A stretch of DNA of 64,000 nucleotides from Rathayibacter sp. Leaf185 (GTDB taxonomy: Bacteria > Actinomycetota > Actinomycetes > Actinomycetales > Microbacteriaceae): positions 132,575 through 196,574 of the forward strand of contig NZ_LMPP01000002.1 of assembly GCF_001423885.1 (NCBI RefSeq), in the 5' to 3' direction. Position 1 is the first letter of the stretch; every line of letters starts with the position of its first letter. Position numbers and translations under genes: made by a program. The notes under the pieces were generated by a model. The model was not told the origin of the DNA, did not search any database, and saw only the letters and a program-made list of their open reading frames with translations. Below are positions 1-64,000 of the stretch, one piece after another.

Positions 1-298
1 CTGCACCTGATGCCGATCTTCGACGCTCCTCGATGTCGATCGACAGCAGCCGCCGGACCTGTTCAGTCGCAGCGTCCAAGTCGCCGGGTCCCTCGACCAC
101 GATGCGGACCGACGGTCCGTCCTGGGTGATGAGGGCGTCCACGCGCTGCCAGTCGGTGTCGCAGAGGATGGCGGCGTGGATGCCTGTGCCCTGCGGCGGG
201 GAGACGAGCCTGTTAGGCGTGAAGCCCTCCCAGAACCGTTTGGTGGTGGCGAGCGACCAGGGCCCGACGATCTCGTGAACGGTCTCGAGTCGAGTCAA
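1..298 (-). CDS. DNA-3-methyladenine glycosylase-like protein, N-terminal part (runs off left edge)
   Basis: The minus strand is open from a TTG at 296-298 to the window edge (99 codons). An in-frame TGA at 302-304 leaves no earlier start, and GGAGG lies 8 nt before the TTG. The residues near the start include TKRFWEGFTP and, near residue 85, EQVRRLLSIDIE; both resemble the N-terminal domain of actinobacterial AlkA-type DNA-3-methyladenine glycosylases, which precedes the catalytic HhH domain. That catalytic part lies outside the window, so the activity (excision of alkylated purines) is inferred from the N-terminal domain alone. A 22-codon open frame (370-302) ends just upstream and might be coupled to it, but I do not call it. 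Confidence 0.6.
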   Translation of the reverse strand, partial: MTRLETVHEIVGPWSLATTKRFWEGFTPNRLVSPPQGTGIHAAILCDTDWQRVDALITQDGPSVRIVVEGPGDLDAATEQVRRLLSIDIEERRRSASGA

Positions 299-375
299 GC
301 GTCAGGCCTCCCTATGCTCGGCGGGGCGCGCATCGCCGAGCGCCGCCGTCACGTCCTCGAGGGAGGTCACCGCTG

Positions 376-627
376 TCAGGGCTGTTCCTGTGGGGGCTGG
401 TCCGCTCGGCGGCCGGAAGCGCGCGTCTCGCGACGGAGCTGCCAGCCGCCGGCCGCGATCAAGGCGAGGGCGAGGGCGAGGGTGCCGACGCGCGCCGGCC
501 AGGGCAGGTCCGGGAACATGATCATCGGCAGGGCGGCGACGAACGTCGCTCCGACGAAGTACCAGACCGCGACCGGCGCGGGGGGATTCTCGTGAGAGGC
601 CATGGATCCACGGTAGGTGCAGCTCAC
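376..627 (-). CDS. small membrane protein, two transmembrane segments
   Basis: This 83-residue protein of unknown function has a segment AVWYFVGATFVAALPMIMF followed by a proline-containing turn and a second hydrophobic stretch (about residues 45-62), then a basic Arg-rich tail, so it is probably an inner-membrane protein with a cytoplasmic C-terminus. The GTG at 627 is preceded by GGGGGAGG at 8 nt, better than the internal ATG at 603, which has no ribosome site. It lies just upstream of the glycosylase gene on the same strand and could be cotranscribed with it. I recognise no domain. Confidence 0.6.
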   Translation of the reverse strand: MSCTYRGSMASHENPPAPVAVWYFVGATFVAALPMIMFPDLPWPARVGTLALALALIAAGGWQLRRETRASGRRADQPPQEQP

Positions 628-936
628 GGCGTGCGCCTCCCCCTCGCGACCGAACCGGGCAGGGTGGCGTCAGCGGGAGGTGCGCCGAGCGGCACGCCGG
701 TTCTCGAACCCGAGGATCACGGCGGCGAGGAGCGCGGCGAGGACGGGAGCGAGTTCCTCCAGACCGGCTCCTCCGTCGTCCTGACCGTCTTCTTGTACCA
801 GCGGGGTTCGTCCGAGTCGAAGTCAGAAGTCTCTCGGTGACTCGGACGCCCTCTCCCCGAGTCAGCTGCCTCGGAGTGGCCGGGCCAGGGGCTCGATGCC
901 GGGGAGGGTTCGCCGGGCGGTCGCTGTGACGCGGGG
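628..936. other. 309-nt stretch without an intact gene; coding remnant on minus strand
   Basis: No complete gene is visible. On the minus strand, positions 822-670 are open without a usable start codon and end in a TGA at 670-672. The last part reads as a plausible membrane tail: hydrophobic LAPVLAALLAAVILGF followed by a basic tail ending RRTSR. The residues just upstream (in two other frames) also look protein-like, which suggests the 3' end of a small membrane-protein gene with one or more frameshifts. This is inference from composition only. Confidence 0.35.
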
Positions 937-1147
937 TCAGATGTAGTCCAAGCCGTACAGGTCGTCGAAATCGGGTTCTGCGGAGCTCTCCCGGAGCATG
1001 GTGGGGAGGGGTGCTTCGTCGTGCTGCTCGAGGACGATGGAACGCCGGGGTGGCGTTCATCGCGTCGAGGACCGCCTGTTTGGTCTGGTCGATCGTCGCG
1101 TCCGCGGCGAGGAGGTAGGTCTTCTCCTGGATCGTGATCTGCAGCAT
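937..1147 (-). pseudogene. small conserved-looking protein disrupted by a +1 frameshift
   Basis: An ATG at 1147 with GGAGGG 7 nt upstream begins a frame reading MLQITIQEKTYLLAADA and onward to a TTC at 1040-1042 (36 codons). From 1038 the next frame continues naturally as IVLEQHDEAPLPTML to an acidic end DDLYGLDYI and a TGA at 937-939. The whole is 211 nt, that is 70 codons plus one base, so a single extra base near 1039-1040 splits a protein of about 69 residues. I do not recognise the family. It is divergent from the DUF7882 pseudogene at 1269. A sequencing error or programmed frameshifting cannot be excluded; there is no obvious slippery heptamer. Confidence 0.55.
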
Positions 1148-1221
1148 GTTCTCGCCCTCCGGTCTCGAGGTGTGATCGACTCCGGCAACGGTACGGACCG
1201 CTCGATGAGGGTGCGACCGTG

Positions 1222-1250
1222 TTGACCTCGGGGCATCGGCCGGGTACAAG
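1222..1250 (+). promoter_or_regulatory. putative promoter of the DUF7882-like pseudogene
   Basis: TTGACC (1222-1227) and TACAAG (1245-1250) are 17 nt apart, a good sigma-70/SigA-type arrangement. Transcription would start near 1257, giving a leader of about 12 nt before the GTG at 1269. This argues against the ATG at 1251 as the start. Confidence 0.45.
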
Positions 1251-1268
1251 ATGTGGAAAACTACATCT

Positions 1269-1589
1269 GTGGGGCAGCTCATCTATGGACCGGGGACCGT
1301 CTAAGAGATCGACGATCGCACGCTCGCGCATGTGAAGGTGGCGCTCACCGCCAAACTGCGTCGGCAGGAGAGCTTCCTGCTGTCGTGGCCGGTCCCGGTG
1401 GACCAGGGGTCGGGTCGCACGTCTCTGTGGATCGCGCCGGTGGTCCCGTTGCAGTTCCGGTTCTCCGGCAGCAGACAGCCCGCGATCAACCGTGCGTGGG
1501 TGCTCGCGATGCTCGAGAGCTCGCACAGCGACCGGGGCATGGTCCTGGTGAGCGAAGCCGAAGCCGAGAAGGCCGTTCCCGGGTCCTGA
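1269..1589 (+). pseudogene. DUF7882-family small protein interrupted by an in-frame TAA
   Basis: From GTG 1269 the frame reads MGQLIYGPGTV, then TAA at 1302-1304, then EIDDRTLAHVKVALTAKLRR and onward to TGA at 1587-1589. Both halves match what I remember of the DUF7882 family of Microbacteriaceae (start MGxLxYG, then DDRTLAHL, then KLRRxESF, then GRTSLWI), and the stop sits exactly where the two blocks should join, with no frame change. One nonsense mutation therefore breaks a gene of about 106 codons. A GTG at 1332 could still give an 85-residue truncated protein lacking the first 21 residues. The family has no established function; older annotations call it an ATP-dependent DNA ligase without support. 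Confidence 0.65.
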
Positions 1590-1699
1590 ACTCCGCGTGC
1601 AGGCGTGAGGGATCCGCGATCCGCCGCCCTGCCGCCCGCCCCGCGCGTCGGCCGGCCCGCCCTCGACGCGAGCGCGCACGTGTGCGGAAGACTGGTCGG

Positions 1700-3250
1700 A
1701 TGACAGCGCACGCGGGAACCGACGGCCCTCGGACCACGGAAGTGAGGGTCGCCGCACCCACCCTGCCCCCCTCGCTCGCCGACGCGCTCGTGCAACGCCT
1801 CGCCGCCGCCCCGCCGATCGCGCCGTCGACGACGTTCGCGCTCTTCGACCGGACCGGGGTCCTCCTCCAGCACGGCATCGGCGAGCACAGCCTCGACGGG
1901 CGGGTGCCGACGTTCGGAACGGTCTACCGCATCGCGTCGATGTCGAAGAGCGTCGAAGCGGCGGCGGTGCTGGTGCTGCGCGACCGCGGGCTGCTCGACC
2001 TCGACGACCTCGTGTCGGCGCATGTGCCCGAGTTCGCCGGCCCGGTCGTCGACGGCTCCGCCCTTCCTGTCACGCTCCGGATGCTCCTGACCAACTGCTC
2101 CGGGCTGCCGGAGGACAACGGCTGGGCCGACCACGTCATGGGAATGAGCCGTGAGGAGTTCCTCGCCGTCATCGCGCGGGGCCTGGCCTTCACCGAGCGG
2201 CCGGGAGCCGTCTACCAGTACTCGAACATCGGCTGGTGGCTTCTCGGGGTCGTCGTCGAGAACCTCACGGGCGAGACCTTCGCCGAGTTCGCGACCCGCG
2301 CGCTGCTCGATCCGCTCGGGCTCGAGCACACGCGCTATGCGGTCACCGACTACGGCGACGACGCCGAGATCGCGCGCGGGTTCAGCAGCTACGACGAGGG
2401 CGCGACCTGGGCCGAGCGCCCCGTCGTCGGTTCGGGAGCGGGGGCGTGCGCGGCGAGCCTGTTCAGCACGGTCGGCGACATCGCCCGCTGGAGCGCCTGG
2501 CTCTCGAGCGCGTTCGATGCCGCCTCCGGCGACGCGGTGCTCAGCCGGGCGTCGCGGCGCGAGATGCAGCGCGGGGCGACGGTCATGCCGTCGATCCTCG
2601 ATCGGGCCGCCGAGCCCGTGACCGAGGGGACCGCCTACGGGATGGGCCTCGTCGTCGAGCAGGACGTGCGGTTCGGTGCGATCGCGCAGCACTCCGGCGG
2701 GCTGCCGGGCTGGTCGTCGAACATGCGCTGGCACGTCGCGTCGGGGCTCGGAGTCGTCGTGTTCGCGAACGCCGACGGCGCGAAGCTCGCTCCCACGGCG
2801 GCCGCTCTGCTGCGCACGGCGCTGGAGGAGCTGCAGCCTCCCGCCCGCGAGATCACGCTGCTCCCGTCGACCGTCGAGGCCGCCCGGGCGATCGAGGCGG
2901 CGATCGTCTCCGGCGATCTCATGGAGGCGTCGGCTCTGTTCAGCCCGAACCTGCTCAGCGACGTCCCGGCCGAGGTCCGCGCCCGCCGACTCGAGGACGC
3001 GATCACCGGGGTGGGCGGTCTCGCGGAGGAGCCCGCCCCCCTCGCCGACCGCCTGCTCTGGTGCCTGTCGGCGGCGCACGTCGCCTTCACGGTGCCCGGT
3101 CGCGCCGGCGAGCTCGAGTGCCGGATCGAGACGACTCCGACCGTCCCGGCCCTCGTGCAGCGGTTGATCGTCGTGAAGCGCGAGCCGACGACGCCGCTGT
3201 CGGCCGTGACGAGGAACTACCGGCCGCGCCTGCCGGCTCCGCCACTCTGA
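1700..3250 (+). CDS. serine hydrolase of the beta-lactamase / D-alanyl-D-alanine carboxypeptidase family
   Basis: 516 residues. The catalytic SxxK motif is SMSK at residues 80-83, a YSN motif follows at about residue 175 (QYSNIGWW), and HSGG near residue 330 takes the KTG-box place, the pattern of class C beta-lactamase-fold esterases and peptidases (PF00144). I see no signal peptide, so it is probably cytoplasmic, and the substrate (ester, amide or D-amino-acid peptide) cannot be told. The C-terminal 120 residues after the hydrolase fold are of unknown role. The frame is open far upstream, but the ATG at 1700 is chosen because the earlier residues are Arg-rich noise. Its last 34 nt overlap the convergent gene 3217-3576. 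Confidence 0.8.
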   Translation: MTAHAGTDGPRTTEVRVAAPTLPPSLADALVQRLAAAPPIAPSTTFALFDRTGVLLQHGIGEHSLDGRVPTFGTVYRIASMSKSVEAAAVLVLRDRGLLDLDDLVSAHVPEFAGPVVDGSALPVTLRMLLTNCSGLPEDNGWADHVMGMSREEFLAVIARGLAFTERPGAVYQYSNIGWWLLGVVVENLTGETFAEFATRALLDPLGLEHTRYAVTDYGDDAEIARGFSSYDEGATWAERPVVGSGAGACAASLFSTVGDIARWSAWLSSAFDAASGDAVLSRASRREMQRGATVMPSILDRAAEPVTEGTAYGMGLVVEQDVRFGAIAQHSGGLPGWSSNMRWHVASGLGVVVFANADGAKLAPTAAALLRTALEELQPPAREITLLPSTVEAARAIEAAIVSGDLMEASALFSPNLLSDVPAEVRARRLEDAITGVGGLAEEPAPLADRLLWCLSAAHVAFTVPGRAGELECRIETTPTVPALVQRLIVVKREPTTPLSAVTRNYRPRLPAPPL

Positions 3251-3576
3251 CGGAGGTGGTCGAGGAGGGCGAGCAGCTCCTCCATCGACTCGACCACCAG
3301 CGGAGTCGACTCGTCCCCGCTCGTCCTGCAGACGAGGGTCGGGGGAGTGGTCGCCACGACGTCGCCCTTGGCCTCGCCGTCGACCCAGACCGTCAACAGG
3401 CGGCCCGCGTCGTTCGGACCGGGGCTTCCGACGAGGAGCTCGCTCGCGCCGATGAAGCCGGTTCCCGGGTCCTTCCTCGCAGTGCTGATCCACGACGGGA
3501 TGCGGTAGCGGTGGGCCGTATCGACCGGATCGGTCCCCCCTCTACCGGTGTCCTCCGCCGTTGCAGTCCACCTCAC
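3217..3576 (-). CDS. hypothetical protein, 119 residues
   Basis: A GTG at 3576 with GGGAAGGA 6 nt upstream begins a soluble protein with motifs YRIPSWISTARKDPGTGF and VWVDGEAKGDVVATTPPTL, ending in an acidic helix (VESMEELLALLDHLRQ). The composition looks genuinely coding, while the open frame upstream of 3576 does not. I recognise no family. It is convergent with, and overlaps by 34 nt, the hydrolase gene at 1700-3250. The next 253 nt (3577-3829) contain no gene that I can support; the AT-rich part around 3750-3785 may hold the promoter of the gene at 3830. Confidence 0.5.
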   Translation of the reverse strand: MRWTATAEDTGRGGTDPVDTAHRYRIPSWISTARKDPGTGFIGASELLVGSPGPNDAGRLLTVWVDGEAKGDVVATTPPTLVCRTSGDESTPLVVESMEELLALLDHLRQSGGAGRRGR

Positions 3577-3829
3577 CGTGCGTCCTTCCCTCAATGCCTC
3601 CTGACCAGTGGACGACGTCCCCGCCCGGCCGTCACGAGGGTTGACTTTCGCGCCCGGGACGGCGAGGCCGGGCGTTCGGCGGAGCGCGTCGGGCGCTGCG
3701 TGTGCCAGCCGCGCGAGAAACCGGGAGCGTCGGCTCCCTCCGAGCAGACGGCCCTGATATGTTGCGAGTAACTTCAAATTTCCCCTCGCGGGCCTCGAGC
3801 GCGCGGGGAGCCGAGAGTGAGGAACCGCG

Positions 3830-4834
3830 ATGACGCGACCGATCACCCTGTTCACGGGCCAGTGGGCCGACCTCCCGTTCGAGGAGGTGGCGCGGCTCGC
3901 GGGCGAGTGGGGCTACGACGGCCTCGAGATCGCCTGCTGGGGCGACCACATCGACGTCGCCCGCTGGGACGACGCGGAGTACGTGCAGAGCCGGAAGGAC
4001 ATCCTCGCCGCCAACGGCCTGAAGGTGTGGGCGATCTCGAACCACCTCACCGGCCAGGCCGTCTGCGATGACCCGATCGACTCGCGGCACCGTGACATCC
4101 TCAGCGACCGTGTCTGGGGCGACGGTGACCCCGAGGGCGTTCGGCAGCGTGCCGCGCAGGACCTGAAGGACACGGCGCGCTTCGCCGCGGCGCTCGGCGT
4201 GAAGCAGGTCAATGGCTTCTCGGGATCCTCGATCTGGCGGGGCGTGGCGATGTTCCCGCCCGCCTCCGACGAGTGGGTCGCCGCCGGGTATCAGGACTTC
4301 GCGGACCGCTTCCACCCGATCCTGGACGTGTTCGAGGAGGTGGGTGTGCGGTTCGCTCTCGAGGTGCACCCGAGCGAGATCGCGTACGACTACTGGACCG
4401 CGAAGCGCACTCTCGAGGCGATCGGGCATCGGGCGTCGTTCGGCTTCAACTTCGACCCGTCGCACTTCGTCTGGCAGCAGCTCGACAGCGTCGCGTTCGT
4501 CCTCGATTTCGCGGAGCACATCTTCCACGTTCACGTGAAGGAGTCGGTGACCAATCTCGATGGCCGCAACGGTGTGCTCGGCTCGCATCTGCCCTGGGCG
4601 AACCCGCGTCGCGGCTGGACGTTCGTCTCGACCGGGCACGGCAGCGTGCCGTGGGAGCCGGTGTTCCGCGCGCTGAACGCGATCGGCTACACCGGGCCGA
4701 CGAGCGTGGAGTGGGAGGACGCGGGCATGGACCGCCTCGCCGGGGCGCCCGAGGCACTCGCCTTCGTGCGGAAGCTCAACGCGATCACGCCGCCGGCGGA
4801 CGCGTTCGACGCGGCGTTCTCGACCTCGCGCTGA
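3830..4834 (+). CDS. sugar phosphate isomerase/epimerase-like TIM-barrel protein
   Basis: 334 residues of the AP-endonuclease-2 / xylose isomerase-like TIM-barrel superfamily (PF01261). Likely divalent metal ligands are visible in order: Glu in ALEVHPSEI, Asp and His in FNFDPSHF, His in FHVHVKES, and Glu near the C-terminus in TSVEWEDAG. The LEVHP and HVHVKE blocks are usual in bacterial IolE/YcjR-type sugar oxidases, epimerases and isomerases. The substrate is not evident. GAGG lies 8 nt before the ATG. It stands alone, with a hairpin just after its stop. Confidence 0.75.
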   Translation: MTRPITLFTGQWADLPFEEVARLAGEWGYDGLEIACWGDHIDVARWDDAEYVQSRKDILAANGLKVWAISNHLTGQAVCDDPIDSRHRDILSDRVWGDGDPEGVRQRAAQDLKDTARFAAALGVKQVNGFSGSSIWRGVAMFPPASDEWVAAGYQDFADRFHPILDVFEEVGVRFALEVHPSEIAYDYWTAKRTLEAIGHRASFGFNFDPSHFVWQQLDSVAFVLDFAEHIFHVHVKESVTNLDGRNGVLGSHLPWANPRRGWTFVSTGHGSVPWEPVFRALNAIGYTGPTSVEWEDAGMDRLAGAPEALAFVRKLNAITPPADAFDAAFSTSR

Positions 4835-4845
4835 CAGGACGTCGA

Positions 4846-4894
4846 GGGCTGAGAGCTCGGCTATCGCGTCAGCGCGGCTCCGAGTTCTCAGCCC
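4846..4894. terminator. putative bidirectional terminator hairpin
   Basis: GGGCTGAGAGCTCGG (4846-4860) pairs with CCGAGTTCTCAGCCC (4880-4894), 15 bp with one G-U pair and a 19-nt loop. It lies between the convergent genes ending at 4834 (plus) and 4919 (minus). There is no clear T-run, as is common in high-GC actinobacteria. Confidence 0.5.
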
Positions 4895-4918
4895 CCGCGG
4901 CCCTGCCTGCGTATCGGT

Positions 4919-5881
4919 CTAAGTCCAGAGATCGTCTTCGGCCCAACCGGTGGGAAAACCCATCTCGGCGGCAGATCGACCGGTCTCTCCTTCGAGTCTC
5001 CTCGTCACGAGTCTCACGAGTTTCTCTCGCCACGAAGAGCCCGGCAAAGTCGCCTCCATGGTCTTCGCCAGAAGCGCCAATGATCCGTAAGTGCTCTCAC
5101 TCTGCCCGACGGGTAGTGAGGAGAGCCTCGGGACCGCGCGCATCAAGGCTGTGCCCGCTGGGATGACGGTTCGATTCCACAGCCGACCGTGGTGAGCGCA
5201 GATGTTGCGCACGAGCGATAGCTGTTCCAGCCAGTTGACGATGGGATGGCGTCTCTTCGCCTTCGTGAGCTGGTTTCCACTGAGAAGCGTGAGGTCTGGG
5301 ATCAGGCCCAGTTCGGAAGCAATCGACCACTGATCCGTCGCGGTCATCCCTTCGACCAGGAGGGAGACGTCAGCGAAGTCGAGTACCTCCACCAGTACCC
5401 AGAGGGGAATCGTCCCTCCGAGCTTGTCCTGGTGGTGTCTGATGGAGTCCGAGCGTCGCGCTGCTCGGGCTACGCGATCCTGTGACTTCGCGAGCCAGCC
5501 CGCATGGTCGAAGTCGGATCGGAAGAGCGCTGAATTCCGATGGCCGAGCGGATCGTGACGAGCTATGACATCGGTCACGGCGCGGCGAAGAGCGATCTCG
5601 AATCGTTCGACGCCGTCGTGAACGAGGGTGCGCAGCTGCCGGTCGAATTCGTAGAGCGCGGCGACCTCGGAGAATCGCGTACCCGCGTGGAAATCGTCCC
5701 CTCGTCGGAGCTGCCCGCCTACGGTCTCCAGCTTCCGGTAGACGAACCAGTAGCCGCTGAGCCTGTAGTAATTGACCGAACGGAGCCACTGCTCTGCATC
5801 GATGTCGAGGATCATGCCGCGACTTGTGAGGATGGCAGCCTGTTGCGGGATCGTCGTGAAGTTCTTCGGGTTTCCGGCCAC
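4919..5881 (-). CDS. Abi family protein (Abi_2 domain, HEPN fold), abortive phage infection
   Basis: 320 residues from a GTG at 5881 (GAGGGGA about 8 nt upstream). Two Abi_2 (PF07751; AbiD/AbiF-like) hallmarks are visible: YYRLSGYWFVYR at residues 38-49 and RNICAHHGRLWNR at about 225-237. The second holds the R-x4-H pattern of the HEPN RNase superfamily, so the expected action is RNA cleavage that stops growth on phage infection. No partner antitoxin or other defence gene is adjacent. The gene is visibly richer in A and T than its neighbours (about 58 versus about 70% G+C by eye) and sits between two terminators, which suggests gain by transfer. Its phage target is unknown. Confidence 0.8.
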   Translation of the reverse strand: MAGNPKNFTTIPQQAAILTSRGMILDIDAEQWLRSVNYYRLSGYWFVYRKLETVGGQLRRGDDFHAGTRFSEVAALYEFDRQLRTLVHDGVERFEIALRRAVTDVIARHDPLGHRNSALFRSDFDHAGWLAKSQDRVARAARRSDSIRHHQDKLGGTIPLWVLVEVLDFADVSLLVEGMTATDQWSIASELGLIPDLTLLSGNQLTKAKRRHPIVNWLEQLSLVRNICAHHGRLWNRTVIPAGTALMRAVPRLSSLPVGQSESTYGSLALLAKTMEATLPGSSWREKLVRLVTRRLEGETGRSAAEMGFPTGWAEDDLWT

Positions 5882-5998
5882 GGTCTCGATCCCCTCGAGC
5901 CCCGAAAGAAATCCAGCCCGCACCGGAGCTATCCGGGCGGGCTGAACGATTATCTGGACGTTAGCACGTAGATGTGGTGGTCCGCGGGCGAGTACACA

Positions 5999-6031
5999 GA
6001 ACGGCCGGCCCCTCCGGGGAGCCGGCCGTTC
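5999..6031 (-). terminator. hairpin terminating the araBDA operon
   Basis: GAACGGCCGGC (5999-6009) pairs perfectly with GCCGGCCGTTC (6021-6031), with further pairing inside the loop. It follows the araA stop codon by 14 nt in the direction of transcription. Confidence 0.6.
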
Positions 6032-6045
6032 AGTGCTGCAGCGGC

Positions 6046-7566
6046 CTACAGGCCCTGAGCGAGGCGGTAGTACGCGGCGTTCGAGCGGATGTCGGCCTCG
6101 AAGCCGCGGAGGGTCGTCGACTCGTCGATGATCAGCAGCTCGACGCCGGCGATGCGGGCGAAGTCCTCCCACGCCTCCAGGCCGATCTGCGTCGTCATCA
6201 CCGTGTGGTGCGCGGCGCCCGCGGTGATCCACGCGGCGGCGCTGGTGCCGAAGTCGGGGGCGGGCTGCCAGACGGCGCGGCCGACCGGGAGGTGGGGCAG
6301 CGTCTGCGGCGGCACGACGGTGGTCACCTTGTTCGCCACCAGGCGGAAGCGCTCGCGCACGTCGCTCAGTGCGACGACGACCGCATCGCCGGCGTCGGCG
6401 GTGAAGACCAGGCGCACCGGGTCCTCGCGGCCGCCGATGCCCAGCGGGTGGATCTCGAGCGTGGCGCGCTTCGACGACAGCGACGGCGACACCTCGAGCA
6501 TGTGCGCGCCGAGGATGAGCTCCTCGCCGGGCGTCATGTCGTAGGTGTAGTCCTCCATCAGGCTGGTGCCGCCGGGGAGCCCGGCGCCCATGACGGCGGC
6601 GATGCGGATGAGGACGGCGGTCTTCCAGTCGCCCTCGCCGCCGAAGCCGTAGCCATCGGCCATCAGGCGCTGCACGGCGAGGCCGGGGAGCTGGCGGAGC
6701 CCGCCGAGGTCCTCGAAGGAGTCGGTGAACGCCTCGAAGCCGCCCTCCTCCAGGAACGAGCGCAGGCCGATCTCGATCGCGGCGCCGTAGCGGAGCGACT
6801 CGTGGCGCTCGCCGCCGGGGAGCAGCTCGGGAACCACGTCGTAGCTCTCGACGTACTCGGCGACGAGGGCGTCGATCTGCTCGGAGGTCGCCGCGTCGAC
6901 GCGCTCGACGAGCTCGTTGACGCCCCAGGTGTTGACGCTGACGCCGAGACGGATCTCGGCCTCGGTCTTGTCGCCCTCGGTGACCGCGACGTTGCGCATG
7001 TTGTCGCCGAAGCGCGCGACCTTCATGCCCTGCGACGCCGACCAGCCGGCGGCCGCGCGCGACCAGACGCCGATCGACGAGGTCACCTTCGGGTCGCTGG
7101 CGTGGCCGACGACCGTCTTCCGCGGCACGCTCATCCGGCTGAGGATGTAGCCGTGCTCGCGGTCGCCGTGCGCGGCCTGGTTGAGGTTCATGAAGTCGAA
7201 GTCGATGTCCTGCCACGGCAGGGCCACGTTGGCCTGGGTGTGGAAGTGCAGCAGCGGCTTGGCGAGCGCGTCGAAGCCGTGGATCCACATCTTCGAGGGG
7301 CTGAAGGTGTGCATCCAGGTGATCACGCCCACGACGGAGTCGTCGGAGTTGGCCTCGATCATCGTGCGGCGGATCGCGTCGGAGCTCTTCAGCACCGGCT
7401 TCCACTTGATGGTGACGGGGATCGACGACGACTCGTTCAGCTGCGCGACGACGGCCTGCGACTGCTCGGCGACCTGGCGGAGGGTGTCCTCGCCGTAGAG
7501 GTCCTGGCTGCCGGTCAGGAACCAGACGGTGCGCTCGGCGAGGTTCGGGATGATGCTGCGGGTCAT
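6046..7566 (-). CDS. araA: L-arabinose isomerase
   Basis: 506 residues, the normal length for AraA, which converts L-arabinose to L-ribulose in the cytoplasm with Mn2+. Family blocks visible include [10 protein letters not shown] near the N-terminus, [12 protein letters not shown] at about residue 95, [10 protein letters not shown] at about 305 and MEDYTYD at about 335, which carry the active-site Glu residues. The ATG at 7566 overlaps the araD stop by four bases (ATGA), so it is the third gene of the araB-araD-araA operon. A strong hairpin follows the stop. Confidence 0.97.
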
Positions 7567-8285
7567 GCGAGTGCTCCGGTGGGGTTCTGTCCGTAGACGT
7601 TCTGGTAGCGGTCGAACAGGGCGTCGATCGACTCCTGCGGGATCGGCACGAGCTCGCCGCCCTGGCGCGCGAGGTGCACGGTGCGGGCGACGTCCTCGGC
7701 CATGACGGCCGCCTTCACGGCGTCCTTCGCGTCCTTGCCGATGGTGAAGACTCCGTGGTTCTGCATCAGGACCGCGCGCGAGCGGTGGCCGGTCAGCGTC
7801 GCGACGATGCCGACTCCGATGGAGTCGTCGCCGATGATCGCGAACGGGCCGATGGGGATCTCGCCGCCGAACTCGTCGGCCATCGCGGTGATCACGCAGG
7901 GGATCGCCTCGGCGCGGGCGGCCCAGGCGGTCGCGTAGGTGGAGTGCGTGTGCACGACTCCGCCGACCTCGGGCATCTCGCGGTACACGTAGGCGTGTGC
8001 CGCGGTGTCGCTCGAGGGGCCGCGCTCGCTGCCGAGGCTGCCGGGCACGACGACTCCGTCGAGGTCGCAGAGGATCATGTTCTCGGGCGCGAGGTCGTCG
8101 TAGGAGACTCCGCTCGGCTTGATCACGAACAGGTCGGCACCGGGCACGCGGCCCGAGATGTTGCCGCCCGTCCAGATGACGAGGCCGTAGCGGACCAGCT
8201 CGGCGTGGAGGCGGGCGACGTCCTCTCGGACGCGCGTGATCGCCTCCTCGATGTCGGGGCCGAAGCCCGTGCTCTCGGAACTCAT
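7563..8285 (-). CDS. araD: L-ribulose-5-phosphate 4-epimerase
   Basis: 240 residues of the class II aldolase/adducin family; converts L-ribulose 5-phosphate to D-xylulose 5-phosphate, the last step before the pentose phosphate pathway. Seen are [11 protein letters not shown] (substrate-phosphate loop), the zinc ligands in [12 protein letters not shown] and the later MQNHGVF. The ATG at 8285 overlaps the araB stop and its own stop overlaps the araA start, so translation of the three genes is probably coupled. The open frame extends upstream into araB, but those residues are out of family. Confidence 0.95.
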
Positions 8286-9898
8286 GCGGTGTCTCCTTGC
8301 GTGGTGAGGGTGTCGACGGCCGTCTGCTCGACGGCGAGGCCGGCGCGGTAGCGCTCGAGGTAGGCGGTGAATCCGGCGACGTCGTCGGGGGAGGGCGCGA
8401 CGGTCTCGAACTCCCCGTCGCCGAACACCGTCTCGGTCAGGTAGGCGTCGAGGGTCACGCCGTCGGTGAGGCGGTAGGCGGCGAGCACGGCCATGCCCCA
8501 CGGTCCGCCCTCGGAGGCGGTCGCGGCGACCGACACCGGCGCGTCGAGCGCACCGGCGAGGAAGCGCTGCGCGACTCCGGCCGTGCGGAACATGCCACCG
8601 TGCGCGAACATCTCGTCGATGCGCACGCCCTCACCGGCGAGCACGCGCATGCCGAGGGCGAGGGTGCCGAACACGCCGTAGAGCTGGGCGCGCATGAAGT
8701 TCGCGAGGGTGAGGCGCGAGTCGGGGGTGCGCACGACGAGCGGGCGGCCCTCGACGAGGCCCGCGATCGGCTCGCCCGCGAGGTGGTTGTAGGCGAGCAG
8801 TCCGCCCGCGTCGGCCTCGCCCTCGAGCGCCTCGGCGAAGAGGGTGCCGTAGACGGCGTCGCTGTCGGAGGGGCCGCCCTGCGCCTCGGCGAACCGCGAG
8901 AAGAGGCTCACCCAGGTCGCGAGCTCGCTGGCGCCGTTGTTGCAGTGCACCATCGCGACGAGGTCGCCGGCCGGAGTCGCGACCAGGTCGAGCTCGTGGT
9001 GGACGCTCTCGAGGGGGCGCTCGAGCACGACCATCGCGAAGATGCTGGTGCCCGCGCTGACGTTGCCGGTGCGCGGGGCCACGGAGTTGGTGGCGACCAT
9101 GCCGGTGCCGGCGTCGCCCTCGGGCGGGCAGAACGGCGCACCGGGCTGCAGGGCGCCGGTCGGATCGAGCAGCAGCGCGCCCTCGGTGGTCAGCTCGCCG
9201 GCGGCGGCGCCGGCGGGGAGGACGGCGGGCAGCAGGTCGCGCAGCGGAGGCAGGGCGCCGGCCACGCGGGCGTCGTAGCGCTCGAGGACGGTCTCGTCGT
9301 AGTCGCGGGTCGCAGGGTCGGTCGGGACCATGCCGGAGGCGTCGCCGACTCCGAGGACCTTCTCGCCGGTCAGCTGCCAGTGCACGTAGCCGGCGAGGGT
9401 CGTGAGGAAGTCGATCCGCTCGACGTGCGGCTCGGAGTCGAGGACCGCCTGATGCAGGTGCGCGAGCGACCAGCGCAGCGGGATGTTGGCGCCGAAGAGC
9501 TCGGTGAGCTCGGCCGAGGCGGGGCCGGTGCTGGTGTTGCGCCAGGTGCGGAACGGCACGAGCAGCTCGCCGGCCGCGTCGAACGCGAGGTAGCCGTGCA
9601 TCATCGCCGAGACTCCGAGGGCGCCGACGGTCGTGAGGGTCGCGCCGTGGCGCTGCTGCGCGTCGGCGACGAGGTCGGCGTAGGCGGCCTGGAGCCCCGC
9701 GTGCACGGCGTCGAGCGAGTAGGTCCAGCGCCGGTCGACGAGCTGGTTCTCCCACTCGTGGCTGCCGACCGCGAGCACGATCGAGGGATCGGCGGCATCG
9801 ACGAGGCACGCCTTGATCCGGGTGGAGCCGAGCTCGATGCCGAGGGCTGTCGCGCCACTCGAGATCGCCTCGGCGGGGGCGGGCCGTCGCTGGTCCAT
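8282..9898 (-). CDS. araB: L-ribulokinase (FGGY family carbohydrate kinase)
   Basis: 538 residues from an ATG at 9898 with GAGGAG about 5 nt upstream. The N-terminus has the FGGY ATPase block [17 protein letters not shown], and [22 protein letters not shown] lies mid-protein. By sequence alone it is close to the xylulokinase-like branch of FGGY kinases; position in an araBDA operon assigns it to L-ribulose phosphorylation. First gene of the operon. A promoter and a LacI-type operator lie just upstream. Confidence 0.88.
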
Positions 9899-9918
9899 GG
9901 TGCTCCTCGCTCGGGCGA

Positions 9919-9932
9919 TGTGACCGTTCACA
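9919..9932. promoter_or_regulatory. LacI-family operator in the araB leader
   Basis: TGTGACCGTTCACA is a 14-bp near-perfect palindrome centred on CG, the usual form of LacI-family operators (TGTGAACGNTCACA on the other strand). It lies 21 bp before the araB start and downstream of the -10 box, where a bound repressor would block elongation. The regulator encoded at 10509-11516 is the obvious candidate. Confidence 0.7.
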
Positions 9933-9944
9933 AAGCCCCGGGTC

Positions 9945-9974
9945 AGCCTAGGCGAAACGCCTCGCGGTCGGCAA
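9945..9974 (-). promoter_or_regulatory. putative araBDA promoter
   Basis: Read on the minus strand: -35 TTGCCG (9974-9969), 18-nt spacer, -10 TAGGCT (9950-9945). Transcription would start near 9938, immediately before the operator at 9919-9932. Confidence 0.5.
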
Positions 9975-10048
9975 TGCGCGGTGCGACGGAACTCTCGGCC
10001 ACCGACTGGACGCGCACAGGGGTCCTGTCAACACCTGCCTCCTGAGGA

Positions 10049-10056
10049 ACCGTTCA
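10049..10056. promoter_or_regulatory. possible second (auxiliary) ara operator half-site
   Basis: ACCGTTCA here repeats the core of the araB operator (9923-9930) exactly, within an imperfect palindrome GAACCGTTC. The two are 126 bp apart, close to 12 helical turns, which would suit repression by looping. It also lies upstream of the divergent gene at 10109. Confidence 0.3.
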
Positions 10057-10108
10057 GATAACGTCATCGACGAGCGGTACGCAGCCCCCGCACCGCCGAA
10101 GGACCCCC

Positions 10109-10486
10109 ATGACGCAGTCCCCTGCCCTCTCGCCGGCGCTCGCTCGCGAGGTCGTCGTCGAGGCCTGCCGCCTCGGTGACGCCACCCTCGATTCGTACAT
10201 CGACGACCTCTGGGCCGCCAAGTCCGATCCCGATCTGATGCGCCGGCTGCTCGGCCGCCTGCGGCGGGAGGTCGAGGAGGCGCGCGCCCTGCTGGCGGCC
10301 GCAGCCGAGCCCGAATGGTGGTCGGATGCGAGTCCCGAGCGACTCGCGGCGGCCTGTACGGCCGCGCGGATCTGGCCGGAGGGCGATCCCGAGTGCGCCG
10401 AGCTCGAACGCCGCTTCGCCTCGCACCTCAGGGGCGTCCTCGGAGTCGACATCGCGGCGATCCCGCGCCGCTCCCGCACCCCGTAG
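10109..10486 (+). CDS. hypothetical protein, 125 residues
   Basis: A small soluble helical protein with acidic and Arg-rich segments (DDLWAAKSDPDLMRRLLGRLRREVEE shortened here to its theme) and a Trp-rich centre (PEWWSDASPE). AAGGA lies 6 nt before the ATG. It is divergent from araB and shares its intergenic region, but nothing ties it to arabinose use. I recognise no domain. Confidence 0.55.
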   Translation: MTQSPALSPALAREVVVEACRLGDATLDSYIDDLWAAKSDPDLMRRLLGRLRREVEEARALLAAAAEPEWWSDASPERLAAACTAARIWPEGDPECAELERRFASHLRGVLGVDIAAIPRRSRTP

Positions 10487-10508
10487 GCGAGGCCTCGCTC
10501 GCGGGCTC

Positions 10509-11516
10509 TCAGCCGGCGTCGTGCCGCGTCGTCGACGCGCGCTCGACCAGCTCCGGAGGCACCGGCTCGTCGACGGCGGCCGTCTCTCCTCGCAGCTCGG
10601 CGAGCACGACGCCGATCGTGCGCCGTCCCACCTCGGCGAAGTCCTGGCGGATGGTCGTCAGCGGCGGCTGGTAGTGCGCGGCCTCCGGCACGTCGTCGAA
10701 GCCGACGACGCTGAGATCCCGGGGTACGCGGACCCGGCGGTCGGCGCACGCGTGCAGCAGCCCGAGGGCCATCTGATCGTTCCCGGCGACGACGGCCGTC
10801 ACCTCCGGCACCTCGTCGAGGAGGCGGAGACCGGCGCGGTAGCCCGACTCGGCGCTCCAGTCACCCGCGATCACGGCGGCGGGAGCGAGACCCGCCTCGC
10901 TCATCCGCGCGGTGAAGCCGTCGAGGCGGGCGTGCGCCTCGACCCAGTGCTGCGGGCCGGCGATGTGCGCGATGCGGGTGTGGCCGTGCGCGAGCAGGTG
11001 CTCGGTGGCGAGCCGGGCGCCCGCCGCCTGGTCGACCAGGAGGCGCGGGTCGGCGCCGCGACCGGTCGCGCCGAGGGTCACGAACGGGACTCCGATCGCG
11101 AGGCTGTCGATCGCCTCGAGCGCCCGCTCCTGCGGGGCGAGCACCACGATCGCCTCGACCGACTCTCGCTGGAGGTGTGCGAGACCGTCGGCCAGCGACT
11201 CGGCATCGGGCGCGGCGTTGACCACCGGCACCCGGTAGCCGGCGTCGCGCGCCGCCTGCTCGATCGCGGCCATCGCGGTGGCGGTGCCGTAGAAGCTGTG
11301 GCTCTCGGCGGCGAGGATGCCGATGAGTCCGGAGCGGCTGGTCGCGAGCGCCCGAGCGGCGGCGCTGGGGCGGAACCCGAGCTCGTCGATCGCCGCGAGC
11401 ACGCGCTCCCGGGTGCGCGGGCGCAGCTGCGGGCTGTCGTTGAGCACACGCGAGACGGTCTGGTACGAGACGCCCGCCTTGACCGCCACGTCGCGGATGG
11501 TCGGCTGTCTCGGCAT
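10509..11516 (-). CDS. LacI-family transcriptional regulator, probable arabinose operon repressor
   Basis: 335 residues. The N-terminal helix-turn-helix is IRDVAVKAGVSYQTVSRVLN (residues 6-25) with the hinge helix region PSAAARALAT after it, followed by a periplasmic-binding-protein-like sensor domain. The ATG at 11516 has no Shine-Dalgarno site but lies exactly 6 nt after TACGGT (11528-11523), so the mRNA is probably leaderless. It lies near araBDA and a matching operator sits in the araB leader, so control of that operon is the natural inference; no experiment supports the ligand. Confidence 0.85.
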   Translation of the reverse strand: MPRQPTIRDVAVKAGVSYQTVSRVLNDSPQLRPRTRERVLAAIDELGFRPSAAARALATSRSGLIGILAAESHSFYGTATAMAAIEQAARDAGYRVPVVNAAPDAESLADGLAHLQRESVEAIVVLAPQERALEAIDSLAIGVPFVTLGATGRGADPRLLVDQAAGARLATEHLLAHGHTRIAHIAGPQHWVEAHARLDGFTARMSEAGLAPAAVIAGDWSAESGYRAGLRLLDEVPEVTAVVAGNDQMALGLLHACADRRVRVPRDLSVVGFDDVPEAAHYQPPLTTIRQDFAEVGRRTIGVVLAELRGETAAVDEPVPPELVERASTTRHDAG

Positions 11517-11606
11517 CTGGTCACCGTAGCGGTGCGCGCCCGGCGTCTTGCGCGCGGTCGTCGTACGGTGGTCCTGAGAATCCACTCACGCAGACGGGAG
11601 TCGACC

Positions 11607-11945
11607 ATGGAGAACCAGCAGATCGCGATCCTCGTGGCCATCGTCGTCGGTATCGCGATCATCGGATCCGTCGTCGCGATGATCCTCCGCGCCCGCGCCG
11701 GTGCGCCGACAGCAGACTCCCCGCGACGTCGCGGCGACTCCGGCACCGCGACCGGCGACGGCGGGTCGTCGTCGGGCGGCGGGCGGGACGACCGCGGCGG
11801 CGACGATCAGGGGTCCTCCGACAGCGGCTCGAGCGGCGACTCCTCCGGGGGCGACGGCGGCGGGGGCGACGGCGGAGGTGGCGACGGCGGAGGTGGCGAT
11901 GGCGGCGGTGGCGATGGCGGCGGCGGAGGCGGCGGCGGGGACTGA
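11607..11945 (+). CDS. small membrane-anchored protein with Gly/Asp/Ser-rich tail
   Basis: 112 residues. One transmembrane segment (about residues 6-27, ILVAIVVGIAIIGSVVAMIL) is followed by a basic stretch RARAGAPTADSPRRR and then a low-complexity tail of Gly, Ser and Asp ending in repeated GGGGD units. The arginines after the membrane segment suggest that the tail stays in the cytoplasm. GGGAG lies 6 nt before the ATG. Function unknown; the tail resembles spacer or phase-separating sequence rather than a fold. Tail length may vary between strains because the DNA is repetitive. Confidence 0.65.
   Translation: MENQQIAILVAIVVGIAIIGSVVAMILRARAGAPTADSPRRRGDSGTATGDGGSSSGGGRDDRGGDDQGSSDSGSSGDSSGGDGGGGDGGGGDGGGGDGGGGDGGGGGGGGD
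11850..11940 (+). repeat. tandem 15-bp repeat coding GGGGD units
   Basis: Degenerate units of the type GGCGACGGCGGAGGT are repeated about five times, each coding Gly-Gly-Gly-Gly-Asp in the tail of the membrane protein 11607-11945. Such DNA is prone to slippage in steps of 15 bp. Confidence 0.7.
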
Positions 11946-11958
11946 CCCGCGCCAGGCG

Positions 11959-12621
11959 CTAGGGGCCGCCGAGCCAGTGGTCGATGCGGTGGTGGTCGGG
12001 GGTGAAGCCGTGGTCGACTCCCCAGAGCACGGCCTGGGTGCGGCTCTCGGCGCCGATCTTGCCGTAGACGCTGCGGATGTAGGACTTCACCGTGTTCGGG
12101 CTCAGATAGGTGAGTGACGCCACCTCGGCGTTGCTCTTGCCCTGCGTGATCAGCGCGAGGATCTCGGACTCGCGGTCGGTGATGCCCTCGTGCCGGCCGG
12201 GCCAGTCGAGACCGGGCGCGGTGCCGGCGCGGCGGGGCGGGTCGCTGACGACGATCTCGCCACTGCCGACGCGCTCCAGCGCCGCCACGAGCTCCCGCGC
12301 GGGCAGCGTCTTGGAGAGGTAGCCGTGCACGCCCTGCTCGAGCGCGTCGGCGATCAGCGCGGGCTGGAAGTTCCAGGTGTAGACGACGACGTGCCGGGCG
12401 CGCTCGTTGCGCACCAGCTCCGCGAGCTCGTGGTGGTCCGACTCCGGCTGCGCGAACGAGTCGTAGAGCACGATGTCGATCGTGTCCGAGAGAGTGGCGT
12501 TCGCGTCGATCTCGGCGATCAGGATGCGGTCGCGGTAGTGGTCGAACATGTGCGCGAGCCCGGTGAGGACGACGTCGTAGTCGTCGACGAGCGCCACGGT
12601 GAGGGGCGCGGGTCGGGGCAT
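11959..12621 (-). CDS. LuxR/NarL-type response regulator without adjacent kinase
   Basis: 220 residues. The receiver domain has the acidic pair LVDDYD (residues 12-14), the probable phosphoacceptor Asp54 in VLYDSF and a Lys in LSKTLP near residue 110. The C-terminal LuxR-type helix-turn-helix reads [18 protein letters not shown] then [13 protein letters not shown]. No histidine kinase is nearby, so it is an orphan or works with a distant partner. The ATG at 12621 lies 6 nt after TAGCGT (12633-12628), probably a leaderless start. A perfect-armed palindrome at 12656-12673 covers the -35 region and may be an autoregulatory site. Confidence 0.85.
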
Positions 12622-12655
12622 GGTCGGACGCTACCCCAGTTCCCAGAGTCGGAGC

Positions 12656-12673
12656 TACACCCCCAGGGGTGTA
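12656..12673. promoter_or_regulatory. palindromic operator between divergent genes
   Basis: TACACCCCCAGGGGTGTA has perfect 8-bp arms around a 2-bp centre. It lies between the response regulator gene (minus) and the GlsB-type gene (plus). The G/C-tract form resembles CsoR-type operators, but no CsoR gene is in the window, so the neighbouring LuxR-type regulator is an equally good candidate for binding it. Confidence 0.5.
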
Positions 12674-12769
12674 CCGGCGCTGCCCCCGGGGTGGTTCCGT
12701 GGTCATCGGCCCCGCACCCGCCGGGTCGAGAACTGCAGGCCAGCCCTGCGCTACAGGAAGGTGACCACC

Positions 12770-13048
12770 GTGATCGGTCTCATCATCAGTCTCATCGTCG
12801 TCGGCCTCATCGCCGGGGCACTCGCCCGTCTGATCGTCCCCGGACGCCAGAACATCAGCATCCTCATGACGATCGTGCTCGGCATCATCGGCTCGTTCGT
12901 CGGCGGCTTCCTCGGCTTCCTGCTGTTCCAGCGTGACGCCATGGACGGATTCCTCCAGCCGGCCGGCATCATCGGCTCGGTCATCGGCGCGATCATCGTG
13001 CTGCTGATCTACACCCGCTTCGCGGGCCGCTCGGCCGCGCGCCGCTGA
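12770..13048 (+). CDS. GlsB/YeaQ/YmgE family stress-response membrane protein
   Basis: 92 residues with three hydrophobic segments and the family pattern [15 protein letters not shown] then [16 protein letters not shown] and a last segment [16 protein letters not shown]. Transglycosylase-associated protein family (PF04226); small integral membrane proteins induced by acid or envelope stress in enterobacteria, mechanism unknown. The GTG at 12770 has AGGAAG 9 nt upstream; a GTG at 12761 is too close to that site. Divergent from the LuxR-type regulator and sharing the palindrome at 12656-12673. Confidence 0.85.
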
Positions 13049-14813
13049 GCCCATCGCCTGCCGGCCCGCTGGTCGAGGAGCCCCGCTGCGCGGGCTGCTC
13101 GATCCGCGGGTCGCTCGGCAGCCGCGGGGTGCGCGGCGGCTCGGCGCGGCGGCGGCCGGTCGCCTCGAAGGCGGCGGCGATCGCCAGGAGGCGCGAGTCG
13201 TCGTAGGCGGCCCCCGCGAACGTCAGCCCCACCGGCATCCCGATGTCGGCCGCGACGCCCATCGGCACCGTGACCGTCGGGATGCCGAGGTGCCGGATCG
13301 CCAGATTCCCGTTCGCCACCCACACGCCGTTCCGCCACCCCGACTCGGCCGACGCTTCGTCCACATCCATGTCGGCAGCGCCCACATCCGCCACCGCAGG
13401 GAATACGACGGCGTCCAGCCAGAGGCCGGCCATCCACTCCTCGAGGTCGACGCGACGCGTCTCCTCCAGCCCGCGAAGTCCGTCCGCCAGCTCCGGGATG
13501 TCGGTCACGCCCGCGACCGGATGCCGCCGCACCTGCTCCGGGTAGTCGGCGATGTCGTCCTCGAACCCCGTGTACCGGTCCGGCAGCGCCCCTACCGGCG
13601 CGGGGAAGATGCGCGCCCCGTCGACGTCGGCGAGGGTCCGCAGCTCCGGGTCGCCGTTGGCCTCGAGGAAGTCGTCCCAGGCCCATGCCGCCAGGTCGAC
13701 GATCTCGCGGCGGAGGTACTCGGGCGACACCAGTCCGCGCGTCGCGATCGTCGGCGCCCCCGGCCGGTCGCCCTCGTAGTTCGACACCACCGGGAAGTCC
13801 GCCTCGACGACGGCCGCGCCGGCCGCCTCGAGATCGCGGCGGGCCGCCTCCCACAGCGCGAGCACCGACTCCCGGGGCGTGATCGCGCGACCGGTCGGGC
13901 CGCCGATGCCCGGCTCCGCCGCGGTCCCCGCCTCCGGATCGGTGCCGAGATACAGGCGCGGCACGCCGAGCCGCAGGCCCTGGAGCGAGGCGCCCTCGAG
14001 CGCGCGGTACGACGCCGGGCGCACCTGGGACGCCCGCGGCAGCGGGATCCACGGCTGCACCCGCCAGAAGTCGCCGCGGCTCTCGGGGTCGTCGGCCACG
14101 AGCACGTCGAGCACGGCCAGCAGGTCGGCCATCGTTCGGGTGTGCGGCACGACGACGTCCATCGTCGGCACCAGCGGCCAGTTGCCGCGCACCGAGATCA
14201 CGCCGCGCGAGGGCGTGTAGGCGCAGAGTCCGCTGTTCGAGGCGGGGCCGCGGCCGCTCGACCAGGTCTCCTCGCCGAGGCCGAACGCGGCGAAGCTCGC
14301 CGCCGTCGCGGTACCCGACCCGTTAGACGAGCCGGAGGCGAACGGCGCGGCCAGGAAGCCCGCGTTGTACGGGCTCTCGGCGCGGCCGTAGAGCCCGCGC
14401 TGCATGCCGCCGTTGGCCATCGGAGGCATGTTCGTCAGCCCGAGGCAGATCGCGCCGGCCGCGCGCAGGCGCTCGATGCTGAACGCGTCGCGCTGGGCGA
14501 CGAGGTCGGCGAAGGCGGGGCTGCCGGCAGCGGTGGTCAGGCCCTCGACGAGGTAGCTGTCCTTCGCGGTATAGGGGATCCCGTCGAGCGGGCCCCGTGC
14601 GGTGCCGGCGGCGCGGCGGGTGTCGGAGGCGGCCGCCTCCTCGAGCGCGCGCGGGTTGCGGACCACGACCGAGTTCAGCGCCGTCGCGGTACCGGGGGCG
14701 TCGTAGGCGGCGATGCGCGCGAGGTAGGCGGTGACCAGCTCGACGGCGGTCACGGCTCCGCTCGCGAGTGCCGAGGCGAGGTCGTCGATCGACGCCTCGA
14801 CGACGTCGATCAC
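12993..14813 (-). CDS. amidase (amidase signature family) with repeat-derived C-terminal tail
   Basis: 606 residues. The amidase-signature triad is visible: Lys in IPYTAKDSY, then the Ser residues in the Gly/Ser-rich block [14 protein letters not shown] at about residue 165. It hydrolyses an amide bond; the substrate is not evident, but translational coupling to agmatine deiminase (start GTG overlaps its stop as GTGA) suggests N-carbamoylputrescine or a related polyamine amide. The last 38 residues are coded by a dispersed palindromic repeat (13068-13109) and by the antisense of the GlsB-type gene, so the natural end was probably near RLPSD (about residue 570) before repeat insertion removed the stop. 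It overlaps the convergent gene by 56 nt. Confidence 0.85.
13068..13109. repeat. dispersed palindromic repeat, family A
   Basis: GCTGGTCGAGGAGCCCCGC followed by TGCGCGGGCTGCTCGATCCGC is an imperfect palindrome of the CTGGTCGAGTAGC...GCTCGA type. Related copies lie at 15954-15996, 28818-28885, 33438-33479 and 33513-33552. This copy lies within the 3' end of the amidase gene. Confidence 0.65.
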
Positions 14814-15850
14814 GAGGCCGCCCCGACGCTCGGCTGCTGCTGGGTGATGCAGTGCACGCCTCCGCCGCGCGCGAAGATCGCCCGCGCATCGACCGCGACG
14901 ACGCGGCGACCCGGGTACGCCTCGGCCAGGATCTCCTGCGCCACCGCGTCGGCGCGCGCCTCGCCGAACGAGCAGGCGATCACGCCGCCGTTGACGACCA
15001 GGTGGTTGAGGTAGCTCCAGTCGACGAAGCCCTCCGCGTCGCGGAGCGTCTCGGGCGCCGGGACGTCGACGATCTCGAACGGGCGCCCCGCGGCATCGGT
15101 CTGCGTCTCGAGCAGGGCGCGGATGCCGCGCATCACGGCGTGGTCGGGGTGGGCTCCGTCGTTCTGCCGGTGCAGGAGGAGGCGCCCGGGCGAGGGGATC
15201 GTCGCGACGATGTCGACGTGGCCGTTCGTGCCGAAGTCGTCGTAGTCGCGAGTGAGCCCGCGGGGGAGCCAGACCGCGTGGGTCGCTCCGATCGTGCGCT
15301 CGAGCTCGGCCTCGACACGGGCGCGGTCGAGGTAGGGGTTCCGGCGCGGATCGAGCTGCACCGTCTCGGTGACGAGGACGGTTCCCTCGCCGTCGACGTG
15401 GATGCCCCCGCCCTCGTTCACCATGGTCGAGCTGACCAGCTCGCTGCCGGCGACCGAACTCGCGAACCGGGCGATCTCGGCCGACTTGCGCCACTCGGAC
15501 CAGCCGGGGTCGCCCCAGCCGTTGAAGGTCCAGTCGACGGCGCCGAGCACGCCGGGCCGCTCGTCGTCGACGACGAACGTCGGGCCGAAGTCGCGCATCC
15601 AGAACTCGTCGACCGGGGCCTCGAGGAGCTCCGCTCCCGCGCCGAGCATCCGCCGCGCGCGCCCGGTCTCGCTCGGGTCGACGACCATCGAGACCGGCTC
15701 GAACTCGGCCACGGCGAGGGCGACGGCGCTCCACGCGGCGTAGCACTCCTCGCGCTCGGCGGCGGTGTCGCCGAGGGAGGGCCCGGGGACCGGGAAGGTC
15801 ATCCAGGTGCGGTCGTGCGGAGCGGTCTCCGCGGGCATGCGCCAGGCCAT
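14810..15850 (-). CDS. aguA: agmatine deiminase
   Basis: 346 residues of the peptidyl-arginine-deiminase-like family; converts agmatine to N-carbamoylputrescine and ammonia. Diagnostic blocks are FWMRDFGPTF at about residue 84, NEGGGIHVDGEGT at about 145, the catalytic His/Asp block GHVDIVA at about 210, and the nucleophilic Cys in GGGVHCITQQQP near the C-terminus. Start ATG 15850 is chosen with CAGGA upstream; ATG 15838 is the alternative. It is the first gene of a two-gene unit with the amidase. Confidence 0.93.
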   Translation of the reverse strand: MAWRMPAETAPHDRTWMTFPVPGPSLGDTAAEREECYAAWSAVALAVAEFEPVSMVVDPSETGRARRMLGAGAELLEAPVDEFWMRDFGPTFVVDDERPGVLGAVDWTFNGWGDPGWSEWRKSAEIARFASSVAGSELVSSTMVNEGGGIHVDGEGTVLVTETVQLDPRRNPYLDRARVEAELERTIGATHAVWLPRGLTRDYDDFGTNGHVDIVATIPSPGRLLLHRQNDGAHPDHAVMRGIRALLETQTDAAGRPFEIVDVPAPETLRDAEGFVDWSYLNHLVVNGGVIACSFGEARADAVAQEILAEAYPGRRVVAVDARAIFARGGGVHCITQQQPSVGAAS

Positions 15851-15953
15851 GGGGCACCGTCCTGCTCGGGTCGTGTCGGGGAGGTGCGCCGATTATCCCC
15901 TGCGGGCGGCGCCTGCCGCCCGCCGGCTGCCCGCTGATCGCCCTGCCGAGGGT

Positions 15954-15996
15954 GGTGGGTCTCGATTCGCCCCTGCGGGGCTGCTCGATCAGCGGG
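15954..15996. repeat. dispersed palindromic repeat, family A
   Basis: GGTGGGTCTCGATTCGCCCC then TGCGGGGCTGCTCGATCAGC is a second copy of the family A palindrome. It fills the gap between the convergent-to-tandem ends of the TetR gene (16001) and the upstream region of aguA. Confidence 0.6.
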
Positions 15997-16000
15997 CGCG

Positions 16001-16576
16001 CTACTCCGCGGGCACCGCGCGGTACGGCGCCAGCACCGTGCGCGCCGACTCGAGGAGGACGCGCGCCAGCACGTCGCGGTCGGCCGAGCGGAGCGACGGG
16101 TCCATGCCGGCGATCATGAGGCCGCCGCCCGCGACCGCGAGGGCGATGCGCGCCTCCGCCGACGGATCGGAGCCGATCAGGTGACGGTTGATGCCCGTCG
16201 TCGCCTCGACGAAGGCGGGGTCGCGCCAGAGCAGCTGCACGACCGCCGGGTCGCGCTGGATCGCGGCGGCGAACTCGCGGTGCTCGACCGCGAGCCCGAC
16301 CAGCCCTTCGAGCGTGACGTCGAACGCGCGCGCGGGAGGCGTCGCATCGGCCTCGCGCACCAGCTCGGCCATCCGCGCGAAGGCCGGCTGAACGACTGCG
16401 AGCACGATCTCGTCCTTCGACGCGAACTGGTGGTAGACGGCGGCCTTGGTCACTCCGAGCTCGTCGGCGATGTTCTGCAGCGACGTGCCGTTGACCCCGC
16501 GCTCGCCGAAGAGCCGGAGCGCCGTCTGCAGGAGGCGCGCCCGCGATTCGCCGCGCTTGCCGACCGGTCGGGCCAT
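16001..16576 (-). CDS. TetR-family transcriptional repressor
   Basis: 191 residues. The N-terminal helix-turn-helix reads LQNIADELGVTKAAVYHQF (residues 32-50). GAGGAGG lies 5-6 nt before the ATG at 16576. It is divergent from the alcohol dehydrogenase operon and a perfect 24-bp palindrome lies between them, so it very probably represses both itself and that operon, released by a substrate of the pathway. Confidence 0.88.
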   Translation of the reverse strand: MARPVGKRGESRARLLQTALRLFGERGVNGTSLQNIADELGVTKAAVYHQFASKDEIVLAVVQPAFARMAELVREADATPPARAFDVTLEGLVGLAVEHREFAAAIQRDPAVVQLLWRDPAFVEATTGINRHLIGSDPSAEARIALAVAGGGLMIAGMDPSLRSADRDVLARVLLESARTVLAPYRAVPAE

Positions 16577-16618
16577 CGCTCCTCCTCGTTCGCTGACGAT
16601 CCTAGGCGCGCGTTGTCG

Positions 16619-16642
16619 AAAGCTAGCCGATCGGCTAGCTTT
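16619..16642. promoter_or_regulatory. perfect 24-bp TetR-type operator
   Basis: The 24 bases are fully self-complementary; the core is GCTAGCCGATCGGCTAGC flanked by AA and TT. It is centred 54 bp before the TetR start and 44 bp before the dehydrogenase start, the usual place for a shared TetR operator. Confidence 0.8.
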
Positions 16643-16674
16643 GCGGCAGATCACGACGAACAGGAGACGAGCGG

Positions 16675-17700
16675 ATGAAGCTCTCGATGGTCACGGCCCC
16701 CGGAACGACGACGACGGTCGAGGTCGACACCCCGACTCCGGGACCGGCCGACGTGCTGGTGCGGGTGCGCGCGTGCGGCATATGCGGCTCCGATGCGCTG
16801 TACATCGCCCTCGGCGGACTGCCCGGGATCGAGGGACGCACGCCGCTCGGCCACGAGCCGGCCGGCGAGGTCGTGGCGGTCGGCGCCGACGTCGAGGGCA
16901 TCCCGATCGGCGCCCGCGTCGTCATCAACCCGATGGCAGCGCCCACCGGCATCATCGGCTCGGGCGGCACGAGCGGAGGCATGGCCGAGTTCCTCCTGAT
17001 CGAGAACGCAGAACTCGGGCGGAGCCTGCAGATCGTGCCGGACCACATCCCCTTCGAGGTCGCGGCACTCAACGAGCCGATGGCCGTCGCGCGCCACGCC
17101 GTCAACCGCACGCAGCCGAAGCCGGGCGACGCCGTCGTGGTCTTCGGAGCCGGCCCCATCGGCCTCGGCGCGGTGCTCGCCTACCGCGCGCTCGGCGCCG
17201 GTCACGTCACCGTCGTCGATGTGATCCCCTCCCGTCTCGAGAAGGCGCTCGCGGTCGGCGCCGACGCGGTCGTCGACTCCGCGCGCGAGGGCGTCGTCGA
17301 GCGCCTGATCGAGCTGCAGGGCGAGGCGCCCGCGCGTCGCGGGCAGCGCAAGCCCGCGACCGACGTGTTCCTCGACGCGGCCGGTGCGCCGATCGTGGTG
17401 CAGACGATCCTCGGCGCGGCGAAGCACGGTGCGACCCTCGGAATCGTGGCCGTGCACAAGAAGCCGGTCGAGGTCGACTTCGGCGCGATCCTCGGCACCG
17501 AGCTGACCATCGTGCTCTCGATGGGATATCCGACCGAGATCTTCGAGGTGACGGAGGATCTGGTCGCGAACTGGGAGAAGTACGCGGTGATCGTCAGCGA
17601 CGTCGTCGACTTCTCCGAGGTCGATCGGGCCTTCGTCACCGCCTCGACTCCTGGCGCCGCCGACAAGGTCGTCGTCACCTTCGGGAGCGACGCGCGATGA
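16675..17700 (+). CDS. zinc-dependent alcohol dehydrogenase (MDR family)
   Basis: 341 residues. Catalytic zinc ligands are seen at Cys37 in GICGSD and His60-Glu61 in LGHEPAG, and the NAD(P)-binding motif is GAGPIGLG at about residue 161. The four-cysteine structural zinc lobe is missing: the region around residues 82-103 has no Cys. It therefore resembles the threonine/sorbitol dehydrogenase-like branch. First gene of an operon with the isochorismatase-like and SDR genes under the TetR operator. Substrate unknown, presumably a secondary alcohol. Confidence 0.85.
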   Translation: MKLSMVTAPGTTTTVEVDTPTPGPADVLVRVRACGICGSDALYIALGGLPGIEGRTPLGHEPAGEVVAVGADVEGIPIGARVVINPMAAPTGIIGSGGTSGGMAEFLLIENAELGRSLQIVPDHIPFEVAALNEPMAVARHAVNRTQPKPGDAVVVFGAGPIGLGAVLAYRALGAGHVTVVDVIPSRLEKALAVGADAVVDSAREGVVERLIELQGEAPARRGQRKPATDVFLDAAGAPIVVQTILGAAKHGATLGIVAVHKKPVEVDFGAILGTELTIVLSMGYPTEIFEVTEDLVANWEKYAVIVSDVVDFSEVDRAFVTASTPGAADKVVVTFGSDAR

Positions 17701-18260
17701 CGATCAGCACCCTCGACTCCGTGACCGCGCTGGTCGTCGTCGACCTGCAGCCCGCGACGATCGCGAATCCGCTGGTCCACCCCATCGGCGACGTCATCGC
17801 TCGGGCCGCCGCGCTCGCCGAGAGGTTCCGCCGACGCGGGCTGCCGGTCGCGCTCATCACGGCCGACCTCGGCCACCCGAATCCCGGGCGCACGGAGGTG
17901 GGCCGCGGCCGATCGGCGCCGGCCCTGCCTCCCGAGGCGATCGCTCCGCTGCCCGCTCTCGGCCGCGGCGACATCGTCATGGTGAAGAGTGCGTGGAGCG
18001 CCTTCGGCGGGACCGGGCTACACGAGGCTCTGGCCGAGCGCGGCGTCACCCAGGTCGTGCTCGCCGGACTCACCACCGGCTTCGGCATCGAGTCCACCGC
18101 GCGCGCCGCCTACGACCTCGGCTACTCGGTGGTCGTCGCGACCGACGCCGTCACCGACCTCCAGCTCGCCTCGCACGAGAACAGCGTCGCCCGCGTGCTG
18201 CCCGTGCTCGGCGAGACGGGCACGACGAGCGACGTGCTCGCCCTGCTCCCGGCCCTCTGA
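17697..18260 (+). CDS. isochorismatase-family hydrolase lacking the catalytic cysteine
   Basis: 187 residues. Asp16 (VVVDLQP) and Lys97 (VMVKSAW) of the Asp-Lys-Cys triad are present, but the Cys position in the TTxxCxxxTA block is Gly130 (LTTGFGIESTARAAY). Nicotinamidase and N-carbamoyl-type members need that Cys; true isochorismatases lack it. The protein may therefore hydrolyse a vinyl ether or similar bond, or have another role. Its ATG overlaps the dehydrogenase stop (ATGA). Confidence 0.8.
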   Translation: MTISTLDSVTALVVVDLQPATIANPLVHPIGDVIARAAALAERFRRRGLPVALITADLGHPNPGRTEVGRGRSAPALPPEAIAPLPALGRGDIVMVKSAWSAFGGTGLHEALAERGVTQVVLAGLTTGFGIESTARAAYDLGYSVVVATDAVTDLQLASHENSVARVLPVLGETGTTSDVLALLPAL

Positions 18261-18286
18261 TCCCGCTGCTCACAAGGAGAAACCGC

Positions 18287-19267
18287 ATGCTCACGTCCAC
18301 GAACACCGTCCAGGAGTGGCTCGACGACTCCGTCGGCGGCCCGATCCTCCGCGGGATCCTCGCCCAGGGCGGCCAGTCGGCCGACGACCTCGCGCCGGCC
18401 GCCGGTCTCAGCCTGCAGACCCTCGTCGAGCTCGGCGGCGGCCGGTTCCCGCAGGAGCTCGTCGACACGCTCGTGAGGCAGGTGAACGGCGGCGTGATCC
18501 CGGAAGAGGAGGCCGAGCCGGCGACTCAGGCCCGCTTCGCGGATCGGACCGTCATCGTCACCGGCGCAGGCTCGGGCATCGGCCGGGCCACCGCGCGCCG
18601 GCTCGTGCGCGAGGGCGCCCGGGTGATCGCGGTCGACGTGGCGCCGAAGGGCATCGACGAGCTGGCCGCCGCCTCCGTCGACGGCTCGGTCGTGACCGTG
18701 ACCGCCGACATCACCTCGGCCGACGGAGTCGCGGCCATCGTCGCCGCGGCGGGGGAGAGGATCGACGGGCTCGCCAACATCGCCGGGATCATGGACGGCA
18801 TGATGCCTCTCCACGAGGTCGACGACTCCCTCTGGCGCCGCGTCTTCTCGGTCAACGTCGACGGCACGTTCGCGCTCAGCCGCGCGGTGCTGCCCGCCAT
18901 GCTCGCGCAGGGCCGCGGCTCCGTCGTCAACATCGCCTCGGAGGCGTCGCTGCGCGGCAACGCGGCCGGCACCGCCTACACGGCCTCGAAGCACGCGGTC
19001 GTGGGCATCACGAAGTCGGCGGCGTTCCTCTACGGGCCCTCCGGCATCCGCACCAACGCGGTCGCCCCCGGCCCGACGGCCACGGCGATCGAGGGCACGA
19101 TGGCGTCGGAGTTCGGGCGCGAGCGGCTCTCGCCGTTCATGGCGCTCATCCCGGCGGTCGTCTCGGCCGACACGATGGCCGCCTCGATCACCTGGCTGCT
19201 GAGCGACGACTCCGCGAACGTGAACGGGATCGTGCTCGCCTCCGACGGCGGCTGGTCGGTGCAGTAG
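18287..19267 (+). CDS. short-chain dehydrogenase/reductase with an 80-residue N-terminal extension
   Basis: 326 residues. The Rossmann motif TGAGSGIG starts at residue 92, far later than the usual 10-20; the catalytic residues are Ser218, Tyr231 and Lys235 (YTASK). The first 80 residues form a separate helical domain (VQEWLDDSVGGPILRGILA ... VDTLVRQVNGG) which I do not recognise. AAGGAG lies 7 nt before the ATG, and no start closer to the Rossmann fold is well placed. Third gene of the TetR-controlled operon, 26 nt after the isochorismatase-like gene; likely oxidises or reduces a pathway intermediate with NAD(P). Confidence 0.85.
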   Translation: MLTSTNTVQEWLDDSVGGPILRGILAQGGQSADDLAPAAGLSLQTLVELGGGRFPQELVDTLVRQVNGGVIPEEEAEPATQARFADRTVIVTGAGSGIGRATARRLVREGARVIAVDVAPKGIDELAAASVDGSVVTVTADITSADGVAAIVAAAGERIDGLANIAGIMDGMMPLHEVDDSLWRRVFSVNVDGTFALSRAVLPAMLAQGRGSVVNIASEASLRGNAAGTAYTASKHAVVGITKSAAFLYGPSGIRTNAVAPGPTATAIEGTMASEFGRERLSPFMALIPAVVSADTMAASITWLLSDDSANVNGIVLASDGGWSVQ

Positions 19268-19376
19268 CGCGCGGTGCCTTCGGCTCGCGGATTCGCGTTC
19301 GGCTCCTGAGAACCGGCGGATTCCGCGGGCCGGACCGGCTTCGACGAGCCCGAGGCGGCTCCGGCGGCGGCCCGCG

Positions 19377-19832
19377 TCAGGCCCGCGGGGCGCGCAGCTC
19401 GCGACTGATCGCCCGGAGCCCGGTCTCGAGGGCCTCGAGTTCGTCCTGGCTGAGCCGCGACAGCACGTCCTCGCCGAGCTCCGGGCGGGCCGCCATCAGC
19501 TCGCGGACGACCGCCCGACCGAGGGGCGTCGCGTGGATCCGCCGCACGCGGTGATCGAGCCGATCGCCGGAGCGGGTGACGAGCTCGGCGGCGGCGAGTC
19601 GGTCGACGAGCTTCGACATCGACGGCATCGAGACGCCGAAGCGCTCGGCGAGGCCGGCGCCGGTCGCCCCCTCCTCGGTCGTCACCACGACGCTCAGCGC
19701 CTTGAGCTGCTGGATCGTGAGGTCCGTCGTCATCAGCGGCTCGAGCACTCGAGGGATCGAGCGGACGGTGATCGCGATCGACAGCGCCTCGATGCCTGCC
19801 ATCGCTCGGGCGCGGGCGTCGTCGGTGGGCAT
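19377..19832 (-). CDS. MarR-family transcriptional regulator
   Basis: 151 residues with a winged helix: TIQQLKALSVVV, then the recognition part GLAERFGVSMPSMSKLVDRL and the wing RSGDRLDHRVRRIHATPLG. The ATG at 19832 lies 6 nt after TACGGT (19844-19839), probably leaderless. Divergent from the monooxygenase gene at 20020, with the palindrome at 19871-19889 between them, so it probably represses that gene. Confidence 0.85.
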   Translation of the reverse strand: MPTDDARARAMAGIEALSIAITVRSIPRVLEPLMTTDLTIQQLKALSVVVTTEEGATGAGLAERFGVSMPSMSKLVDRLAAAELVTRSGDRLDHRVRRIHATPLGRAVVRELMAARPELGEDVLSRLSQDELEALETGLRAISRELRAPRA

Positions 19833-19870
19833 GCGCTCACCGTAGGTCCCAGGTGACGTCCAGCACAAAT

Positions 19871-19889
19871 GGTTAGCTCGAGGCTAACC
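19871..19889. promoter_or_regulatory. palindromic MarR-type operator
   Basis: GGTTAGCTCGAGGCTAACC has perfect 7-bp arms around TCGAG. It lies between the divergent MarR gene (minus) and the monooxygenase gene (plus). Confidence 0.65.
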
Positions 19890-20019
19890 TTCTGAGCATC
19901 AGCAAGTGAACCGATCCGGAGTCGTGTCGGCGCGTCAGGTCGGGAGCGGTCCGCTCCTCGCAGACGGCCCGGTCTCCCGCGGTCGACGCGCCGCGCGGCG
20001 CGACGAAAGCGAGACGCAG

Positions 20020-21822
20020 ATGACCGCCCCGACCGATCCCCTCGACCTCGACGCCGCGCGCGAGAAGTACCGCCGCGAGCGCGACCGCCGCCTCCGCCCG
20101 GACGGAGCGACGCAGTACCGCCGCGCCGCCGGCGAGTTCGGCTACTACGCGAAGGACCCGTACACCGAGCGCGTCGAGCGCGAGCCCGTGGCCGACCGTG
20201 TCGAGGTCCTCGTGATCGGAGCCGGCTTCGGCGGCCTGCTCACGGCCTCCCGACTGCGCGAGGCCGGAGTCGAGTCGATCCGCCTGATGGACGAGGCGGG
20301 CGATGTCGGCGGCACCTGGTACTGGAACCGCTACCCGGGGGTCCGCTGCGACATCGAGTCGTTCGTGTACATGCCGCTGCTGGAGGAGGTCGGCACGATG
20401 CCGAGCGAGCGCTACGCGCCCGGCGACGAGATCCGCCGGCACGCTGTCGCGATCGCCGAGCACTACGGGCTGTACCGCGACGCGCTGTTCCAGACCCGGG
20501 CGACCTCGCTCGACTGGGACGAGGAGTCGGACGAGTGGGTCGTCGGCACCGATCGCGGCGACCGCTTCCGCGCCCGCTTCGTCGTCACCTCCTCCGGCAC
20601 GATGACCCAGGCCAAGCTCCCCGGCATCCCCGGGATCGAGACCTTCCGCGGCCACACCTTCCACACCAGCCGCTGGGACTACGGCTACACCGGAGGCTCG
20701 GCCGACGGCGGCCTGACGGGTCTCGCCGACAAGCGGGTCGCGGTGGTGGGCACCGGAGCGACCGGCCTCCAGGTCGTGCCCCACGTCGGCGCCGATGCGC
20801 AGGAGCTGGTCGTCTTCCAGCGCACGCCGTCGACGGTCGACGTCCGCGACAACAGGCCGACCGATCCGCGATGGGCGGCCTCGCTCCGGCCCGGCTGGCA
20901 GCGCGAGCGGATGGAGAACTTCCTCGCCGTGCTCGCCGGCGAGCCCGTCGACGAGAGCCTCGTGCAGGACGGCTGGACCGCGACGACCGCCCTGCAGCGG
21001 CAGATCCTCTCGGGAGCGGTCGACGAGACCCTCACCCCGGAGGAGCGCGAGCGACGCGACGAGCTCGACGATCTCGACACGATGAACCGCCTCCGCGCCC
21101 GGATCGACGAGGTCGTCGACGACCCGGCGACCGCCGAGGCCCTGAAGCCCTGGTACCGCTACATGTGCAAGCGCCCGGGCTTCAGCGACACCTACCTGCC
21201 GACCTTCAATCGCCCGAACGTGCGGCTCGTCGACACGGCCGACGCGGGCGGGATCACACGCGTCACCGAGACGTCGGTGGTCGTCGGCGACACCGAGTAC
21301 GAGGTCGACTGCCTGATCTTCGCGACCGGTTTCGAGGTCGGGATCTCGGGCGTGATGTCGGGCACGCTGCCCGTGACCGGCCGCGACGGCCGCACGCTCC
21401 TGGAGGCGTGGGGTCGCGGCCCGCGCACCCTGCACGGCTTCTCGTCGCACGGCTTCCCGAACCTGTTCCACCTCAGCGGCATCCAGAACGCCAACTCGGT
21501 GAACTTCGCGCACATCCTGCTCGAGCAGGCCGAGCACATCGCCGCGGTCATCGCCCGGGGCCGCGCGGTCGGCGCCCGCTACCTGGAGCCGAGCGCCGAG
21601 GCGGAGGAGGCGTGGGTGCGCACCGTTCACGAGACCGCCGCCGACACCCGTGCGTTCCAGGCCGAGTGCACGCCCGGCTACTACAACGGCGAGGGCACCC
21701 GCTCGATCGGAGGCGCCTCCTACAGCCCCGGACCGATCGCGTTCCACCGTCTCCTGCGCGAGTGGCGCGAGGGCGGGATGGGCGATGTGCTCGTCGGCGC
21801 CGACGTGACGGCTGCTCGATGA
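20020..21822 (+). CDS. Baeyer-Villiger-type flavin monooxygenase
   Basis: 600 residues. FAD-binding GAGFGG is at residues 67-72, GGTWYWNRYPGVRCD at about 97-111, the Baeyer-Villiger fingerprint FRGHTFHTSRWD at 209-220 (final position Asp instead of the usual Pro), and the NADPH-binding GTGATG at 244-249. It would insert oxygen next to a ketone to give an ester or lactone. The N-terminal 60 residues before the FAD motif match the cyclopentadecanone/steroid-type long forms. The ATG at 20020 is chosen; the 5' leader from the operator is about 130 nt. Controlled by the divergent MarR protein. Confidence 0.88.
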   Translation: MTAPTDPLDLDAAREKYRRERDRRLRPDGATQYRRAAGEFGYYAKDPYTERVEREPVADRVEVLVIGAGFGGLLTASRLREAGVESIRLMDEAGDVGGTWYWNRYPGVRCDIESFVYMPLLEEVGTMPSERYAPGDEIRRHAVAIAEHYGLYRDALFQTRATSLDWDEESDEWVVGTDRGDRFRARFVVTSSGTMTQAKLPGIPGIETFRGHTFHTSRWDYGYTGGSADGGLTGLADKRVAVVGTGATGLQVVPHVGADAQELVVFQRTPSTVDVRDNRPTDPRWAASLRPGWQRERMENFLAVLAGEPVDESLVQDGWTATTALQRQILSGAVDETLTPEERERRDELDDLDTMNRLRARIDEVVDDPATAEALKPWYRYMCKRPGFSDTYLPTFNRPNVRLVDTADAGGITRVTETSVVVGDTEYEVDCLIFATGFEVGISGVMSGTLPVTGRDGRTLLEAWGRGPRTLHGFSSHGFPNLFHLSGIQNANSVNFAHILLEQAEHIAAVIARGRAVGARYLEPSAEAEEAWVRTVHETAADTRAFQAECTPGYYNGEGTRSIGGASYSPGPIAFHRLLREWREGGMGDVLVGADVTAAR

Positions 21823-21871
21823 GGTGAGCGTGCGGGAGGTGCGCGCCGCCACCGCTGTCTAGGGTGAGCGC

Positions 21872-22366
21872 ATGAGTTCGGAACCGGCCATGTCCAGCGT
21901 GCGCGCGGCGGTGGGCGACCCGCGGATCCTCGTCTTCGGTCGTCTGCTCGGCGCGGCGAACGGCTGGGAGCACGTCCTCGCCAAGGCGCTCGAGGAGGAG
22001 ACGGGGCTCGACCACACCCTGTTCGAGCTGCTGGTCGTCGTCGGGCGGGCGGGAGCGGGAGGGATCGCTGTGCGCGACATCGCGCAGGCACGGGTGCTCA
22101 CCTCGGGTGGCGCGACGAGACTGGTGCAGCGCGGGGTGCAGCGCGGCCTCGTCGGGCGCCGGCCCTCCTCCGACGACGCCCGCGTGCAGCTGATCGAGCT
22201 CACCGCGGAGGGGGAGCGGATGCTGCTGCGCGCCACTGCGGTGCACGCCGCGAACATCGAGCGGACGATGCTCGCCGTGCTCCCCGAGGAGCAGCGGGAG
22301 GGCTTCGCGGTAGCGGTGGAGGCGCTCAGCAAGGGCGCCGCGCGGGCGCTGCCCGTCATGCCCTGA
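21872..22366 (+). CDS. MarR-family transcriptional regulator
   Basis: 164 residues. The winged-helix region reads GIAVRDIAQARVLTSGGATRLVQRG and the wing GRRPSSDDARVQLIELTAEG. The ATG at 21872 lies 6 nt after TAGGGT (21860-21865), probably a leaderless transcript; a second ATG lies at 21890. It precedes, on the same strand, the metallo-beta-lactamase-fold gene, in whose promoter region an imperfect-centre palindrome lies, so that gene is the likely target. Confidence 0.83.
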   Translation: MSSEPAMSSVRAAVGDPRILVFGRLLGAANGWEHVLAKALEEETGLDHTLFELLVVVGRAGAGGIAVRDIAQARVLTSGGATRLVQRGVQRGLVGRRPSSDDARVQLIELTAEGERMLLRATAVHAANIERTMLAVLPEEQREGFAVAVEALSKGAARALPVMP

Positions 22367-22387
22367 CTCTCCAGGTCGGATCGGGAA

Positions 22388-22405
22388 TAGCTGACTGCGC
22401 AGCTA
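22388..22405. promoter_or_regulatory. palindromic operator upstream of the MBL-fold gene
   Basis: TAGCTGACTGCGCAGCTA has 6-bp arms TAGCTG/CAGCTA. It lies 57 bp before the start of the next gene and after the MarR gene, and is a likely MarR site. Confidence 0.5.
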
Positions 22406-22462
22406 AGTTGTCTCGGAGGCACGGCGATCCGCGCCGCGCGCTCGAGAAAGCGACCGCTCAGC

Positions 22463-23269
22463 ATGACCCTCTCCTTCGACGTCTTCGATCTCGACTTCCC
22501 GGTCGGATCCCCGAACAAGTCCGCAGTCCTCGTGTCCGGCCCGACGGAGGCCGTGCTCGTCGACGCCGGCTTCACCCGCGCCGACGGCCACCGCCTCGTC
22601 GCGGCGGTCCTCGACTCCGGGAAGACTCTGACGACGGTGTTCGTCAGCCACGCCGACCCCGACTTCTACTTCGGCCTCGAGGTCGTCGCCGACGCGTTCC
22701 CGGAGGCGGCGATCGTCGCCACTCCGATCGTCATCGAGCACATCCACGCCTCGTTCGAGGGCAAGCTGACGGCCTGGGCCGCGCTCGGCGCGAACCTGCC
22801 CACGCGCCTCGTCGAGATCTCGCCGCTCACCTCCGACTCGATCGAGATCGACGGCGAGGTACTCGAGCTCCGCGGCGGCTCCGAGGCGCTGCCCGACCGC
22901 CACTACCTCTGGTACCCGGAGCAGCGCGCGATCCTCGGGGGCGTCCTCGTCTTCCAGCAGGAGCACGTCTGGACCGCTGACACCGCGACTCCCGAGCAGC
23001 GCTCGGCGTGGGTCGAGCTGCTCGACGAGATGCTCGCGCTCGACCCCGACCTCGTCGTCCCCGGCCACCGCCTGCCCGAGACCGCGACCGATGCGAGCGC
23101 GCTGCAGTACACCCGCGCGTATCTGGTGCAGTTCGAGAACGTGCTGGCCGAGGCCGCGGACGGCGCTGCCGCGACCGCGCTTCTGGCGCAGAAGTACCCC
23201 GACTCGGGGATGATGATCGCGGCCCAGATCGGGCCCAAGGTCGCCAAGGGGGAGATGACGTGGGGCTGA
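22463..23269 (+). CDS. metallo-beta-lactamase-fold hydrolase
   Basis: 268 residues. The metal motif is degenerate: H63-A-D65-P-D67-F in place of HxHxDH, followed by further ligands in VVPGHRLP at about residue 196. This form occurs in a subgroup of MBL-fold proteins of unknown substrate and may bind one metal. GTVLVF-like strands and the C-terminal helical part are normal in length. It is followed by a SnoaL-like gene at 26 nt, likely one operon regulated by the upstream MarR protein. Confidence 0.75.
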   Translation: MTLSFDVFDLDFPVGSPNKSAVLVSGPTEAVLVDAGFTRADGHRLVAAVLDSGKTLTTVFVSHADPDFYFGLEVVADAFPEAAIVATPIVIEHIHASFEGKLTAWAALGANLPTRLVEISPLTSDSIEIDGEVLELRGGSEALPDRHYLWYPEQRAILGGVLVFQQEHVWTADTATPEQRSAWVELLDEMLALDPDLVVPGHRLPETATDASALQYTRAYLVQFENVLAEAADGAAATALLAQKYPDSGMMIAAQIGPKVAKGEMTWG

Positions 23270-23295
23270 ACGGGAGCACCGGAGGAACCGAGATC

Positions 23296-23694
23296 GTGAG
23301 CACCGCACCGCGCGACGTCGTCCGCCGTCAGTACCTCGCCTCCGCCGCCGGTGACCTCGACGCGCTGCGGGCCACCATGGCCCCCGACGTCGAGTGGACC
23401 GAGATGGCGGGCTTCCCGCTCGCCGGCACCTACCGCACGCCCGAGGGCGTCACCTCGAACGTGATGGAGATCCTCGGCCGCGACTGGGAGGGCTGGGCCG
23501 CGCACGACGACCACTACGTCGTCGAGGGCGAGAACGTCGTCGTGCTTGCGCGCTACACCGCGACGCACCGCAGCACGGGCAAGGCGCTCGACGCTCGGGT
23601 CGCCCACCATTTCGTGGTGCGCGGCGGGCTCATCGTGCGCTTCGAGCAGTTCGTCGACACGGCACTGGTCGCCGCGGCGGCGACGGCCGACTGA
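23296..23694 (+). CDS. SnoaL-like / nuclear transport factor 2-fold protein
   Basis: 132 residues of the NTF2-like superfamily: YLASAAGDLDALRATMAPDVEW, then a hydrophobic cone ending HHFVVRGGLIVRFEQFVDT. Members are small enzymes (isomerases, cyclases, dehydratases) or binding proteins; the substrate is unknown. The GTG at 23296 has GGAGG about 9 nt upstream and removes an unrelated N-terminal run. Cotranscribed with the MBL-fold gene. Confidence 0.78.
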   Translation: MSTAPRDVVRRQYLASAAGDLDALRATMAPDVEWTEMAGFPLAGTYRTPEGVTSNVMEILGRDWEGWAAHDDHYVVEGENVVVLARYTATHRSTGKALDARVAHHFVVRGGLIVRFEQFVDTALVAAAATAD

Positions 23695-23837
23695 GGCGAC
23701 GCGCACCCGGCCCGAGGGGGAGGGGGTCGCTGCGCGGCGGGCGAGGGGCGCCGGTCTCGGCCGCACCCTGAAGCGCCACCGGTCGGGTCGCCTCCCGGCC
23801 TCGTGCGAGTGCGTCCCCCTCGGCCCGCTCGCAGCCC

Positions 23838-24407
23838 TCAGCCCACGAGCCGCTCCAGCTCGGCCCGCAGCACCCCGACCGCCCACTCGCCCTCGCCCTC
23901 GCGCAGGAGCAGGTGCACGGCGAGCCCGTCGACCAGCGCGTGCAGTCGGCGCGCGGCGTCGAGCAGCTCGGCGTCGGGGGTCCGGCGGGCCACGGCGGCG
24001 CAGAGCAGCACGCACATCTCGGCGAGCCCCCGGTGCGCCTCGTCGCGGATCCCGCGCAGCTCGGGCAGGGCCGGGGTCTCGGCGATCAGCGCGATGTTCA
24101 CCTCGAGCTCGGCGCGGCTGTCGGGCTCGAGCGGCAGCAGGTGGCGCAGCATGGCCACCGCGTCGGCGAGCGCGTCGCCCGTGCGCGGGGTGGCGAGGAT
24201 CCGCTCGGTCGCCCGCGTCACCATCAGCTCGGCCGAGAAGGCCACGAGCTCGGTGCGGGTGGGGAACACGTGCCGGAGCGATCCGACGACGACGCCCGCC
24301 TCCTCCGCGACTGTGCGCACCGAGACAGCGCCGATACCGCGCTCGCGCACCACGCGCCAGACCGCCTCGGCCAGCTGGGCCTTGCGGGCGTCGCGATCGA
24401 GGGGCAC
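23838..24407 (-). CDS. TetR-family transcriptional regulator
   Basis: 189 residues. HTH region: VRTVAEEAGVVVGSLRHVF (residues 30-48), and a long helical ligand domain as in the BetI/AcrR-type C-terminal TetR_C_6 group. The GTG at 24407 lies exactly 6 nt after TAATCT (24419-24414), so it is probably leaderless. Two operator copies overlap and follow this promoter and lie before the divergent membrane-protein gene at 24493, which is the probable target. Confidence 0.85.
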   Translation of the reverse strand: MPLDRDARKAQLAEAVWRVVRERGIGAVSVRTVAEEAGVVVGSLRHVFPTRTELVAFSAELMVTRATERILATPRTGDALADAVAMLRHLLPLEPDSRAELEVNIALIAETPALPELRGIRDEAHRGLAEMCVLLCAAVARRTPDAELLDAARRLHALVDGLAVHLLLREGEGEWAVGVLRAELERLVG

Positions 24408-24416
24408 TCCGCAAGA

Positions 24417-24465
24417 TTAGCACGGGCGTGCTAGCGTTCGACATCGATTAGCACAGTCGTGCTGA
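24417..24465. promoter_or_regulatory. two copies of a TetR-type operator
   Basis: TTAGCACGGGCGTGCTAG (24417-24434) and TTAGCACAGTCGTGCTGA (24448-24465) share the arms TAGCAC/GTGCTA. Their centres are 31 bp apart, about three helical turns, allowing two dimers on one face. The first covers the -10 box of the TetR gene. Confidence 0.75.
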
Positions 24466-24492
24466 TCGATCGAGCGGAGCAGCGGGGGAACC

Positions 24493-25050
24493 ATGATCCT
24501 GGCCATCGTCATCGCGTGCGAGATCGGATTCTGGGTGGTCATCGCCCTGGGTCTGCTCGCGCGCTACGCCCTCCGCTGGAAGCGCACCGGCGCCGTCCTG
24601 CTCGCCATGACCCCCGTGGTCGACGTGGTCCTGCTCGTCGCGACCGCGATCGATCTGCGGAACGGAGCGACGGCCTCCTTCGCCCATTCGCTCTCGGCCG
24701 TCTACCTCGGCTTCTCGATCGCCTACGGCCACGCGCTCGTCCGTGCCGCCGACCTGCGGTTCGCCCACCGCTTCGCCGGAGGCCCCGCCCCCCAGAAGCT
24801 CTACGGCGCCGCCTATGCGCGATGGTGCTGGAAGGACCTCGGCCGCACGACTCTCGCCGCCGCCATCGCGGCCGCCGCAGTCCTCCTGCTCGGCTGGATC
24901 GCCGGCGACCCCGCGCGGACCGCGGCGCTCGACGGCGTCTTCCCGATCCTGCTCCTCGTCGTCGCGATCGGGATCGTCACCGCCGTCGGCTACACGGTCT
25001 GGCCGCGACCGGCGCCGGCCGAGCCCCGCCCGGAGCGGGTCGTCGCGTGA
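24493..25050 (+). CDS. integral membrane protein of unknown function
   Basis: 185 residues with about five transmembrane segments: at residues 2-23, 33-52, 62-82, 118-138 and 148-168. There is a conserved-looking cytoplasmic loop AHRFAGGPAPQKLYG and the motif YARWCWKDLGRT. It resembles the YmcC-like/2TM membrane proteins of firmicutes and actinobacteria; no function is known to me. Divergent from the TetR gene and behind its two operators, so probably derepressed by a membrane-active compound. Confidence 0.7.
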   Translation: MILAIVIACEIGFWVVIALGLLARYALRWKRTGAVLLAMTPVVDVVLLVATAIDLRNGATASFAHSLSAVYLGFSIAYGHALVRAADLRFAHRFAGGPAPQKLYGAAYARWCWKDLGRTTLAAAIAAAAVLLLGWIAGDPARTAALDGVFPILLLVVAIGIVTAVGYTVWPRPAPAEPRPERVVA

Positions 25051-25083
25051 GCGCGGCCGTCAGCGGGTCGGCGGCCCCGCTGC

Positions 25084-26181
25084 TCACCCGCCGGAGTCGA
25101 GGTACCGCGAGAGGACGCGCGCCGCGTCCCGCCCGGCCCGATTCGCTCCGACCGTCGACTGCGACGGGCCGAACCCGATCAGGTGCACCCGCGGGTCGGC
25201 GTCCACCCGGGTACCGGTCATCGTGATCCCGCCGCGGTCGTTGCGCAGCGCGAGCGGATCGAGGTGGGCCAGGTCGCCGCGGAAGCCGGTGGCCCAGAGG
25301 ATGGTGTCGACCGGCGTGAGCGTCCCGTCGGCCTCGCGGACGGCGTCGGGCTCGATCGAGGTGAACATCGGCCGGCGCACCAGCGCGCCCCGGTCGCGGG
25401 CGGCGATCGCGTAGGGCGTCCAGGCGAGTCCGGTGTACGACACGACGCTGCCGGCAGGATTTCCCGCCTCGACGTCGGCGGTGACGCGGGCGATGACGTC
25501 GCGACCCTCGGTCTCGGGCGTGAAGGACGAGAGGAAGACCGGCTCGCGGCGGGTGTACCAGAACGTGGTCGCGCCGCGGGATATCTCCTCGAGCTGCTGA
25601 ACGGCCGAGATGCCGCCGCCGACGACGGCCACGCGCCGGCCGGCGAAGTCCTCGGCGCGGACGTAGTCGCGGGTGTGCAGCCGGCGCCCGCGGAACGACT
25701 CCTGCCCGGGGTACCGGGGGAGGAGCGGGTTGTTCCAGGTGCCGGTGGCGTTGATCACGGCGCGGGTGATCCAGGCGCCCGCGTCTGTCGTGACGACGAG
25801 GTCCCCCTCCGGATCGTCGTCGACGGCCTCGACGCTGCGCACGGTCACGGGGCGGAGGATCGGCAGCCCGGTCGCCGCCTCGAACTGCGCGAAGTACCGC
25901 GGCACCGCGACCCTCGACGGCTCGTCCGGGTCGATCGGAGGCACCGGGAAGCCGGGCAGATCGAAGATCCCGTTGACCGTCGCCATCCGCAGCGACTCCC
26001 AGCGGTGCTGCCACGCGCCTCCGGGTGCCGGGTTCGCGTCGAGCATCACGACGGTGCGGGCGCCGGAGGGATCGGTGAGGGCACTCGAGAAACCGCGGCG
26101 CGCGAGGTGGTAGCCGGCCGAGAGTCCCGCCTGCCCCGCCCCGACCACGACGACGGTCGCAGCGCGCATGTCCTCGTCCAC
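25084..26181 (-). CDS. FAD/NAD(P)-binding flavin monooxygenase-like oxidoreductase
   Basis: 365 residues. FAD motif GAGQAG at about residues 15-20, the FMO-like fingerprint FRGRRLHTRDY at about 163-173, and the second nucleotide motif VVGGGISA at about 185. It is much shorter than a Baeyer-Villiger enzyme and is like the YhdO/CzcO-type oxidoreductases often found beside metal efflux genes. The GTG at 26181 lies 6 nt after TAGGCT (26193-26188), so leaderless; an internal ATG at 26169 is the alternative. Divergent from the ArsR/efflux pair and sharing its control region. Confidence 0.82.
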   Translation of the reverse strand: MDEDMRAATVVVVGAGQAGLSAGYHLARRGFSSALTDPSGARTVVMLDANPAPGGAWQHRWESLRMATVNGIFDLPGFPVPPIDPDEPSRVAVPRYFAQFEAATGLPILRPVTVRSVEAVDDDPEGDLVVTTDAGAWITRAVINATGTWNNPLLPRYPGQESFRGRRLHTRDYVRAEDFAGRRVAVVGGGISAVQQLEEISRGATTFWYTRREPVFLSSFTPETEGRDVIARVTADVEAGNPAGSVVSYTGLAWTPYAIAARDRGALVRRPMFTSIEPDAVREADGTLTPVDTILWATGFRGDLAHLDPLALRNDRGGITMTGTRVDADPRVHLIGFGPSQSTVGANRAGRDAARVLSRYLDSGG

Positions 26182-26202
26182 CGGACCAGCCTAGGGCGTC
26201 GA

Positions 26203-26218
26203 TACAGCAGCGGCTGTA
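26203..26218. promoter_or_regulatory. ArsR-type operator in a divergent promoter
   Basis: TACAGCAGCGGCTGTA has perfect 6-bp arms and lies between the oxidoreductase gene (minus) and the ArsR gene (plus), next to the -10 box TACTAT (26217-26222) of the latter. Confidence 0.6.
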
Positions 26219-26229
26219 CTATCGGAGGC

Positions 26230-26577
26230 GTGCCCGCCACCCTCCCCGTCACCGCGACGCTCACCCACACCGCCGCGCTCGCCCGCCTCGGCTCGGCGCT
26301 CTCGGACCCGACCCGCGCGAGCATCCTGCTGATGCTGCGGGAGGCGCCGGCGTTCCCCTCCGACCTCGCCGACGCGCTCGACGTCTCGCGCCAGGTGATG
26401 TCGAACCACCTCGCGTGCCTGCGCGGCTGCGGCCTGGTCGCGGCGATCCCGGAGGGGCGGCGCACCTGGTACCGCCTCGCCGACCCGCACCTCGCTCCCG
26501 CGCTCGACGACCTGCTGCGAGTGGTGCTGTACGTCGATCCCGACTGCTGCGAGGGCGAGGGGTGCACGTGCTCATGA
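26230..26577 (+). CDS. ArsR/SmtB-family metal-responsive repressor
   Basis: 115 residues. The winged helix reads FPSDLADALDVSRQVMSNHLACL with a wing EGRRTWYRL. The C-terminus ends in a Cys cluster, DPDCCEGEGCTCS, which together with the Cys residues of the recognition helix (LACLRGCG) makes a soft-metal (Cd, Pb, Zn) site likely, as in CmtR-type sensors. The GTG at 26230 lies 7 nt after TACTAT, so the mRNA is probably leaderless. Its stop overlaps the efflux gene start (ATGA), so the two are co-expressed. Confidence 0.88.
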   Translation: MPATLPVTATLTHTAALARLGSALSDPTRASILLMLREAPAFPSDLADALDVSRQVMSNHLACLRGCGLVAAIPEGRRTWYRLADPHLAPALDDLLRVVLYVDPDCCEGEGCTCS

Positions 26578-27212
26578 CCACGCTGACGGACGACCGCCGC
26601 ACGCTGCTCCGCCGCAGGGTCCGTCTCCTCGTCGCCGCGACGATCGGCTACAACCTCGTCGAGACGATCGTCGCCCTGAGCGCCGGCGCCGCCGCGACGT
26701 CGACCGCGCTGATCGGCTTCGGGCTCGACTCCGGCATCGAGGTGCTCTCGGCCGCCGCGGTCGCCTGGCAGTTCACGCGGAAGGACCCCGAGCGCTACGA
26801 GAAAGGCACGCTGCGGGTGATCGCGGTCGCCTTCTTCGCGCTGGCCGCCTACGTCGCCGTCTCGTCGGTGCTGGCACTCGCGGGTGCTCGGGAGGCGGAG
26901 CACAGCCCGCTCGGTCTCGTCATCACCGCGCTGAGCGTGATCGTGATGCCGTTCCTCTCCTTCGCCGAGCGCCGCACCGGCCGAGAGCTCGGGTCGGCGA
27001 GCGTCGTGGCCGACTCGAAGCAGACCCTGGTCTGCACCTGGCTCTCGGCCGCGGTGCTGATCGGGCTGGTGCTCGACGGCCTGCTCGGCTGGTGGTGGGC
27101 GGATCCGGTCGCGGGCCTCGTGATCGTCGTCTTCGCGCTGCGCGAGGGAGTGGAGGCGTGGCGCGGCGACGCGTGCGCCACCTCCGTCGGCATGGTGCTC
27201 GAGGAGGACTGA
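26574..27212 (+). CDS. cation diffusion facilitator-like metal efflux protein
   Basis: 212 residues with six hydrophobic segments. The CDF-type metal site motifs are seen as GFGLDSGIE (segment 2) and SVVADSKQT near residue 140 (segment 5), in place of the HxxxD forms of zinc transporters. The usual cytoplasmic C-terminal domain is absent. It should exchange a divalent metal for protons out of the cell. Coupled to the ArsR regulator by ATGA overlap. Confidence 0.85.
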   Translation: MTTLTDDRRTLLRRRVRLLVAATIGYNLVETIVALSAGAAATSTALIGFGLDSGIEVLSAAAVAWQFTRKDPERYEKGTLRVIAVAFFALAAYVAVSSVLALAGAREAEHSPLGLVITALSVIVMPFLSFAERRTGRELGSASVVADSKQTLVCTWLSAAVLIGLVLDGLLGWWWADPVAGLVIVVFALREGVEAWRGDACATSVGMVLEED

Positions 27213-27246
27213 GGCGCGTCACAGCGCGGTGCTCGATGCTCGGGGG

Positions 27247-28143
27247 ATGACCCCCGCCGTGCCCGACGCCCTCGTTCCGCTCGCGCTGCGGCTGATCCGT
27301 GCGAACCGCACCTTCGTCACGGCCGACGGCGCCCGCCGCCGCATCCGCGAGAACGCGCTGCGCCCGGCGGCGTCCGGTCCGCCGTCGCGTCTGCGTCCCG
27401 GCGTCCGGGTCGACGTCGAGCAGGTCGGCGGCTGGCCGGTCTACACGATCCGTCCGCGGCGCCCCGTCGGAGGCGTGGTGTACGCGCACGGAGGCGGCTG
27501 GGTCACCGAGATCGCGCCGCAGCACTGGCGGCTGGCGGCGCGGATCGCGGACGAGGCATCGGTGGTGGTGACCCTCCCGATCTACCCGCTCGTGCCGTTC
27601 GGCACCGCGCTCGAGGCGCGCGACGGCGTGCTGGGTCTCGTGCGGAGGAGTATCGAGCGCCACGGGACCACCTCGTTGGCGGGCGACTCGGCCGGCGGGC
27701 AGATCGCGCTGTCGACCGCGCTCGCCCTGCGCGACGAGGGCGTCGTCCTGCCCGGGACCGTCCTGATCTCGCCCGCGCTCGACCTCACCTGGAGCAATCC
27801 GCGGATCCCGCTCGTGCAGCCGACGGACCCGTGGCTCGGCACCCCCGGCGGGCGGGTGCTCGCCGACCGCTGGCGCGGCGCACTCGAGCTGACCGACCCG
27901 GTCGTGAGCCCGCTCTTCGGCGACCTCGCCGGCCTCGGCCCGCTGACGGTGTTCACCGGCACCCGCGACGTGCTGAATCCCGACGCGCACGTGCTCGCGG
28001 CGAAGGCCGCGGAGGCGGGAGTGGCGCTGACGCTGCACGAGGCGGTCGGTCAGCTGCACGTGTACCCGCTGCTGCCCACGCGCGCCGGCCGCGCGGCCCA
28101 GCAGGACGTGGTGGCGGCGCTGCGCCCGCACAACGAAGGCTGA
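27247..28143 (+). CDS. alpha/beta hydrolase (hormone-sensitive-lipase-like esterase)
   Basis: 298 residues. Oxyanion-hole motif HGGGW at about residue 83, the nucleophile in GDSAGG at about 150, then the acid in RDVLNPDA at about 246 and His in QLHVYP at about 276. It hydrolyses short or medium carboxylic esters; no cognate substrate is seen. An earlier GTG (27229) is possible; 27247 is preferred because GATGCT lies 6 nt before it, the spacing of leaderless starts here. The last codons form one arm of a long inverted repeat. Confidence 0.82.
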   Translation: MTPAVPDALVPLALRLIRANRTFVTADGARRRIRENALRPAASGPPSRLRPGVRVDVEQVGGWPVYTIRPRRPVGGVVYAHGGGWVTEIAPQHWRLAARIADEASVVVTLPIYPLVPFGTALEARDGVLGLVRRSIERHGTTSLAGDSAGGQIALSTALALRDEGVVLPGTVLISPALDLTWSNPRIPLVQPTDPWLGTPGGRVLADRWRGALELTDPVVSPLFGDLAGLGPLTVFTGTRDVLNPDAHVLAAKAAEAGVALTLHEAVGQLHVYPLLPTRAGRAAQQDVVAALRPHNEG

Positions 28144-28200
28144 ACGCCGCGAATCCCCGATCTCTCGACGCTTCAGGACGTTCAGCCTTCGTTGTGCGGG
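28125..28200. terminator. perfect 22-bp inverted repeat at the end of the esterase gene
   Basis: The arms 28125-28146 and 28179-28200 are fully complementary over 22 bp (left arm begins CCCGCACAACGAAGG), with a 32-nt loop. The left arm codes the last residues RPHNEG and the stop of the esterase. It lies between convergent genes (esterase and the P-loop protein at 28247-28771), so a bidirectional terminator is likely, but it is longer than usual and has no T-run. Confidence 0.55.
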
Positions 28201-28246
28201 TGCTCCCTGCACGACGTGGATTCCGGTGCGCGCGGACGAGCGCGAA

Positions 28247-28771
28247 TCAGCGGAGCCCGTTCCTGCGGGTGAAGTCGTCCAGCGCCGCGCGGTCCGAGAG
28301 GAGCACGGAGGGGACGGTGGCCTCGTCGTGCAGTCGCCGGTAGCGATCTCTGCTCCGGCGCGAGGGCCCGAGGAGGAACCGCAGCATCGCGAGGCTCACC
28401 CGGTCGCGAGTCCCCTCCAGGCCGCCGATGCGCTCCTGTCGGCTCCAGGTGCGACGGAGGTAGCGGAACACCGTCGCGGTCGTCGTCGACTCGAGCGCGA
28501 TGAGGCCCGTGGCCCGGTCGAGGCGCTCGGGCAGCCAGCGAGAGTAGTTGCCCTCGATCACCCAGCGGTCGCCGGCGACGGCCGCGGCGTGCAGCAGGGC
28601 GAACTCGTCGGCTCCTCGCTCGACCCAGTGCGTCCCCGGCAGGTGCCAGTACTGGTCGAGGTGCACGATCGGAATCCCGCGGGCACGGCCGATCGCAACG
28701 GCGAGCGTCGACTTGCCGCTGTTCGAGGGGCCGATGATGCAGACCCGCTCGCCGAGGTCGTCCAGGTTCAT
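28247..28771 (-). CDS. P-loop nucleotide kinase-like protein (FlaR/topology modulation family)
   Basis: 174 residues. The Walker A motif is GPSNSGKST at residues 14-22, followed by HLDQYWHLPG (the Asp of the kinase-like family) and the lid-like region RYLRRTWSRQERIGG. It resembles the adenylate-kinase-like proteins annotated as DNA topology modulation protein FlaR; the phosphoryl acceptor is unknown. AGGA lies 8 nt before the ATG. Single gene. Confidence 0.78.
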   Translation of the reverse strand: MNLDDLGERVCIIGPSNSGKSTLAVAIGRARGIPIVHLDQYWHLPGTHWVERGADEFALLHAAAVAGDRWVIEGNYSRWLPERLDRATGLIALESTTTATVFRYLRRTWSRQERIGGLEGTRDRVSLAMLRFLLGPSRRSRDRYRRLHDEATVPSVLLSDRAALDDFTRRNGLR

Positions 28772-28817
28772 CCGTCGATCCTGGCGTATCGCTGCGCGTC
28801 TCGTGGAGAGAGAGAGG

Positions 28818-28885
28818 AAGGCCCCGCTCCGCGGGCTACTCGATCAGCAGGCAGCACGGGCTGCGGGCTCGACCAGCAGGCAGAT
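28818..28885. repeat. dispersed palindromic repeat, family A, tandem half-units
   Basis: Two adjacent half-units end alike: CTACTCGATCAGCAGGCAG (about 28836-28854) and GGGCTCGACCAGCAGGCAG (about 28865-28883). They lie just downstream of rhaI and may serve as its transcript end. Confidence 0.55.
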
Positions 28886-28894
28886 CTCCCCGCC

Positions 28895-30064
28895 TCAGGC
28901 GCCCCAGCTCGACTGAGTGCCGCCGGCGCGCTCGTCGGCGAGCACCTGCGCGTGTCCGGAGGCGGCGTAGGTGGCCATCGGGTCGGCCGGCAGCCCGCGG
29001 TCCGAGCGCCAGGCCGCGAGGGCCGGGCGGACGTCCGAGTAGAACGCGTCCATGAAGAGACCGTTCGCGCCGAGCACGTCGCCGGCGAGCTGCGCCTCCT
29101 CGAGGGCGGCACGGTCGACGAGCAGCGCGCGCGCCGTCATCTCCTGCACGTTGAGGACCGAGCGGATCTGGCCGGGGATCTTGTCCTCGACGTTGTGGCA
29201 CTGGTCGAGCATGAAGGCGACCGGCGAGTCCGGGCCGTAGCCGCCTCCGCGGACCACCTCGAAGAGGATGCGGAACAGCTGGAACGGGTCGGCCGCGCCG
29301 ACGATGAGGTCGTCGTCGGCGTAGAAGCGCGAGTTGAAGTCGAACGAGCCGAGCTTCCCGAGGCGCAGCAGCTGGGCGACGATGAACTCGATGTTGGTGC
29401 CGGGGGCGTGGTGGCCGGTGTCCAGGCAGACCAGTGCGCGGTCGCCGAGTGCGGCGACGTGGGCGTACGAGGTGCCCCAGTCCGGCACATCCGTGTGGTA
29501 GAAGGCGGGCTCGAAGAACTTGTACTCGAGCACGAGGCGCTGAGTCGTGCCGAGGCGCTCGTAGATCGCGGCGAGCGAGTCGGCGAGGCGGTCCTGCCGG
29601 CCGCGGATGTCCTGCTGGCCCGGGTAGTTCGAGCCGTCGGCGAGCCAGATCTTGAGGTCGCGCGAGCCGGTCGCGTCCATGATGTCGATGCACGCGAGGT
29701 GGTGGTCGATCGCCTTCTGGCGGATCACCGGGTCGGAGTGCGTGAGCGACCCGAACTTGTAGTCGTCGTCCTGGAACGTGTTGGAGTTGATCGTGCCGAG
29801 GCTCACTCCGAGCGAGGACGCGTACTCGCCCAGGGCGGCGTAGTCGTCGACCTTGTCCCACGGGATGTGCAGCGCGACGCTGGGGGCGAGGCCGGTGAGC
29901 TCGTTGACCTTCGCCGCGTCGGCGATCTTCTCCTCGATGGTGCGCGGCGTGCCGGGCGTCGAGAAGACCTTGAAGCGGGTCCCGGAGTTGCCGAAGGCCC
30001 AGGAGGGCAGCTCGATCGCCTGCTGCTCGAGCTGGCTGAGGATGTCGGGGCTGAGATCGGTCAT
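28895..30064 (-). CDS. rhaI: L-rhamnose isomerase (RhaI type)
   Basis: 389 residues of the xylose-isomerase-like TIM-barrel rhamnose isomerase found in actinobacteria and pseudomonads; converts L-rhamnose to L-rhamnulose with Mn2+. Family blocks include VALHIPWDKVDDY, IWLADGSNYPGQQ, LEYKFFEPAFYHTD, the metal Asp/His in CLDTGHHAPGTN and FDFNSRFYADDD. The ATG at 30064 overlaps the rhaM stop (ATGA). No rhamnulokinase or aldolase gene is in the window, so the pathway continues elsewhere. Confidence 0.95.
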   Translation of the reverse strand: MTDLSPDILSQLEQQAIELPSWAFGNSGTRFKVFSTPGTPRTIEEKIADAAKVNELTGLAPSVALHIPWDKVDDYAALGEYASSLGVSLGTINSNTFQDDDYKFGSLTHSDPVIRQKAIDHHLACIDIMDATGSRDLKIWLADGSNYPGQQDIRGRQDRLADSLAAIYERLGTTQRLVLEYKFFEPAFYHTDVPDWGTSYAHVAALGDRALVCLDTGHHAPGTNIEFIVAQLLRLGKLGSFDFNSRFYADDDLIVGAADPFQLFRILFEVVRGGGYGPDSPVAFMLDQCHNVEDKIPGQIRSVLNVQEMTARALLVDRAALEEAQLAGDVLGANGLFMDAFYSDVRPALAAWRSDRGLPADPMATYAASGHAQVLADERAGGTQSSWGA

Positions 30065-30456
30065 CGTGCGGTTCCTTCGGTGTCTGCGGTGTCTGCGGTG
30101 TCGGTGAGGGCGGCGAGCTGGTCCTCGAGGTGGAACACCTCGGTGAGCGGGAGGAAGCCCTCGTCGGGCGCGCCGTCGAGATCGACGAAGAACTCGGCCA
30201 TCTCGGCCTGCCAGCGGGCGTTCACCTCGGTCTCGGCCATGGCCGCCTGCGCGGCGGCGAGGGACGGCGTCTCGACGTAGCCGATCAGGAGGCCGTCGTC
30301 GCTGACGAAGAGCGAGTAGTTGTTCCAGCCGGAGGCTTTGAGCGCCCGGAGCATGTCGGGCCAGACCGCGGCGTGGCGTTCGCGGTACTCGGCGAGCCGC
30401 TCGGGCTTCACGCGGAGCTGGAAGCAGGCCCGCGTGAGGGGGGTGTCACTCGTCAT
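30061..30456 (-). CDS. rhaM: L-rhamnose mutarotase
   Basis: 131 residues; interconverts alpha- and beta-L-rhamnose. Typical are RACFQLRVKPERLAEYRERH with the catalytic His, VWPDMLRALKASGWNNYSLF and the Trp near MAETEVNARWQ. The C-terminus carries a short repeat TDTADTADTEG coded by 9-bp tandem repeats (about 30079-30105), not part of the family fold. First gene of rhaM-rhaI, behind a strong promoter and an operator. Confidence 0.92.
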   Translation of the reverse strand: MTSDTPLTRACFQLRVKPERLAEYRERHAAVWPDMLRALKASGWNNYSLFVSDDGLLIGYVETPSLAAAQAAMAETEVNARWQAEMAEFFVDLDGAPDEGFLPLTEVFHLEDQLAALTDTADTADTEGTAR

Positions 30457-30497
30457 CGAGCGGCTCCTTCAGTGCAGAGGTGGGATGAATCCCGCTA

Positions 30498-30509
30498 TGA
30501 ATCGTTTCA
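30498..30509. promoter_or_regulatory. LacI-family operator for the rhamnose genes
   Basis: TGAATCGTTTCA is palindromic about CG with one mismatch, the usual LacI-family form (TGAAACGNTTCA). It begins 5 nt after the -10 box of the rhaM promoter, covering the transcription start. Confidence 0.7.
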
Positions 30510-30514
30510 CCCGG

Positions 30515-30544
30515 AGCGTAGCGCGCGCCGCAGAGGCCTGTCAA
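30515..30544 (-). promoter_or_regulatory. rhaM-rhaI promoter
   Basis: On the minus strand: perfect -35 TTGACA (30544-30539), 18-nt spacer, -10 TACGCT (30520-30515). The start would fall inside the operator at 30498-30509. Confidence 0.7.
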
Positions 30545-30614
30545 AGCCGGGAACGCAGGTGCTCCCGATCCCGATGTCATACTTCCGGGACGCCCAGATC
30601 CCCGAGGAGGAGCC

Positions 30615-31604
30615 GTGCCGTCCGTGAGCATCCGCGACGTCGCCGCCCGAGCCGGGGTGTCGGTGGGCACTGTGTCGAACGTGCTCAACCGTCCCGAGAA
30701 GGTCGGCGGCGAGTCGGTCCAGCGCGTGCAGGAGGCGATCGCCGAGCTCGGCTTCGTCCGCAACGACGCGGCGCGGCAGCTCAGGGCCGGCCGCAGCCGC
30801 AGCGTCGGGCTCGTCGTGCTCGACGCCGGCAACCCCTTCTTCTCCGAGGTCGCGCGCGGCGCCCAGGCCAGGGCGGCGGAGGCGGGACTCTCGGTGCTGC
30901 TCGCGAGCACCGACTCCGACGCCGCCCGCGAGGACTCCTACCTCGACCTCTTCGAGGAGCAGCGCGTCAGCGGCGTCCTCATCTCGCCGCAGGGGGAGGA
31001 GTCGGCGCGCCTCGCCCGCCTCCGCTCGCACGGCATCCCCTGCGTGCTCGTCGACCGCGAGTCGAGCGATCCCGCGTTCTCGTCCGTGGCGGTCGACGAC
31101 ATCGCCGGTGGTCGCCTGGCCGTCGAGCACCTGCTGCAGCTCGGGCGCCGCCGCATCGCGGTGGTCGGCGGTCCGGAGTCGGTGCGCCAGGTCGCCGACC
31201 GCGTCGCGGGCGCGCGGCAGGCGGTCGCGGCCCTCGAGGGTGCGACTCTCGAGGAGATCCCGACCGACGCGCTCTCGGTGCTCGCGGGGCGCGAGGCGGG
31301 GCGCGCGATCGCCGAGCGCGACGCCTCCGCTCGCCCCGATGCGATCTTCTGCGCCAACGACCTGCTCGCGGTGGGCGTGCTGCAGGCGCTGGTGCTGCTC
31401 GGCGAGATCAGGGTGCCGGAGGATGTGGCGCTGATCGGCTACGACGACATCGCCTTCGCGACGGCGACCGTCGTGCCCCTGTCGAGCATCCGGCAGCCGA
31501 GCGCGCTGATCGGAGCGACCGCGGTCGAGCTGCTGCTCGATCCGGAGCCGCGCCAGGTCGTCTTCCAGCCCGAGCTCGTGATCCGCGCCTCCACCTCCGG
31601 CTGA
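30615..31604 (+). CDS. LacI-family transcriptional regulator, probable rhamnose repressor
   Basis: 329 residues. HTH: SIRDVAARAGVSVGTVSNVL (residues 5-24), then the hinge GFVRNDAARQLRAG and the sugar-binding-like domain ending in the dimer part. GAGGAGGAG lies just before the GTG at 30615. Divergent from rhaM with the operator between them, so it very probably represses rhaM-rhaI and itself. A hairpin follows the stop. Confidence 0.88.
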   Translation: MPSVSIRDVAARAGVSVGTVSNVLNRPEKVGGESVQRVQEAIAELGFVRNDAARQLRAGRSRSVGLVVLDAGNPFFSEVARGAQARAAEAGLSVLLASTDSDAAREDSYLDLFEEQRVSGVLISPQGEESARLARLRSHGIPCVLVDRESSDPAFSSVAVDDIAGGRLAVEHLLQLGRRRIAVVGGPESVRQVADRVAGARQAVAALEGATLEEIPTDALSVLAGREAGRAIAERDASARPDAIFCANDLLAVGVLQALVLLGEIRVPEDVALIGYDDIAFATATVVPLSSIRQPSALIGATAVELLLDPEPRQVVFQPELVIRASTSG

Positions 31605-31623
31605 CCCCGCCCCCCGGTCTGCT

Positions 31624-31680
31624 CCGCGAGTCGGGCGAACTGCGTCGTGGCGTGTCGCTCGCCCGAGCGGAGACTCGCGG
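31624..31680 (+). terminator. hairpin after the LacI regulator
   Basis: CCGCGAGTC (31624-31632) pairs with GACTCGCGG (31672-31680) and, inside it, TCGGGCGA (31631-31638) with TCGCCCGA (31659-31666). It lies 20 nt after the regulator stop and 82 nt before the next gene, and could be a terminator. Confidence 0.5.
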
Positions 31681-31761
31681 ACCTCCACCGGGGGCGCACG
31701 GCGGCTGGTAGCGTTTATGGGCCGGGTGCAGATATCCGGAGCCACCCCGTCGGAAGTCGTC

Positions 31762-33420
31762 ATGTCACTGCGCTCTCTCCTCCCCGTCGCCGCCCTCGCG
31801 GCGTCCGCCCTCCTGCTGAGCGGCTGCACCGCCGCCTCCGACGATGCCGGAGGCTCCTCCACCCCGGTCGCCGACGGCACGCTCACCTACGCGTCCGGCG
31901 ACGCCGAGCCCACCTGCCTCGACCCGCACGTCGGCGGCAACTACCCGCAGGCGCTGCTCGCCACGCAGGTGCTCGAGTCGCTGGTCTCGCGCGACGACAC
32001 CGGAGCGATCACCCCCTGGCTCGCCGAGTCGTGGACCGTCTCGGACGACGCGCTCAGCTACGACTTCACGCTGCGCGAGGGGCTCACCTTCACCGACGGC
32101 ACGCCGCTCGATGCGGAGGCGGTCGCCGCGAACATCGCGCACCTCCAGGACCCGGCGACCAAGTCGTCCACCGGCTACCTCGCCGTCGCGAAGGTCGCCA
32201 CCGTCACCGCCGTCTCGCCGACCGTCGCGCGCTTCACGCTCAGCGCGCCCGACAGTGCGCTGCTCGAGTCGCTCGCGCAGCCGTGGACCGCGATCGAGTC
32301 GCCCACCGGCATCGCCCGCGGCGAGGAGGCGAACTGCGAGGCGCCCGTCGGCACCGGCCCGTTCACCGTGACGGAGTGGGTCAAGCAGGACCACGTGACC
32401 CTGACCCGCAACGACGCCTACGACGCCCAGGCCGGCCCGACCGGCGACGGTCACGACGGCCCCGCCTACCTCTCGAGCATCACCTGGCGCTTCATCCCCG
32501 ACTCCGCCACTCGCTACGCCGCGCTGCAGGCCGGCGAGGTCGACGTGATCGACAACGCCCAGCCCGACACGCTCGCGGCGGCGACCGACGCCTCCGACCT
32601 GGTCGAGATCGACGCCCCGCGCCCCGGCTCGGTCAACCGCCTCGAGCTCAACTCAGGCCAGTCGCCGTTCGACGACCCGAGCGTCCGAGAGGCGTTCATC
32701 CGCGCGGTGGGTGTCAACGACGCGATCGACTCCCTCTTCTTCGGCACCGCCGCGCGCTCGTACTCGCCGCTGTCGAGCAGCGAGGCGACGGCCTACTCCG
32801 AGCCGTCTCTGTTCGAGGACGCCGGCTCCGACGACGAGGTCGCGGCGGCCGAGGACCTCCTCGAGGCGGCCGGCTGGGTCGACTCCGACGGCGACGGCAT
32901 CCGCGAGAAGGACGGGACGCCGCTCACGCTCCGCCTGCCCGTGAGCACCAACCAGTCCATCCCGGCCGAGCAGTCGCTGTTCGAGCAGATCCAGGCCTCG
33001 GCCAAGACAGCCGGCTTCGACGTGCAGATCAGCCTGCTCGACCTCTCGAGCTGGTATGCGGCGCTCGCGGCGAACGAGTACGAGCTGGTCAGCGCGCCAT
33101 ACACGAAGGTCGGCCCGGACGTCCTGCGCATCCTGTACTCGTCCTCGGGCATCACGCCGGCGCCGAGCGGCTACTTCGCGAACCACGCCCAGGTGTCCGA
33201 TCCGGCGCTCGACGCCCTGCTCGAGCAGGCGAGCGCGACGACCGACGAGGCCGAGCGTGCCGACCTGTACCAGCAGGCGCAGAAGATCGTGCTCGACGGC
33301 TACTGGATCCTGCCGCTCTACGACCAGCAGAACCACTACCTGCACCGTTCGGCCGTGCAGGGCGTCGCCGCCCTGGCGACCGTCTCGACCCCGTGGTTCG
33401 CGGACGCCTGGGTCTCGTAG
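31762..33420 (+). CDS. peptide-type ABC transporter substrate-binding lipoprotein (SBP family 5)
   Basis: 552 residues. A lipoprotein signal ends LLLSGC at residues 18-23. The mature protein has the SBP_bac_5 pattern: PTCLDPHVGGNYPQALL near the start, then LAESWTVSDDALSYDFTLREG and FTDGTPLDAEAV. It has two Cys and no Met after the signal. Proteins of this family bind peptides, glutathione, nickel or other small ligands; the ligand here is unknown, but the lack of Met and the nearby monooxygenases suggest an organosulfur compound. ATG 31762 is chosen because it directly begins the signal peptide; ATG 31717 would add 15 residues. Confidence 0.85.
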   Translation: MSLRSLLPVAALAASALLLSGCTAASDDAGGSSTPVADGTLTYASGDAEPTCLDPHVGGNYPQALLATQVLESLVSRDDTGAITPWLAESWTVSDDALSYDFTLREGLTFTDGTPLDAEAVAANIAHLQDPATKSSTGYLAVAKVATVTAVSPTVARFTLSAPDSALLESLAQPWTAIESPTGIARGEEANCEAPVGTGPFTVTEWVKQDHVTLTRNDAYDAQAGPTGDGHDGPAYLSSITWRFIPDSATRYAALQAGEVDVIDNAQPDTLAAATDASDLVEIDAPRPGSVNRLELNSGQSPFDDPSVREAFIRAVGVNDAIDSLFFGTAARSYSPLSSSEATAYSEPSLFEDAGSDDEVAAAEDLLEAAGWVDSDGDGIREKDGTPLTLRLPVSTNQSIPAEQSLFEQIQASAKTAGFDVQISLLDLSSWYAALAANEYELVSAPYTKVGPDVLRILYSSSGITPAPSGYFANHAQVSDPALDALLEQASATTDEAERADLYQQAQKIVLDGYWILPLYDQQNHYLHRSAVQGVAALATVSTPWFADAWVS

Positions 33421-33437
33421 CGCGCTGAAGCACGGGG

Positions 33438-33479
33438 ATCTCGAGACGCCCGCTGCGCGGGCTGCGGGCTCGACCAGCG
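33438..33479 (-). repeat. dispersed palindromic repeat, family A
   Basis: Read on the minus strand it begins CGCTGGTCGAGCCCGCAGC and ends in GGGCGTCTCGAGA, the same design as the copy at 33513-33552 but in the opposite direction. Confidence 0.65.
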
Positions 33480-33512
33480 AGCTGATGCTTCACTGAGCGC
33501 ACCGTGCCAGCA

Positions 33513-33552
33513 CGCTGGTCGAGTAGCCGCTGCACGCGGCGTATCGAGACCC
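33513..33552 (+). repeat. dispersed palindromic repeat, family A
   Basis: CGCTGGTCGAGTAGCCGC followed by TGCACGCGGCGTATCGAGACC: the best-preserved copy of family A in the window. With the copy at 33438-33479 it makes a facing pair (BIME-like) between the binding protein and first permease genes. Confidence 0.7.
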
Positions 33553-33626
33553 ACCGGCGTCAGCTCTGTGGACGGATCGCCGCCTTCCCCACCATGTGGA
33601 GGAGCCGCGCCGCTTCGAGTCCGCCA

Positions 33627-33659
33627 AAGTTGTCGTACTCGGCGGTCGAGTACGACAAC
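33627..33659. promoter_or_regulatory. perfect 14-bp inverted repeat before the permease genes
   Basis: AGTTGTCGTACTCG (33627-33640), spacer GCGGT, CGAGTACGACAACT (33646-33659). It lies 89 bp before the permease start. It could be an operator for an unknown dimeric regulator (GntR-like form) or an RNA hairpin that lowers expression of the downstream genes relative to the binding protein. Confidence 0.55.
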
Positions 33660-33747
33660 TCCTGGAGGTTCGAAGGGGCGGTCAGCAGGCACGCTCGACC
33701 GGGGGCAGGTGGACCCCGATCAGCACGGGACGGAGAGGAGGCACCGC

Positions 33748-34674
33748 ATGATCCGACGCGTGCTCGCACGCCTCGGCGGCGCGCTCGTCGTGCTGTGGGC
33801 CGTCGCGACGGCGGTGTTCTTCCTCATCCGGCTGATCCCCGGCGACCCGGCGCAGGCGATCCTCGGCGGGCCCGGCTCGCAGGCGTCTCCGGAGGCGCTC
33901 TCCGCCGTCCGCGCGGAGTACGGCCTCGACCAGCCCCTCCTCGCGCAGTACCTGACGCAGCTCGGCCGCCTCGCGAGCGGTGACCTCGGCACCTCCTACT
34001 CCCTGCGCACTCCGGTCGTCGACCTGCTCGGGCAGCAGCTGCCCGGCACACTCCTCCTCGCCGCTCTCGCCCTGACGCTCGCGTGGATCCTCGCGCTCGC
34101 GACCGCCCTCTGGTCGACCCGCGGCGGCCGCGTCGCCGCCGCCATCGGCGCCGGCCTCGAGCTGACGGCCGCCGCGCTGCCGCACTTCTGGCTGGCGACC
34201 GTGCTGATCGCGGTCTTCGCGACCGCGCTCCGCTGGCTCCCTCCCGTGAGCACGAACTCTCCGAACGGGCTCGTGCTGCCCGCCCTCACCCTCGCGATCC
34301 CGCTCGCCGGCTTCCTCGGGCAGGTGATGCGCCGCTCCCTGCTCGACGCTCTCGAGTCGCCGTTCGTGCTGGCCGCCCGCGCGCGCGGCGAGGGCGAGCT
34401 CGGGATCCGCCTCCGTCACGCCCTGCGCCACGCGGTGCTGCCGGGTGTCTCGCTCTCGGGCTGGGCGTTCGGCTACCTGATCGGCGGCGCGGTCGTCGTC
34501 GAGACGATCTTCGCGAGGCCGGGTCTCGGCCGCACGCTGCTCTCGGCGGTGACCGTCCGCGACGTGCCCGTCGTCACGGGAGTCGTGCTCGTCACCGCCC
34601 TCGCCTACATCGTCGTGACCCTCGCGACCGACGTCGTGACGCGCCTCATCGATCCGCGGCTGGTGCGCGCATGA
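33748..34674 (+). CDS. peptide-type ABC transporter permease 1 (DppB-like)
   Basis: 308 residues, six membrane segments. The N-terminal motif FFLIRLIPGDPAQAILGG and the later coupling region ESPFVLAARARGEGELGIRLRHALRHAVLPG are those of DppB/OppB permeases. GAGGAGG lies 7 nt before the ATG. It has one internal Met and no Cys. It forms an operon with the next two genes by 4-bp overlaps, while 327 nt separate it from the binding protein. Confidence 0.9.
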   Translation: MIRRVLARLGGALVVLWAVATAVFFLIRLIPGDPAQAILGGPGSQASPEALSAVRAEYGLDQPLLAQYLTQLGRLASGDLGTSYSLRTPVVDLLGQQLPGTLLLAALALTLAWILALATALWSTRGGRVAAAIGAGLELTAAALPHFWLATVLIAVFATALRWLPPVSTNSPNGLVLPALTLAIPLAGFLGQVMRRSLLDALESPFVLAARARGEGELGIRLRHALRHAVLPGVSLSGWAFGYLIGGAVVVETIFARPGLGRTLLSAVTVRDVPVVTGVVLVTALAYIVVTLATDVVTRLIDPRLVRA

Positions 34675-35501
34675 GCGAGCTCGAGCTGCGCGTCCCCCGC
34701 ACCCGCGCCGGCCGCCTCCGCCCCGGCGACCTGCTCGCCCTCGTCTTCGTCGCCCTGCTGCTGCTCGCGGCCCTCGCCCCCGGCCTGCTCGCGCCCGCCG
34801 ACCCCCTCGCGGTCGCGCCGACGGAGGCGTTCAGCCCACCGTCGCTCGCGCACCTGCTCGGCACCGACGAGTCGGGACGCGACGTCCTCAGCCGCCTGAT
34901 CGCCGGCGCCGGCGCCTCCCTCCTGATCGGAGCGAGCGCGACGGCCATCGGGCTCGCACTCGGCGCGGTGCTCGGGGTGGTCGCGGCGTTCGGCGGCCGC
35001 TTCGTCGACGGCGTGATCGGGCGGATCCTCGAGGTGCTGTTCGCGTTCCCCGCTCTGCTGCTCGCGCTGCTGGTGATCGTGGTCACGGGCCCCGGAGTCG
35101 TGCCCGCGACGATCGCGGTCGGCCTCTCGACCGCGCCCGGCTACGCCCGCATCCTGCGCACGCAGCTGCTGGGCATCCGCGACTCCGGCTACGTCGAGGC
35201 CGCGCGCGTGCTCGGCCACCCGCCGTTGAGCATCCTGGTCGGCACCGTGCTGCCGAACACCTTCGGTCCCCTCGCCGTGCTCGCGACGCTCGGGGTCGGC
35301 CAGGCGATCGTCTGGGCGTCGGCGCTCAGCTACCTCGGTCTCGGCGCCGAGCCGCCGGCTCCGGAGTGGGGCGCGATGCTGTCGGCCGGGCGCACGTACC
35401 TCGCGAGCGCATGGTGGCTGACGGTGTTCCCGGGGCTCGTGATCGTGCTGACGACGATCGCGACGACGGTGCTCGGCGGGCGACTGCGGGGTGCGCGGTG
35501 A
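34671..35501 (+). CDS. peptide-type ABC transporter permease 2 (DppC-like)
   Basis: 276 residues. The family block HLLGTDESGRDVLSRLIAGA at about residue 60 and the coupling helix GYVEAARVLGHPPLSILVGTVLPN are DppC-like. ATGA overlap with permease 1; one internal Met and no Cys. Confidence 0.9.
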   Translation: MSELELRVPRTRAGRLRPGDLLALVFVALLLLAALAPGLLAPADPLAVAPTEAFSPPSLAHLLGTDESGRDVLSRLIAGAGASLLIGASATAIGLALGAVLGVVAAFGGRFVDGVIGRILEVLFAFPALLLALLVIVVTGPGVVPATIAVGLSTAPGYARILRTQLLGIRDSGYVEAARVLGHPPLSILVGTVLPNTFGPLAVLATLGVGQAIVWASALSYLGLGAEPPAPEWGAMLSAGRTYLASAWWLTVFPGLVIVLTTIATTVLGGRLRGAR

Positions 35502-37072
35502 GCGCGGCGGTCGGCGGCGCCTCCGCGGTCGTCGTCGAGGGCCTGCGGGTCGCGTTCGACGGCGTCGAGGTCGTGCACGGCGTCTCGTTCCGCGTCGAGC
35601 CCGGCGAGTGCGTCGCGATCGTCGGCGAGTCCGGCTCGGGCAAGAGCGTCACCGCCCGGGCGCTGCTCGGGCTCGGCGGAGGCGCGGTGTCGGGCAGTAT
35701 CCGGGTCGGCGATCAGGAGGTGGTCGGCGCGAGCGAGCGGGTGCTGCGGCGCCGCCGCGGGGCCGCCGTCGGCTTCGTGCCGCAGGACGCGCTGCAGTCG
35801 CTCGACCCGCTGCGCCCGATCGGCCGCGAGATCGGCGACGTGCTGCGCCTGCACGGGCGGCTCCCGGCGGCGGAGGCGTCGCGCCGGGTCGCGGAGGCGC
35901 TCGCGAGCGTCGGCATGCCCGATCCCGTCGAGCGGATGCGGGACCGGTCGGGTGAGCTGTCCGGTGGTCTGCGTCAGCGGGCGCTGCTCGCCTCCGCGAT
36001 CGTGCTCGACCCGCCGCTGCTCGTCGCCGACGAGCCGACGACCGCGCTCGACGTCACCGTGCAGGCGCGCGTGCTCGAGCTGTTCGCCGAGCAGAAGGCG
36101 CGCGGCCGCGCACTGCTGCTCGTGTCGCACGACCTCGCCGTCGTGGCGGGGCTCGCCGATCGCATCCTGGTGCTCGCCGACGGCCGCGTCGTCGAGGAGG
36201 GGACCGCCGAGCAGGTGCTGCGCGCGCCGGTCAGCGCCGAGGCTCGGGCCCTCGTCGCCGCCGTACCGGCCGGGCGCCCGCGCGGGTCGCGGCTGACCGA
36301 CCCCGACGCGCCCGCGGTCGCGCCCGCGCCGCCCGGAGACGTCGTGCTGCGCGCCTCCGGGCTCGTCGCCCGCTTCGGCTCCCGGACCGCGGTCGACGGC
36401 GTGGACCTCGAGCTGCGGCGGGGCGAGACGCTCGGGCTGGTCGGCGAGTCGGGCTCGGGCAAGAGCACGGTCGCGCGTCTGCTGCTGGCGCTGCGGCGTC
36501 CCGATGCGGGGTCGGTCGAGTTCGCGGGCGAGGCGTGGTCCCAGGCGCGCGAGCGCGATCGCCGCCCGCTCCGTCCCCGCATCGGCGCGATCTACCAGGA
36601 CAGCCTGTCGTCGTTCGACCCGCGCTGGAGCGTGGGCCGCCTCCTGCGCGACGCCGGCGGACGCGGCGACGGGCCGCACGCCTCCGTGCCCGAGCTGCTG
36701 ACGAGCGTCGGCCTCTCACCGGCGCTGGAGCGGCGCTCGCCGCGGACCCTCTCGGGCGGGCAGCGGCAGCGGGTGTCGATCGCCCGCGCGCTCGCCTCGC
36801 GCCCCGACGTGCTGATCTGCGACGAGCCGGTGTCGGCGCTCGACGTCTCGGTGCAGGCGCAGATCCTCGACCTGCTCGACGATCTGCAGCAACGCTTCGG
36901 ACTGGCGCTGCTGCTGATCTCGCACGACCTCGGCGTGATCGCGCACATGAGCGACCGCATCGCCGTGATGCGCGACGGCCGCCTCGTCGAGACGGGCCCG
37001 GCCGCGTCCCTCCTCGCCGCCCCGCGCGAGGACTACACGCGCCGCCTGCTGGCCGACGCCCCGCGCCTCTGA
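35498..37072 (+). CDS. fused peptide-type ABC transporter ATPase (DppD-DppF fusion)
   Basis: 524 residues with two complete nucleotide-binding domains: Walker A GESGSGKS at about residues 48 and 318, signatures LSGGLRQR and LSGGQRQR, Walker B LLVADEPTTALD and LICDEPVSALD. Normally these are two proteins in Opp/Dpp systems; here one chain powers the importer. Starts GTG overlapping the permease stop. It ends 34 nt before the convergent flavoprotein gene. Confidence 0.9.
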   Translation: MSAAVGGASAVVVEGLRVAFDGVEVVHGVSFRVEPGECVAIVGESGSGKSVTARALLGLGGGAVSGSIRVGDQEVVGASERVLRRRRGAAVGFVPQDALQSLDPLRPIGREIGDVLRLHGRLPAAEASRRVAEALASVGMPDPVERMRDRSGELSGGLRQRALLASAIVLDPPLLVADEPTTALDVTVQARVLELFAEQKARGRALLLVSHDLAVVAGLADRILVLADGRVVEEGTAEQVLRAPVSAEARALVAAVPAGRPRGSRLTDPDAPAVAPAPPGDVVLRASGLVARFGSRTAVDGVDLELRRGETLGLVGESGSGKSTVARLLLALRRPDAGSVEFAGEAWSQARERDRRPLRPRIGAIYQDSLSSFDPRWSVGRLLRDAGGRGDGPHASVPELLTSVGLSPALERRSPRTLSGGQRQRVSIARALASRPDVLICDEPVSALDVSVQAQILDLLDDLQQRFGLALLLISHDLGVIAHMSDRIAVMRDGRLVETGPAASLLAAPREDYTRRLLADAPRL

Positions 37073-37106
37073 CCCCGGATCCCACTCCCGCCTCGGCGGA
37101 GGGCCG

Positions 37107-38276
37107 TCAGCCCGGCGGCCGCCCGACGCCGATCGACCAGGCGAGCGGCGGCGGCGTGCCGTTCAGCGCCCAGTCGCCCACGATCCGCTGCTTGTAGATC
37201 ACCGGGTTGTGCGCGCCGACGGTGCGCGCGTTGCGCCAGTGCCGGTCGAGCGCGGCGCCCGCGGCGACTCCGGAGGATCCGAGCGCGTCGAAGAGGAGGG
37301 TCGCGGCCCGCGGCACCGACTCGGTGAGCAGCACCTGCGCCCGGTACACCTCGGCGCCGGCCGCGGGCACGAGTGCGGGATCCGCCGCCGCATCGCCCAC
37401 CGCCTCCGCCGCGATCAGCACCGCGGCCCGCGCCCCGAAGGCGATCGCCGAGACCTCGCCGACGACCTCCTGGATCTGCGCGTCGTCGCGACCGTGGTCG
37501 GCCAGGCCGTGGCTGTACACGCGCGAGCGGGTGCGCACCGCGGCGACCGCATCCCGCTCGACCGCGGCGGCGATGCCCGCCAGCACGGCGAGCAGCTCGA
37601 GCTGGAAGAACGGAGTCTGGTGCGGTGCCCGCAGGATCGAGTCGAAGACGTGCTCCGGCTCGACGCGCGCGTCGGTGAAGACGGTCGTGCCGCTGCCCGA
37701 GAGCCGCTGGCCGAAGCCCGACCAGTCGTCCGTCGCGACGACCCCGGGCTGGTCGACCCGGATCACGACAGCGGTGTCGGTGCCGTCTTCGCGGCGCACC
37801 GTGACGTCGGTCCAGTCGGCGAAGATCGTGCCGGTGGAGTAGTACTTCGTGCCGTTGACGAGCAGCTCGCCGCCCCTCCTGGTGAGCGCGGTCTGCGTGA
37901 CGCCGACCGCAGCCGTGCCGATCTCGCTCCAGGCGTTGCCGACGAGCTCGCCCGCGGCCAGCCGGCGCAGCCAGCCGTCGCGCACGGTCGACGGAGGGAA
38001 GGACAGCTGGTCCTCGACGAAGGCGAAGTGACCGCGCAGCGCCTGAGCGACGTTCGAGTCCGCTGTCGCCAGCTCGATCAGGAGCGACGCGGTCTCGCGC
38101 AGGGTGAGCCCCCAGCCGCCGAACTGCGCAGGCACCCGGAGGCCGCCGAAGCGCGCCTCCCGCAGTCGGGCGATCGGCTCGAACGGCAGCTCCCGGTCGA
38201 GCTCGCGCCGGACGGCACCCGCGGCGATCTCGTCGAAGACCGGCCGGAACGCGGCCCGCGCCTCCCTGGCGCTCAC
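37107..38276 (-). CDS. acyl-CoA dehydrogenase-fold flavoprotein (DszC/SfnB-like monooxygenase)
   Basis: 389 residues. The acyl-CoA dehydrogenase fold is shown by FGGWGLTLRETASLLIELA, the FMN-binding type block ELVGNAWSEIGTAAVG, NGTKYYSTGTIFADW in mid-protein and RHWRNARTVGAHNP near the C-terminus (compare DszC, SfnB and their kin, which oxygenate thioethers or sulfones with reduced flavin rather than oxidise CoA esters). It lacks the acid base of true dehydrogenases in an obvious position. By reading it has no internal Met and no Cys. GTG start overlaps the upstream stop (GTGA). Confidence 0.8.
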   Translation of the reverse strand: MSAREARAAFRPVFDEIAAGAVRRELDRELPFEPIARLREARFGGLRVPAQFGGWGLTLRETASLLIELATADSNVAQALRGHFAFVEDQLSFPPSTVRDGWLRRLAAGELVGNAWSEIGTAAVGVTQTALTRRGGELLVNGTKYYSTGTIFADWTDVTVRREDGTDTAVVIRVDQPGVVATDDWSGFGQRLSGSGTTVFTDARVEPEHVFDSILRAPHQTPFFQLELLAVLAGIAAAVERDAVAAVRTRSRVYSHGLADHGRDDAQIQEVVGEVSAIAFGARAAVLIAAEAVGDAAADPALVPAAGAEVYRAQVLLTESVPRAATLLFDALGSSGVAAGAALDRHWRNARTVGAHNPVIYKQRIVGDWALNGTPPPLAWSIGVGRPPG

Positions 38277-39484
38277 GTGTACAGCGACAGCGGCTGCACG
38301 TCGCCGGTCAGGTAGTTCGCGCCGACCTCGAGCTTCTTGTAGTCCACGGGGTCGTGCAGCGAGTGGGTGCGCACGTTGCGCCAGTACAGGTCCAGGCCCA
38401 CCGAGCTCTTCGCGGAGGAGGAGCCGGTCGCCTCGTAGATGCGCGTCGTCACGTCGAGAGCGAGCGCATCCGTCACGATCTTCACCTTCGCGATCTCGAT
38501 CGCCTGGGCGGCGCGCGACTCGGCCGTGACGTCCCAGCCGCGGGCGATCTCGGCGTCGTGCAGCGCGCCCGCGCGGTCGGCCAGCGCCTCCGCGGCCGCG
38601 GTCTGAGCGACCAGCTCGCCGTAGAGCCGGCGCACGAAAGGATCCTGCGCGTACGTCTCGACGCCCGAGAGGAACCACGAGTTCTTGCGCGCCAGCGTCA
38701 GCCCGCGCCCCTTGGCGAGAGCGCCCTGCGCGATGCCGAGGTAGAGGTTGCCGAAGCCGAGCTGGATCGACGGCGTGACGAGTGTCGCGAACGGCTCGTC
38801 GACCAGCGCGCCGAGCACCTCCGACGCGTCGACGCGCACTCCCGTGAAGCGCACCGATCCGGAGGCGCTCTGCCGCTGCCCCAGGTAGTCCCAGTCGCCG
38901 AGCGGCTCGATCCCCTCGCGGTCGCGCGGGATCACGAAGGTCAGCGTCTCGCCGGCGCGGTCTCCGGAGGCGATCACCGCGTTCACCAGCACCGCGTCGC
39001 CCGAGGAGACACCGGTCGAGAAGCGCTTGAGGCCGTTCAGCTCGAAGCCGTCGCCCCGCGGAGTCAGCTCCAGATCCGGATCGACCGGGTTCACCGAGTC
39101 GCCCCAGAGCCACTGGCCCTCGATCGTCGCGCGGAAGAAGCGCTCGCGCTCGGAGGGCTGGGCCGAGAATGCGATGTTCGACGAGTTGACGTAGTGGTAC
39201 AGCAGGATCTGCGCGAGCGACGCGTCCGCGGAGGCGAGGATGCGGATCACCCGGAACGCCGTGCTCCAGACCGCGCCGCCGCCGCCGAACTCGGCCGGGT
39301 CGAGCAGATTCACCAGGCCGGAGGAGCGCAGCGGCTCGAGCTCGGCGGTCGGGTCGAGGTTGCCGCGGTCGCGGGCGAGGACGTCCTCGGCCAGGGTCTC
39401 GGCGACCCGGTACGCGATCGCGTCCCAGTGCTCGTGCTCGGCGGGGGTGGCGGTGTGGTTCCAGTGGGAACGCGGCTCGGTCAT
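38273..39484 (-). CDS. acyl-CoA dehydrogenase-fold flavoprotein (SfnB/DszC-like)
   Basis: 403 residues. Blocks include LNLLDPAEFGGGG-type N-terminal helix, GQWLWGDSVNPVDPDLELTP, NGLKRFSTGVSSGDAVLV, and DLYWRNVRTHSLHDPVDYKK at the C-terminus, as in SfnB (dimethylsulfone catabolism) and DszC. It has no internal Met and no Cys. It pairs with 37107-38276, and the two may form a mixed complex or act in sequence. ATG overlaps the stop of the LLM monooxygenase. Confidence 0.82.
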   Translation of the reverse strand: MTEPRSHWNHTATPAEHEHWDAIAYRVAETLAEDVLARDRGNLDPTAELEPLRSSGLVNLLDPAEFGGGGAVWSTAFRVIRILASADASLAQILLYHYVNSSNIAFSAQPSERERFFRATIEGQWLWGDSVNPVDPDLELTPRGDGFELNGLKRFSTGVSSGDAVLVNAVIASGDRAGETLTFVIPRDREGIEPLGDWDYLGQRQSASGSVRFTGVRVDASEVLGALVDEPFATLVTPSIQLGFGNLYLGIAQGALAKGRGLTLARKNSWFLSGVETYAQDPFVRRLYGELVAQTAAAEALADRAGALHDAEIARGWDVTAESRAAQAIEIAKVKIVTDALALDVTTRIYEATGSSSAKSSVGLDLYWRNVRTHSLHDPVDYKKLEVGANYLTGDVQPLSLYT

Positions 39485-40932
39485 CGTGCGGGCTCCGGTT
39501 CGAGATCGGGGAGGAGGCGGAGGACGCTGTCGGGCAGGCCGTCGGCCGCGCTGGGGCCGCCGGCGTAGGCGCCGCGGTAGGCGGCGGCGGGGTGCGACTC
39601 CGGCACGCGGACCTGGCCGGGGCCGCTGAGGTACTCGCGCAGGGTCGAGCCCTCGTACTCGTCCCAGACCCGGCCGCGACGGCGCAGCTCCGGCACAGCG
39701 AGGTCGACGAAGTCCTCGAAGGTGCCGGGGGTGACCACGTAGGCGAGGTTGAAGCCGTCGATGCCGGCGACGTCGACCCAGCGCTCGAGCTCGTCGGCGA
39801 CGGTGCTCGGCGAGCCGACGATCACCGGGCCGATCCCGCCGATGCCGAGGTACTCCGCGATGTCGTTCGGGGTCCAGGCGCGGTCGGGGTCGGCCTTGGT
39901 GAAGATCGAGAGGGCGCTGCGCACCGCATCCGTGTCGACGTAGCTGAGCGGCTCGTCAGCGGGGAACTGCGAGAGGTCCAGGCCCGACCAGCCGCCGTAG
40001 AACGCCATGGCTCCCTCGCGGGACGAGTAGGTCTTGTAGTCGGCGTACTTGGCCTGCGCCTCGGCGTCGGTCTCGGCCACGATCACCGTCGCGAGGATGA
40101 GGATCTTCGGATCCGTGCGCTTCCGTCCGTGCGCCTCGGCGCGGTCGCGGATCGCATCGGTGGTGCGCCGGGTCAGCTCGGGCTGGAGGGCGTTGATGAA
40201 GACGGCCTCGCCGTGCTTCGCCGAGAAGTCGATGCCGCGCGGCGAGGCGCCGGCCTGGAAGATCACGGGCGTGCGCTGCGGCGACGGCTCCGAGAGGTGG
40301 ATGCCCGGCACGCGGTAGTGCGTGCCGACGTGCCCGATCGGGTGCACCTTGCGCGGGTCGGTGAACACACCGCGCTCGCGATCGCGCAGCACGGCGCCCT
40401 CCTCCCACGAGCCCTCCCAGAGCTTGTAGGCGACGTCGAGGAACTCCTCCGCGATCTCGTAGCGCTCGTCGTGCGGGATCTGCCGCTCGAGTCCGAGGTT
40501 CTGCGCGGCGGACTCGAGGTAGGAGGTGACCACGTTCCAGCCGATGCGGCCCTTGGTGAGGTGGTCGAGGGTCGAGAGCCGGCGCGCGAGGGAGTAGGGC
40601 TGCTCGTAGGTGGGCGAGATCGTGACGCCGAAGCCGAGGTTCTTCGTGGCCGCGGCCATCGCCGGGATCTGCAGCAGCGGGTCGTTGACCGGCACCTGCG
40701 CCGAGTCGATCAGCGCGGGGCCGACGGAGCCGCGGTACACGTCGTACACGCCGAGCACGTCGGCGAGGAACAGGGCGTCGAAGGTGCCGCGCTCGAGCGT
40801 CTTCGCCAGGTCGACCCAGTACTCGAGGTCGTTGTAGCGGTCGGCCTGCGAGTCGGGGTGCCGCCAGAGGCCGGGTGCCTGATGTCCGACACAGGTCATG
40901 TCGAAGGCGTTGAGGACGATGCGGGACGCCAT
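39481..40932 (-). CDS. LLM-class FMN-dependent monooxygenase (NtaA/SnaA/DszA family)
   Basis: 483 residues. Typical blocks are LNAFDMTCVGHQAPGLWRHP at the N-terminus, FLADVLGVYDVYRG, KGRIGWNVVTSYLESAAQNLG, and VIFQAGASPRGIDFSAKHGEAVF. Relatives split C-S, C-N or sulfonyl bonds with FMNH2 and O2, supplied by a separate flavin reductase; none is in the window. First gene of a three-gene operon with the two acyl-CoA dehydrogenase-fold proteins (all overlaps 4 bp). Low in Met and Cys. Confidence 0.9.
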   Translation of the reverse strand: MASRIVLNAFDMTCVGHQAPGLWRHPDSQADRYNDLEYWVDLAKTLERGTFDALFLADVLGVYDVYRGSVGPALIDSAQVPVNDPLLQIPAMAAATKNLGFGVTISPTYEQPYSLARRLSTLDHLTKGRIGWNVVTSYLESAAQNLGLERQIPHDERYEIAEEFLDVAYKLWEGSWEEGAVLRDRERGVFTDPRKVHPIGHVGTHYRVPGIHLSEPSPQRTPVIFQAGASPRGIDFSAKHGEAVFINALQPELTRRTTDAIRDRAEAHGRKRTDPKILILATVIVAETDAEAQAKYADYKTYSSREGAMAFYGGWSGLDLSQFPADEPLSYVDTDAVRSALSIFTKADPDRAWTPNDIAEYLGIGGIGPVIVGSPSTVADELERWVDVAGIDGFNLAYVVTPGTFEDFVDLAVPELRRRGRVWDEYEGSTLREYLSGPGQVRVPESHPAAAYRGAYAGGPSAADGLPDSVLRLLPDLEPEPAR

Positions 40933-41209
40933 GTGTGTATCCGTTCGGTTCGCGAGTGCTCCGGATCGGACGTTAGGCGAGCGGGCGGACGGCCGTCGGA
41001 TCGCGGTGCAACCCGGCGTAACGAAGCGTCCCGCCCTAGCAGAACCGCCGCGCCCCGCCGCCGTGTTGCGTCGCGTGACGCTCCGTTGCGCTCGATGACC
41101 GGGTGGGTAGGACTCGGTCGAGGTCCACAGCCACGATGTGACGCGGCGACAGAGTCCTCCGGATCGACGGCGCCGTCACAGCATCCCCGACTCCCCGAAG
41201 CAGGCACTC
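40933..41209. other. intergenic region with divergent promoters, no gene seen
   Basis: 277 nt between the LLM operon (minus) and the ribose-type ABC operon (plus). I see no open frame worth calling and no convincing palindrome. Candidate -10 box TAACGT on the minus strand near 40975. A common regulator for both operons would bind here. Confidence 0.5.
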
Positions 41210-42250
41210 ATGCGATTCCGCACCCTCACCTCCGCGGTGGCGCTCCTCGCCGCCGCGACGCTGGTCCTCACCGGCTGCTCCCTGAAGGAGGAGTCCTCAA
41301 GCAGCTCCTCCGAGTCCTCGGCGAACGCCGCGGCGTCGACGACCTCCCTCGCCGACATCCCGAGCCTCGAGGGCAAGACGGTCGGCATCGCGGCGAAGGA
41401 CATCGTCCACGACTTCTCCCGCATCGTGTACCAGTCGGTGCAGGACCGCGTGAAGGAGCTCGGCGGCACCGTCGTCGCCACGCAGGCCGAGGCGAAGGAC
41501 GACAAGCACGTCTCGGACATCGAGAACCTCGTCTCGCAGAAGCCCGACGCGATCATCGTGATCCTCGGCGACGCGACGACTCTCGCGCCGGCGCTGAAGG
41601 AGGTGCACGACGCGGGCATCCCGCTGTTCACCATCGACAACGTGTCCGAGTACTCCGAGAACAACGTCACCAGCGACAACTGGCAGATCGGCTCGACCCT
41701 CGCCCGCACCATCGCCGAGGACATCGGCGGCTCCGGCCAGATCCTGGTCTTCAACGGCTTCCCCGGCGTCGCTCCGTGCCGCATCCGCTACAACGAGCTC
41801 AAGCTCGTGCTCGAGGACTACCCGGACATCCAGATCATCCAGCCCGAGCTGCAGGACAAGTACGAGGGCACGATCGAGGACGCGAAGCAGCAGATCGGCG
41901 ACGCCCTCTCGCGCTACCCGAAGGGCGAGATCGCGGCGATCTGGTCGTGCTGGGACACCCCGCAGATCGGCGCGGCCCAGGCCGTCGACGCGGCGGGCCG
42001 TGACGAGATCAAGATCTACGGAGTCGACGCCGACCAGGGTGCGCTCGATCTGATCGCCGACCCCGCCTCCTCCTACACCGCGACCGTCGCGCAGCAGAAC
42101 GTCGCCATCGGCGCCGGCTCGGCCGACAACGTCGCCAAGTTCCTCGGTGGGGAGGCCGACTCGGTCACCCCGACGACCTACTTCGCTCCGGTGCTGATCG
42201 ACAAGGCGAACATCGCCGAGAAGACCGCGGAGCTCGGTCTCAGTGAGTAG
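41210..42250 (+). CDS. ribose-type (CUT2) ABC transporter substrate-binding lipoprotein
   Basis: 346 residues. Lipobox LVLTGC at residues 18-23, then a Ser-rich linker and a periplasmic-binding fold of the RbsB/peripla_BP_4 type: LVSQKPDAIIVILGDATTLAPALKEVHDAGIPLFTIDN and GEIAAIWSCWDTPQIGAAQAV. No internal Met and two Cys besides the lipid Cys. Its ligand is unknown; sugars are usual for the family, but the composition and divergent monooxygenase operon suggest a sulfur-bearing compound. ATG 41210 begins the signal peptide. Confidence 0.88.
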   Translation: MRFRTLTSAVALLAAATLVLTGCSLKEESSSSSSESSANAAASTTSLADIPSLEGKTVGIAAKDIVHDFSRIVYQSVQDRVKELGGTVVATQAEAKDDKHVSDIENLVSQKPDAIIVILGDATTLAPALKEVHDAGIPLFTIDNVSEYSENNVTSDNWQIGSTLARTIAEDIGGSGQILVFNGFPGVAPCRIRYNELKLVLEDYPDIQIIQPELQDKYEGTIEDAKQQIGDALSRYPKGEIAAIWSCWDTPQIGAAQAVDAAGRDEIKIYGVDADQGALDLIADPASSYTATVAQQNVAIGAGSADNVAKFLGGEADSVTPTTYFAPVLIDKANIAEKTAELGLSE

Positions 42251-43757
42251 CGCGGCGCCGGCCCTCGTGATGGAGGGCGTCACCAAGTCCTTCGCCGGAG
42301 TGCCGGTGCTGCGCGGCGTCGGGCTCACCCTCGGCCGCGGCGAGGTCGTCGCGCTCGTGGGTGAGAACGGCGCCGGCAAGTCGACGCTGATCAAGATCCT
42401 CACGGGTCTGTACTCGGCCGACGCCGGATCGATCGCGATCGACGGAGCGCCGGTCGCGATCACGGCGCCGCGCGACGCCGAGCGGGCCGGGATCCGGGTC
42501 GTGCACCAGGATCGCCACCTCGCCGGCCGGCTCACCGTCGCCGAGCAGCTCTACCTCGGTCACGAGGGGCTGCGCCGCAGAGGCACGTCGGCGGAGGCGG
42601 TGCTCGGCGAGCTCGTCGGGCTCTCGGTCCGCGGCGACACCCTGGTCGACGACCTCACCGTCGCCGAGCAGCAGCAGCTGCAGATCGCGCGGGCGCTGCT
42701 CGTCGAGCCGCGCATCCTCGTGCTCGACGAGCCGACCGCGCCGCTGGCCGCCGCGGAGGTGGAGGCGCTGTTCGCGTCGATCCGCAGGCTCCAGGCGCGC
42801 GGCGTCTCGGTGATCTACATCTCGCACTACCTGCAGGAGGTGCAGCGCATCGCGAGTCGTGTGGTCGTGCTGCGCAACGGAGCCACTGTGGGCAGCATCG
42901 ACCTGATCGACGGCGACGCCGAGCAGGGCGCCCGGATCGTCGAGCTGATGCTCGGCCGCGATGTCGAGGAGTTCGCGATCCGCTCCGACCGGGTGGTCGC
43001 CTCCGATGTCGCCCCCCTGCTCGAGCTCGAGGCGCTCACCGTGCCCGGTGCGCTCGCCGCGCTCGACCTGGTCGTGCGGCCCGGCGAGATCGTCGGCGTG
43101 ACCGGCCTGGTCGGCTCCGGTGTCGACGTGCTGGCGGATGCCGTGGTCGGCCTGACCCGCCGCGGGGGCCGCGTGCGCGTGGCCGGCTCCGCGACCGCGA
43201 CTGCTCGCGCCTTCGTCGCCGCGGGTGGCGGCTACGTGCCCAGCGACCGGCGCCGCGACGGCGTGCTGGTGGCGCACACGATCAGGGAGAACCTCTCGAT
43301 CGCCTCCCTCTCGCGGATCAGCCGGTGGGGCGTCCTGCCCAGCCGTCGACGCGACCGGGCTCTGGCCGTCGAGCAGATCGCCGCGCTGGACGTGCGGCCC
43401 GCGAACCCGGAGGCCGTTGTCGGCACGCTCTCGGGCGGCAACCAGCAGAAGGTCGCCATCGGCAAGTGGCTCGCCGCCGAGTCGCGGGTGTTCGTGCTCG
43501 ATCAGCCCACCGCCGGTGTCGACGTCGGTAGCCGCGCCGCGATCTACGCCCTGGTCAACCGCCTCGTCGACGAGGGCGCCGGCATCCTGCTCGTCTCGCT
43601 CGACCTCGAGGAGCTCGTGGGCCTCGCCGACCGCGTCGTGGTGCTGCACCGCGGCGAGGTGCGCGCCGAGCTGCCGCGCGCCGAGCTCAGCATCGACCGG
43701 GTGCTCGCGATCGCCTCCGGCGCTCTTCTGCCGGGATCACTGGAGGCCGCATCATGA
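42243..43757 (+). CDS. ribose-type ABC transporter ATPase (two domains)
   Basis: 504 residues of the RbsA/MglA type. Domain 1 has Walker A GENGAGKST at about residue 40 and Walker B ILVLDEPTAPL; domain 2 has the degenerate nucleotide site usual in the family (GLVGSGVDVLADAVVG) and signature LSGGNQQKVAIGKWL. The signature of domain 1 is altered (TVAEQQQLQIARAL). GTG start overlaps the binding protein stop by 8 bp. Two internal Met, no Cys. Confidence 0.92.
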   Translation: MSSAAPALVMEGVTKSFAGVPVLRGVGLTLGRGEVVALVGENGAGKSTLIKILTGLYSADAGSIAIDGAPVAITAPRDAERAGIRVVHQDRHLAGRLTVAEQLYLGHEGLRRRGTSAEAVLGELVGLSVRGDTLVDDLTVAEQQQLQIARALLVEPRILVLDEPTAPLAAAEVEALFASIRRLQARGVSVIYISHYLQEVQRIASRVVVLRNGATVGSIDLIDGDAEQGARIVELMLGRDVEEFAIRSDRVVASDVAPLLELEALTVPGALAALDLVVRPGEIVGVTGLVGSGVDVLADAVVGLTRRGGRVRVAGSATATARAFVAAGGGYVPSDRRRDGVLVAHTIRENLSIASLSRISRWGVLPSRRRDRALAVEQIAALDVRPANPEAVVGTLSGGNQQKVAIGKWLAAESRVFVLDQPTAGVDVGSRAAIYALVNRLVDEGAGILLVSLDLEELVGLADRVVVLHRGEVRAELPRAELSIDRVLAIASGALLPGSLEAAS

Positions 43758-44764
43758 CCCTCACCGCCACGCCCCCGCAGACGGAGGCTGATGCCGCGCC
43801 GCGCGCACGTCGCCGCGGCATCGGAGCGCTCGCCCTGATCGGCTACCTCGTCGTCCTCGTCGAGATCGTGCTGTTCAGCGTGGCCTCGCCGGTCTTCGCG
43901 ACGGGCGGCAACGTCTCGACGATCCTGATCCAGGCGGTCGTGCCCGCGATCGCGGGCTTCGGCCTGGCGATCGTGGTGATCACGGGCGGCGACGACGTGG
44001 TCCGCGGAGGCATCGACCTCGCCTCCGGCCCGATCGTCGGCCTCTCGGGGGTCGTCGCGGCCGTCGCGCTGACCGCCGGTCTCGGAGCGATCCCGGCCGT
44101 GCTGCTCGCCCTGCTGGTCTCGGTGGGCTTCGGAGCGATCAGCGGCACCGCCGTCACCCTCGGGCTCCGCCCGCTGCTGGCCACGCTCGCCGTGTCCGGC
44201 ATCGTCGGCTCCGTGGTCTTCCTCGCCACCGACAATGTGAAGGTGCCGGTCGCCGATCCGCTGTTCGACTGGCTGCGGGGCGGTGCGGTGCTCGGCGTTC
44301 CCGCGCCGGTCGTGGTGCTCGCGGTGGTCACCGTGGTGACCGCGCTCGCCGTCGGGCGGACGCCGTGGGGGACCCGCAGCTACGCGGTCGGGCAGAACCC
44401 GACGGCGGCGAGCGTCGCGGGCGTGCCCGTCTGGCGCTACGTCTTCACCAGCTATCTGCTGTCGGGGCTGCTGGCGGGGATCGCGGGCCTGCTGCTCGCC
44501 GCCCGCCTCGCCGCCGCGGTACCCGGGATCGGCAACCAGATCCTGCTCGACATCATCGTCACCGCCTACCTCTCGGTCGTGTTCTCGCGCCGCTTCGTGG
44601 TGACCATCGGAGGCACGCTGCTCGCCGCGGTCTTCGTCGCCGCGCTCGGCAACGGCTTCACCCTGATCGGAGTCGACAGCCAGTGGGTCGGCGCGATCAA
44701 GGGGCTTCTCATCCTGCTCGTCCTCGGCCTCGCGGCACTGCGAGAGAGAGGGGTCCGCTCGTGA
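43754..44764 (+). CDS. ribose-type ABC transporter permease 1
   Basis: 336 residues with about eight to ten membrane segments of the RbsC family (BPD_transp_2). Blocks: FGLAIVVITGGDDVVRGGIDLASGPIVGL and GTRSYAVGQNPTAASVAGVPV. By reading it has no internal Met and no Cys at all, very unusual in a membrane protein of this size. ATGA overlap with the ATPase gene. Confidence 0.9.
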   Translation: MTLTATPPQTEADAAPRARRRGIGALALIGYLVVLVEIVLFSVASPVFATGGNVSTILIQAVVPAIAGFGLAIVVITGGDDVVRGGIDLASGPIVGLSGVVAAVALTAGLGAIPAVLLALLVSVGFGAISGTAVTLGLRPLLATLAVSGIVGSVVFLATDNVKVPVADPLFDWLRGGAVLGVPAPVVVLAVVTVVTALAVGRTPWGTRSYAVGQNPTAASVAGVPVWRYVFTSYLLSGLLAGIAGLLLAARLAAAVPGIGNQILLDIIVTAYLSVVFSRRFVVTIGGTLLAAVFVAALGNGFTLIGVDSQWVGAIKGLLILLVLGLAALRERGVRS

Positions 44765-45777
44765 CCGCGCTCGCCGTCCTGCCCGTCGGAGAGTCGCGCC
44801 GCGCCCTCGCCGTCCGCCTGCTCGCCCCCGCGACCGTCGTGGTCCTCCTCGCCGTCTTCGGCGCCGGCGTCCCCGGCTACTTCGCGCCGACCAACCTGCT
44901 CAACGTGGCGAGCGCCGGCGCCCTCCTGCTGATGGCGGCCTGCGCGATGACCCTCGTGGTCCGCGCGGGCGGCATCGACCTCTCGATCGGCATCGCGATC
45001 GACCTGGCCGCGCTGGCCGCGACGGCGCTGATCGCCGACGGCTACGTCACCTGGTTCGCGGTCCTGCTCGGGCTCGGCTTCGGGATGCTCGCGGGCGTCG
45101 TGAACGCGGTGCTGGTGATCGTCTTCCGCATCCGCGCGTTCCTCGCCACTCTCTCGGTCTGGTTCATCGGCACCAGCGCGCAGCAGCTGCTCACCGGCGG
45201 CGGCGCGCCGATCTACCTGCGCCGCCAGGAGACGCCCGACGCGTTCGCCGCCTGGGGCAACGCGACCGTTCTGGGCATCGGAACGCCGGTGCTGCTGGCC
45301 GTCGCCGTCGCCGTCGTGGTCTGGCTGCTGCTCGACCACACCCGCTGGGGCCGCGTGCTGACCGCCGCGGGGGAGCAGCCGGGAGCGACGCGGATCGCCG
45401 GGCGGCGCGTGGGGATCTCGCTCGCCTCCGCCTTCATCGTCGCGGCGCTGATCGGTGCGCTGGCCGGGATCGTGCTCGCCTCGCGCAGCTACGGCTTCTC
45501 GCCGGCGAGCGGCCAGCTCTACGTGCTCGACGCGATCGGGGCGGTGTTCATCGGAGCGACCCTCTCCGCGCACGGGCGGCCGAACGTGCTGGGCACCGCG
45601 ATCGGCGTGCTGATCTTCGGCCTGATCAACAACGGACTCGTGCTGCTCGGCGTCTCGTTCTACTGGCAGGGTCTGGTCCGCGGCTCCGTGCTGCTGCTGC
45701 TCCTGCTGGCCACGTCGCTGCTGCGCCGCGAGTCGATCGCGCCGCCGCTGCGGACGCTGCTGTCGTCGCGGAGCTGA
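44761..45777 (+). CDS. ribose-type ABC transporter permease 2
   Basis: 338 residues of the same family: CAMTLVVRAGGIDLSIGIAIDLAAL and GRVLTAAGEQPGATRIAGRRVG. GTG start overlaps the stop of permease 1. Three internal Met, one Cys. Two different permeases suggest a heterodimeric membrane domain. Last gene of the operon. Confidence 0.9.
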   Translation: MTALAVLPVGESRRALAVRLLAPATVVVLLAVFGAGVPGYFAPTNLLNVASAGALLLMAACAMTLVVRAGGIDLSIGIAIDLAALAATALIADGYVTWFAVLLGLGFGMLAGVVNAVLVIVFRIRAFLATLSVWFIGTSAQQLLTGGGAPIYLRRQETPDAFAAWGNATVLGIGTPVLLAVAVAVVVWLLLDHTRWGRVLTAAGEQPGATRIAGRRVGISLASAFIVAALIGALAGIVLASRSYGFSPASGQLYVLDAIGAVFIGATLSAHGRPNVLGTAIGVLIFGLINNGLVLLGVSFYWQGLVRGSVLLLLLLATSLLRRESIAPPLRTLLSSRS

Positions 45778-45803
45778 GGACGGCGCGCGGCTGACCGGCC
45801 CTG

Positions 45804-46544
45804 CTAGGCGGCGTCTCGGCGAGATCCGGGCTCCTTGCCCACCGGCAGCACGACGGCCGGGCACGGAGGCGCGGTCAGGAGCTCGTGCGCGACGGCAGCA
45901 CGGCCGTGCCGGCCACCGCCGATCACCAGGAGACTCGCGTGCCGGGCCGCCCGATCCAGAACCGCGGCCGGGAAGCCCTCGGTGACCACGCTCCGCACGG
46001 TGAGCGCGGGATGCGCCAGCCGGGCCGCCGCTGTCGCGCTCTCGACGAGGCTGCGGCCCGCGGAGGCGACGCGCTCGGCGTGCGTCTCGGCCGACATCAG
46101 CGCCGGATCCCACATGTTGACCGGCGACACCGCGTGGACGATCACGAGTTCCTCGCCGAGCGCGTCCGCCTCCGACGCGGCGAACAGCACGGCCTCGCGA
46201 TCGGCGTCGCCGACACCGACGACGACTCCGGAGCGCGTGCCGGGCACGACCAGGGGGACGATCGCGACCGGACAGTGCGCGCGGGGCGCGACCGCGAAGG
46301 CGGGAGAGTGGCGGAACTCGTGCGACGCGTCCTCACGGGAATGCGCTCCCACCACGATCATCCGCGCGGTCCGGGACTCCTCGACGAGCCGGTGGACGGT
46401 GTCGGCGGGCTTCGTGGCGGTGCTCTCGACGATCTGCAGCGCGGAGGCGTCGAGACCCAGGCGACCCGCTCGGCTCCGCGCCCACTCCACGGCCTGACGT
46501 CCTTCCCGTGTGGTCGCCGCTCCGATCACGATCCTGTCGTCCAT
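45804..46544 (-). CDS. universal stress protein, two UspA domains
   Basis: 246 residues. Two UspA-like domains: the first ends MIVVGAHSREDASHEF (ATP-type loop GxxS partly changed), the second ends LVIGGGRHGRAAVAHELLTAPPCPAVVLP. The first half has a shortened start. Such proteins respond to starvation or stress and may bind ATP. GAGG lies upstream of the ATG. The region 46545-46715 shows no gene. Confidence 0.82.
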   Translation of the reverse strand: MDDRIVIGAATTREGRQAVEWARSRAGRLGLDASALQIVESTATKPADTVHRLVEESRTARMIVVGAHSREDASHEFRHSPAFAVAPRAHCPVAIVPLVVPGTRSGVVVGVGDADREAVLFAASEADALGEELVIVHAVSPVNMWDPALMSAETHAERVASAGRSLVESATAAARLAHPALTVRSVVTEGFPAAVLDRAARHASLLVIGGGRHGRAAVAHELLTAPPCPAVVLPVGKEPGSRRDAA

Positions 46545-46715
46545 CAGTACTCCTCGACTCTGCCGGCGGCCACCTCGGCACGTCGCGTGATCCGAGCATG
46601 CTCCTCTCCGACAGGCGCCACGGGAGGGGTTGCTGCCAGTCCTTTCAGCCCGTCGGGCGGGGCGACAGCCGGCTCTCGGCCGGCACGGCGGCCTCGAACG
46701 GATCGATCGGCTCCG

Positions 46716-47846
46716 TCAGCCCCGCAGGCCGTCCACGAACTCGCGGATGTCGGCCACCAGGAGCTCCGGCTCCTCGAGCGCCGCGAAATGGCCGCCGCGC
46801 TCGGGCACGTCGGTCCACCGCACGATCGTGTGCGCATCCTCGACGAAGCGGCGGATGCCGATGTCGTGCGCGAAGCAGATCACCGCCGTCGGCACGCCCG
46901 AATCCTCGGGAACCGCGCCCCACTCCGCCTCCTGTGCGTAGCCGACGTAGGCGGCCGAGCCCGCGGTCGCGGTGAACCAGTACAGCGACGCGTTCGCGAG
47001 CAGGAACTCCAGCCCGACGACGTCCTCCGCGGCGGCCTCGAGCGGATGAGTCCACGCTCGGAACTTGTCGATCTGCCACGCGAGCTGCGCGGCGGGGGAA
47101 TCGCTGAGCAGCTCGCCGACGAGCCCCGGCCGGGTCGACTGGATCGCGATGTAGCCGAACTCGTTCCGCATGAACTCGCCGATCCTCCGCAGCCGGTCCT
47201 GCTCGAGCGGAGTGAGCGAGGCGGCGGTCTCGTCGTCGACCTCGGGCGTGAAGCCGAGGGTCCCGTTCACGTGCACGCCGATCACGCGGTCGGGTGCGAC
47301 CCGCGCGACCTCGGGCGCGACTCCGGCCCCGAGGTCACCGCCCTGCACGGCGAACCGGTCGTAGCCGAGCCTGGTCATCAGCTCCGCCCAGGTCTCGGCG
47401 ATCCGCCGCGTCGTCCAGCCTCCGGAAGTGAGCGGCGACGAGAATCCGAAGCCGGGGAGGGAGGGGATCACCACATCGAATCCGGCCCCGGTCAGCGGCT
47501 CGATCAGCCCGAGCAGCTCGAGGTAGGAGCCGGGCCAGCCGTGCGTGAGCAGCAGCGGGACGGCGCCGGGCGCCTCCGACCGCACGTGCACGAAATGGAT
47601 CGTCTGCCCGTCGATGACGGTGGTGAACTGCGGCGCCTCGTTCAGCTGCTCCTGGTAGCCGGGCCAGTCGAAGTCGGCCCAGGCGTCCACGAGCCCGCGG
47701 AGGTAGCCGGTCGGCACTCCGGTGGCCCAGTCGTCACCGGGCAGGGGCTCGGGGAGGCGCGTGCTGCGCAGTCGCGCGCGCAGGTCGTCGACGGCGCTCG
47801 CCGCGATGTCGACGCGGAAGGGGTGGATGCTCGCTGCTTCGCTCAT
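46716..47846 (-). CDS. epoxide hydrolase-family alpha/beta hydrolase with EHN domain
   Basis: 376 residues. The N-terminal EHN lid domain (PF06441) is seen in LRARLRSTRLPEPLPGDDWATG. The hydrolase core has the oxyanion motif HGWPGSYLELL, nucleophile Asp in VQGGDLGAG at about residue 175 and the His in ERGGHFAALE near the C-terminus. It hydrolyses epoxides to diols, like juvenile-hormone and microsomal types; substrate unknown. Start ATG 47846 with GGTGGAG upstream. Divergent from the WYL regulator at 47903, so probably controlled by it. Confidence 0.87.
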   Translation of the reverse strand: MSEAASIHPFRVDIAASAVDDLRARLRSTRLPEPLPGDDWATGVPTGYLRGLVDAWADFDWPGYQEQLNEAPQFTTVIDGQTIHFVHVRSEAPGAVPLLLTHGWPGSYLELLGLIEPLTGAGFDVVIPSLPGFGFSSPLTSGGWTTRRIAETWAELMTRLGYDRFAVQGGDLGAGVAPEVARVAPDRVIGVHVNGTLGFTPEVDDETAASLTPLEQDRLRRIGEFMRNEFGYIAIQSTRPGLVGELLSDSPAAQLAWQIDKFRAWTHPLEAAAEDVVGLEFLLANASLYWFTATAGSAAYVGYAQEAEWGAVPEDSGVPTAVICFAHDIGIRRFVEDAHTIVRWTDVPERGGHFAALEEPELLVADIREFVDGLRG

Positions 47847-47891
47847 GTCTCCACCCTGTGCGCCATTGCGGTCACAATACGGCCGCGATGT

Positions 47892-47905
47892 CATGATGGA
47901 TCATG
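47892..47905. promoter_or_regulatory. palindromic operator overlapping the WYL regulator start
   Basis: CATGATGGATCATG has perfect 6-bp arms and overlaps the ATG at 47903. Binding here would block both the regulator and the divergent epoxide hydrolase gene. Confidence 0.45.
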
Positions 47906-48895
47906 TCGCGCACCACCGGACGCACCCTGGAGCTGCTCGGCCTGCTGCAGACGCGCCGCGACTGGAGCGGTGCCGAGCTGTGCGGACGGCTCGGTGTGAG
48001 CGCACGCACCCTCCGCCGCGACGTCGACGATCTGCGCGGCCTCGGCTACGGCATCGACTCGGTGCCGGGTGTCGGCGGCGGGTACCGCCTCGGGATCGGC
48101 GCGTCCGTCCCTCCGCTGGTGCTGTCGACGGAGGAGGCGGTCGCGATCGCGGTCGGGCTGCGGGCCGCGGCGAGCACCACGGTCACCGGCATCGAGGACG
48201 CCGCCGCGCGCGCCCTGGTCAAGCTCGAGCAGTCGCTGTCGGCCGGGACCCGCGAGCGGATCACCGCGGTGGAGCGCGCCGTGCTGACCCTGGGCGGCTC
48301 GGTCGAGCCGGTCGACCTCGACACCGTGGTGACGATCGCCCGCGCGATCCGTGATGCGCGCAGCCTCCGGATCGACTACACCCGGCATGACGGCGAGGAG
48401 GTGCGCCGCACGATCCAGCCGCACCGCATCGTGCACACGGGCTCGCGCTGGTACGTGGTCGCGCGCGACGCCGACCGCGACGCCTGGCGCACGCTGCGTC
48501 TCGACCGGCTCGTGCCGCGCCTCCCGCTCGCCGAGCCGTTCACCCCGCAGGCCGTCCCCGACGAGGCCGTCCGCGACTTCGCGTCGCGCAGCATCTCGGT
48601 CGCGCCCTATCCGCACCGCTACCGGGTCCGGATGCACGCGCCGGCCGCCCGGGTCTCGGCGCTGTTCGGGCCCGCGGTGGCGCGGGTGACGGCGGTCGAC
48701 GAGGGCTCGTGCGAGCTGGAGGCGGGGGCCGCGTCCCCGGAGCAGTTCGCGCTCTACATCGGCACGGCGGGCATCGACTTCGACGTGCTCGAGGGCGAGG
48801 ACCTGCGCGCCGCCCTCGCGACGATCGGCGAGCGCCTGATCCGGGCGGGGCTCAGCCCGCGAGAGCCCGCGTCCGCTGCACCGCCCAGACCGTGA
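47903..48895 (+). CDS. WYL-domain transcriptional regulator (DeoR-type HTH)
   Basis: 330 residues. N-terminal HTH: WSGAELCGRLGVSARTLRRDVDDLRGLGYGID; the WYL domain spans about residues 140-215 with RIDYTRHDGEEV, then PHRIVHTGSRWYVVARDADRDAWRTLRLDRL. WYL domains bind nucleic acids or small ligands. It probably controls the divergent epoxide hydrolase gene. Its 3' end overlaps the MFS gene by 44 nt. Confidence 0.88.
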   Translation: MSRTTGRTLELLGLLQTRRDWSGAELCGRLGVSARTLRRDVDDLRGLGYGIDSVPGVGGGYRLGIGASVPPLVLSTEEAVAIAVGLRAAASTTVTGIEDAAARALVKLEQSLSAGTRERITAVERAVLTLGGSVEPVDLDTVVTIARAIRDARSLRIDYTRHDGEEVRRTIQPHRIVHTGSRWYVVARDADRDAWRTLRLDRLVPRLPLAEPFTPQAVPDEAVRDFASRSISVAPYPHRYRVRMHAPAARVSALFGPAVARVTAVDEGSCELEAGAASPEQFALYIGTAGIDFDVLEGEDLRAALATIGERLIRAGLSPREPASAAPPRP

Positions 48896-50048
48896 GCGCG
48901 AAGCCCAGCACGCTCGCGGCCACGACGAGCAGCGCCGTCCAGCCGCCCGACTGCCAGAGCACGCCCGCGAGCGCCGACCCGAGCGCGCCGCCGGCGAAGT
49001 TGCCCACGATGTAGACCGTGTTGAGGCGGCTGCGCGCCGCAGGATCGATCGACAGCATCCGCGTCTGCGCGAGCACCTGCACGGCCTGCAGCCCGATCGA
49101 GAAGACGCCGACCGCCACCAGCACGACCACGATCGACGCGGCACCGATGCCGGCGATCACGAGTCCGAGCAGTGCCACCGCCAGGCCGATTCCGAGCGCC
49201 GGCAGCGAGAGCCCCCGGTCGAACAGGCGCCCGACCCGCTGCGCCGAGATCGCACCGGCGATGCCGACCAGGCTCACCAGCCCGATCGCCGTCGCCGAGT
49301 AGGAGTAGGGGGCGCTGCTGAGGAGGAAGGTCAGACCCGTCCAGAACAGGGTGAACGCGCACATCGCCGAGCCGCCGAGCAGCACCGTCACCCGCACCGC
49401 GCGGCTTCCGGCGACGGTCCGCAGCACCGAGCCGAGCAGCGTCGAGTAGCGCACGCGCTCCCGCGGGGGCAGGCTCGGCAGGCGCCGCGCCATGACGAGA
49501 GCAAGCACGAGCATCAGCACCGCGGCTCCCGCGAAGACGGCGCGCCAGCCGAGCAGGTCGGCGACGATCCCGCTGATCGCCCGCGAGATCAGAAGCCCCA
49601 GCATGAGGCCGGAGGCGACCGTGCCGAGCACGCGGCCGCGCTGCTCGTCACTCGCGAGGTCGCCGGCGAGCGGAGTGAGCAGCTGCCCGGCGACGGTCGT
49701 CACGCCGATCATCGCGAGGGTCGTGAGCAGCACGGGGAACGCCGGCGCGAGGGCCGTCGCGGCGAGGAACACCGCCGCCAGGACCATCAGCGCGGGGATC
49801 ATCCGCCGGCGGTTCAGCGTGTCGCCGAGCGGAACGAGGAAGAAGACGCCGAGGGCGTAGCCGACCTGTGTGACGGTGACCAGCAGTCCCGCCGCGCTCG
49901 TCGTCACGCCGAAGGAGCCGGCGATGACGCCGAGCAGGGGCTGGGCCCAGTAGAGGTTGCCGACGGCTGCGCCGCCGGCGATCGCGAAGAGGAGCGTGAG
50001 GCCGGGCGGCATGTCGGGCGAGGTGCGGGCCGAGGTGCGGGTCGTCAC
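48852..50048 (-). CDS. major facilitator superfamily transporter
   Basis: 398 residues and twelve predicted membrane segments. The MFS loop 2-3 motif appears as VPLGDTLNRRRMIP and its second-half relative as QRVGRLFDRGLSL. The YNFM/arabinose-efflux-like start GNLYWAQPLLGVIAGSFGVT suggests a drug or metabolite exporter. GTG start overlaps the stop of the CMD-family gene (GTGA). No substrate can be named. Confidence 0.87.
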   Translation of the reverse strand: MTTRTSARTSPDMPPGLTLLFAIAGGAAVGNLYWAQPLLGVIAGSFGVTTSAAGLLVTVTQVGYALGVFFLVPLGDTLNRRRMIPALMVLAAVFLAATALAPAFPVLLTTLAMIGVTTVAGQLLTPLAGDLASDEQRGRVLGTVASGLMLGLLISRAISGIVADLLGWRAVFAGAAVLMLVLALVMARRLPSLPPRERVRYSTLLGSVLRTVAGSRAVRVTVLLGGSAMCAFTLFWTGLTFLLSSAPYSYSATAIGLVSLVGIAGAISAQRVGRLFDRGLSLPALGIGLAVALLGLVIAGIGAASIVVVLVAVGVFSIGLQAVQVLAQTRMLSIDPAARSRLNTVYIVGNFAGGALGSALAGVLWQSGGWTALLVVAASVLGFALTVWAVQRTRALAG

Positions 50049-50371
50049 GCGGCGGTGTCCTCCGCGAACACGCGCTGCGCCACGTCGATGGCCGACAGGG
50101 CCTTCGGCCGGCCGGCGCGGAAGGCGAGGCGGGTGACGATCTCCACGGTCTCCTCCTCGATCAGTCCGTTCACACGTCCCATCCTGACGTGCGATTCGAG
50201 CTGCACGACACTCCCACCGGTGACGAGGGAGGCGATCGTGACGAGGCTGCGGTCGCGCGGGGCGGGCTCCGGGCGCTCCCGGACGTCGAGGACCTTCTCG
50301 GTCAGGTCGACGACCTGCGGCGCGGCCTCGCCGATCGTGGCGCGGGGAGGGCCGGGGGTGAGGTCGGGCAT
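50045..50371 (-). CDS. carboxymuconolactone decarboxylase-like protein
   Basis: 108 residues with the CMD-domain pattern PAPRDRSLVTIASLVTGG, LESHVRMGRVNGLIEEETVEIVTRLAFRAGRPKALSAI. The CxxC of AhpD-type peroxidases is missing, so it belongs to the decarboxylase-like group. GAGAGGA lies upstream of the ATG. Together with the MFS gene it forms an operon divergent from the MmyB-type regulator, a common arrangement in actinobacteria. Confidence 0.85.
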   Translation of the reverse strand: MPDLTPGPPRATIGEAAPQVVDLTEKVLDVRERPEPAPRDRSLVTIASLVTGGSVVQLESHVRMGRVNGLIEEETVEIVTRLAFRAGRPKALSAIDVAQRVFAEDTAA

Positions 50372-50502
50372 GGGGATCCTCTCGTGAGCGGACGGTGCCG
50401 CACGACCAGGGAAGCCGTCCCCGGGGGTGCGGGGGAGTCACTGTCCAGACGTGTCCTGGCAAGGAACCCTTCGCGCCGCGGGGGCGTCGTAGCGTGAGAC
50501 CC

Positions 50503-51417
50503 ATGAGCGTCAACGACCCCGAGGCCCGCGATTTCCTGGTCTCCCGCCGCGCCCGGCTCACCCCCGAGCAGGTCGATCTGCCCCTCGGAGGCGGCGCTCG
50601 CCGCGTTCCCGGCCTCCGCCGCAGCGAGGTGGCCCAGCTCGCCGGGGTGAGCATCGAGTACTACTCGCGGCTCGAGCGCGGAGACCTGCGCGGCGCCTCC
50701 GAGGGGGTTCTCGACGCCCTCGCGCGGGCACTGCGGCTCGACGAGGCCGAGCGCGCGCATCTGCTCGATCTCGCCAGGGCCGCGGGAGGCTCCCCGGTGC
50801 GCCGCCGAGCCCGCCGGCCGGTCGACGTGCGCCCGGGGCTGCAGCTCGCGCTCGACTCGATCACGGCGGGGCCGGCCTTCATGCGCAACGGGCGCCTCGA
50901 CGTCCTGGCCGAGAACGCCCTGTTCCGCGCGCTCTACGGCGATCTCTACGAGCGCCCGGAGCGCCCGGTCAATCTCGCCCGCTTCACGTTCCTGCAGCGC
51001 GAGCTCTCCGAGCGCTTCCATTCCGACTGGGAGGCGGCGGCCGACATCAGCGTCGGGATCCTCCGCACCGAGGCGGGTCGGGATCCCGGCGATGTCGCCC
51101 TGCAGACGCTGATCGGCGAGCTCTCGACCCGGAGCGACGAGTTCCGGCGCCGCTGGGGCGCTCACGACGTGCGGCACCACGCGAGCGGGAGCAAGTTCTT
51201 CCATCACCCCGTCGTCGGCGATCTCCACCTGGTCTACGAGGCGCTCGAGCCGATGAACGACCCGGGGCTGAACTTCCTGATCTACAGCGCCGAGCCCGGC
51301 TCGCCGAGCGCCGACGCGCTGTCGCTGCTCGCGAGCTGGTGGGCGACCCGGGAGGCCGCCTCCGTCGCCTCCGCCTCTGTCGCCGAGGGAACCGGTTCTG
51401 CGCGGGACACCGCGTAG
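50503..51417 (+). CDS. XRE-type regulator with MmyB-like ligand-binding domain
   Basis: 304 residues. HTH: RRVPGLRRSEVAQLAGVSIEYYSRLERG (residues 33-60); the MmyB-like PAS-type domain (PF17765) follows, with ALDSITAGPAFMRNGRLDVLAENALFRAL and the ending YEALEPMNDPGLNFLIYSAEPGSPS. The ATG lies 7 nt after TAGCGT (50490-50495), so probably leaderless. The last codons, EGTGSARDTA and the stop, lie inside a dispersed repeat (51385-51449). It probably controls the divergent CMD/MFS operon; such proteins can bind fatty acids or quinones. Confidence 0.87.
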   Translation: MSVNDPEARDFLVSRRARLTPEQVDLPLGGGARRVPGLRRSEVAQLAGVSIEYYSRLERGDLRGASEGVLDALARALRLDEAERAHLLDLARAAGGSPVRRRARRPVDVRPGLQLALDSITAGPAFMRNGRLDVLAENALFRALYGDLYERPERPVNLARFTFLQRELSERFHSDWEAAADISVGILRTEAGRDPGDVALQTLIGELSTRSDEFRRRWGAHDVRHHASGSKFFHHPVVGDLHLVYEALEPMNDPGLNFLIYSAEPGSPSADALSLLASWWATREAASVASASVAEGTGSARDTA

Positions 51418-51449
51418 AACGCGGCACCTCGGCGAGAACCGGTTCCCCC
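51385..51449. repeat. dispersed 65-bp repeat, family B
   Basis: Outer arms GAGGGAACCGGTTCTGCGC and GGCGAGAACCGGTTCCCCC pair imperfectly; the middle is ACACCGCGTAGAACGCGGC. Close copies lie at 55937-56001 and 57712-57778. This copy supplies the stop codon of the regulator gene 50503-51417 and may terminate it and the convergent permease gene. Confidence 0.7.
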
Positions 51450-51452
51450 GCG

Positions 51453-52754
51453 TCACTCGTACCGGAGCGACGTGACCGGGTCGGCGCGCGCCGCGCGGGC
51501 CGCCGGCAGCGTCCCGGCGAGGAACGCGATCAGCATCACCACGAGCACCACCAGCAGGATCGACACCGGGTCGAACGCGATCAGGTTCAGCCCCGGAAGA
51601 TCCGCCAGCAGCGAGCCCGAGAGCACCCCGCTGATCGCCGTGCCCGCCGCGACGGCGAGCAGGGCGCCGATCGCGCTGCCGAGGAAGCCGATGAAGGCCG
51701 CCTCGATGCTGAACAGGGTGAACACCCGTCCGCTGCCCATGCCCATCGCCTTCATCAGGCCGATCTCGCGGGTGCGCTCCTGCACGCTCATCAGCAGCGT
51801 GTTGACGATGCCGAAGCTCGCCGCGAGCAGGGCGATGATCGCGAAGGCGTTGAGCACGAGCACGATGCCGTCGACGACCGTCTTGATCGTGCCGAGCTGG
51901 TCGGCGACCGTGCTGCCGGTGTAGCCGGCGTCGGAGAGGCGGTCCTTCAGCGCGGTGACCTGCTCGTCGGTCGCATCGGAGGCGAACCGCACGCTGGCCT
52001 GCGCGTAGCGGTCGACCTGATCGGCCGGCACTCCGATGTTCTGCGTGGTGAAGAGCTCGTCGGTGAGGGCGTCGTTCGGGACGATGCTCGCCCCGGCGGG
52101 CGAGGCGACGCTCGCCTCTGCGACGCCGACGACCGTCGCCTCGATCACGTGCTGCGTCCGCTGGGCGTCCGTGATGCCGATCGAGAGCGTCTGCCCGACC
52201 GCGGCCGCATCGTCGGCGAAGCCGAGCGGCTCGACGAACGACGTCGGCAGCACGACCTGCAGCTCGGAGGAGCTGTCGTCGGGGTCCTCGCCCGCCGTCA
52301 GCTGGATGGTCTGCCCCTCGACGAGGCTGCCGACGCTCGCGACGTACTTCGTGCCGTCGCCCTGCGCGACGTAGTCGGCCGAGATCGACTTCACGGCGTT
52401 CACGTCGAGCACGCCGTCGATGCCGGCGAGCGTGTCGAGGTCGCCCGGGGTGAGGGCCACGACGGTCTGTCCCGGCGCGCCGACTCCGCCGCTCGCGATC
52501 GAGTCGGGGTCGTACTCGGTGGGGCCGGAGTCGAGCCCGGCCGCCTCGTCGGAGGTCTTCGTGACGGTCATCACGTCGGAGGCGCCGACGCCGCTGACCG
52601 TGTCGTCGATGTAGGCGTTGATGCCCGTGCCGAGGCCGTTGGTGAGGGTGAGGGTGAAGGCGCCGACGAAGATCGCGAGGATCGTCAGCAGCGTGCGGGT
52701 CTTCGAGCGGAAGGTGTTCGAGATCGCGGTCCCGATCAGGTCGACGGTCCTCAT
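51453..52754 (-). CDS. MacB/FtsX-type ABC transporter permease
   Basis: 433 residues: one N-terminal membrane segment (RTLLTILAIFVGAFTLTL), a large extracytoplasmic MacB_PCD-like domain (about residues 45-285) and three C-terminal segments with the FtsX motif NTLLMSVQERTREIGLMKAMG. Such proteins do not translocate but transmit ATPase motion to export peptides, antibiotics or lipoproteins. ATG overlaps the ATPase stop. Confidence 0.9.
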   Translation of the reverse strand: MRTVDLIGTAISNTFRSKTRTLLTILAIFVGAFTLTLTNGLGTGINAYIDDTVSGVGASDVMTVTKTSDEAAGLDSGPTEYDPDSIASGGVGAPGQTVVALTPGDLDTLAGIDGVLDVNAVKSISADYVAQGDGTKYVASVGSLVEGQTIQLTAGEDPDDSSSELQVVLPTSFVEPLGFADDAAAVGQTLSIGITDAQRTQHVIEATVVGVAEASVASPAGASIVPNDALTDELFTTQNIGVPADQVDRYAQASVRFASDATDEQVTALKDRLSDAGYTGSTVADQLGTIKTVVDGIVLVLNAFAIIALLAASFGIVNTLLMSVQERTREIGLMKAMGMGSGRVFTLFSIEAAFIGFLGSAIGALLAVAAGTAISGVLSGSLLADLPGLNLIAFDPVSILLVVLVVMLIAFLAGTLPAARAARADPVTSLRYE

Positions 52755-53449
52755 GCGGCCACCGCCGCCGAGTCCTCGACGAGCACGCCGTCGCGGATGA
52801 GGATGCGCCGGTCGCAGCGGGCCGCCAGCTCCTCGTCGTGGGTCACCACGATCAGCGTGATGCCGTTCTCGCGGTTCAGCGCGAACAGGATGTCCTCCAC
52901 CACGCCTCCGGTCGCCGTGTCGAGGTTGCCCGTGGGCTCATCGGCGAAGATGATCCGCGGGTTGTTGACCAGCGCCCGCGCGATCACGGTCCGCTGCTTC
53001 TGCCCGCCCGAGAGGTCCACCGCCTTGCTCCTCGCCTTGCCGTCGAGCTCGAGCTGCTCGAGCGCGGCGAGGCCGCGGCGCTTGCGCTCGGCCCGGCCGA
53101 CTCCGGCGATCTTCATCGGCAGCACGACGTTGTCGAGCACCGAGGCGTTCGCCGTCAGGAAGAACTGCTGGAACACGAAGCCGAAGGTGCGGTTGCGCGT
53201 GGTGTTGAGTCGGCGCCCCTTGAGAGTGCTCGTGTCGACGCCCTCGAGCTCGACCACTCCCGACGTCGGCGCGTCGAGCAGCGCCAGCACGTGCATCAGC
53301 GTCGACTTGCCCGACCCGCTCTTGCCGACGATCGCGACGCTCTCGCCCTCGCGGATGTCGAAGCTCACGCCCTTGAGCGCGTCGAAGCGGTTCTGGCCCT
53401 TCCCGTAGGACCGGTGGACATCTCTCACAGAGATGATGGGCGTGCTCAT
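52751..53449 (-). CDS. MacB/LolD-type ABC transporter ATPase
   Basis: 232 residues. Walker A GKSGSGKST, Q-loop FGFVFQQFFL, signature LSGGQKQRTVIARAL, Walker B IIFADEPTGNLD and the H-loop His in VVTHDEELA. Works with the overlapping permease 51453-52754. It is divergent from the sensor kinase at 53619, with a 169-nt shared control region, so the two-component system likely controls the exporter. Confidence 0.92.
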   Translation of the reverse strand: MSTPIISVRDVHRSYGKGQNRFDALKGVSFDIREGESVAIVGKSGSGKSTLMHVLALLDAPTSGVVELEGVDTSTLKGRRLNTTRNRTFGFVFQQFFLTANASVLDNVVLPMKIAGVGRAERKRRGLAALEQLELDGKARSKAVDLSGGQKQRTVIARALVNNPRIIFADEPTGNLDTATGGVVEDILFALNRENGITLIVVTHDEELAARCDRRILIRDGVLVEDSAAVAA

Positions 53450-53618
53450 GGGTCTCCCTCGCGGCGCGGTCCGGGCCGTCCGGTGCGCCTCCACCAGGCT
53501 CGATCACCCGCTGCCCGGGCGCGTCCCCCACCCGCGTCGTCCGTGTACCGCGGTCGTGGTAGTCGCCGCGCCGCGTCCGGGGGACTCGCGCCGCTGATGG
53601 CGCCCGCGACAATGAGGC

Positions 53619-54890
53619 ATGGCCACGATCGAGCCCGGGCACGTCCCCGGGCACCGCAGACCCCCGGGCTGGGTCGGCGACCTGATCGCGGCGGTCGTGA
53701 TCGCTGTGCTGGCCCTGGCGCCGTTCCCGGGCCGCGAGTACCGGGCGACGAGCGGTCTCGCGCTCGGGCTGACGCTCACGCCGATCCTGCTCCTCCCGCT
53801 GCGGAGGCGCTGGCCGGTCGCCGTGCTCGGCGGCACGGTCGCGCTCTACGGAGCGGCGGCCCTCACCGGAACCCTCTCGCCCGGCATCGTCATCGCGGCG
53901 GCCGTCGCGATGTTCGCGGTCGCGAACCGGCGCCCGCGGCGGCTGAGCGTGATCGTGATGGTCGCGACGGCCGCCTCGATCCTCCTGCTCAGCCTCCTGG
54001 CGGCGACGGTCGGCGCCCTCGACGCCCGCGTCATCCAGTTCGCAGTGATCATCGCCTTCGCGGGTGCCGCGGGCGACGCGACCCGTTCGCGCCGCGAGTA
54101 CATCGTGGCCGTCACCGAGCGGGCCGAGCGGGCCGAGCAGACCCGCGAGTCCGAGGCGCGCCGGCGAGTGACGGAGGAGCGCCTCCGTATCGCCCGCGAC
54201 CTGCACGACGCCGTCGCCCACCAGATCTCGGTGATCAGCCTCAACGCCGGAGTCGCCTCCTCGGCTCTCGAGACCCGGCCCGACAGGGCGAGGGAGGCGC
54301 TCGGCACGATCCGCACCGCCGCGCGCTCGGTGCTCGGCGAGATCGGCGACCTGCTGGAGGTGCTGCGCAGCGACGAGCGGCTCGCCGAGTCGGCCGGCCC
54401 GCAGCCCGGCCTGGAGCGCCTCGACGAGCTGGTCGGCCGCTTCGAGGCCGACGGCCTGCAGATCACCCTCCGCACCGACGGCGACACCGGAGCGGTCACC
54501 GGCGCGGTCGATCTCGTCGCCTACCGCGTGGTGCAGGAGGCGCTCACCAACGCTCACAAGCACGGCGCCGAGCGCCGAGCGCACGTCCTCCTCGACGTCT
54601 CCGACGAGCGGGTCGAGATCGTCGTGACGAACCCGGTCCCGGCGGAGGCGCCACCCGCGCCCCGGGGAGCCGGTCACGGTCTGCTGGGACTGCGCGAGCG
54701 GGTCGCCTCCGTCAGAGGCTCGGTCACGACCGGCCCGGCGCCCGGCGGATACCGCCTCGCGGCGGCGCTGCCGCTCCCGCAGCCACTCGCGGATCGCGTT
54801 CCCGACCCACCCGTGCATCCTCATCCCTCGTCTCCCTCCTCCCGCACGAACGAACCCCGCACGAACGACGCCGGAACGGACCACGCATGA
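53619..54890 (+). CDS. NarL-type sensor histidine kinase
   Basis: 423 residues. Four to five membrane segments in residues 20-150, a coiled coil at about 160-188, the HisKA_3 box RIARDLHDAVAHQ with phosphorylated His196, and an ATPase domain with VVQEALTNAHKH at about 310 and GHGLLGLRERV at about 360. There is no extracytoplasmic sensor domain, so it senses within the membrane, as in envelope-stress kinases. The C-terminus has a duplicated segment RTNEPRTND coded by an 11-bp direct repeat. Overlaps the response regulator by ATGA. Confidence 0.9.
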   Translation: MATIEPGHVPGHRRPPGWVGDLIAAVVIAVLALAPFPGREYRATSGLALGLTLTPILLLPLRRRWPVAVLGGTVALYGAAALTGTLSPGIVIAAAVAMFAVANRRPRRLSVIVMVATAASILLLSLLAATVGALDARVIQFAVIIAFAGAAGDATRSRREYIVAVTERAERAEQTRESEARRRVTEERLRIARDLHDAVAHQISVISLNAGVASSALETRPDRAREALGTIRTAARSVLGEIGDLLEVLRSDERLAESAGPQPGLERLDELVGRFEADGLQITLRTDGDTGAVTGAVDLVAYRVVQEALTNAHKHGAERRAHVLLDVSDERVEIVVTNPVPAEAPPAPRGAGHGLLGLRERVASVRGSVTTGPAPGGYRLAAALPLPQPLADRVPDPPVHPHPSSPSSRTNEPRTNDAGTDHA

Positions 54891-55552
54891 CCACCGTTCT
54901 CGTCGTCGACGACCAGGCGCTCATCCGCCAGGCCGTGTCGGACATCCTCGGAGGCACCTCCGACATCGAGGTGGTCGGCGAGGCCAGGAACGGGCGTGTC
55001 GCCGTGGAGCTGGCGCGAAGCCTCCGTCCCGATGTCGTGCTGATGGACATCCGCATGCCCGAGCTCGACGGCATCGGCGCCACGGCCGAGATCTGCGCCG
55101 ACCCCGCGCTCGTCGGCACGCGGGTCCTGATCCTGACGACCTTCGAGGAGGACGAGTACCTCGTGTCGGCCCTCCGCTCCGGCGCCAGCGGCTTCCTCGG
55201 CAAAGGCGCCGAGCCCGAGGAGATCGCCGCGGCCGTCCGCGCCGTCCACGCGGGCGACAGCCTGCTCTCGCCCGCGGCGACCCGCAGCCTGATCACCCGC
55301 TACGTCCTCGCGCCGGCGACGACGATGATCGTGCCGCCCGAGTTCGAGCACCTGACCGAGCGCGAGCGCGAAGTGCTGCTGCTCGTGGCGCGCGGCCGCT
55401 CGAACCAGGAGATCGCGCAGGAGCTGTTCATCTCACCGCACACCGCGAAGACGCACGTGAACCGCACGATGACCAAGCTCGGAGCGCACGATCGCGCGCA
55501 GCTGGTGATCCTGGCGTACGAGAGCGGCCTGCTGGCGCCCGGCGCCTCCTGA
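54887..55552 (+). CDS. NarL/LuxR-type response regulator
   Basis: 221 residues. Receiver acidic pair VVDDQ at residues 8-9, phosphoacceptor Asp54 in VLMDIRMPELDG and Lys in FLGKGAEP at about 107; the LuxR-type HTH reads LTEREREVLLLVARGRSNQEIAQELFIS then TAKTHVNRTMTKL. Partner of the kinase just upstream; probable targets are the divergent MacB-like exporter genes. Confidence 0.93.
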   Translation: MTTVLVVDDQALIRQAVSDILGGTSDIEVVGEARNGRVAVELARSLRPDVVLMDIRMPELDGIGATAEICADPALVGTRVLILTTFEEDEYLVSALRSGASGFLGKGAEPEEIAAAVRAVHAGDSLLSPAATRSLITRYVLAPATTMIVPPEFEHLTEREREVLLLVARGRSNQEIAQELFISPHTAKTHVNRTMTKLGAHDRAQLVILAYESGLLAPGAS

Positions 55553-55574
55553 GGCCCTCCAGGCCGATGAGGCC

Positions 55575-55919
55575 CTAGAGCCCGATGTCGACCGGCGTGC
55601 CCTCGCCCATCTCGCCGGCGGAGTCGTTCATCGTCGCGTAGACCCCGGTCGGGACGTTCGGCAGCAGCGCGACGGAGCGCGCGACCGCCGCGAGCTCCGA
55701 CTCGGTGCCGCCCGTGACGAAGAAGAGGTACTCGGGCTCGCCGTCGGCGTTCGCCCACTCCTCGCCGCTGTCGTACTCCTCGACGGGCCCCTCGAGGTCG
55801 GAGAGCAGAGTCTCGATCTCGTCGATCCACGGGAACAGGTACTCGTCGTCGTCGGCCTGCTCCGGCGCTCCGGGGTCGCGGGTCAGGGGCACGTGGATCT
55901 CGAGGAACGTCTCGCTCAT
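55575..55919 (-). CDS. hypothetical acidic protein, 114 residues
   Basis: A small acidic protein beginning with ETFLEIHVPLTRDPG and containing DDEYLFPWIDEIETLL and YLFFVTGGTESELAAVARSVALLP. The alternating pattern and final VDIGL look like a real fold, but I recognise no family. The ATG at 55919 lies 6 nt after TACGGT (55931-55926), so it is probably leaderless. A family B repeat lies just upstream. Confidence 0.6.
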   Translation of the reverse strand: MSETFLEIHVPLTRDPGAPEQADDDEYLFPWIDEIETLLSDLEGPVEEYDSGEEWANADGEPEYLFFVTGGTESELAAVARSVALLPNVPTGVYATMNDSAGEMGEGTPVDIGL

Positions 55920-55936
55920 CCTGAGACCGTAGCGCC

Positions 55937-56001
55937 GAGGGAACCTGTTCTCGCCCAGACACCGCGCCGAACGCGGCACCTCGGCGAGAACTGGTTCCCC
56001 C
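55937..56001. repeat. dispersed 65-bp repeat, family B
   Basis: GAGGGAACCTGTTCTCGCC at one end and CGGCGAGAACTGGTTCCCCC at the other; about 54 of 65 bases match the copy at 51385-51449. It lies between the gluconolactonase-like gene and the promoter of the 114-residue protein. Confidence 0.7.
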
Positions 56002-56040
56002 GGCGAGGTCGAGCTCTCGGCCCCCAGCGAAGGAGCCGCG

Positions 56041-56922
56041 CTACGCTCCGGCCGCCCGCGTCCGGGTCCGCAGGCGGTACAGGCTCGTGGTCGCGGCGAT
56101 GAACAGGTCGGTCCCGTCCGGACCGCCGAAGCAGACATTGGCCACGACCTCGGGCACGGGCGCGAACAGGATCTCGGCTCCGGCGGGGGAGAAGACGTGC
56201 ACGCCGTCCCCGGCCGACGACCAGAGGCGCCCGGCCTCGTCGACCGTGATGCCATCGGGGACGCCGTGCTCGATCTCGGCGAAGAGCCGGCCGCCGCGCG
56301 CGGTGGCTCCGCGCTCCACGACCTCGTAGGCGCGGATCCAGTGGCCGGGGCCGTCGTCCATGGCGCGCGCGGTGTCGGTCACGTAGACGGTCCCGCCGTC
56401 GGGCGAGAAGGCGATGCCGTTCGGCTGCTCGATGTCGGTGATGACGGGCGAGAGGCCGTCCTCGGCGGACCAGCGGAAGACCCAGCGGGCCCCGTACTCG
56501 AGCTCGCCCGGATGCCCTTCGCGCGGCTGGCTGATGCCGTAGTCCGGATCCGTGAACCAGTAGGAGCCGTCGGGCGCGAGTGCGACGTCGTTGGGCGAGT
56601 TCAGCCGTCCGCCGTCCCAGCTCGACACGAGCTCCTCGAGAGTGCCGTCCGTCCGCTCGCGCTCCAGCCTGCGGCGCCCGTGCGAGCACTGGACGACGCT
56701 CCCGTCGGCGTCGAGGAGGCGTCCGTTGGTGAACTCGACGCCCTCGCGGTGCACCGACGTCTCCCCGGTGGCGTCGTCCCACTGCAGGATCCGGTCGTTC
56801 GGGATGTCGCTCCAGCGCAGGCGCCCCTCGGCGGGGATCCAGAGCGGGCCCTCGCTCCAGACGGCACCCGTGGCCAGCCTCTCGAGCGCCCCGTCGCCGT
56901 GCAGCAGTGTCTCGTCGGTCAT
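56041..56922 (-). CDS. SMP-30/gluconolactonase/LRE-family lactonase
   Basis: 293 residues of the six-bladed beta-propeller family. Likely metal ligands: Glu in VWSEGPLWIP (residue 24), Asn in GRLNSPNDVALAPDGSYW, Asn in EQPNGIAFSPDG and Asp in GVPDGITVDEAG. It opens sugar lactones to aldonic acids; which sugar is unknown. A nearby PQQ-type sugar dehydrogenase (57791-58864) could supply the lactone. GAGGG lies upstream of the ATG. Confidence 0.88.
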   Translation of the reverse strand: MTDETLLHGDGALERLATGAVWSEGPLWIPAEGRLRWSDIPNDRILQWDDATGETSVHREGVEFTNGRLLDADGSVVQCSHGRRRLERERTDGTLEELVSSWDGGRLNSPNDVALAPDGSYWFTDPDYGISQPREGHPGELEYGARWVFRWSAEDGLSPVITDIEQPNGIAFSPDGGTVYVTDTARAMDDGPGHWIRAYEVVERGATARGGRLFAEIEHGVPDGITVDEAGRLWSSAGDGVHVFSPAGAEILFAPVPEVVANVCFGGPDGTDLFIAATTSLYRLRTRTRAAGA

Positions 56923-57086
56923 CGTGTCCGCCCTCGTCCTCGAGTCCGCGCGGCGCTGCCCGCACCGCGCCTCCCAGTCTGCCGCCCTCGCGTCTGCCTC
57001 TCCGCACCGACCACCCGGAGCACGCGCGTCCCCCCGACGTGGTTCCCTCAGGGGAGACAGTCCCGCCCGACCCCCAGGAGGCCCCC

Positions 57087-57560
57087 GTGACCGATGCCGA
57101 CGCCATCCACGAGCTCGAGCAGCAGGAGCGCGAGCTCGTGCTCGACTCCTTCGACCACGACACCGCCTGGGAGCTCGGCTCCCGCATCACCGAGCTCGCC
57201 CGCGGGTCCGCCGTGGCCGTCGACATCCGCCGGCCCGGGCTCGTCCTGTTCCGCGCAGCACTGCCCGGCAGCACTCCCGATCAGGAGTCGTGGCTCGCCC
57301 GCAAGTCGGCCGTGGTGCTGCGCCTGGAGTCGAGCAGCGCCCTCGCCGCCGCGCGCTTCGCCGCGCACGGCGGAGACCCGTCGACGGGCGGCTGGCTCGG
57401 TCCCGACTACGCCCTCACCGGCGGCTCCTTCCCTCTCAGGGTGCGGGGCGTCGGAGTCGTGGCCGCCGCCACCGTCTCGGGCCTCGCCTCGATGGACGAC
57501 CACGACCTCGTGGTCCGCGGCCTCCGCGAGCTGCTCGAGAGCGCGACGCACTCGGGCTGA
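57087..57560 (+). CDS. UPF0303 / heme-degrading-domain family protein
   Basis: 157 residues, the normal length for UPF0303 (PF03928). Family-like blocks are AWELGSRITELARG, VAVDIRRPGLVLFRAAL, WLARKSAVVLRLESSS and GGSFPLRVRGVGVVAAATVSGL. The domain name comes from distant kinship to HbpS/GlcG; function in UPF0303 proteins is not established. GTG 57087 has AGGAGG 6 nt upstream. Divergent from the gluconolactonase-like gene. Confidence 0.82.
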   Translation: MTDADAIHELEQQERELVLDSFDHDTAWELGSRITELARGSAVAVDIRRPGLVLFRAALPGSTPDQESWLARKSAVVLRLESSSALAAARFAAHGGDPSTGGWLGPDYALTGGSFPLRVRGVGVVAAATVSGLASMDDHDLVVRGLRELLESATHSG

Positions 57561-57711
57561 GGACCGCGCCCCGGCTCCGCCTCCGGTCCGGATTCACGTC
57601 GGTCGCGCAAGGTCGACGGGCTGTCGCCCGCCTGATCCGAGGTATCGCGCGAACGCGCTGACGGCAGTCGCGAGGCACCTGTCGAACGGTCCGGCGTTGT
57701 TCTTCCCCGCC

Positions 57712-57778
57712 GAGGGACCCAGTTCTCGCCGAGACTCCGCGTTCTCGGCGGTGTCTCGGCGCAGAACCGGTCCTCTCG
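57712..57778. repeat. dispersed repeat, family B, more diverged copy
   Basis: Begins GAGGGACCCAGTTCTCGCC and ends GGCGCAGAACCGGTCCTCTCG, with the middle CTCCGCGTTCTCGGCGGTGTC. It has the same outer arms as the copies at 51385 and 55937 but the centre is partly inverted. It lies between convergent genes ending at 57560 and 57791. Confidence 0.6.
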
Positions 57779-57790
57779 CGAGCGGAGGCG

Positions 57791-58864
57791 TCACTGCACT
57801 CCCGGCGGCTCCACCGCCAGCACGCGGTCGTCCTCACCGCCCGGCTCGCCCCGGCCGTCGGTGTTGCTCGTCACGATCCAGAGGGTGCCGTCCGGAGCCG
57901 CGACCGCATCGCGCAGGCGCCCGTACTCGCCGATCGCGTAGTCGCTCTGACTCGACGGGTCCGCGGCCGGCACCGCACGCAGCACCTGACCGCGGAGGTT
58001 CGCGAGGTAGAGGACATCGTCGATCGCGACCATCCCGCTCGGGCTGGCCGCATCCGGATTCCACTGCTGCACCGGGTCGACGAACCCGTCACGCGAGGCG
58101 ATCCCCTCGACGACGGGCCAGCCGTAGTCCGCTCCCGGAGTGATGACGTTCAGCTCGTCCCAGGTGTCCTGCCCGAACTCGCTCGCGAACAGGGTGCCGT
58201 CCGAGGTCCAGGCGAGACCCTGCGGGTTGCGGTGCCCCGAGCTGTAGACGAGCGATCCGGGGTACGGGTTGTCGTCCGGCGCTTGTCCGTCGAGGGTCAT
58301 CCGGAGGATCTTGCCCGAGAGGGAGTCGAGGTCCTGTGCGGCGTCGCGCTGCCCGGCGTCGCCGACGGTGGCGTAGAGCATCCCGTCGGGCCCGATCGCG
58401 AGGCGGCCGCCGTCGTGGTTCCGCGCGGCGGGGATGCCGTCGAGGATCGTGTCGGCGTCGCCGAGCTCGAGTGACCCGGGATCTCCCGAGACATCGAAGC
58501 GCTGGATGCGGTTGCCGTCCGGCCCGGTCGAGTAGGCGAAGAGGGTGCGGTCGTCGACGGCGAGGCCGAGGAGTCCGCTCTCGCCCTCGGCGACCACTCC
58601 CTCCACGGTGCCGATCTCCCGCGTCGCGCCGTCGCCGGCGACCTCGAGGATGCGCCCGCTGTCGCGCTCGCTGATCACGGCCGTGCCGTCGATGAAGGCG
58701 ACCGACCACGGCGCCTCGAGGTCCTGCGCGACGGTGCGGACCTCGCCGTCGCCCTCTGCGAGCAGACTGCTCGGCGGTGGTGGTGCTGCGGTGCAGGAGG
58801 CGAGCAGGCCGCCGAGTGCGAGCGCCGCGGCCACGAGTCCGCCGCGGGTGATGGTGCGGTTCAT
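57791..58864 (-). CDS. PQQ-type glucose/sorbosone dehydrogenase-like lipoprotein
   Basis: 357 residues. A lipoprotein signal ends LLASC at about residue 24. The GSDH beta-propeller (PF07995) blocks are LEAPWSVAFIDG, GESGLLGLAVD, NHDGGRLAIGPDGMLYATVGDAGQ, SSGHRNPQGLAWTSDG and WDELNVITPGADYGWPVVEG. Soluble relatives oxidise aldoses with PQQ and Ca2+; many actinobacterial members have unproved activity. It would sit on the outer face of the membrane. GAGGGA lies just before the ATG. Confidence 0.88.
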   Translation of the reverse strand: MNRTITRGGLVAAALALGGLLASCTAAPPPPSSLLAEGDGEVRTVAQDLEAPWSVAFIDGTAVISERDSGRILEVAGDGATREIGTVEGVVAEGESGLLGLAVDDRTLFAYSTGPDGNRIQRFDVSGDPGSLELGDADTILDGIPAARNHDGGRLAIGPDGMLYATVGDAGQRDAAQDLDSLSGKILRMTLDGQAPDDNPYPGSLVYSSGHRNPQGLAWTSDGTLFASEFGQDTWDELNVITPGADYGWPVVEGIASRDGFVDPVQQWNPDAASPSGMVAIDDVLYLANLRGQVLRAVPAADPSSQSDYAIGEYGRLRDAVAAPDGTLWIVTSNTDGRGEPGGEDDRVLAVEPPGVQ

Positions 58865-58969
58865 CGGATGTCCCTCCGATCGGAGATGGCCTCCGAGCCT
58901 TCCACCCGAATCTTCGAGCCCTCTCAGGCAGACGGCGCAATGAGATCGAGCCACCCCGTGCTCGGTCCT

Positions 58970-58999
58970 GCCGGGAGAAGTCGCGCCCCTTCTCCCGGC
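58970..58999 (-). terminator. terminator hairpin of the sugar ABC/GH172 operon
   Basis: GCCGGGAGAAG (58970-58980) pairs perfectly with CTTCTCCCGGC (58989-58999), loop 8 nt. It follows the GH172 gene stop by 17 nt. Confidence 0.6.
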
Positions 59000-59016
59000 G
59001 AGGCGGCCCGCGTCGT

Positions 59017-60114
59017 CTACCGCGGACGGCGCTCGGCGGCAGCGGGGAGGCGCGGCGCGGTGGACGTCCCGGTCTGGTACCAGTAGGCGACAGTGGCGAT
59101 GTCGTCGCTGCGCTCGAAGAGCCCGTGGTCCCAGGCGCCGATCTGCTGCAGCGTGACGCGCACCCGCTCGGTGAAGAGGACGGGGTCGGGCAGGTGCCAC
59201 CGGTACATCCCGTGGGTGGGCGGCATCCACGTCGAGAACGGGGAGGCGCGGGTGGTGTCCTGCGAGCCCGCGTGCGGGTAGCCGAAGTAGGGCGCGCTGA
59301 AGGGAAGGGGCACTCCGGGCGGGTCGTTCGACAGCTGGTCCTGGAACGCCCACGCGCCGCCGGCGTAGTCCTCGAGGCCGGTGCTGCACTGGGTGGGGTG
59401 CTCGACATCGGAGTCGAGGTAGAACTTCACCTCGCCCTCGCCCCACCAGTAGCGCTCGAGCGAGGTGAGGGCGATGTAGGTCCCCACGTAGGCCCCCGCC
59501 CCCTCCACCCCGTCGAGGATCACGTGGTCGGTGGCGCGCTCAGCGGTTCCGTCGGTGCGCCGCCACTGCGCGTGGAAGTAGCCGGTGTCGTCGCTGACGT
59601 CGTCGTCGATCGTGTAGTCGATCTGGAAGAACACGGCCCCGACGTCGGCAGGATGCTCGCTGTCGAGGACGATGCGGGCGCGCGAGCGGAACGGCATCGG
59701 GAAGTAGGAGTTCATGCCTCCGGTCGGTGCGACCACGATGGGCATCGAGGTGACGAGCGCGCGGGTGGCGAAGCCGTTGCAGAAGAAGTCGCCGAGCGGG
59801 CTCTCGACGGCGGGTGCCTCGTCGTCGTCCCAGTAGATCCTCAGGACGAGGTCGCGGAGCACGAACGGCCCGCCCTCGGTCGTGTCCGGGACGGTGATCC
59901 AGATGTGCCGGATCGTCCCCGGCCCCTCGATGTCGGCGAGTTCGAGCCGCTCACCGGCCGGAAGCGGCAGGAACGCTCGGCCCTTGCGGCCGGGGCCGAG
60001 GTCGGAGGCCGTGGTGGCGGCGCCTCCGGGCGAGCCGTCGGGGTTCTCGGCGTTGATGGAGCGGCTGCGCACGCGGCCGCGGTTGTGGAGGATGGCGTCC
60101 CAGTCGGGAGTCAT
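59017..60114 (-). CDS. GH172 (DUF2961) glycoside hydrolase
   Basis: 365 residues. DUF2961 hallmarks: GPGTIRHIWITV at about residue 70, SPLGDFFCNGFATRAL at about 107, SYFPMPFRSRARI and STGLEDYAGGAW at about 262, the last carrying a probable catalytic Glu. Characterised GH172 enzymes act on furanosides (alpha-D-fructofuranose dianhydrides or alpha-D-arabinofuranosides). There is no signal peptide, so it acts inside the cell on a sugar brought in by the ABC importer of the same operon. Last gene, 17 nt after permease 2. Confidence 0.85.
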   Translation of the reverse strand: MTPDWDAILHNRGRVRSRSINAENPDGSPGGAATTASDLGPGRKGRAFLPLPAGERLELADIEGPGTIRHIWITVPDTTEGGPFVLRDLVLRIYWDDDEAPAVESPLGDFFCNGFATRALVTSMPIVVAPTGGMNSYFPMPFRSRARIVLDSEHPADVGAVFFQIDYTIDDDVSDDTGYFHAQWRRTDGTAERATDHVILDGVEGAGAYVGTYIALTSLERYWWGEGEVKFYLDSDVEHPTQCSTGLEDYAGGAWAFQDQLSNDPPGVPLPFSAPYFGYPHAGSQDTTRASPFSTWMPPTHGMYRWHLPDPVLFTERVRVTLQQIGAWDHGLFERSDDIATVAYWYQTGTSTAPRLPAAAERRPR

Positions 60115-60131
60115 GGTGGTGTCCTGTCTGA

Positions 60132-61043
60132 TTACTTGACCGCGCCCGCGGTGATGCCGCGGGTCAGGGTGCGTTGGAAGAGGAGGAAGAAGATCAGCGT
60201 CGGCAGGAGTGAGAGCAGCGATCCCGCGTTGAGCTCGGTGATGTCGGTCGAGAGCTCGCCGCGGATCGTCGAGAGCGCGATCGGCACTGTCTGCACAGAG
60301 GCGTCCGTGAGCATCACCGTCGGGATGTAGAACTCGTTCCAGGTCCAGATGAAGAAGAAGATCACCAGGACCGACAGGGTGGGCCGGAGCACGGGGAAGA
60401 CGATCCGCCAGAGGATCTGCCACCGGGAGGCGCCGTCGAGCCGGGCGGCCTCGAGGAGGGACGGTGGGAAGGTGCTGAGGACGCTGCCGAGCAGGTAGGT
60501 GCCGAAGGCGGCCTGCAGCACCGAGAAGATGAGGACGACCGACCAGATGGTGTCGCGCAGCCCGAGCGCCTGAGCCCCGTAGAAGAGCGGGTAGATGGTC
60601 GCCTCCTGCGGCAGCATCGTCGCGAAGAGCAGGACCGCGGTCACGACTCCGGCCCCTCGGATGCGCCCGATGCCGATGGCGTAGGACGCGAAGAGCGAGA
60701 GGGCGACACCGAGGATCGCGACGAGGAGCGAGATCACGAAGGAGTTCGCCAGCGCGAGCGGGTAGTCCACATCGCCGAGATAGCGCTCGAACGCCGACAG
60801 GGTGAGGGCGTCGGGGAGGCTGAACGGGCCGTTGGTCGCGTAGTCGGCCTGCGAGCGGAACGCGTTCAGCAGGAGCACCAGGAACGGCGCCGACATCAGC
60901 AGTGCGACCAGGGACACCGCGGCGAGCAGGAGCCAGCGGGTGAGGCCGCGCTTCTCCCGACCGCCGGCGGGACGCAGGGCAGCGGGCCCGGTGCGCTCCT
61001 GGGCGGCGGGGTCGAGCACAGGGGGAACGGTGGGAGCGGACAT
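60132..61043 (-). CDS. CUT1 sugar ABC transporter permease (MalG-like)
   Basis: 303 residues, six membrane segments after a 35-residue cytoplasmic start. EAA loop: LLEAARLDGASRWQILWRI. Typical start motif APFLVLLLNAFRS. Lies 3 nt after the other permease; part of the binding protein-permease-permease-GH172 operon. The ATPase is absent, so a shared MsmK/MalK-type ATPase from elsewhere must serve it, as in many actinobacteria. Confidence 0.92.
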   Translation of the reverse strand: MSAPTVPPVLDPAAQERTGPAALRPAGGREKRGLTRWLLLAAVSLVALLMSAPFLVLLLNAFRSQADYATNGPFSLPDALTLSAFERYLGDVDYPLALANSFVISLLVAILGVALSLFASYAIGIGRIRGAGVVTAVLLFATMLPQEATIYPLFYGAQALGLRDTIWSVVLIFSVLQAAFGTYLLGSVLSTFPPSLLEAARLDGASRWQILWRIVFPVLRPTLSVLVIFFFIWTWNEFYIPTVMLTDASVQTVPIALSTIRGELSTDITELNAGSLLSLLPTLIFFLLFQRTLTRGITAGAVK

Positions 61044-61046
61044 CGC

Positions 61047-62021
61047 TCAGCCCTCCAGTCGGGTGACGCTCCGCCGCTGCCACCAGAGCAGCACGGAGGC
61101 GAGGATGAAGATGATCACGGTCAGCACGGTCGCGAGGGCCGAGCCGTAGCCGACCCGTGAGAGCTGGAAGAAGTTGAGGTACGAGTAGTAGGACGGGACG
61201 TAGGTCGAGCTCTCGGGTCCGCCGTTGGTCAGGATCAGCACGGGTGCGAAGACCTTGAGGGCGCCGACGGTCGCCGTCAGGACGACGATGAACACCTCGG
61301 GCCGGATCTGCGGAACGCTGATGGCCCGGAAGCGGTGCCACCAGTTCGCTCCGTCGACCTCCGCCGCCTCGTGCAGCTCCGGATCGATGCGCTGCAGCGC
61401 CGACATGAAGATGACGACCGGGTACCCGATCTGCCCCCAGACCAGGACGAGCGAGAGCGAGTACATCGCCAGCTTCGGATCGCCGAGCCAGTCGGGACCC
61501 GGACTGACTCCGACGGCGCCCAGGAAGGTGTTGATCGCGCCCTCTCGAGCGTTCAGCACCCAGCTCCAGATGACGCCGGCGACGGCGATCGGAACGATCT
61601 GGGGGAGGTAGAAGGTCGCGCGGAGGAAGCTCGCCGACCGCGTGCCGAAGCGGCGGCCGATGTAGTCGAACAGGAACGCGGCGAGGACCAGGCCGATCGC
61701 GGTGGGGACGACGACCAGCGCCGCGATCACCACGACCGTGTTGCGGAACGACGACCAGAACAGCTCGTCACCCAGGAGGTCGACGTAGTTGCCGAGGCCG
61801 TACCACCGCATCGGCGCGAGCCCGCCCTTCCACTGGAAGAGGCTCGTGTAGACGTTGGCGATGAAGGGGATCAGCACGATCGCGGCGAATCCGATCCCGA
61901 TCGGGAGCAGGTACCACCAGTAGCCGGCGGACTCGTGTCGACGGCGCGATCGTCGTGGTGAGCCGCGATCGGCGGGCGGGACGACGGGGAGCGGGAGCGG
62001 GCGTGGCCGCGTGGTGGTCAT
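61047..62021 (-). CDS. CUT1 sugar ABC transporter permease (MalF/UgpA-like)
   Basis: 324 residues with six membrane segments. N-terminal YLLPIGIGFAAIVLIPFIANVYTS and the EAA loop LHEAAEVDGANWWHRFRAI are typical. It pairs with 60132-61043. The gap to the binding protein gene (90 nt) contains a strong hairpin. Confidence 0.92.
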   Translation of the reverse strand: MTTTRPRPLPLPVVPPADRGSPRRSRRRHESAGYWWYLLPIGIGFAAIVLIPFIANVYTSLFQWKGGLAPMRWYGLGNYVDLLGDELFWSSFRNTVVVIAALVVVPTAIGLVLAAFLFDYIGRRFGTRSASFLRATFYLPQIVPIAVAGVIWSWVLNAREGAINTFLGAVGVSPGPDWLGDPKLAMYSLSLVLVWGQIGYPVVIFMSALQRIDPELHEAAEVDGANWWHRFRAISVPQIRPEVFIVVLTATVGALKVFAPVLILTNGGPESSTYVPSYYSYLNFFQLSRVGYGSALATVLTVIIFILASVLLWWQRRSVTRLEG

Positions 62022-62069
62022 GGCGATCCTTCTGATCGAACGGTCGAGGGGAGAGCACGGGGATCGGGA

Positions 62070-62102
62070 GGGAGGGTCCGCGGAGATCGAGCGGACCCTC
62101 CC
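62070..62102 (-). terminator. intra-operon hairpin after the binding protein gene
   Basis: GGGAGGGTCCGC (62070-62081) pairs perfectly with GCGGACCCTCCC (62091-62102), loop 9 nt, starting 10 nt after the binding protein stop. As after malE in enterobacteria, it probably protects the binding protein mRNA and lowers read-through to the permeases. Confidence 0.55.
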
Positions 62103-62111
62103 CTCCGGCGG

Positions 62112-63422
62112 TCAGCCGTCGACGCGCGCCCTGCCCTCGTCGTAGAAGGTCTGCATCCCGTCGACGAAGTCCTGGGCCGTCGTCGTCTCGTTGACCAGCG
62201 ACTGCATGCCGCTCTGCTGGAAGTCGAGCAGCCCCGGGACCGGGTAGTCCGGGAAGAACGAGATGCCGTCCGTGGCGAGGACCTGCTGGAACTGCTCGTT
62301 CAGCGCCTTCGCCCGCGGTTCGGTGATCGTCGCCGGATCGCCGACGAGGGGGAGGCCGTTGTTCTCGCTGATGGCGTTCTGGACCTCGGGGCTGAGGGTC
62401 GTCTCGATCCAGTCGTAGGCGAGGTCCTTGTTCCCGGACTTCGCGGGGACCGCCCAGAGGTGGCCGGACGAGCCCGGGTTCAGGGCCGCCTCGGGGAGCA
62501 GGAACGTGCCCCAGTCGAACGAGGCCTGGGTGGTGATGTTCGCGAAGGCGGCGGAGTTCTCGACGATCATCGGGCTGGCTCCGGAGAGGAAGGCGGCGTT
62601 CATCTGGTCGCCGGTCACCGCGGCGATCTGCGAGCCGAGGTAGCCCTTGCCGATCCAGTCGGCGAATCTCGCGGTGCCCTCCGCGAAGGGCCCCTGGTCG
62701 AGGACGGGATCGCCCTGGAGGAACATGAAGTCGTCGATGAGCGTGCGGTCCGCCCCCGCCGAGACCAGGCCGTACCACGTCCAGAGCGCACCGAACCCGC
62801 TGGCGCCGCTGGCGACCGGGGTGACGCCCTCGTCGCTGAACGTCTGCATGATCGACTCGAGCTCGGCCATGGTCGTGGGCGGGGTGTCGATGCCCGCCTG
62901 GGCGAACATGTCCTTGTTGTAGTACCAGACGATGAACTCGCCGATGTTGGGGACGCCGTACCAGCTGCCCGAGCCGGCCTTCCCCTCCTCGTCGTAGCGG
63001 GCCAGCGCGGTCATGGCGCCGGTCACGTCCTGATCCCAGCCGTACTCGGCGGCCTGGTCGTCGAGCGGGTCGATGAGACCCTGCGCGGCCAGCTGACCCG
63101 CATCGGAGTTGCCTTTGTTGACCTCGACGACGTCGGGGACGTTGTTGCCGCTCAGCAGCAGCTTCCCGTTCTTCTGCATCGTGTCGAAGCTGGTCGAGGT
63201 GAAGTCGATCGTGACGTCGGGGTGCGCCTCCTGGAAGATGTCCACCGCCTTCTGCCAGGCGAGGTACTGGGCCGAGGTCTTGCCCTCGTACTGGAGGATC
63301 GTGAAGGTGTCGTCGTCCGATCCGCCTGAGGCGGAGCAGCCGATCAGAGCGGACGCCGAGACGAGGACGGCGACCGCTGCGGTGGCCAGACGGCGCAGCG
63401 GCACCGCGCGGGGGTGGGACAT
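62112..63422 (-). CDS. CUT1 sugar ABC transporter substrate-binding lipoprotein
   Basis: 436 residues. Lipobox ALIGC at about residues 25-29, then the SBP_bac_1 fold: WQKAVDIFQEAHPDVTIDF, VPDVVEVNKGNSDAGQLAAQG, YGVPNIGEFIVWYYNKDMF and GHLWAVPAKSGNKDLAYDWIE. It carries about ten internal Met, the normal amount, unlike the binding proteins of the 31.7-45.8 kb block. Probable ligand: an oligosaccharide split by the GH172 enzyme of the operon. Confidence 0.92.
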   Translation of the reverse strand: MSHPRAVPLRRLATAAVAVLVSASALIGCSASGGSDDDTFTILQYEGKTSAQYLAWQKAVDIFQEAHPDVTIDFTSTSFDTMQKNGKLLLSGNNVPDVVEVNKGNSDAGQLAAQGLIDPLDDQAAEYGWDQDVTGAMTALARYDEEGKAGSGSWYGVPNIGEFIVWYYNKDMFAQAGIDTPPTTMAELESIMQTFSDEGVTPVASGASGFGALWTWYGLVSAGADRTLIDDFMFLQGDPVLDQGPFAEGTARFADWIGKGYLGSQIAAVTGDQMNAAFLSGASPMIVENSAAFANITTQASFDWGTFLLPEAALNPGSSGHLWAVPAKSGNKDLAYDWIETTLSPEVQNAISENNGLPLVGDPATITEPRAKALNEQFQQVLATDGISFFPDYPVPGLLDFQQSGMQSLVNETTTAQDFVDGMQTFYDEGRARVDG

Positions 63423-63550
63423 GGGTTCCTGCTTTCACTGCGTTGTGGAGTGCGCGCACGCCGACGACCGGGGGCGTCGAGGCGCGACGGGGACCGCTCG
63501 GACGGGCGTCGGAGCGGAAGAGGGGAGGAGTGCGGGTGCGGCGGGCGGTG

Positions 63551-64000
63551 TCAGACCGCGCGGAGGCGGCGGGCGGAGCGGCTGCTGCGCGGGGGAGCCA
63601 CGGACTGCCGTTCCACGAGTCGGCACGGGATGAGCTCGGTCCCGTGCGGACCCCACTCCGCTCGAGGCGTGCGCAGCCGATCGATGACGGCCCCGGCGAT
63701 CCGCTCGCCCATCGCGCGATGGGGGAGCTGGACGGTGGTGAGCCCGGGATCGAGCGCGTCGGCGACGTAGTGCTGGTTGTCGAAGCCGACGATCGAGAGG
63801 TCCTCGGGGATGCTCAGGCCCAGGTGCGCGGCCACCTGGTAGAACCCGAACGCGAGCTGGTCGCCGAAGCAGAAGACCGCCGTCGGCGGGTCGGCCGCAT
63901 CGAGGAGCGACCACGCGACGGGACGGGCCGCTTCGGTGGTGCTGTCGGAGGCGACGCCGGTGAGGGCGTCGTCGATGTCGATACCGCCCGCTCGCAGGGC
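63551..64000 (-). CDS. LacI-family regulator, C-terminal part (runs off right edge)
   Basis: 150 codons are open from the window edge to a stop at 63551. The visible part is the end of a LacI/GalR sensor domain: TAVFCFGDQLAFGFYQVAAHLG, IPEDLSIVGFDNQHYVADALDPGLTTVQLPH and PCRLVERQSV. The HTH lies outside the window. It sits 128 nt upstream of the sugar ABC operon on the same strand and most likely controls it. Confidence 0.88.
   Translation of the reverse strand, partial: ALRAGGIDIDDALTGVASDSTTEAARPVAWSLLDAADPPTAVFCFGDQLAFGFYQVAAHLGLSIPEDLSIVGFDNQHYVADALDPGLTTVQLPHRAMGERIAGAVIDRLRTPRAEWGPHGTELIPCRLVERQSVAPPRSSRSARRLRAV

Follow-up and report, generated by a model that had tools for sequence, protein, structure and literature searches.

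A probable organosulfur locus of eleven genes lies at positions 31762..45777 of the window, the 64,000-nt stretch of Rathayibacter sp. Leaf185 DNA analysed here (GCF_001423885.1, contig NZ_LMPP01000002.1, forward strand 132,575-196,574). The gene models, which encode 4,459 aa, and the adjoining features are as follows.

28895-31604, adjoining the locus on its upstream side: a LacI-type gene, together with genes that read as rhamnose isomerase-like and mutarotase-like
31762..33420, plus strand: SBP_bac_5 binding lipoprotein of a peptide/nickel-type importer, 552 aa, no internal Met, 3 Cys
33748..34674, plus strand: OppB-type permease, 308 aa, Met+Cys 1
34671..35501, plus strand: OppC-type permease, 276 aa, Met+Cys 1
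35498..37072, plus strand: OppDF-type fused double ATP-binding protein, 524 aa, Met+Cys 6
37107..38276, minus strand: acad2, acyl-CoA-dehydrogenase (ACAD)-fold flavoprotein on the SfnB/MsuC side, 389 aa, no internal Met, no Cys
38273..39484, minus strand: acad1, DszC-like ACAD-fold protein, 403 aa, no internal Met, no Cys
39481..40932, minus strand: NtaA/DmoA-family FMN-dependent monooxygenase (LLM), 483 aa, Met+Cys 4
40933..41209: divergent intergenic region, without an Rfam match
41210..42250, plus strand: RbsB-like CUT2-type binding lipoprotein, 346 aa, no internal Met, 3 Cys
42243..43757, plus strand: RbsA-like CUT2 double ATP-binding protein, 504 aa, Met+Cys 2
43754..44764, plus strand: CUT2 permease 1, 336 aa, no internal Met, no Cys
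44761..45777, plus strand: CUT2 permease 2 (BPD_transp_2), 338 aa, Met+Cys 4

The LLM is well above the cut-off for TIGR03860, the NtaA/DmoA family (549.4 against 279.7 bits), and is 58.8% identical over 466 residues to the family member DmoA of Hyphomicrobium sulfonivorans (6ak1). The closest solved relatives of acad1 by sequence are DszC/TdsC and MsuC (5xb8, 3x0x, 6u76); the match of acad2 to MsuC is weak. An earlier note on this DNA had assigned the enzymes to sulfur-releasing families. Their nearest relatives are indeed the C-S-cleaving or S-oxygenating DmoA, TdsC/DszC and MsuC, but both flavoproteins score below the NCBIfam cut-offs for SfnB (TIGR04022, 430.9; acad2 250.5, acad1 244.8) and DszC (NF043015, 850; acad1 274.3, acad2 93.0). 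The second importer has the parts of a CUT2 sugar-type system: a Peripla_BP_4 lipoprotein, a double ATPase and BPD_transp_2-type permeases. Its binding protein, ATPase (best 25 of 184 matches) and permease 1 fall below every listed cut-off of the NCBIfam CUT2 equivalogs (ribose, xylose, AI-2 and others). The top NCBIfam model for the SBP_bac_5 lipoprotein, TIGR04028, also scores under its cut-off.

The locus is poor in sulfur amino acids. The earlier note had estimated about 4,460 residues with some 14 internal Met and 10 Cys, and a recount gave 4,459 aa, 14 and 10 (0.540% Met+Cys). It also confirmed that acad1, acad2 and the permease at 43754 have neither internal Met nor Cys and that both mature binding proteins have no internal Met. 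Equal-length windows from a sample of the same genome average 1.752% (sd 0.290), and 0 of 214 are as low. The sample comprises 52 stretches (1.04 Mb) plus the window, or 27% of the 4.1-Mb genome, with 983 gene calls (685 of at least 200 aa) from a simple custom gene caller; it is not random, as six stretches were placed on LLM paralogues, two beside the window and the rest spread by hand. The expected place in the low tail thus holds for the locus as a whole and not for all eleven proteins singly, whose percentiles are 0, 0, 0, 3.9, 5.5, 6.6, 10.9, 17.7, 19.3, 29.3 and 31.2, four of them unremarkable. The five next-lowest windows all overlap a second, separate sulfur locus of the same genome (L078). 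Eight sampled proteins of at least 300 aa lack internal Met and Cys; three are in the locus and three in L078.

Could this composition be a side effect of high G+C or transporter make-up rather than a result of selection? The window is 72% G+C, and His is low too (z -2.3). Ribosomal proteins (by reading, at L061) and two large proteins at L082 are also Met/Cys-poor. The sugar importer at 60-63 kb, which the earlier note had called normal, is so in its binding protein (10 Met in 436 aa) but not in its two permeases (0.93% and 0.99%). Nevertheless, none of the 20 residues is more strongly depleted than Met (z -3.7; Cys -1.6), whereas Lys, Asn, Ile, Tyr and Phe lie within 1 sd of the sample. Internal Met and Cys are absent from 20 of 23 acad1 homologues (41-96% identity). 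The LLM has four internal Met+Cys against 18 at the same 466 positions of DmoA; six of seven LLM paralogues examined, two weak matches being left out, have 1.3-3.2%, and a 58%-identical paralogue in the same genome has 1.75%. We consider a by-product exceedingly unlikely. The sulfur-sparing composition is real and conserved in homologues, and we propose that production under sulfur shortage accounts for the near lack of Met and Cys in these proteins.

The same depletion follows the module through its relatives. With the module taken as homologues of at least 47% identity (36% for L108) and all remaining genes pooled, Met+Cys for importer, enzymes and other genes is 0.59%, 0.35% and 1.49% in Rathayibacter loci, 0.94%, 0.55% and 2.46% in Arthrobacter-type loci, and 0.50%, 0.06% and 1.69% in Frigoribacterium loci. 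At L108, a 40%-identical CUT2 homologue among apparent sugar kinase genes (by reading) has 1.78%.

Gene linkage ties the CUT2 importer to the enzymes. The pair of DmoA-like LLM and DszC-like flavoprotein occurs in 14 of 199 genomes of the family; the other 185 have no close match to either enzyme. The 14 divide without overlap into seven with the CUT2 importer and seven with a CUT1-like one that is unrelated to it and is likewise sulfur-poor. Close rbsB and acad1 homologues (at least 75%) are found in the same nine of 15 genomes of the genus, and acad1 lies near rbsB at 16 of 21 named loci; the importer stands away from the enzymes at four Plantibacter loci and in one further genome. At two Frigoribacterium loci, no LLM was found within the 10 kb examined. 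Because the genomes compared are related, these counts do not represent independent events. For the peptide-type importer, the only ties to the module are its low Met+Cys and its adjacency, and the latter is seen only in the window's genome and in G005 among eight relatives compared.

Leaders in relatives point in the same direction. At all seven Arthrobacter-type loci, the genes of importer and enzymes share a strand and follow a SAM-riboswitch-like leader, with a match to the SAM-I riboswitch (RF00162) upstream of rbsB. Four of these leaders exceed the gathering score of 44.4 and three fall below it at 41.1-42.9 bits. Covariation among the seven is modest: 93% of cells are paired, and the four both-side pair changes were matched by 103 of 500 shuffles. 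In the window there are no Rfam matches to a SAM-I leader, and the best match of our own leader model R1 in the window's genome scores 18.7 bits (E 0.19). No riboswitch exceeded gathering in L078, L137, L140, L142, L143, L149 or L168, none was found at E 0.05 in L158, L170 or L171, and only weak leader-model matches (15-19 bits) were seen in L097, L136 and L140.

These observations bear on the reading of the CUT2 importer as a normal carbon uptake system, for rhamnose for example, that adjoins a sulfur operon only by chance. Its nearest solved relatives are sugar- or polyol-binding proteins, and the rhamnose isomerase-like, mutarotase-like and LacI-type genes adjoin the locus. However, the rhamnose genes are matched only in L092 among the eight relatives compared, and the binding protein has no internal Met, whereas the binding proteins of 21 other CUT2 loci in the genus, one per locus, each have 2-9. 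The importer also co-occurs with the enzymes across genomes and shares their strand behind the Arthrobacter-type leaders. A carbon importer is therefore very unlikely. The neighbourhood comparison supports the sulfur reading, and the CUT2 link, which the earlier note had called unusual, is kept across several genera. It is explained because the importer stands behind SAM-riboswitch-like leaders in relatives and, where absent, is swapped for a sulfur-poor sugar-type importer.

The binding pocket suggests a sugar-like ligand with a difference. The top structural matches of the RbsB-like protein, at 47-48% identity, are the allitol-binding protein of Agrobacterium vitis (4wt7) and a Rhodobacter protein (3l49). 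On a residue list taken from the part of PMC10318746 available to us, the pocket is of polyol type, with eight of ten listed residues unchanged from 4wt7. Asp64 and Arg89 (4wt7 numbering), which alignments show to be kept in 4wt7, 3l49 and L108, are lost in all 34 module sequences from about 25 genomes, by Asp64 to Ser or Gly and Arg89 to Ala; the window's own protein has Ser and Ala. The two internal Cys of the RbsB-like protein were considered as a site specific for a sulfur ligand and rejected, because 3l49 and L108 have both of them and 4wt7 has one. The importer, sugar-like in appearance, seems to have been redirected to sulfur acquisition.

What sulfur group the ligand carries is harder to say. 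Instead of a thioether it could be a sulfonate, in which case the substrate would be a sugar or polyol along the lines of sulfoquinovose or the compounds formed in its breakdown. Genera known from plants and soil are among the carriers of the module, sulfonates are cleaved by some LLM-fold enzymes, and the CUT1-like replacement importer matches the sulfoquinovosyl-glycerol-binding SmoF among many sugar-binding proteins. Yet the LLM is nearest DmoA, not SsuD, and it is hard to see what the two S-oxygenating flavoproteins would then do. A positive charge disappears with Arg89, though part of the module clade gains an Arg at His61. We judge a sulfonated substrate unlikely.

Alternatively, the enzymes may attack small, diffusing thioethers or sulfones of the dimethyl sulfide (DMS) type while the importers carry unrelated sulfur sources, peptides for instance. 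The similarity of the LLM to DmoA and the presence of a peptide-type importer favour this, as does the oxidation of DMS to DMSO2 by the ACAD-fold Dms1-3 of Acinetobacter baylyi, as given in the available part of PMC13352529. Against it, all 14 genomes of the family sample that have the enzyme pair also carry a sugar-type importer of one kind or the other, and both kinds match sugar-binding proteins. We find this reading, too, improbable; attack of the LLM on DMS is predicted at most, from its 58.8% identity to 6ak1.

We favour instead a sulfur-starvation module, in which import of a sugar-like organosulfur compound would be followed by flavin-dependent S-oxidation and C-S cleavage, and give this a probability of about 0.78. 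It draws on composition, conservation, gene linkage, importer replacement and SAM-riboswitch-like leaders in relatives, all of them features of sequence; the order of steps, the substrate class and regulation in the window's strain we infer. The compound carried in by the CUT2-type importer would resemble a sugar or polyol, and its sulfur group would most likely be neutral, a thioether for instance. Oxygenation of this sulfur in the cytoplasm would fall to the DszC-like flavoprotein (38273-39484), and the DmoA-like monooxygenase (39481-40932) would then cut the C-S bond. The second flavoprotein (37107-38276) may oxidise a sulfinate-type or side product, from which sulfite could be freed by an enzyme of the SsuD-like kind that L078 encodes. 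None of the eleven locus genes encodes a flavin reductase; L078 has one, which could supply FMNH2. In the window's strain, the adjoining peptide-type importer may widen the diet.

Methylthioribose is a fair candidate substrate. The RbsB-like protein is related to 4ry8 (TLET_1677 of Thermotoga lettingae), deposited under the title 5-methylthioribose transporter solute binding protein. The identity is 26%, far below that to 4wt7 and 3l49, and the comparison covers the fold and one pocket position, with the ligand known by title. The genes mtnK and mtnA were looked for and not found. A bolder proposal, which we advance tentatively and with more doubt than belief, is a new oxidative salvage of thio-sugars, 5-methylthioribose leading, in which a CUT2 or CUT1-like importer feeds a fixed pair of DmoA-like and DszC-like enzymes without MtnK/MtnA. 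The two unrelated importers would each have been recruited and purged of Met and Cys.

Known systems resemble the locus in part. DmoA has a neighbouring flavin reductase, DmoB, unlike the locus LLM, and DMS serves the host of DmoA as a source of carbon, energy and/or sulfur according to the available part of PMC13352529. The same part reports that no tested LLM-fold (group C) enzyme of A. baylyi oxidised DMS, which counts against our preferred reading. DszC/TdsC and MsuC resemble acad1, which differs in having a DmoA-like LLM and a sugar-type importer as its partners. A sulfur-sparing response with SsuD, SfnG and nitrilotriacetate-monooxygenase-type proteins is described for Rhodococcus IGTS8 (PMC8557817), and ACAD-fold genes are up on dibenzothiophene in Gordonia alkanivorans 135 (PMC11852219). 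In the portions of these two papers available to us, the importers are of Ssu, Tau, Met, cystine or sulfate types, in contrast to the CUT2 type here, and the words 'sugar' and 'ribose' do not occur in their main texts. Titles and opening lines of abstracts, mostly of non-subscription literature, yielded no description of a CUT2 importer tied to such enzymes.

Organic compounds account for much of the sulfur of aerobic soils. To our knowledge, the natural substrates of DszC/SfnB/DmoA-type enzymes are poorly known beyond sulfonates, dimethyl sulfide and fuel thiophenes. The enzyme-linked sugar-type importer, the leaders in relatives and the importer swap point to thio-sugars as a usable sulfur pool. 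Met+Cys poverty, the locus suggests, may flag sulfur-acquisition genes, including importers that annotation files under carbon.

A search for exact 5-bp dyads in 30 upstream regions revealed no convincing inverted-repeat operator. The word GTRACGAA occurs in two intergenic regions of the own-genome sample; the second lies beside a nitrite-reductase-looking gene (by eye) and may therefore be unrelated to sulfur. TGTRACG is present in 13 of the 30 regions, whereas the own-genome sample has it in 18 of 595, the window's two among them. This enrichment is no more than a lead, because the 30 regions are related. The divergent region at 40933..41209 holds TGTGACG and CGTCACA, words enriched upstream of these genes in relatives.

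The eleven genes poor in methionine and cysteine (Met+Cys) lie within the window (G000:C2:132575-196574) of a 4.1-Mb draft genome. A second sulfur-poor run lies on another contig:

31762-45777: eleven-gene locus; peptide-type importer (+), LLM monooxygenase and two acyl-CoA-dehydrogenase-fold (ACAD) proteins (-), CUT2-type importer (+)
L078:2129-14259 (G000:C3:342129-354259): second run of 11 genes, with 12 Met+Cys in 3,982 residues (0.30%)

The locus sums to 4,459 residues, of which 14 are internal Met and 10 are Cys, in agreement with the counts of the earlier note. The note's expectation that these proteins occupy the low tail of the genome held jointly, as none of 214 windows taken elsewhere and matched to the locus in protein length was as low in a background of 983 gene calls (27% of the genome). 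Taken singly, seven of the eleven proteins fell below the 11th percentile and the rest did not. Against the same windows, Met was the most strongly depleted of all twenty residues, and Lys, Asn, Ile, Phe and Tyr deviated by <1 standard deviation. The next five lowest windows all overlap the L078 run, whose products include an SsuD/SfnG-like LLM and an ACAD-fold protein, a rhodanese-type sulfurtransferase and a flavin reductase, alongside a peptide-type importer (its binding protein related to TIGR04028) and a ketopantoate-reductase-like (ApbA/PanE-like) protein. A GlcD-like FAD oxidase and a hydrolase also belong to this run, and a LysR gene adjoins it. Weaker low runs comprised ribosomal proteins (by reading) and an adjacent pair of large proteins (L082:14514-19578; 0.38% Met+Cys) that by reading is not sulfur-like in appearance. 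Met/Cys poverty alone is therefore not proof of a sulfur role. The locus and L078 rank lowest among the sampled runs, and both are sulfur-acquisition loci judging by their genes.

Among seven LLM paralogues examined in the same genome, six contain 1.3-3.2% Met+Cys, including one 58% identical to the locus enzyme (1.75%). The seventh, at 0.69%, adjoins an equally low MetY-like gene (by reading; L057:9641-12255), possibly a third sulfur locus. Over 466 shared residues (58.8% identity), the locus LLM has 4 internal Met+Cys, whereas the dimethyl-sulfide monooxygenase DmoA has 18. Internal Met and Cys are both absent from 20 of 23 homologues (41-96% identity) of acad1, the DszC-like ACAD-fold protein. 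Likewise, all 12 orthologues of the CUT2-type binding protein RbsB at ≥67% identity lack internal Met; a further 21 CUT2 binding proteins from the genus have 2-9 apiece.

The CUT2-type importer and the LLM gene start divergently, and the importer and enzymes usually travel together. Within the genus, close rbsB matches and acad1 matches (≥75% identity) occur in an identical set of 9 of 15 genomes. Of the eight carriers besides the window genome, seven have the two as divergent neighbours and one (G012) has them on separate contigs. The peptide-type importer adjoins this module only in the window genome and G005 among these carriers. RbsB alignment yielded 21 named loci, 9 of them on contigs of genomes already sampled, and acad1 lies near the CUT2 importer in 16: five Rathayibacter (scored on the same contigs as in the genus comparison), two Frigoribacterium, seven Arthrobacter, Zafaria or Paeniglutamicibacter, one Leucobacter and one metagenome bin. 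It was not near the importer in four Plantibacter and one Microbacteriaceae genome, and the LLM was not found in the fetched flank of the two Frigoribacterium loci. The seven Arthrobacter-type loci, from genera of the Micrococcaceae, run on a single strand in the order rbsB-A-C-C-LLM-acad1(-acad2), where acad2 is the second flavoprotein; their RbsB proteins are more mildly depleted (1.08-1.65% Met+Cys) than the orthologues at ≥67% identity.

All seven Arthrobacter-type loci also carry a SAM-I riboswitch match 5′ of rbsB, four above the Rfam gathering score of 44.4 bits and three at 41.1-42.9. The leaders share a core sequence, with 93% of cells paired and covariation in only modest excess over shuffles. 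In L169, a second SAM-riboswitch-like element lies between LLM and acad1 (16221-16311), scoring 85.1 bits with a model from the seven leaders and below the Rfam gathering score. In Pelagibacter, genes under SAM riboswitches go up upon sulfur limitation (PMC5069961). Searches of the window and of its genome gave no SAM-I-type leader, so control in Rathayibacter sp. Leaf185 must differ.

Across a family sample of 199 non-independent genomes, the enzyme pair occurs in 14, at limits (acad1 ≥60%, LLM ≥70% identity) chosen post hoc with the lists in view (next acad1 56%, next LLM 69%). In seven of these the pair is accompanied by the CUT2 importer (E ≤ 1e-100) and in the remaining seven by an SBP_bac_1 importer of CUT1-like type (E ≤ 1e-60) that is divergent from LLM and itself low in Met+Cys (0.51-1.21%). 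With only best candidates scored per genome, none of the 14 has both importers and, at these limits, neither importer was seen in the remaining 185, the nearest being a 40% CUT2 homologue in G081 (L108). One genus (g18) includes a genome of each type. Both importers match sugar-binding proteins, and their exchange around one fixed enzyme pair argues for a shared, sugar-like substrate class. Linkage in relatives, leaders and importer replacement are independent genomic support for the sulfur-scavenging reading of the earlier note, a verdict separate from substrate identity. The enzyme types and sulfur economy are already known; here they are joined to sugar-type importers that were apparently recruited for sulfur.

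The genome encodes a methylthioribose-forming MTA/SAH nucleosidase and gave no match to mtnK or mtnA, so that methylthioribose would have no other outlet. The hint is weak, as mtnK and mtnA are missing in other bacteria as well. By analogy with the step logic of the dimethyl-sulfide (DMS) route of Acinetobacter baylyi, a substrate imported via the CUT2 system would probably be oxygenated at sulfur by acad1 and cleaved at the C-S bond by the DmoA-like LLM. The putative sulfinate would then be oxidised by acad2 (nearest, weakly, to MsuC), and sulfite would finally be released by an SsuD-like enzyme, for instance the one encoded in L078. In A. baylyi, ACAD-fold enzymes yield DMSO and DMSO2, an SfnG-type enzyme methanesulfinate, MsuC methanesulfonate and SsuD sulfite, and none of the LLM-fold enzymes tested oxidised DMS itself (PMC13352529). 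In Gordonia alkanivorans 135 an acyl-CoA dehydrogenase mRNA is reported to rise 393-fold on dibenzothiophene, and the next-accession protein, of the NtaA/DmoA family, shares a proteome table with SfnB (PMC11852219).

Several further features were seen around these genes. The region directly upstream of the locus (28895-31604) holds genes that by reading resemble those for L-rhamnose isomerase and a mutarotase, along with a LacI-type regulator that has no internal Met. A segment (33430-33560) between the peptide-type binding protein gene (oppA) and the permease gene oppB resembles a dispersed repeat by eye. In G012, acad2 is directly followed by a 199-aa protein (L146:11082-11681) with no internal Met, no Cys and no Pfam match, and the LLM gene of G004 (L098) is in two overlapping frames in the draft assembly. 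Another context of the same monooxygenase is found at L148:9386-12415 (reoriented to the LLM strand) and L149:9082-14384, where a related LLM (65-68%) is accompanied by another LLM and by a gene resembling flavin reductases, with a MetY-like gene (by reading) additionally in L149.
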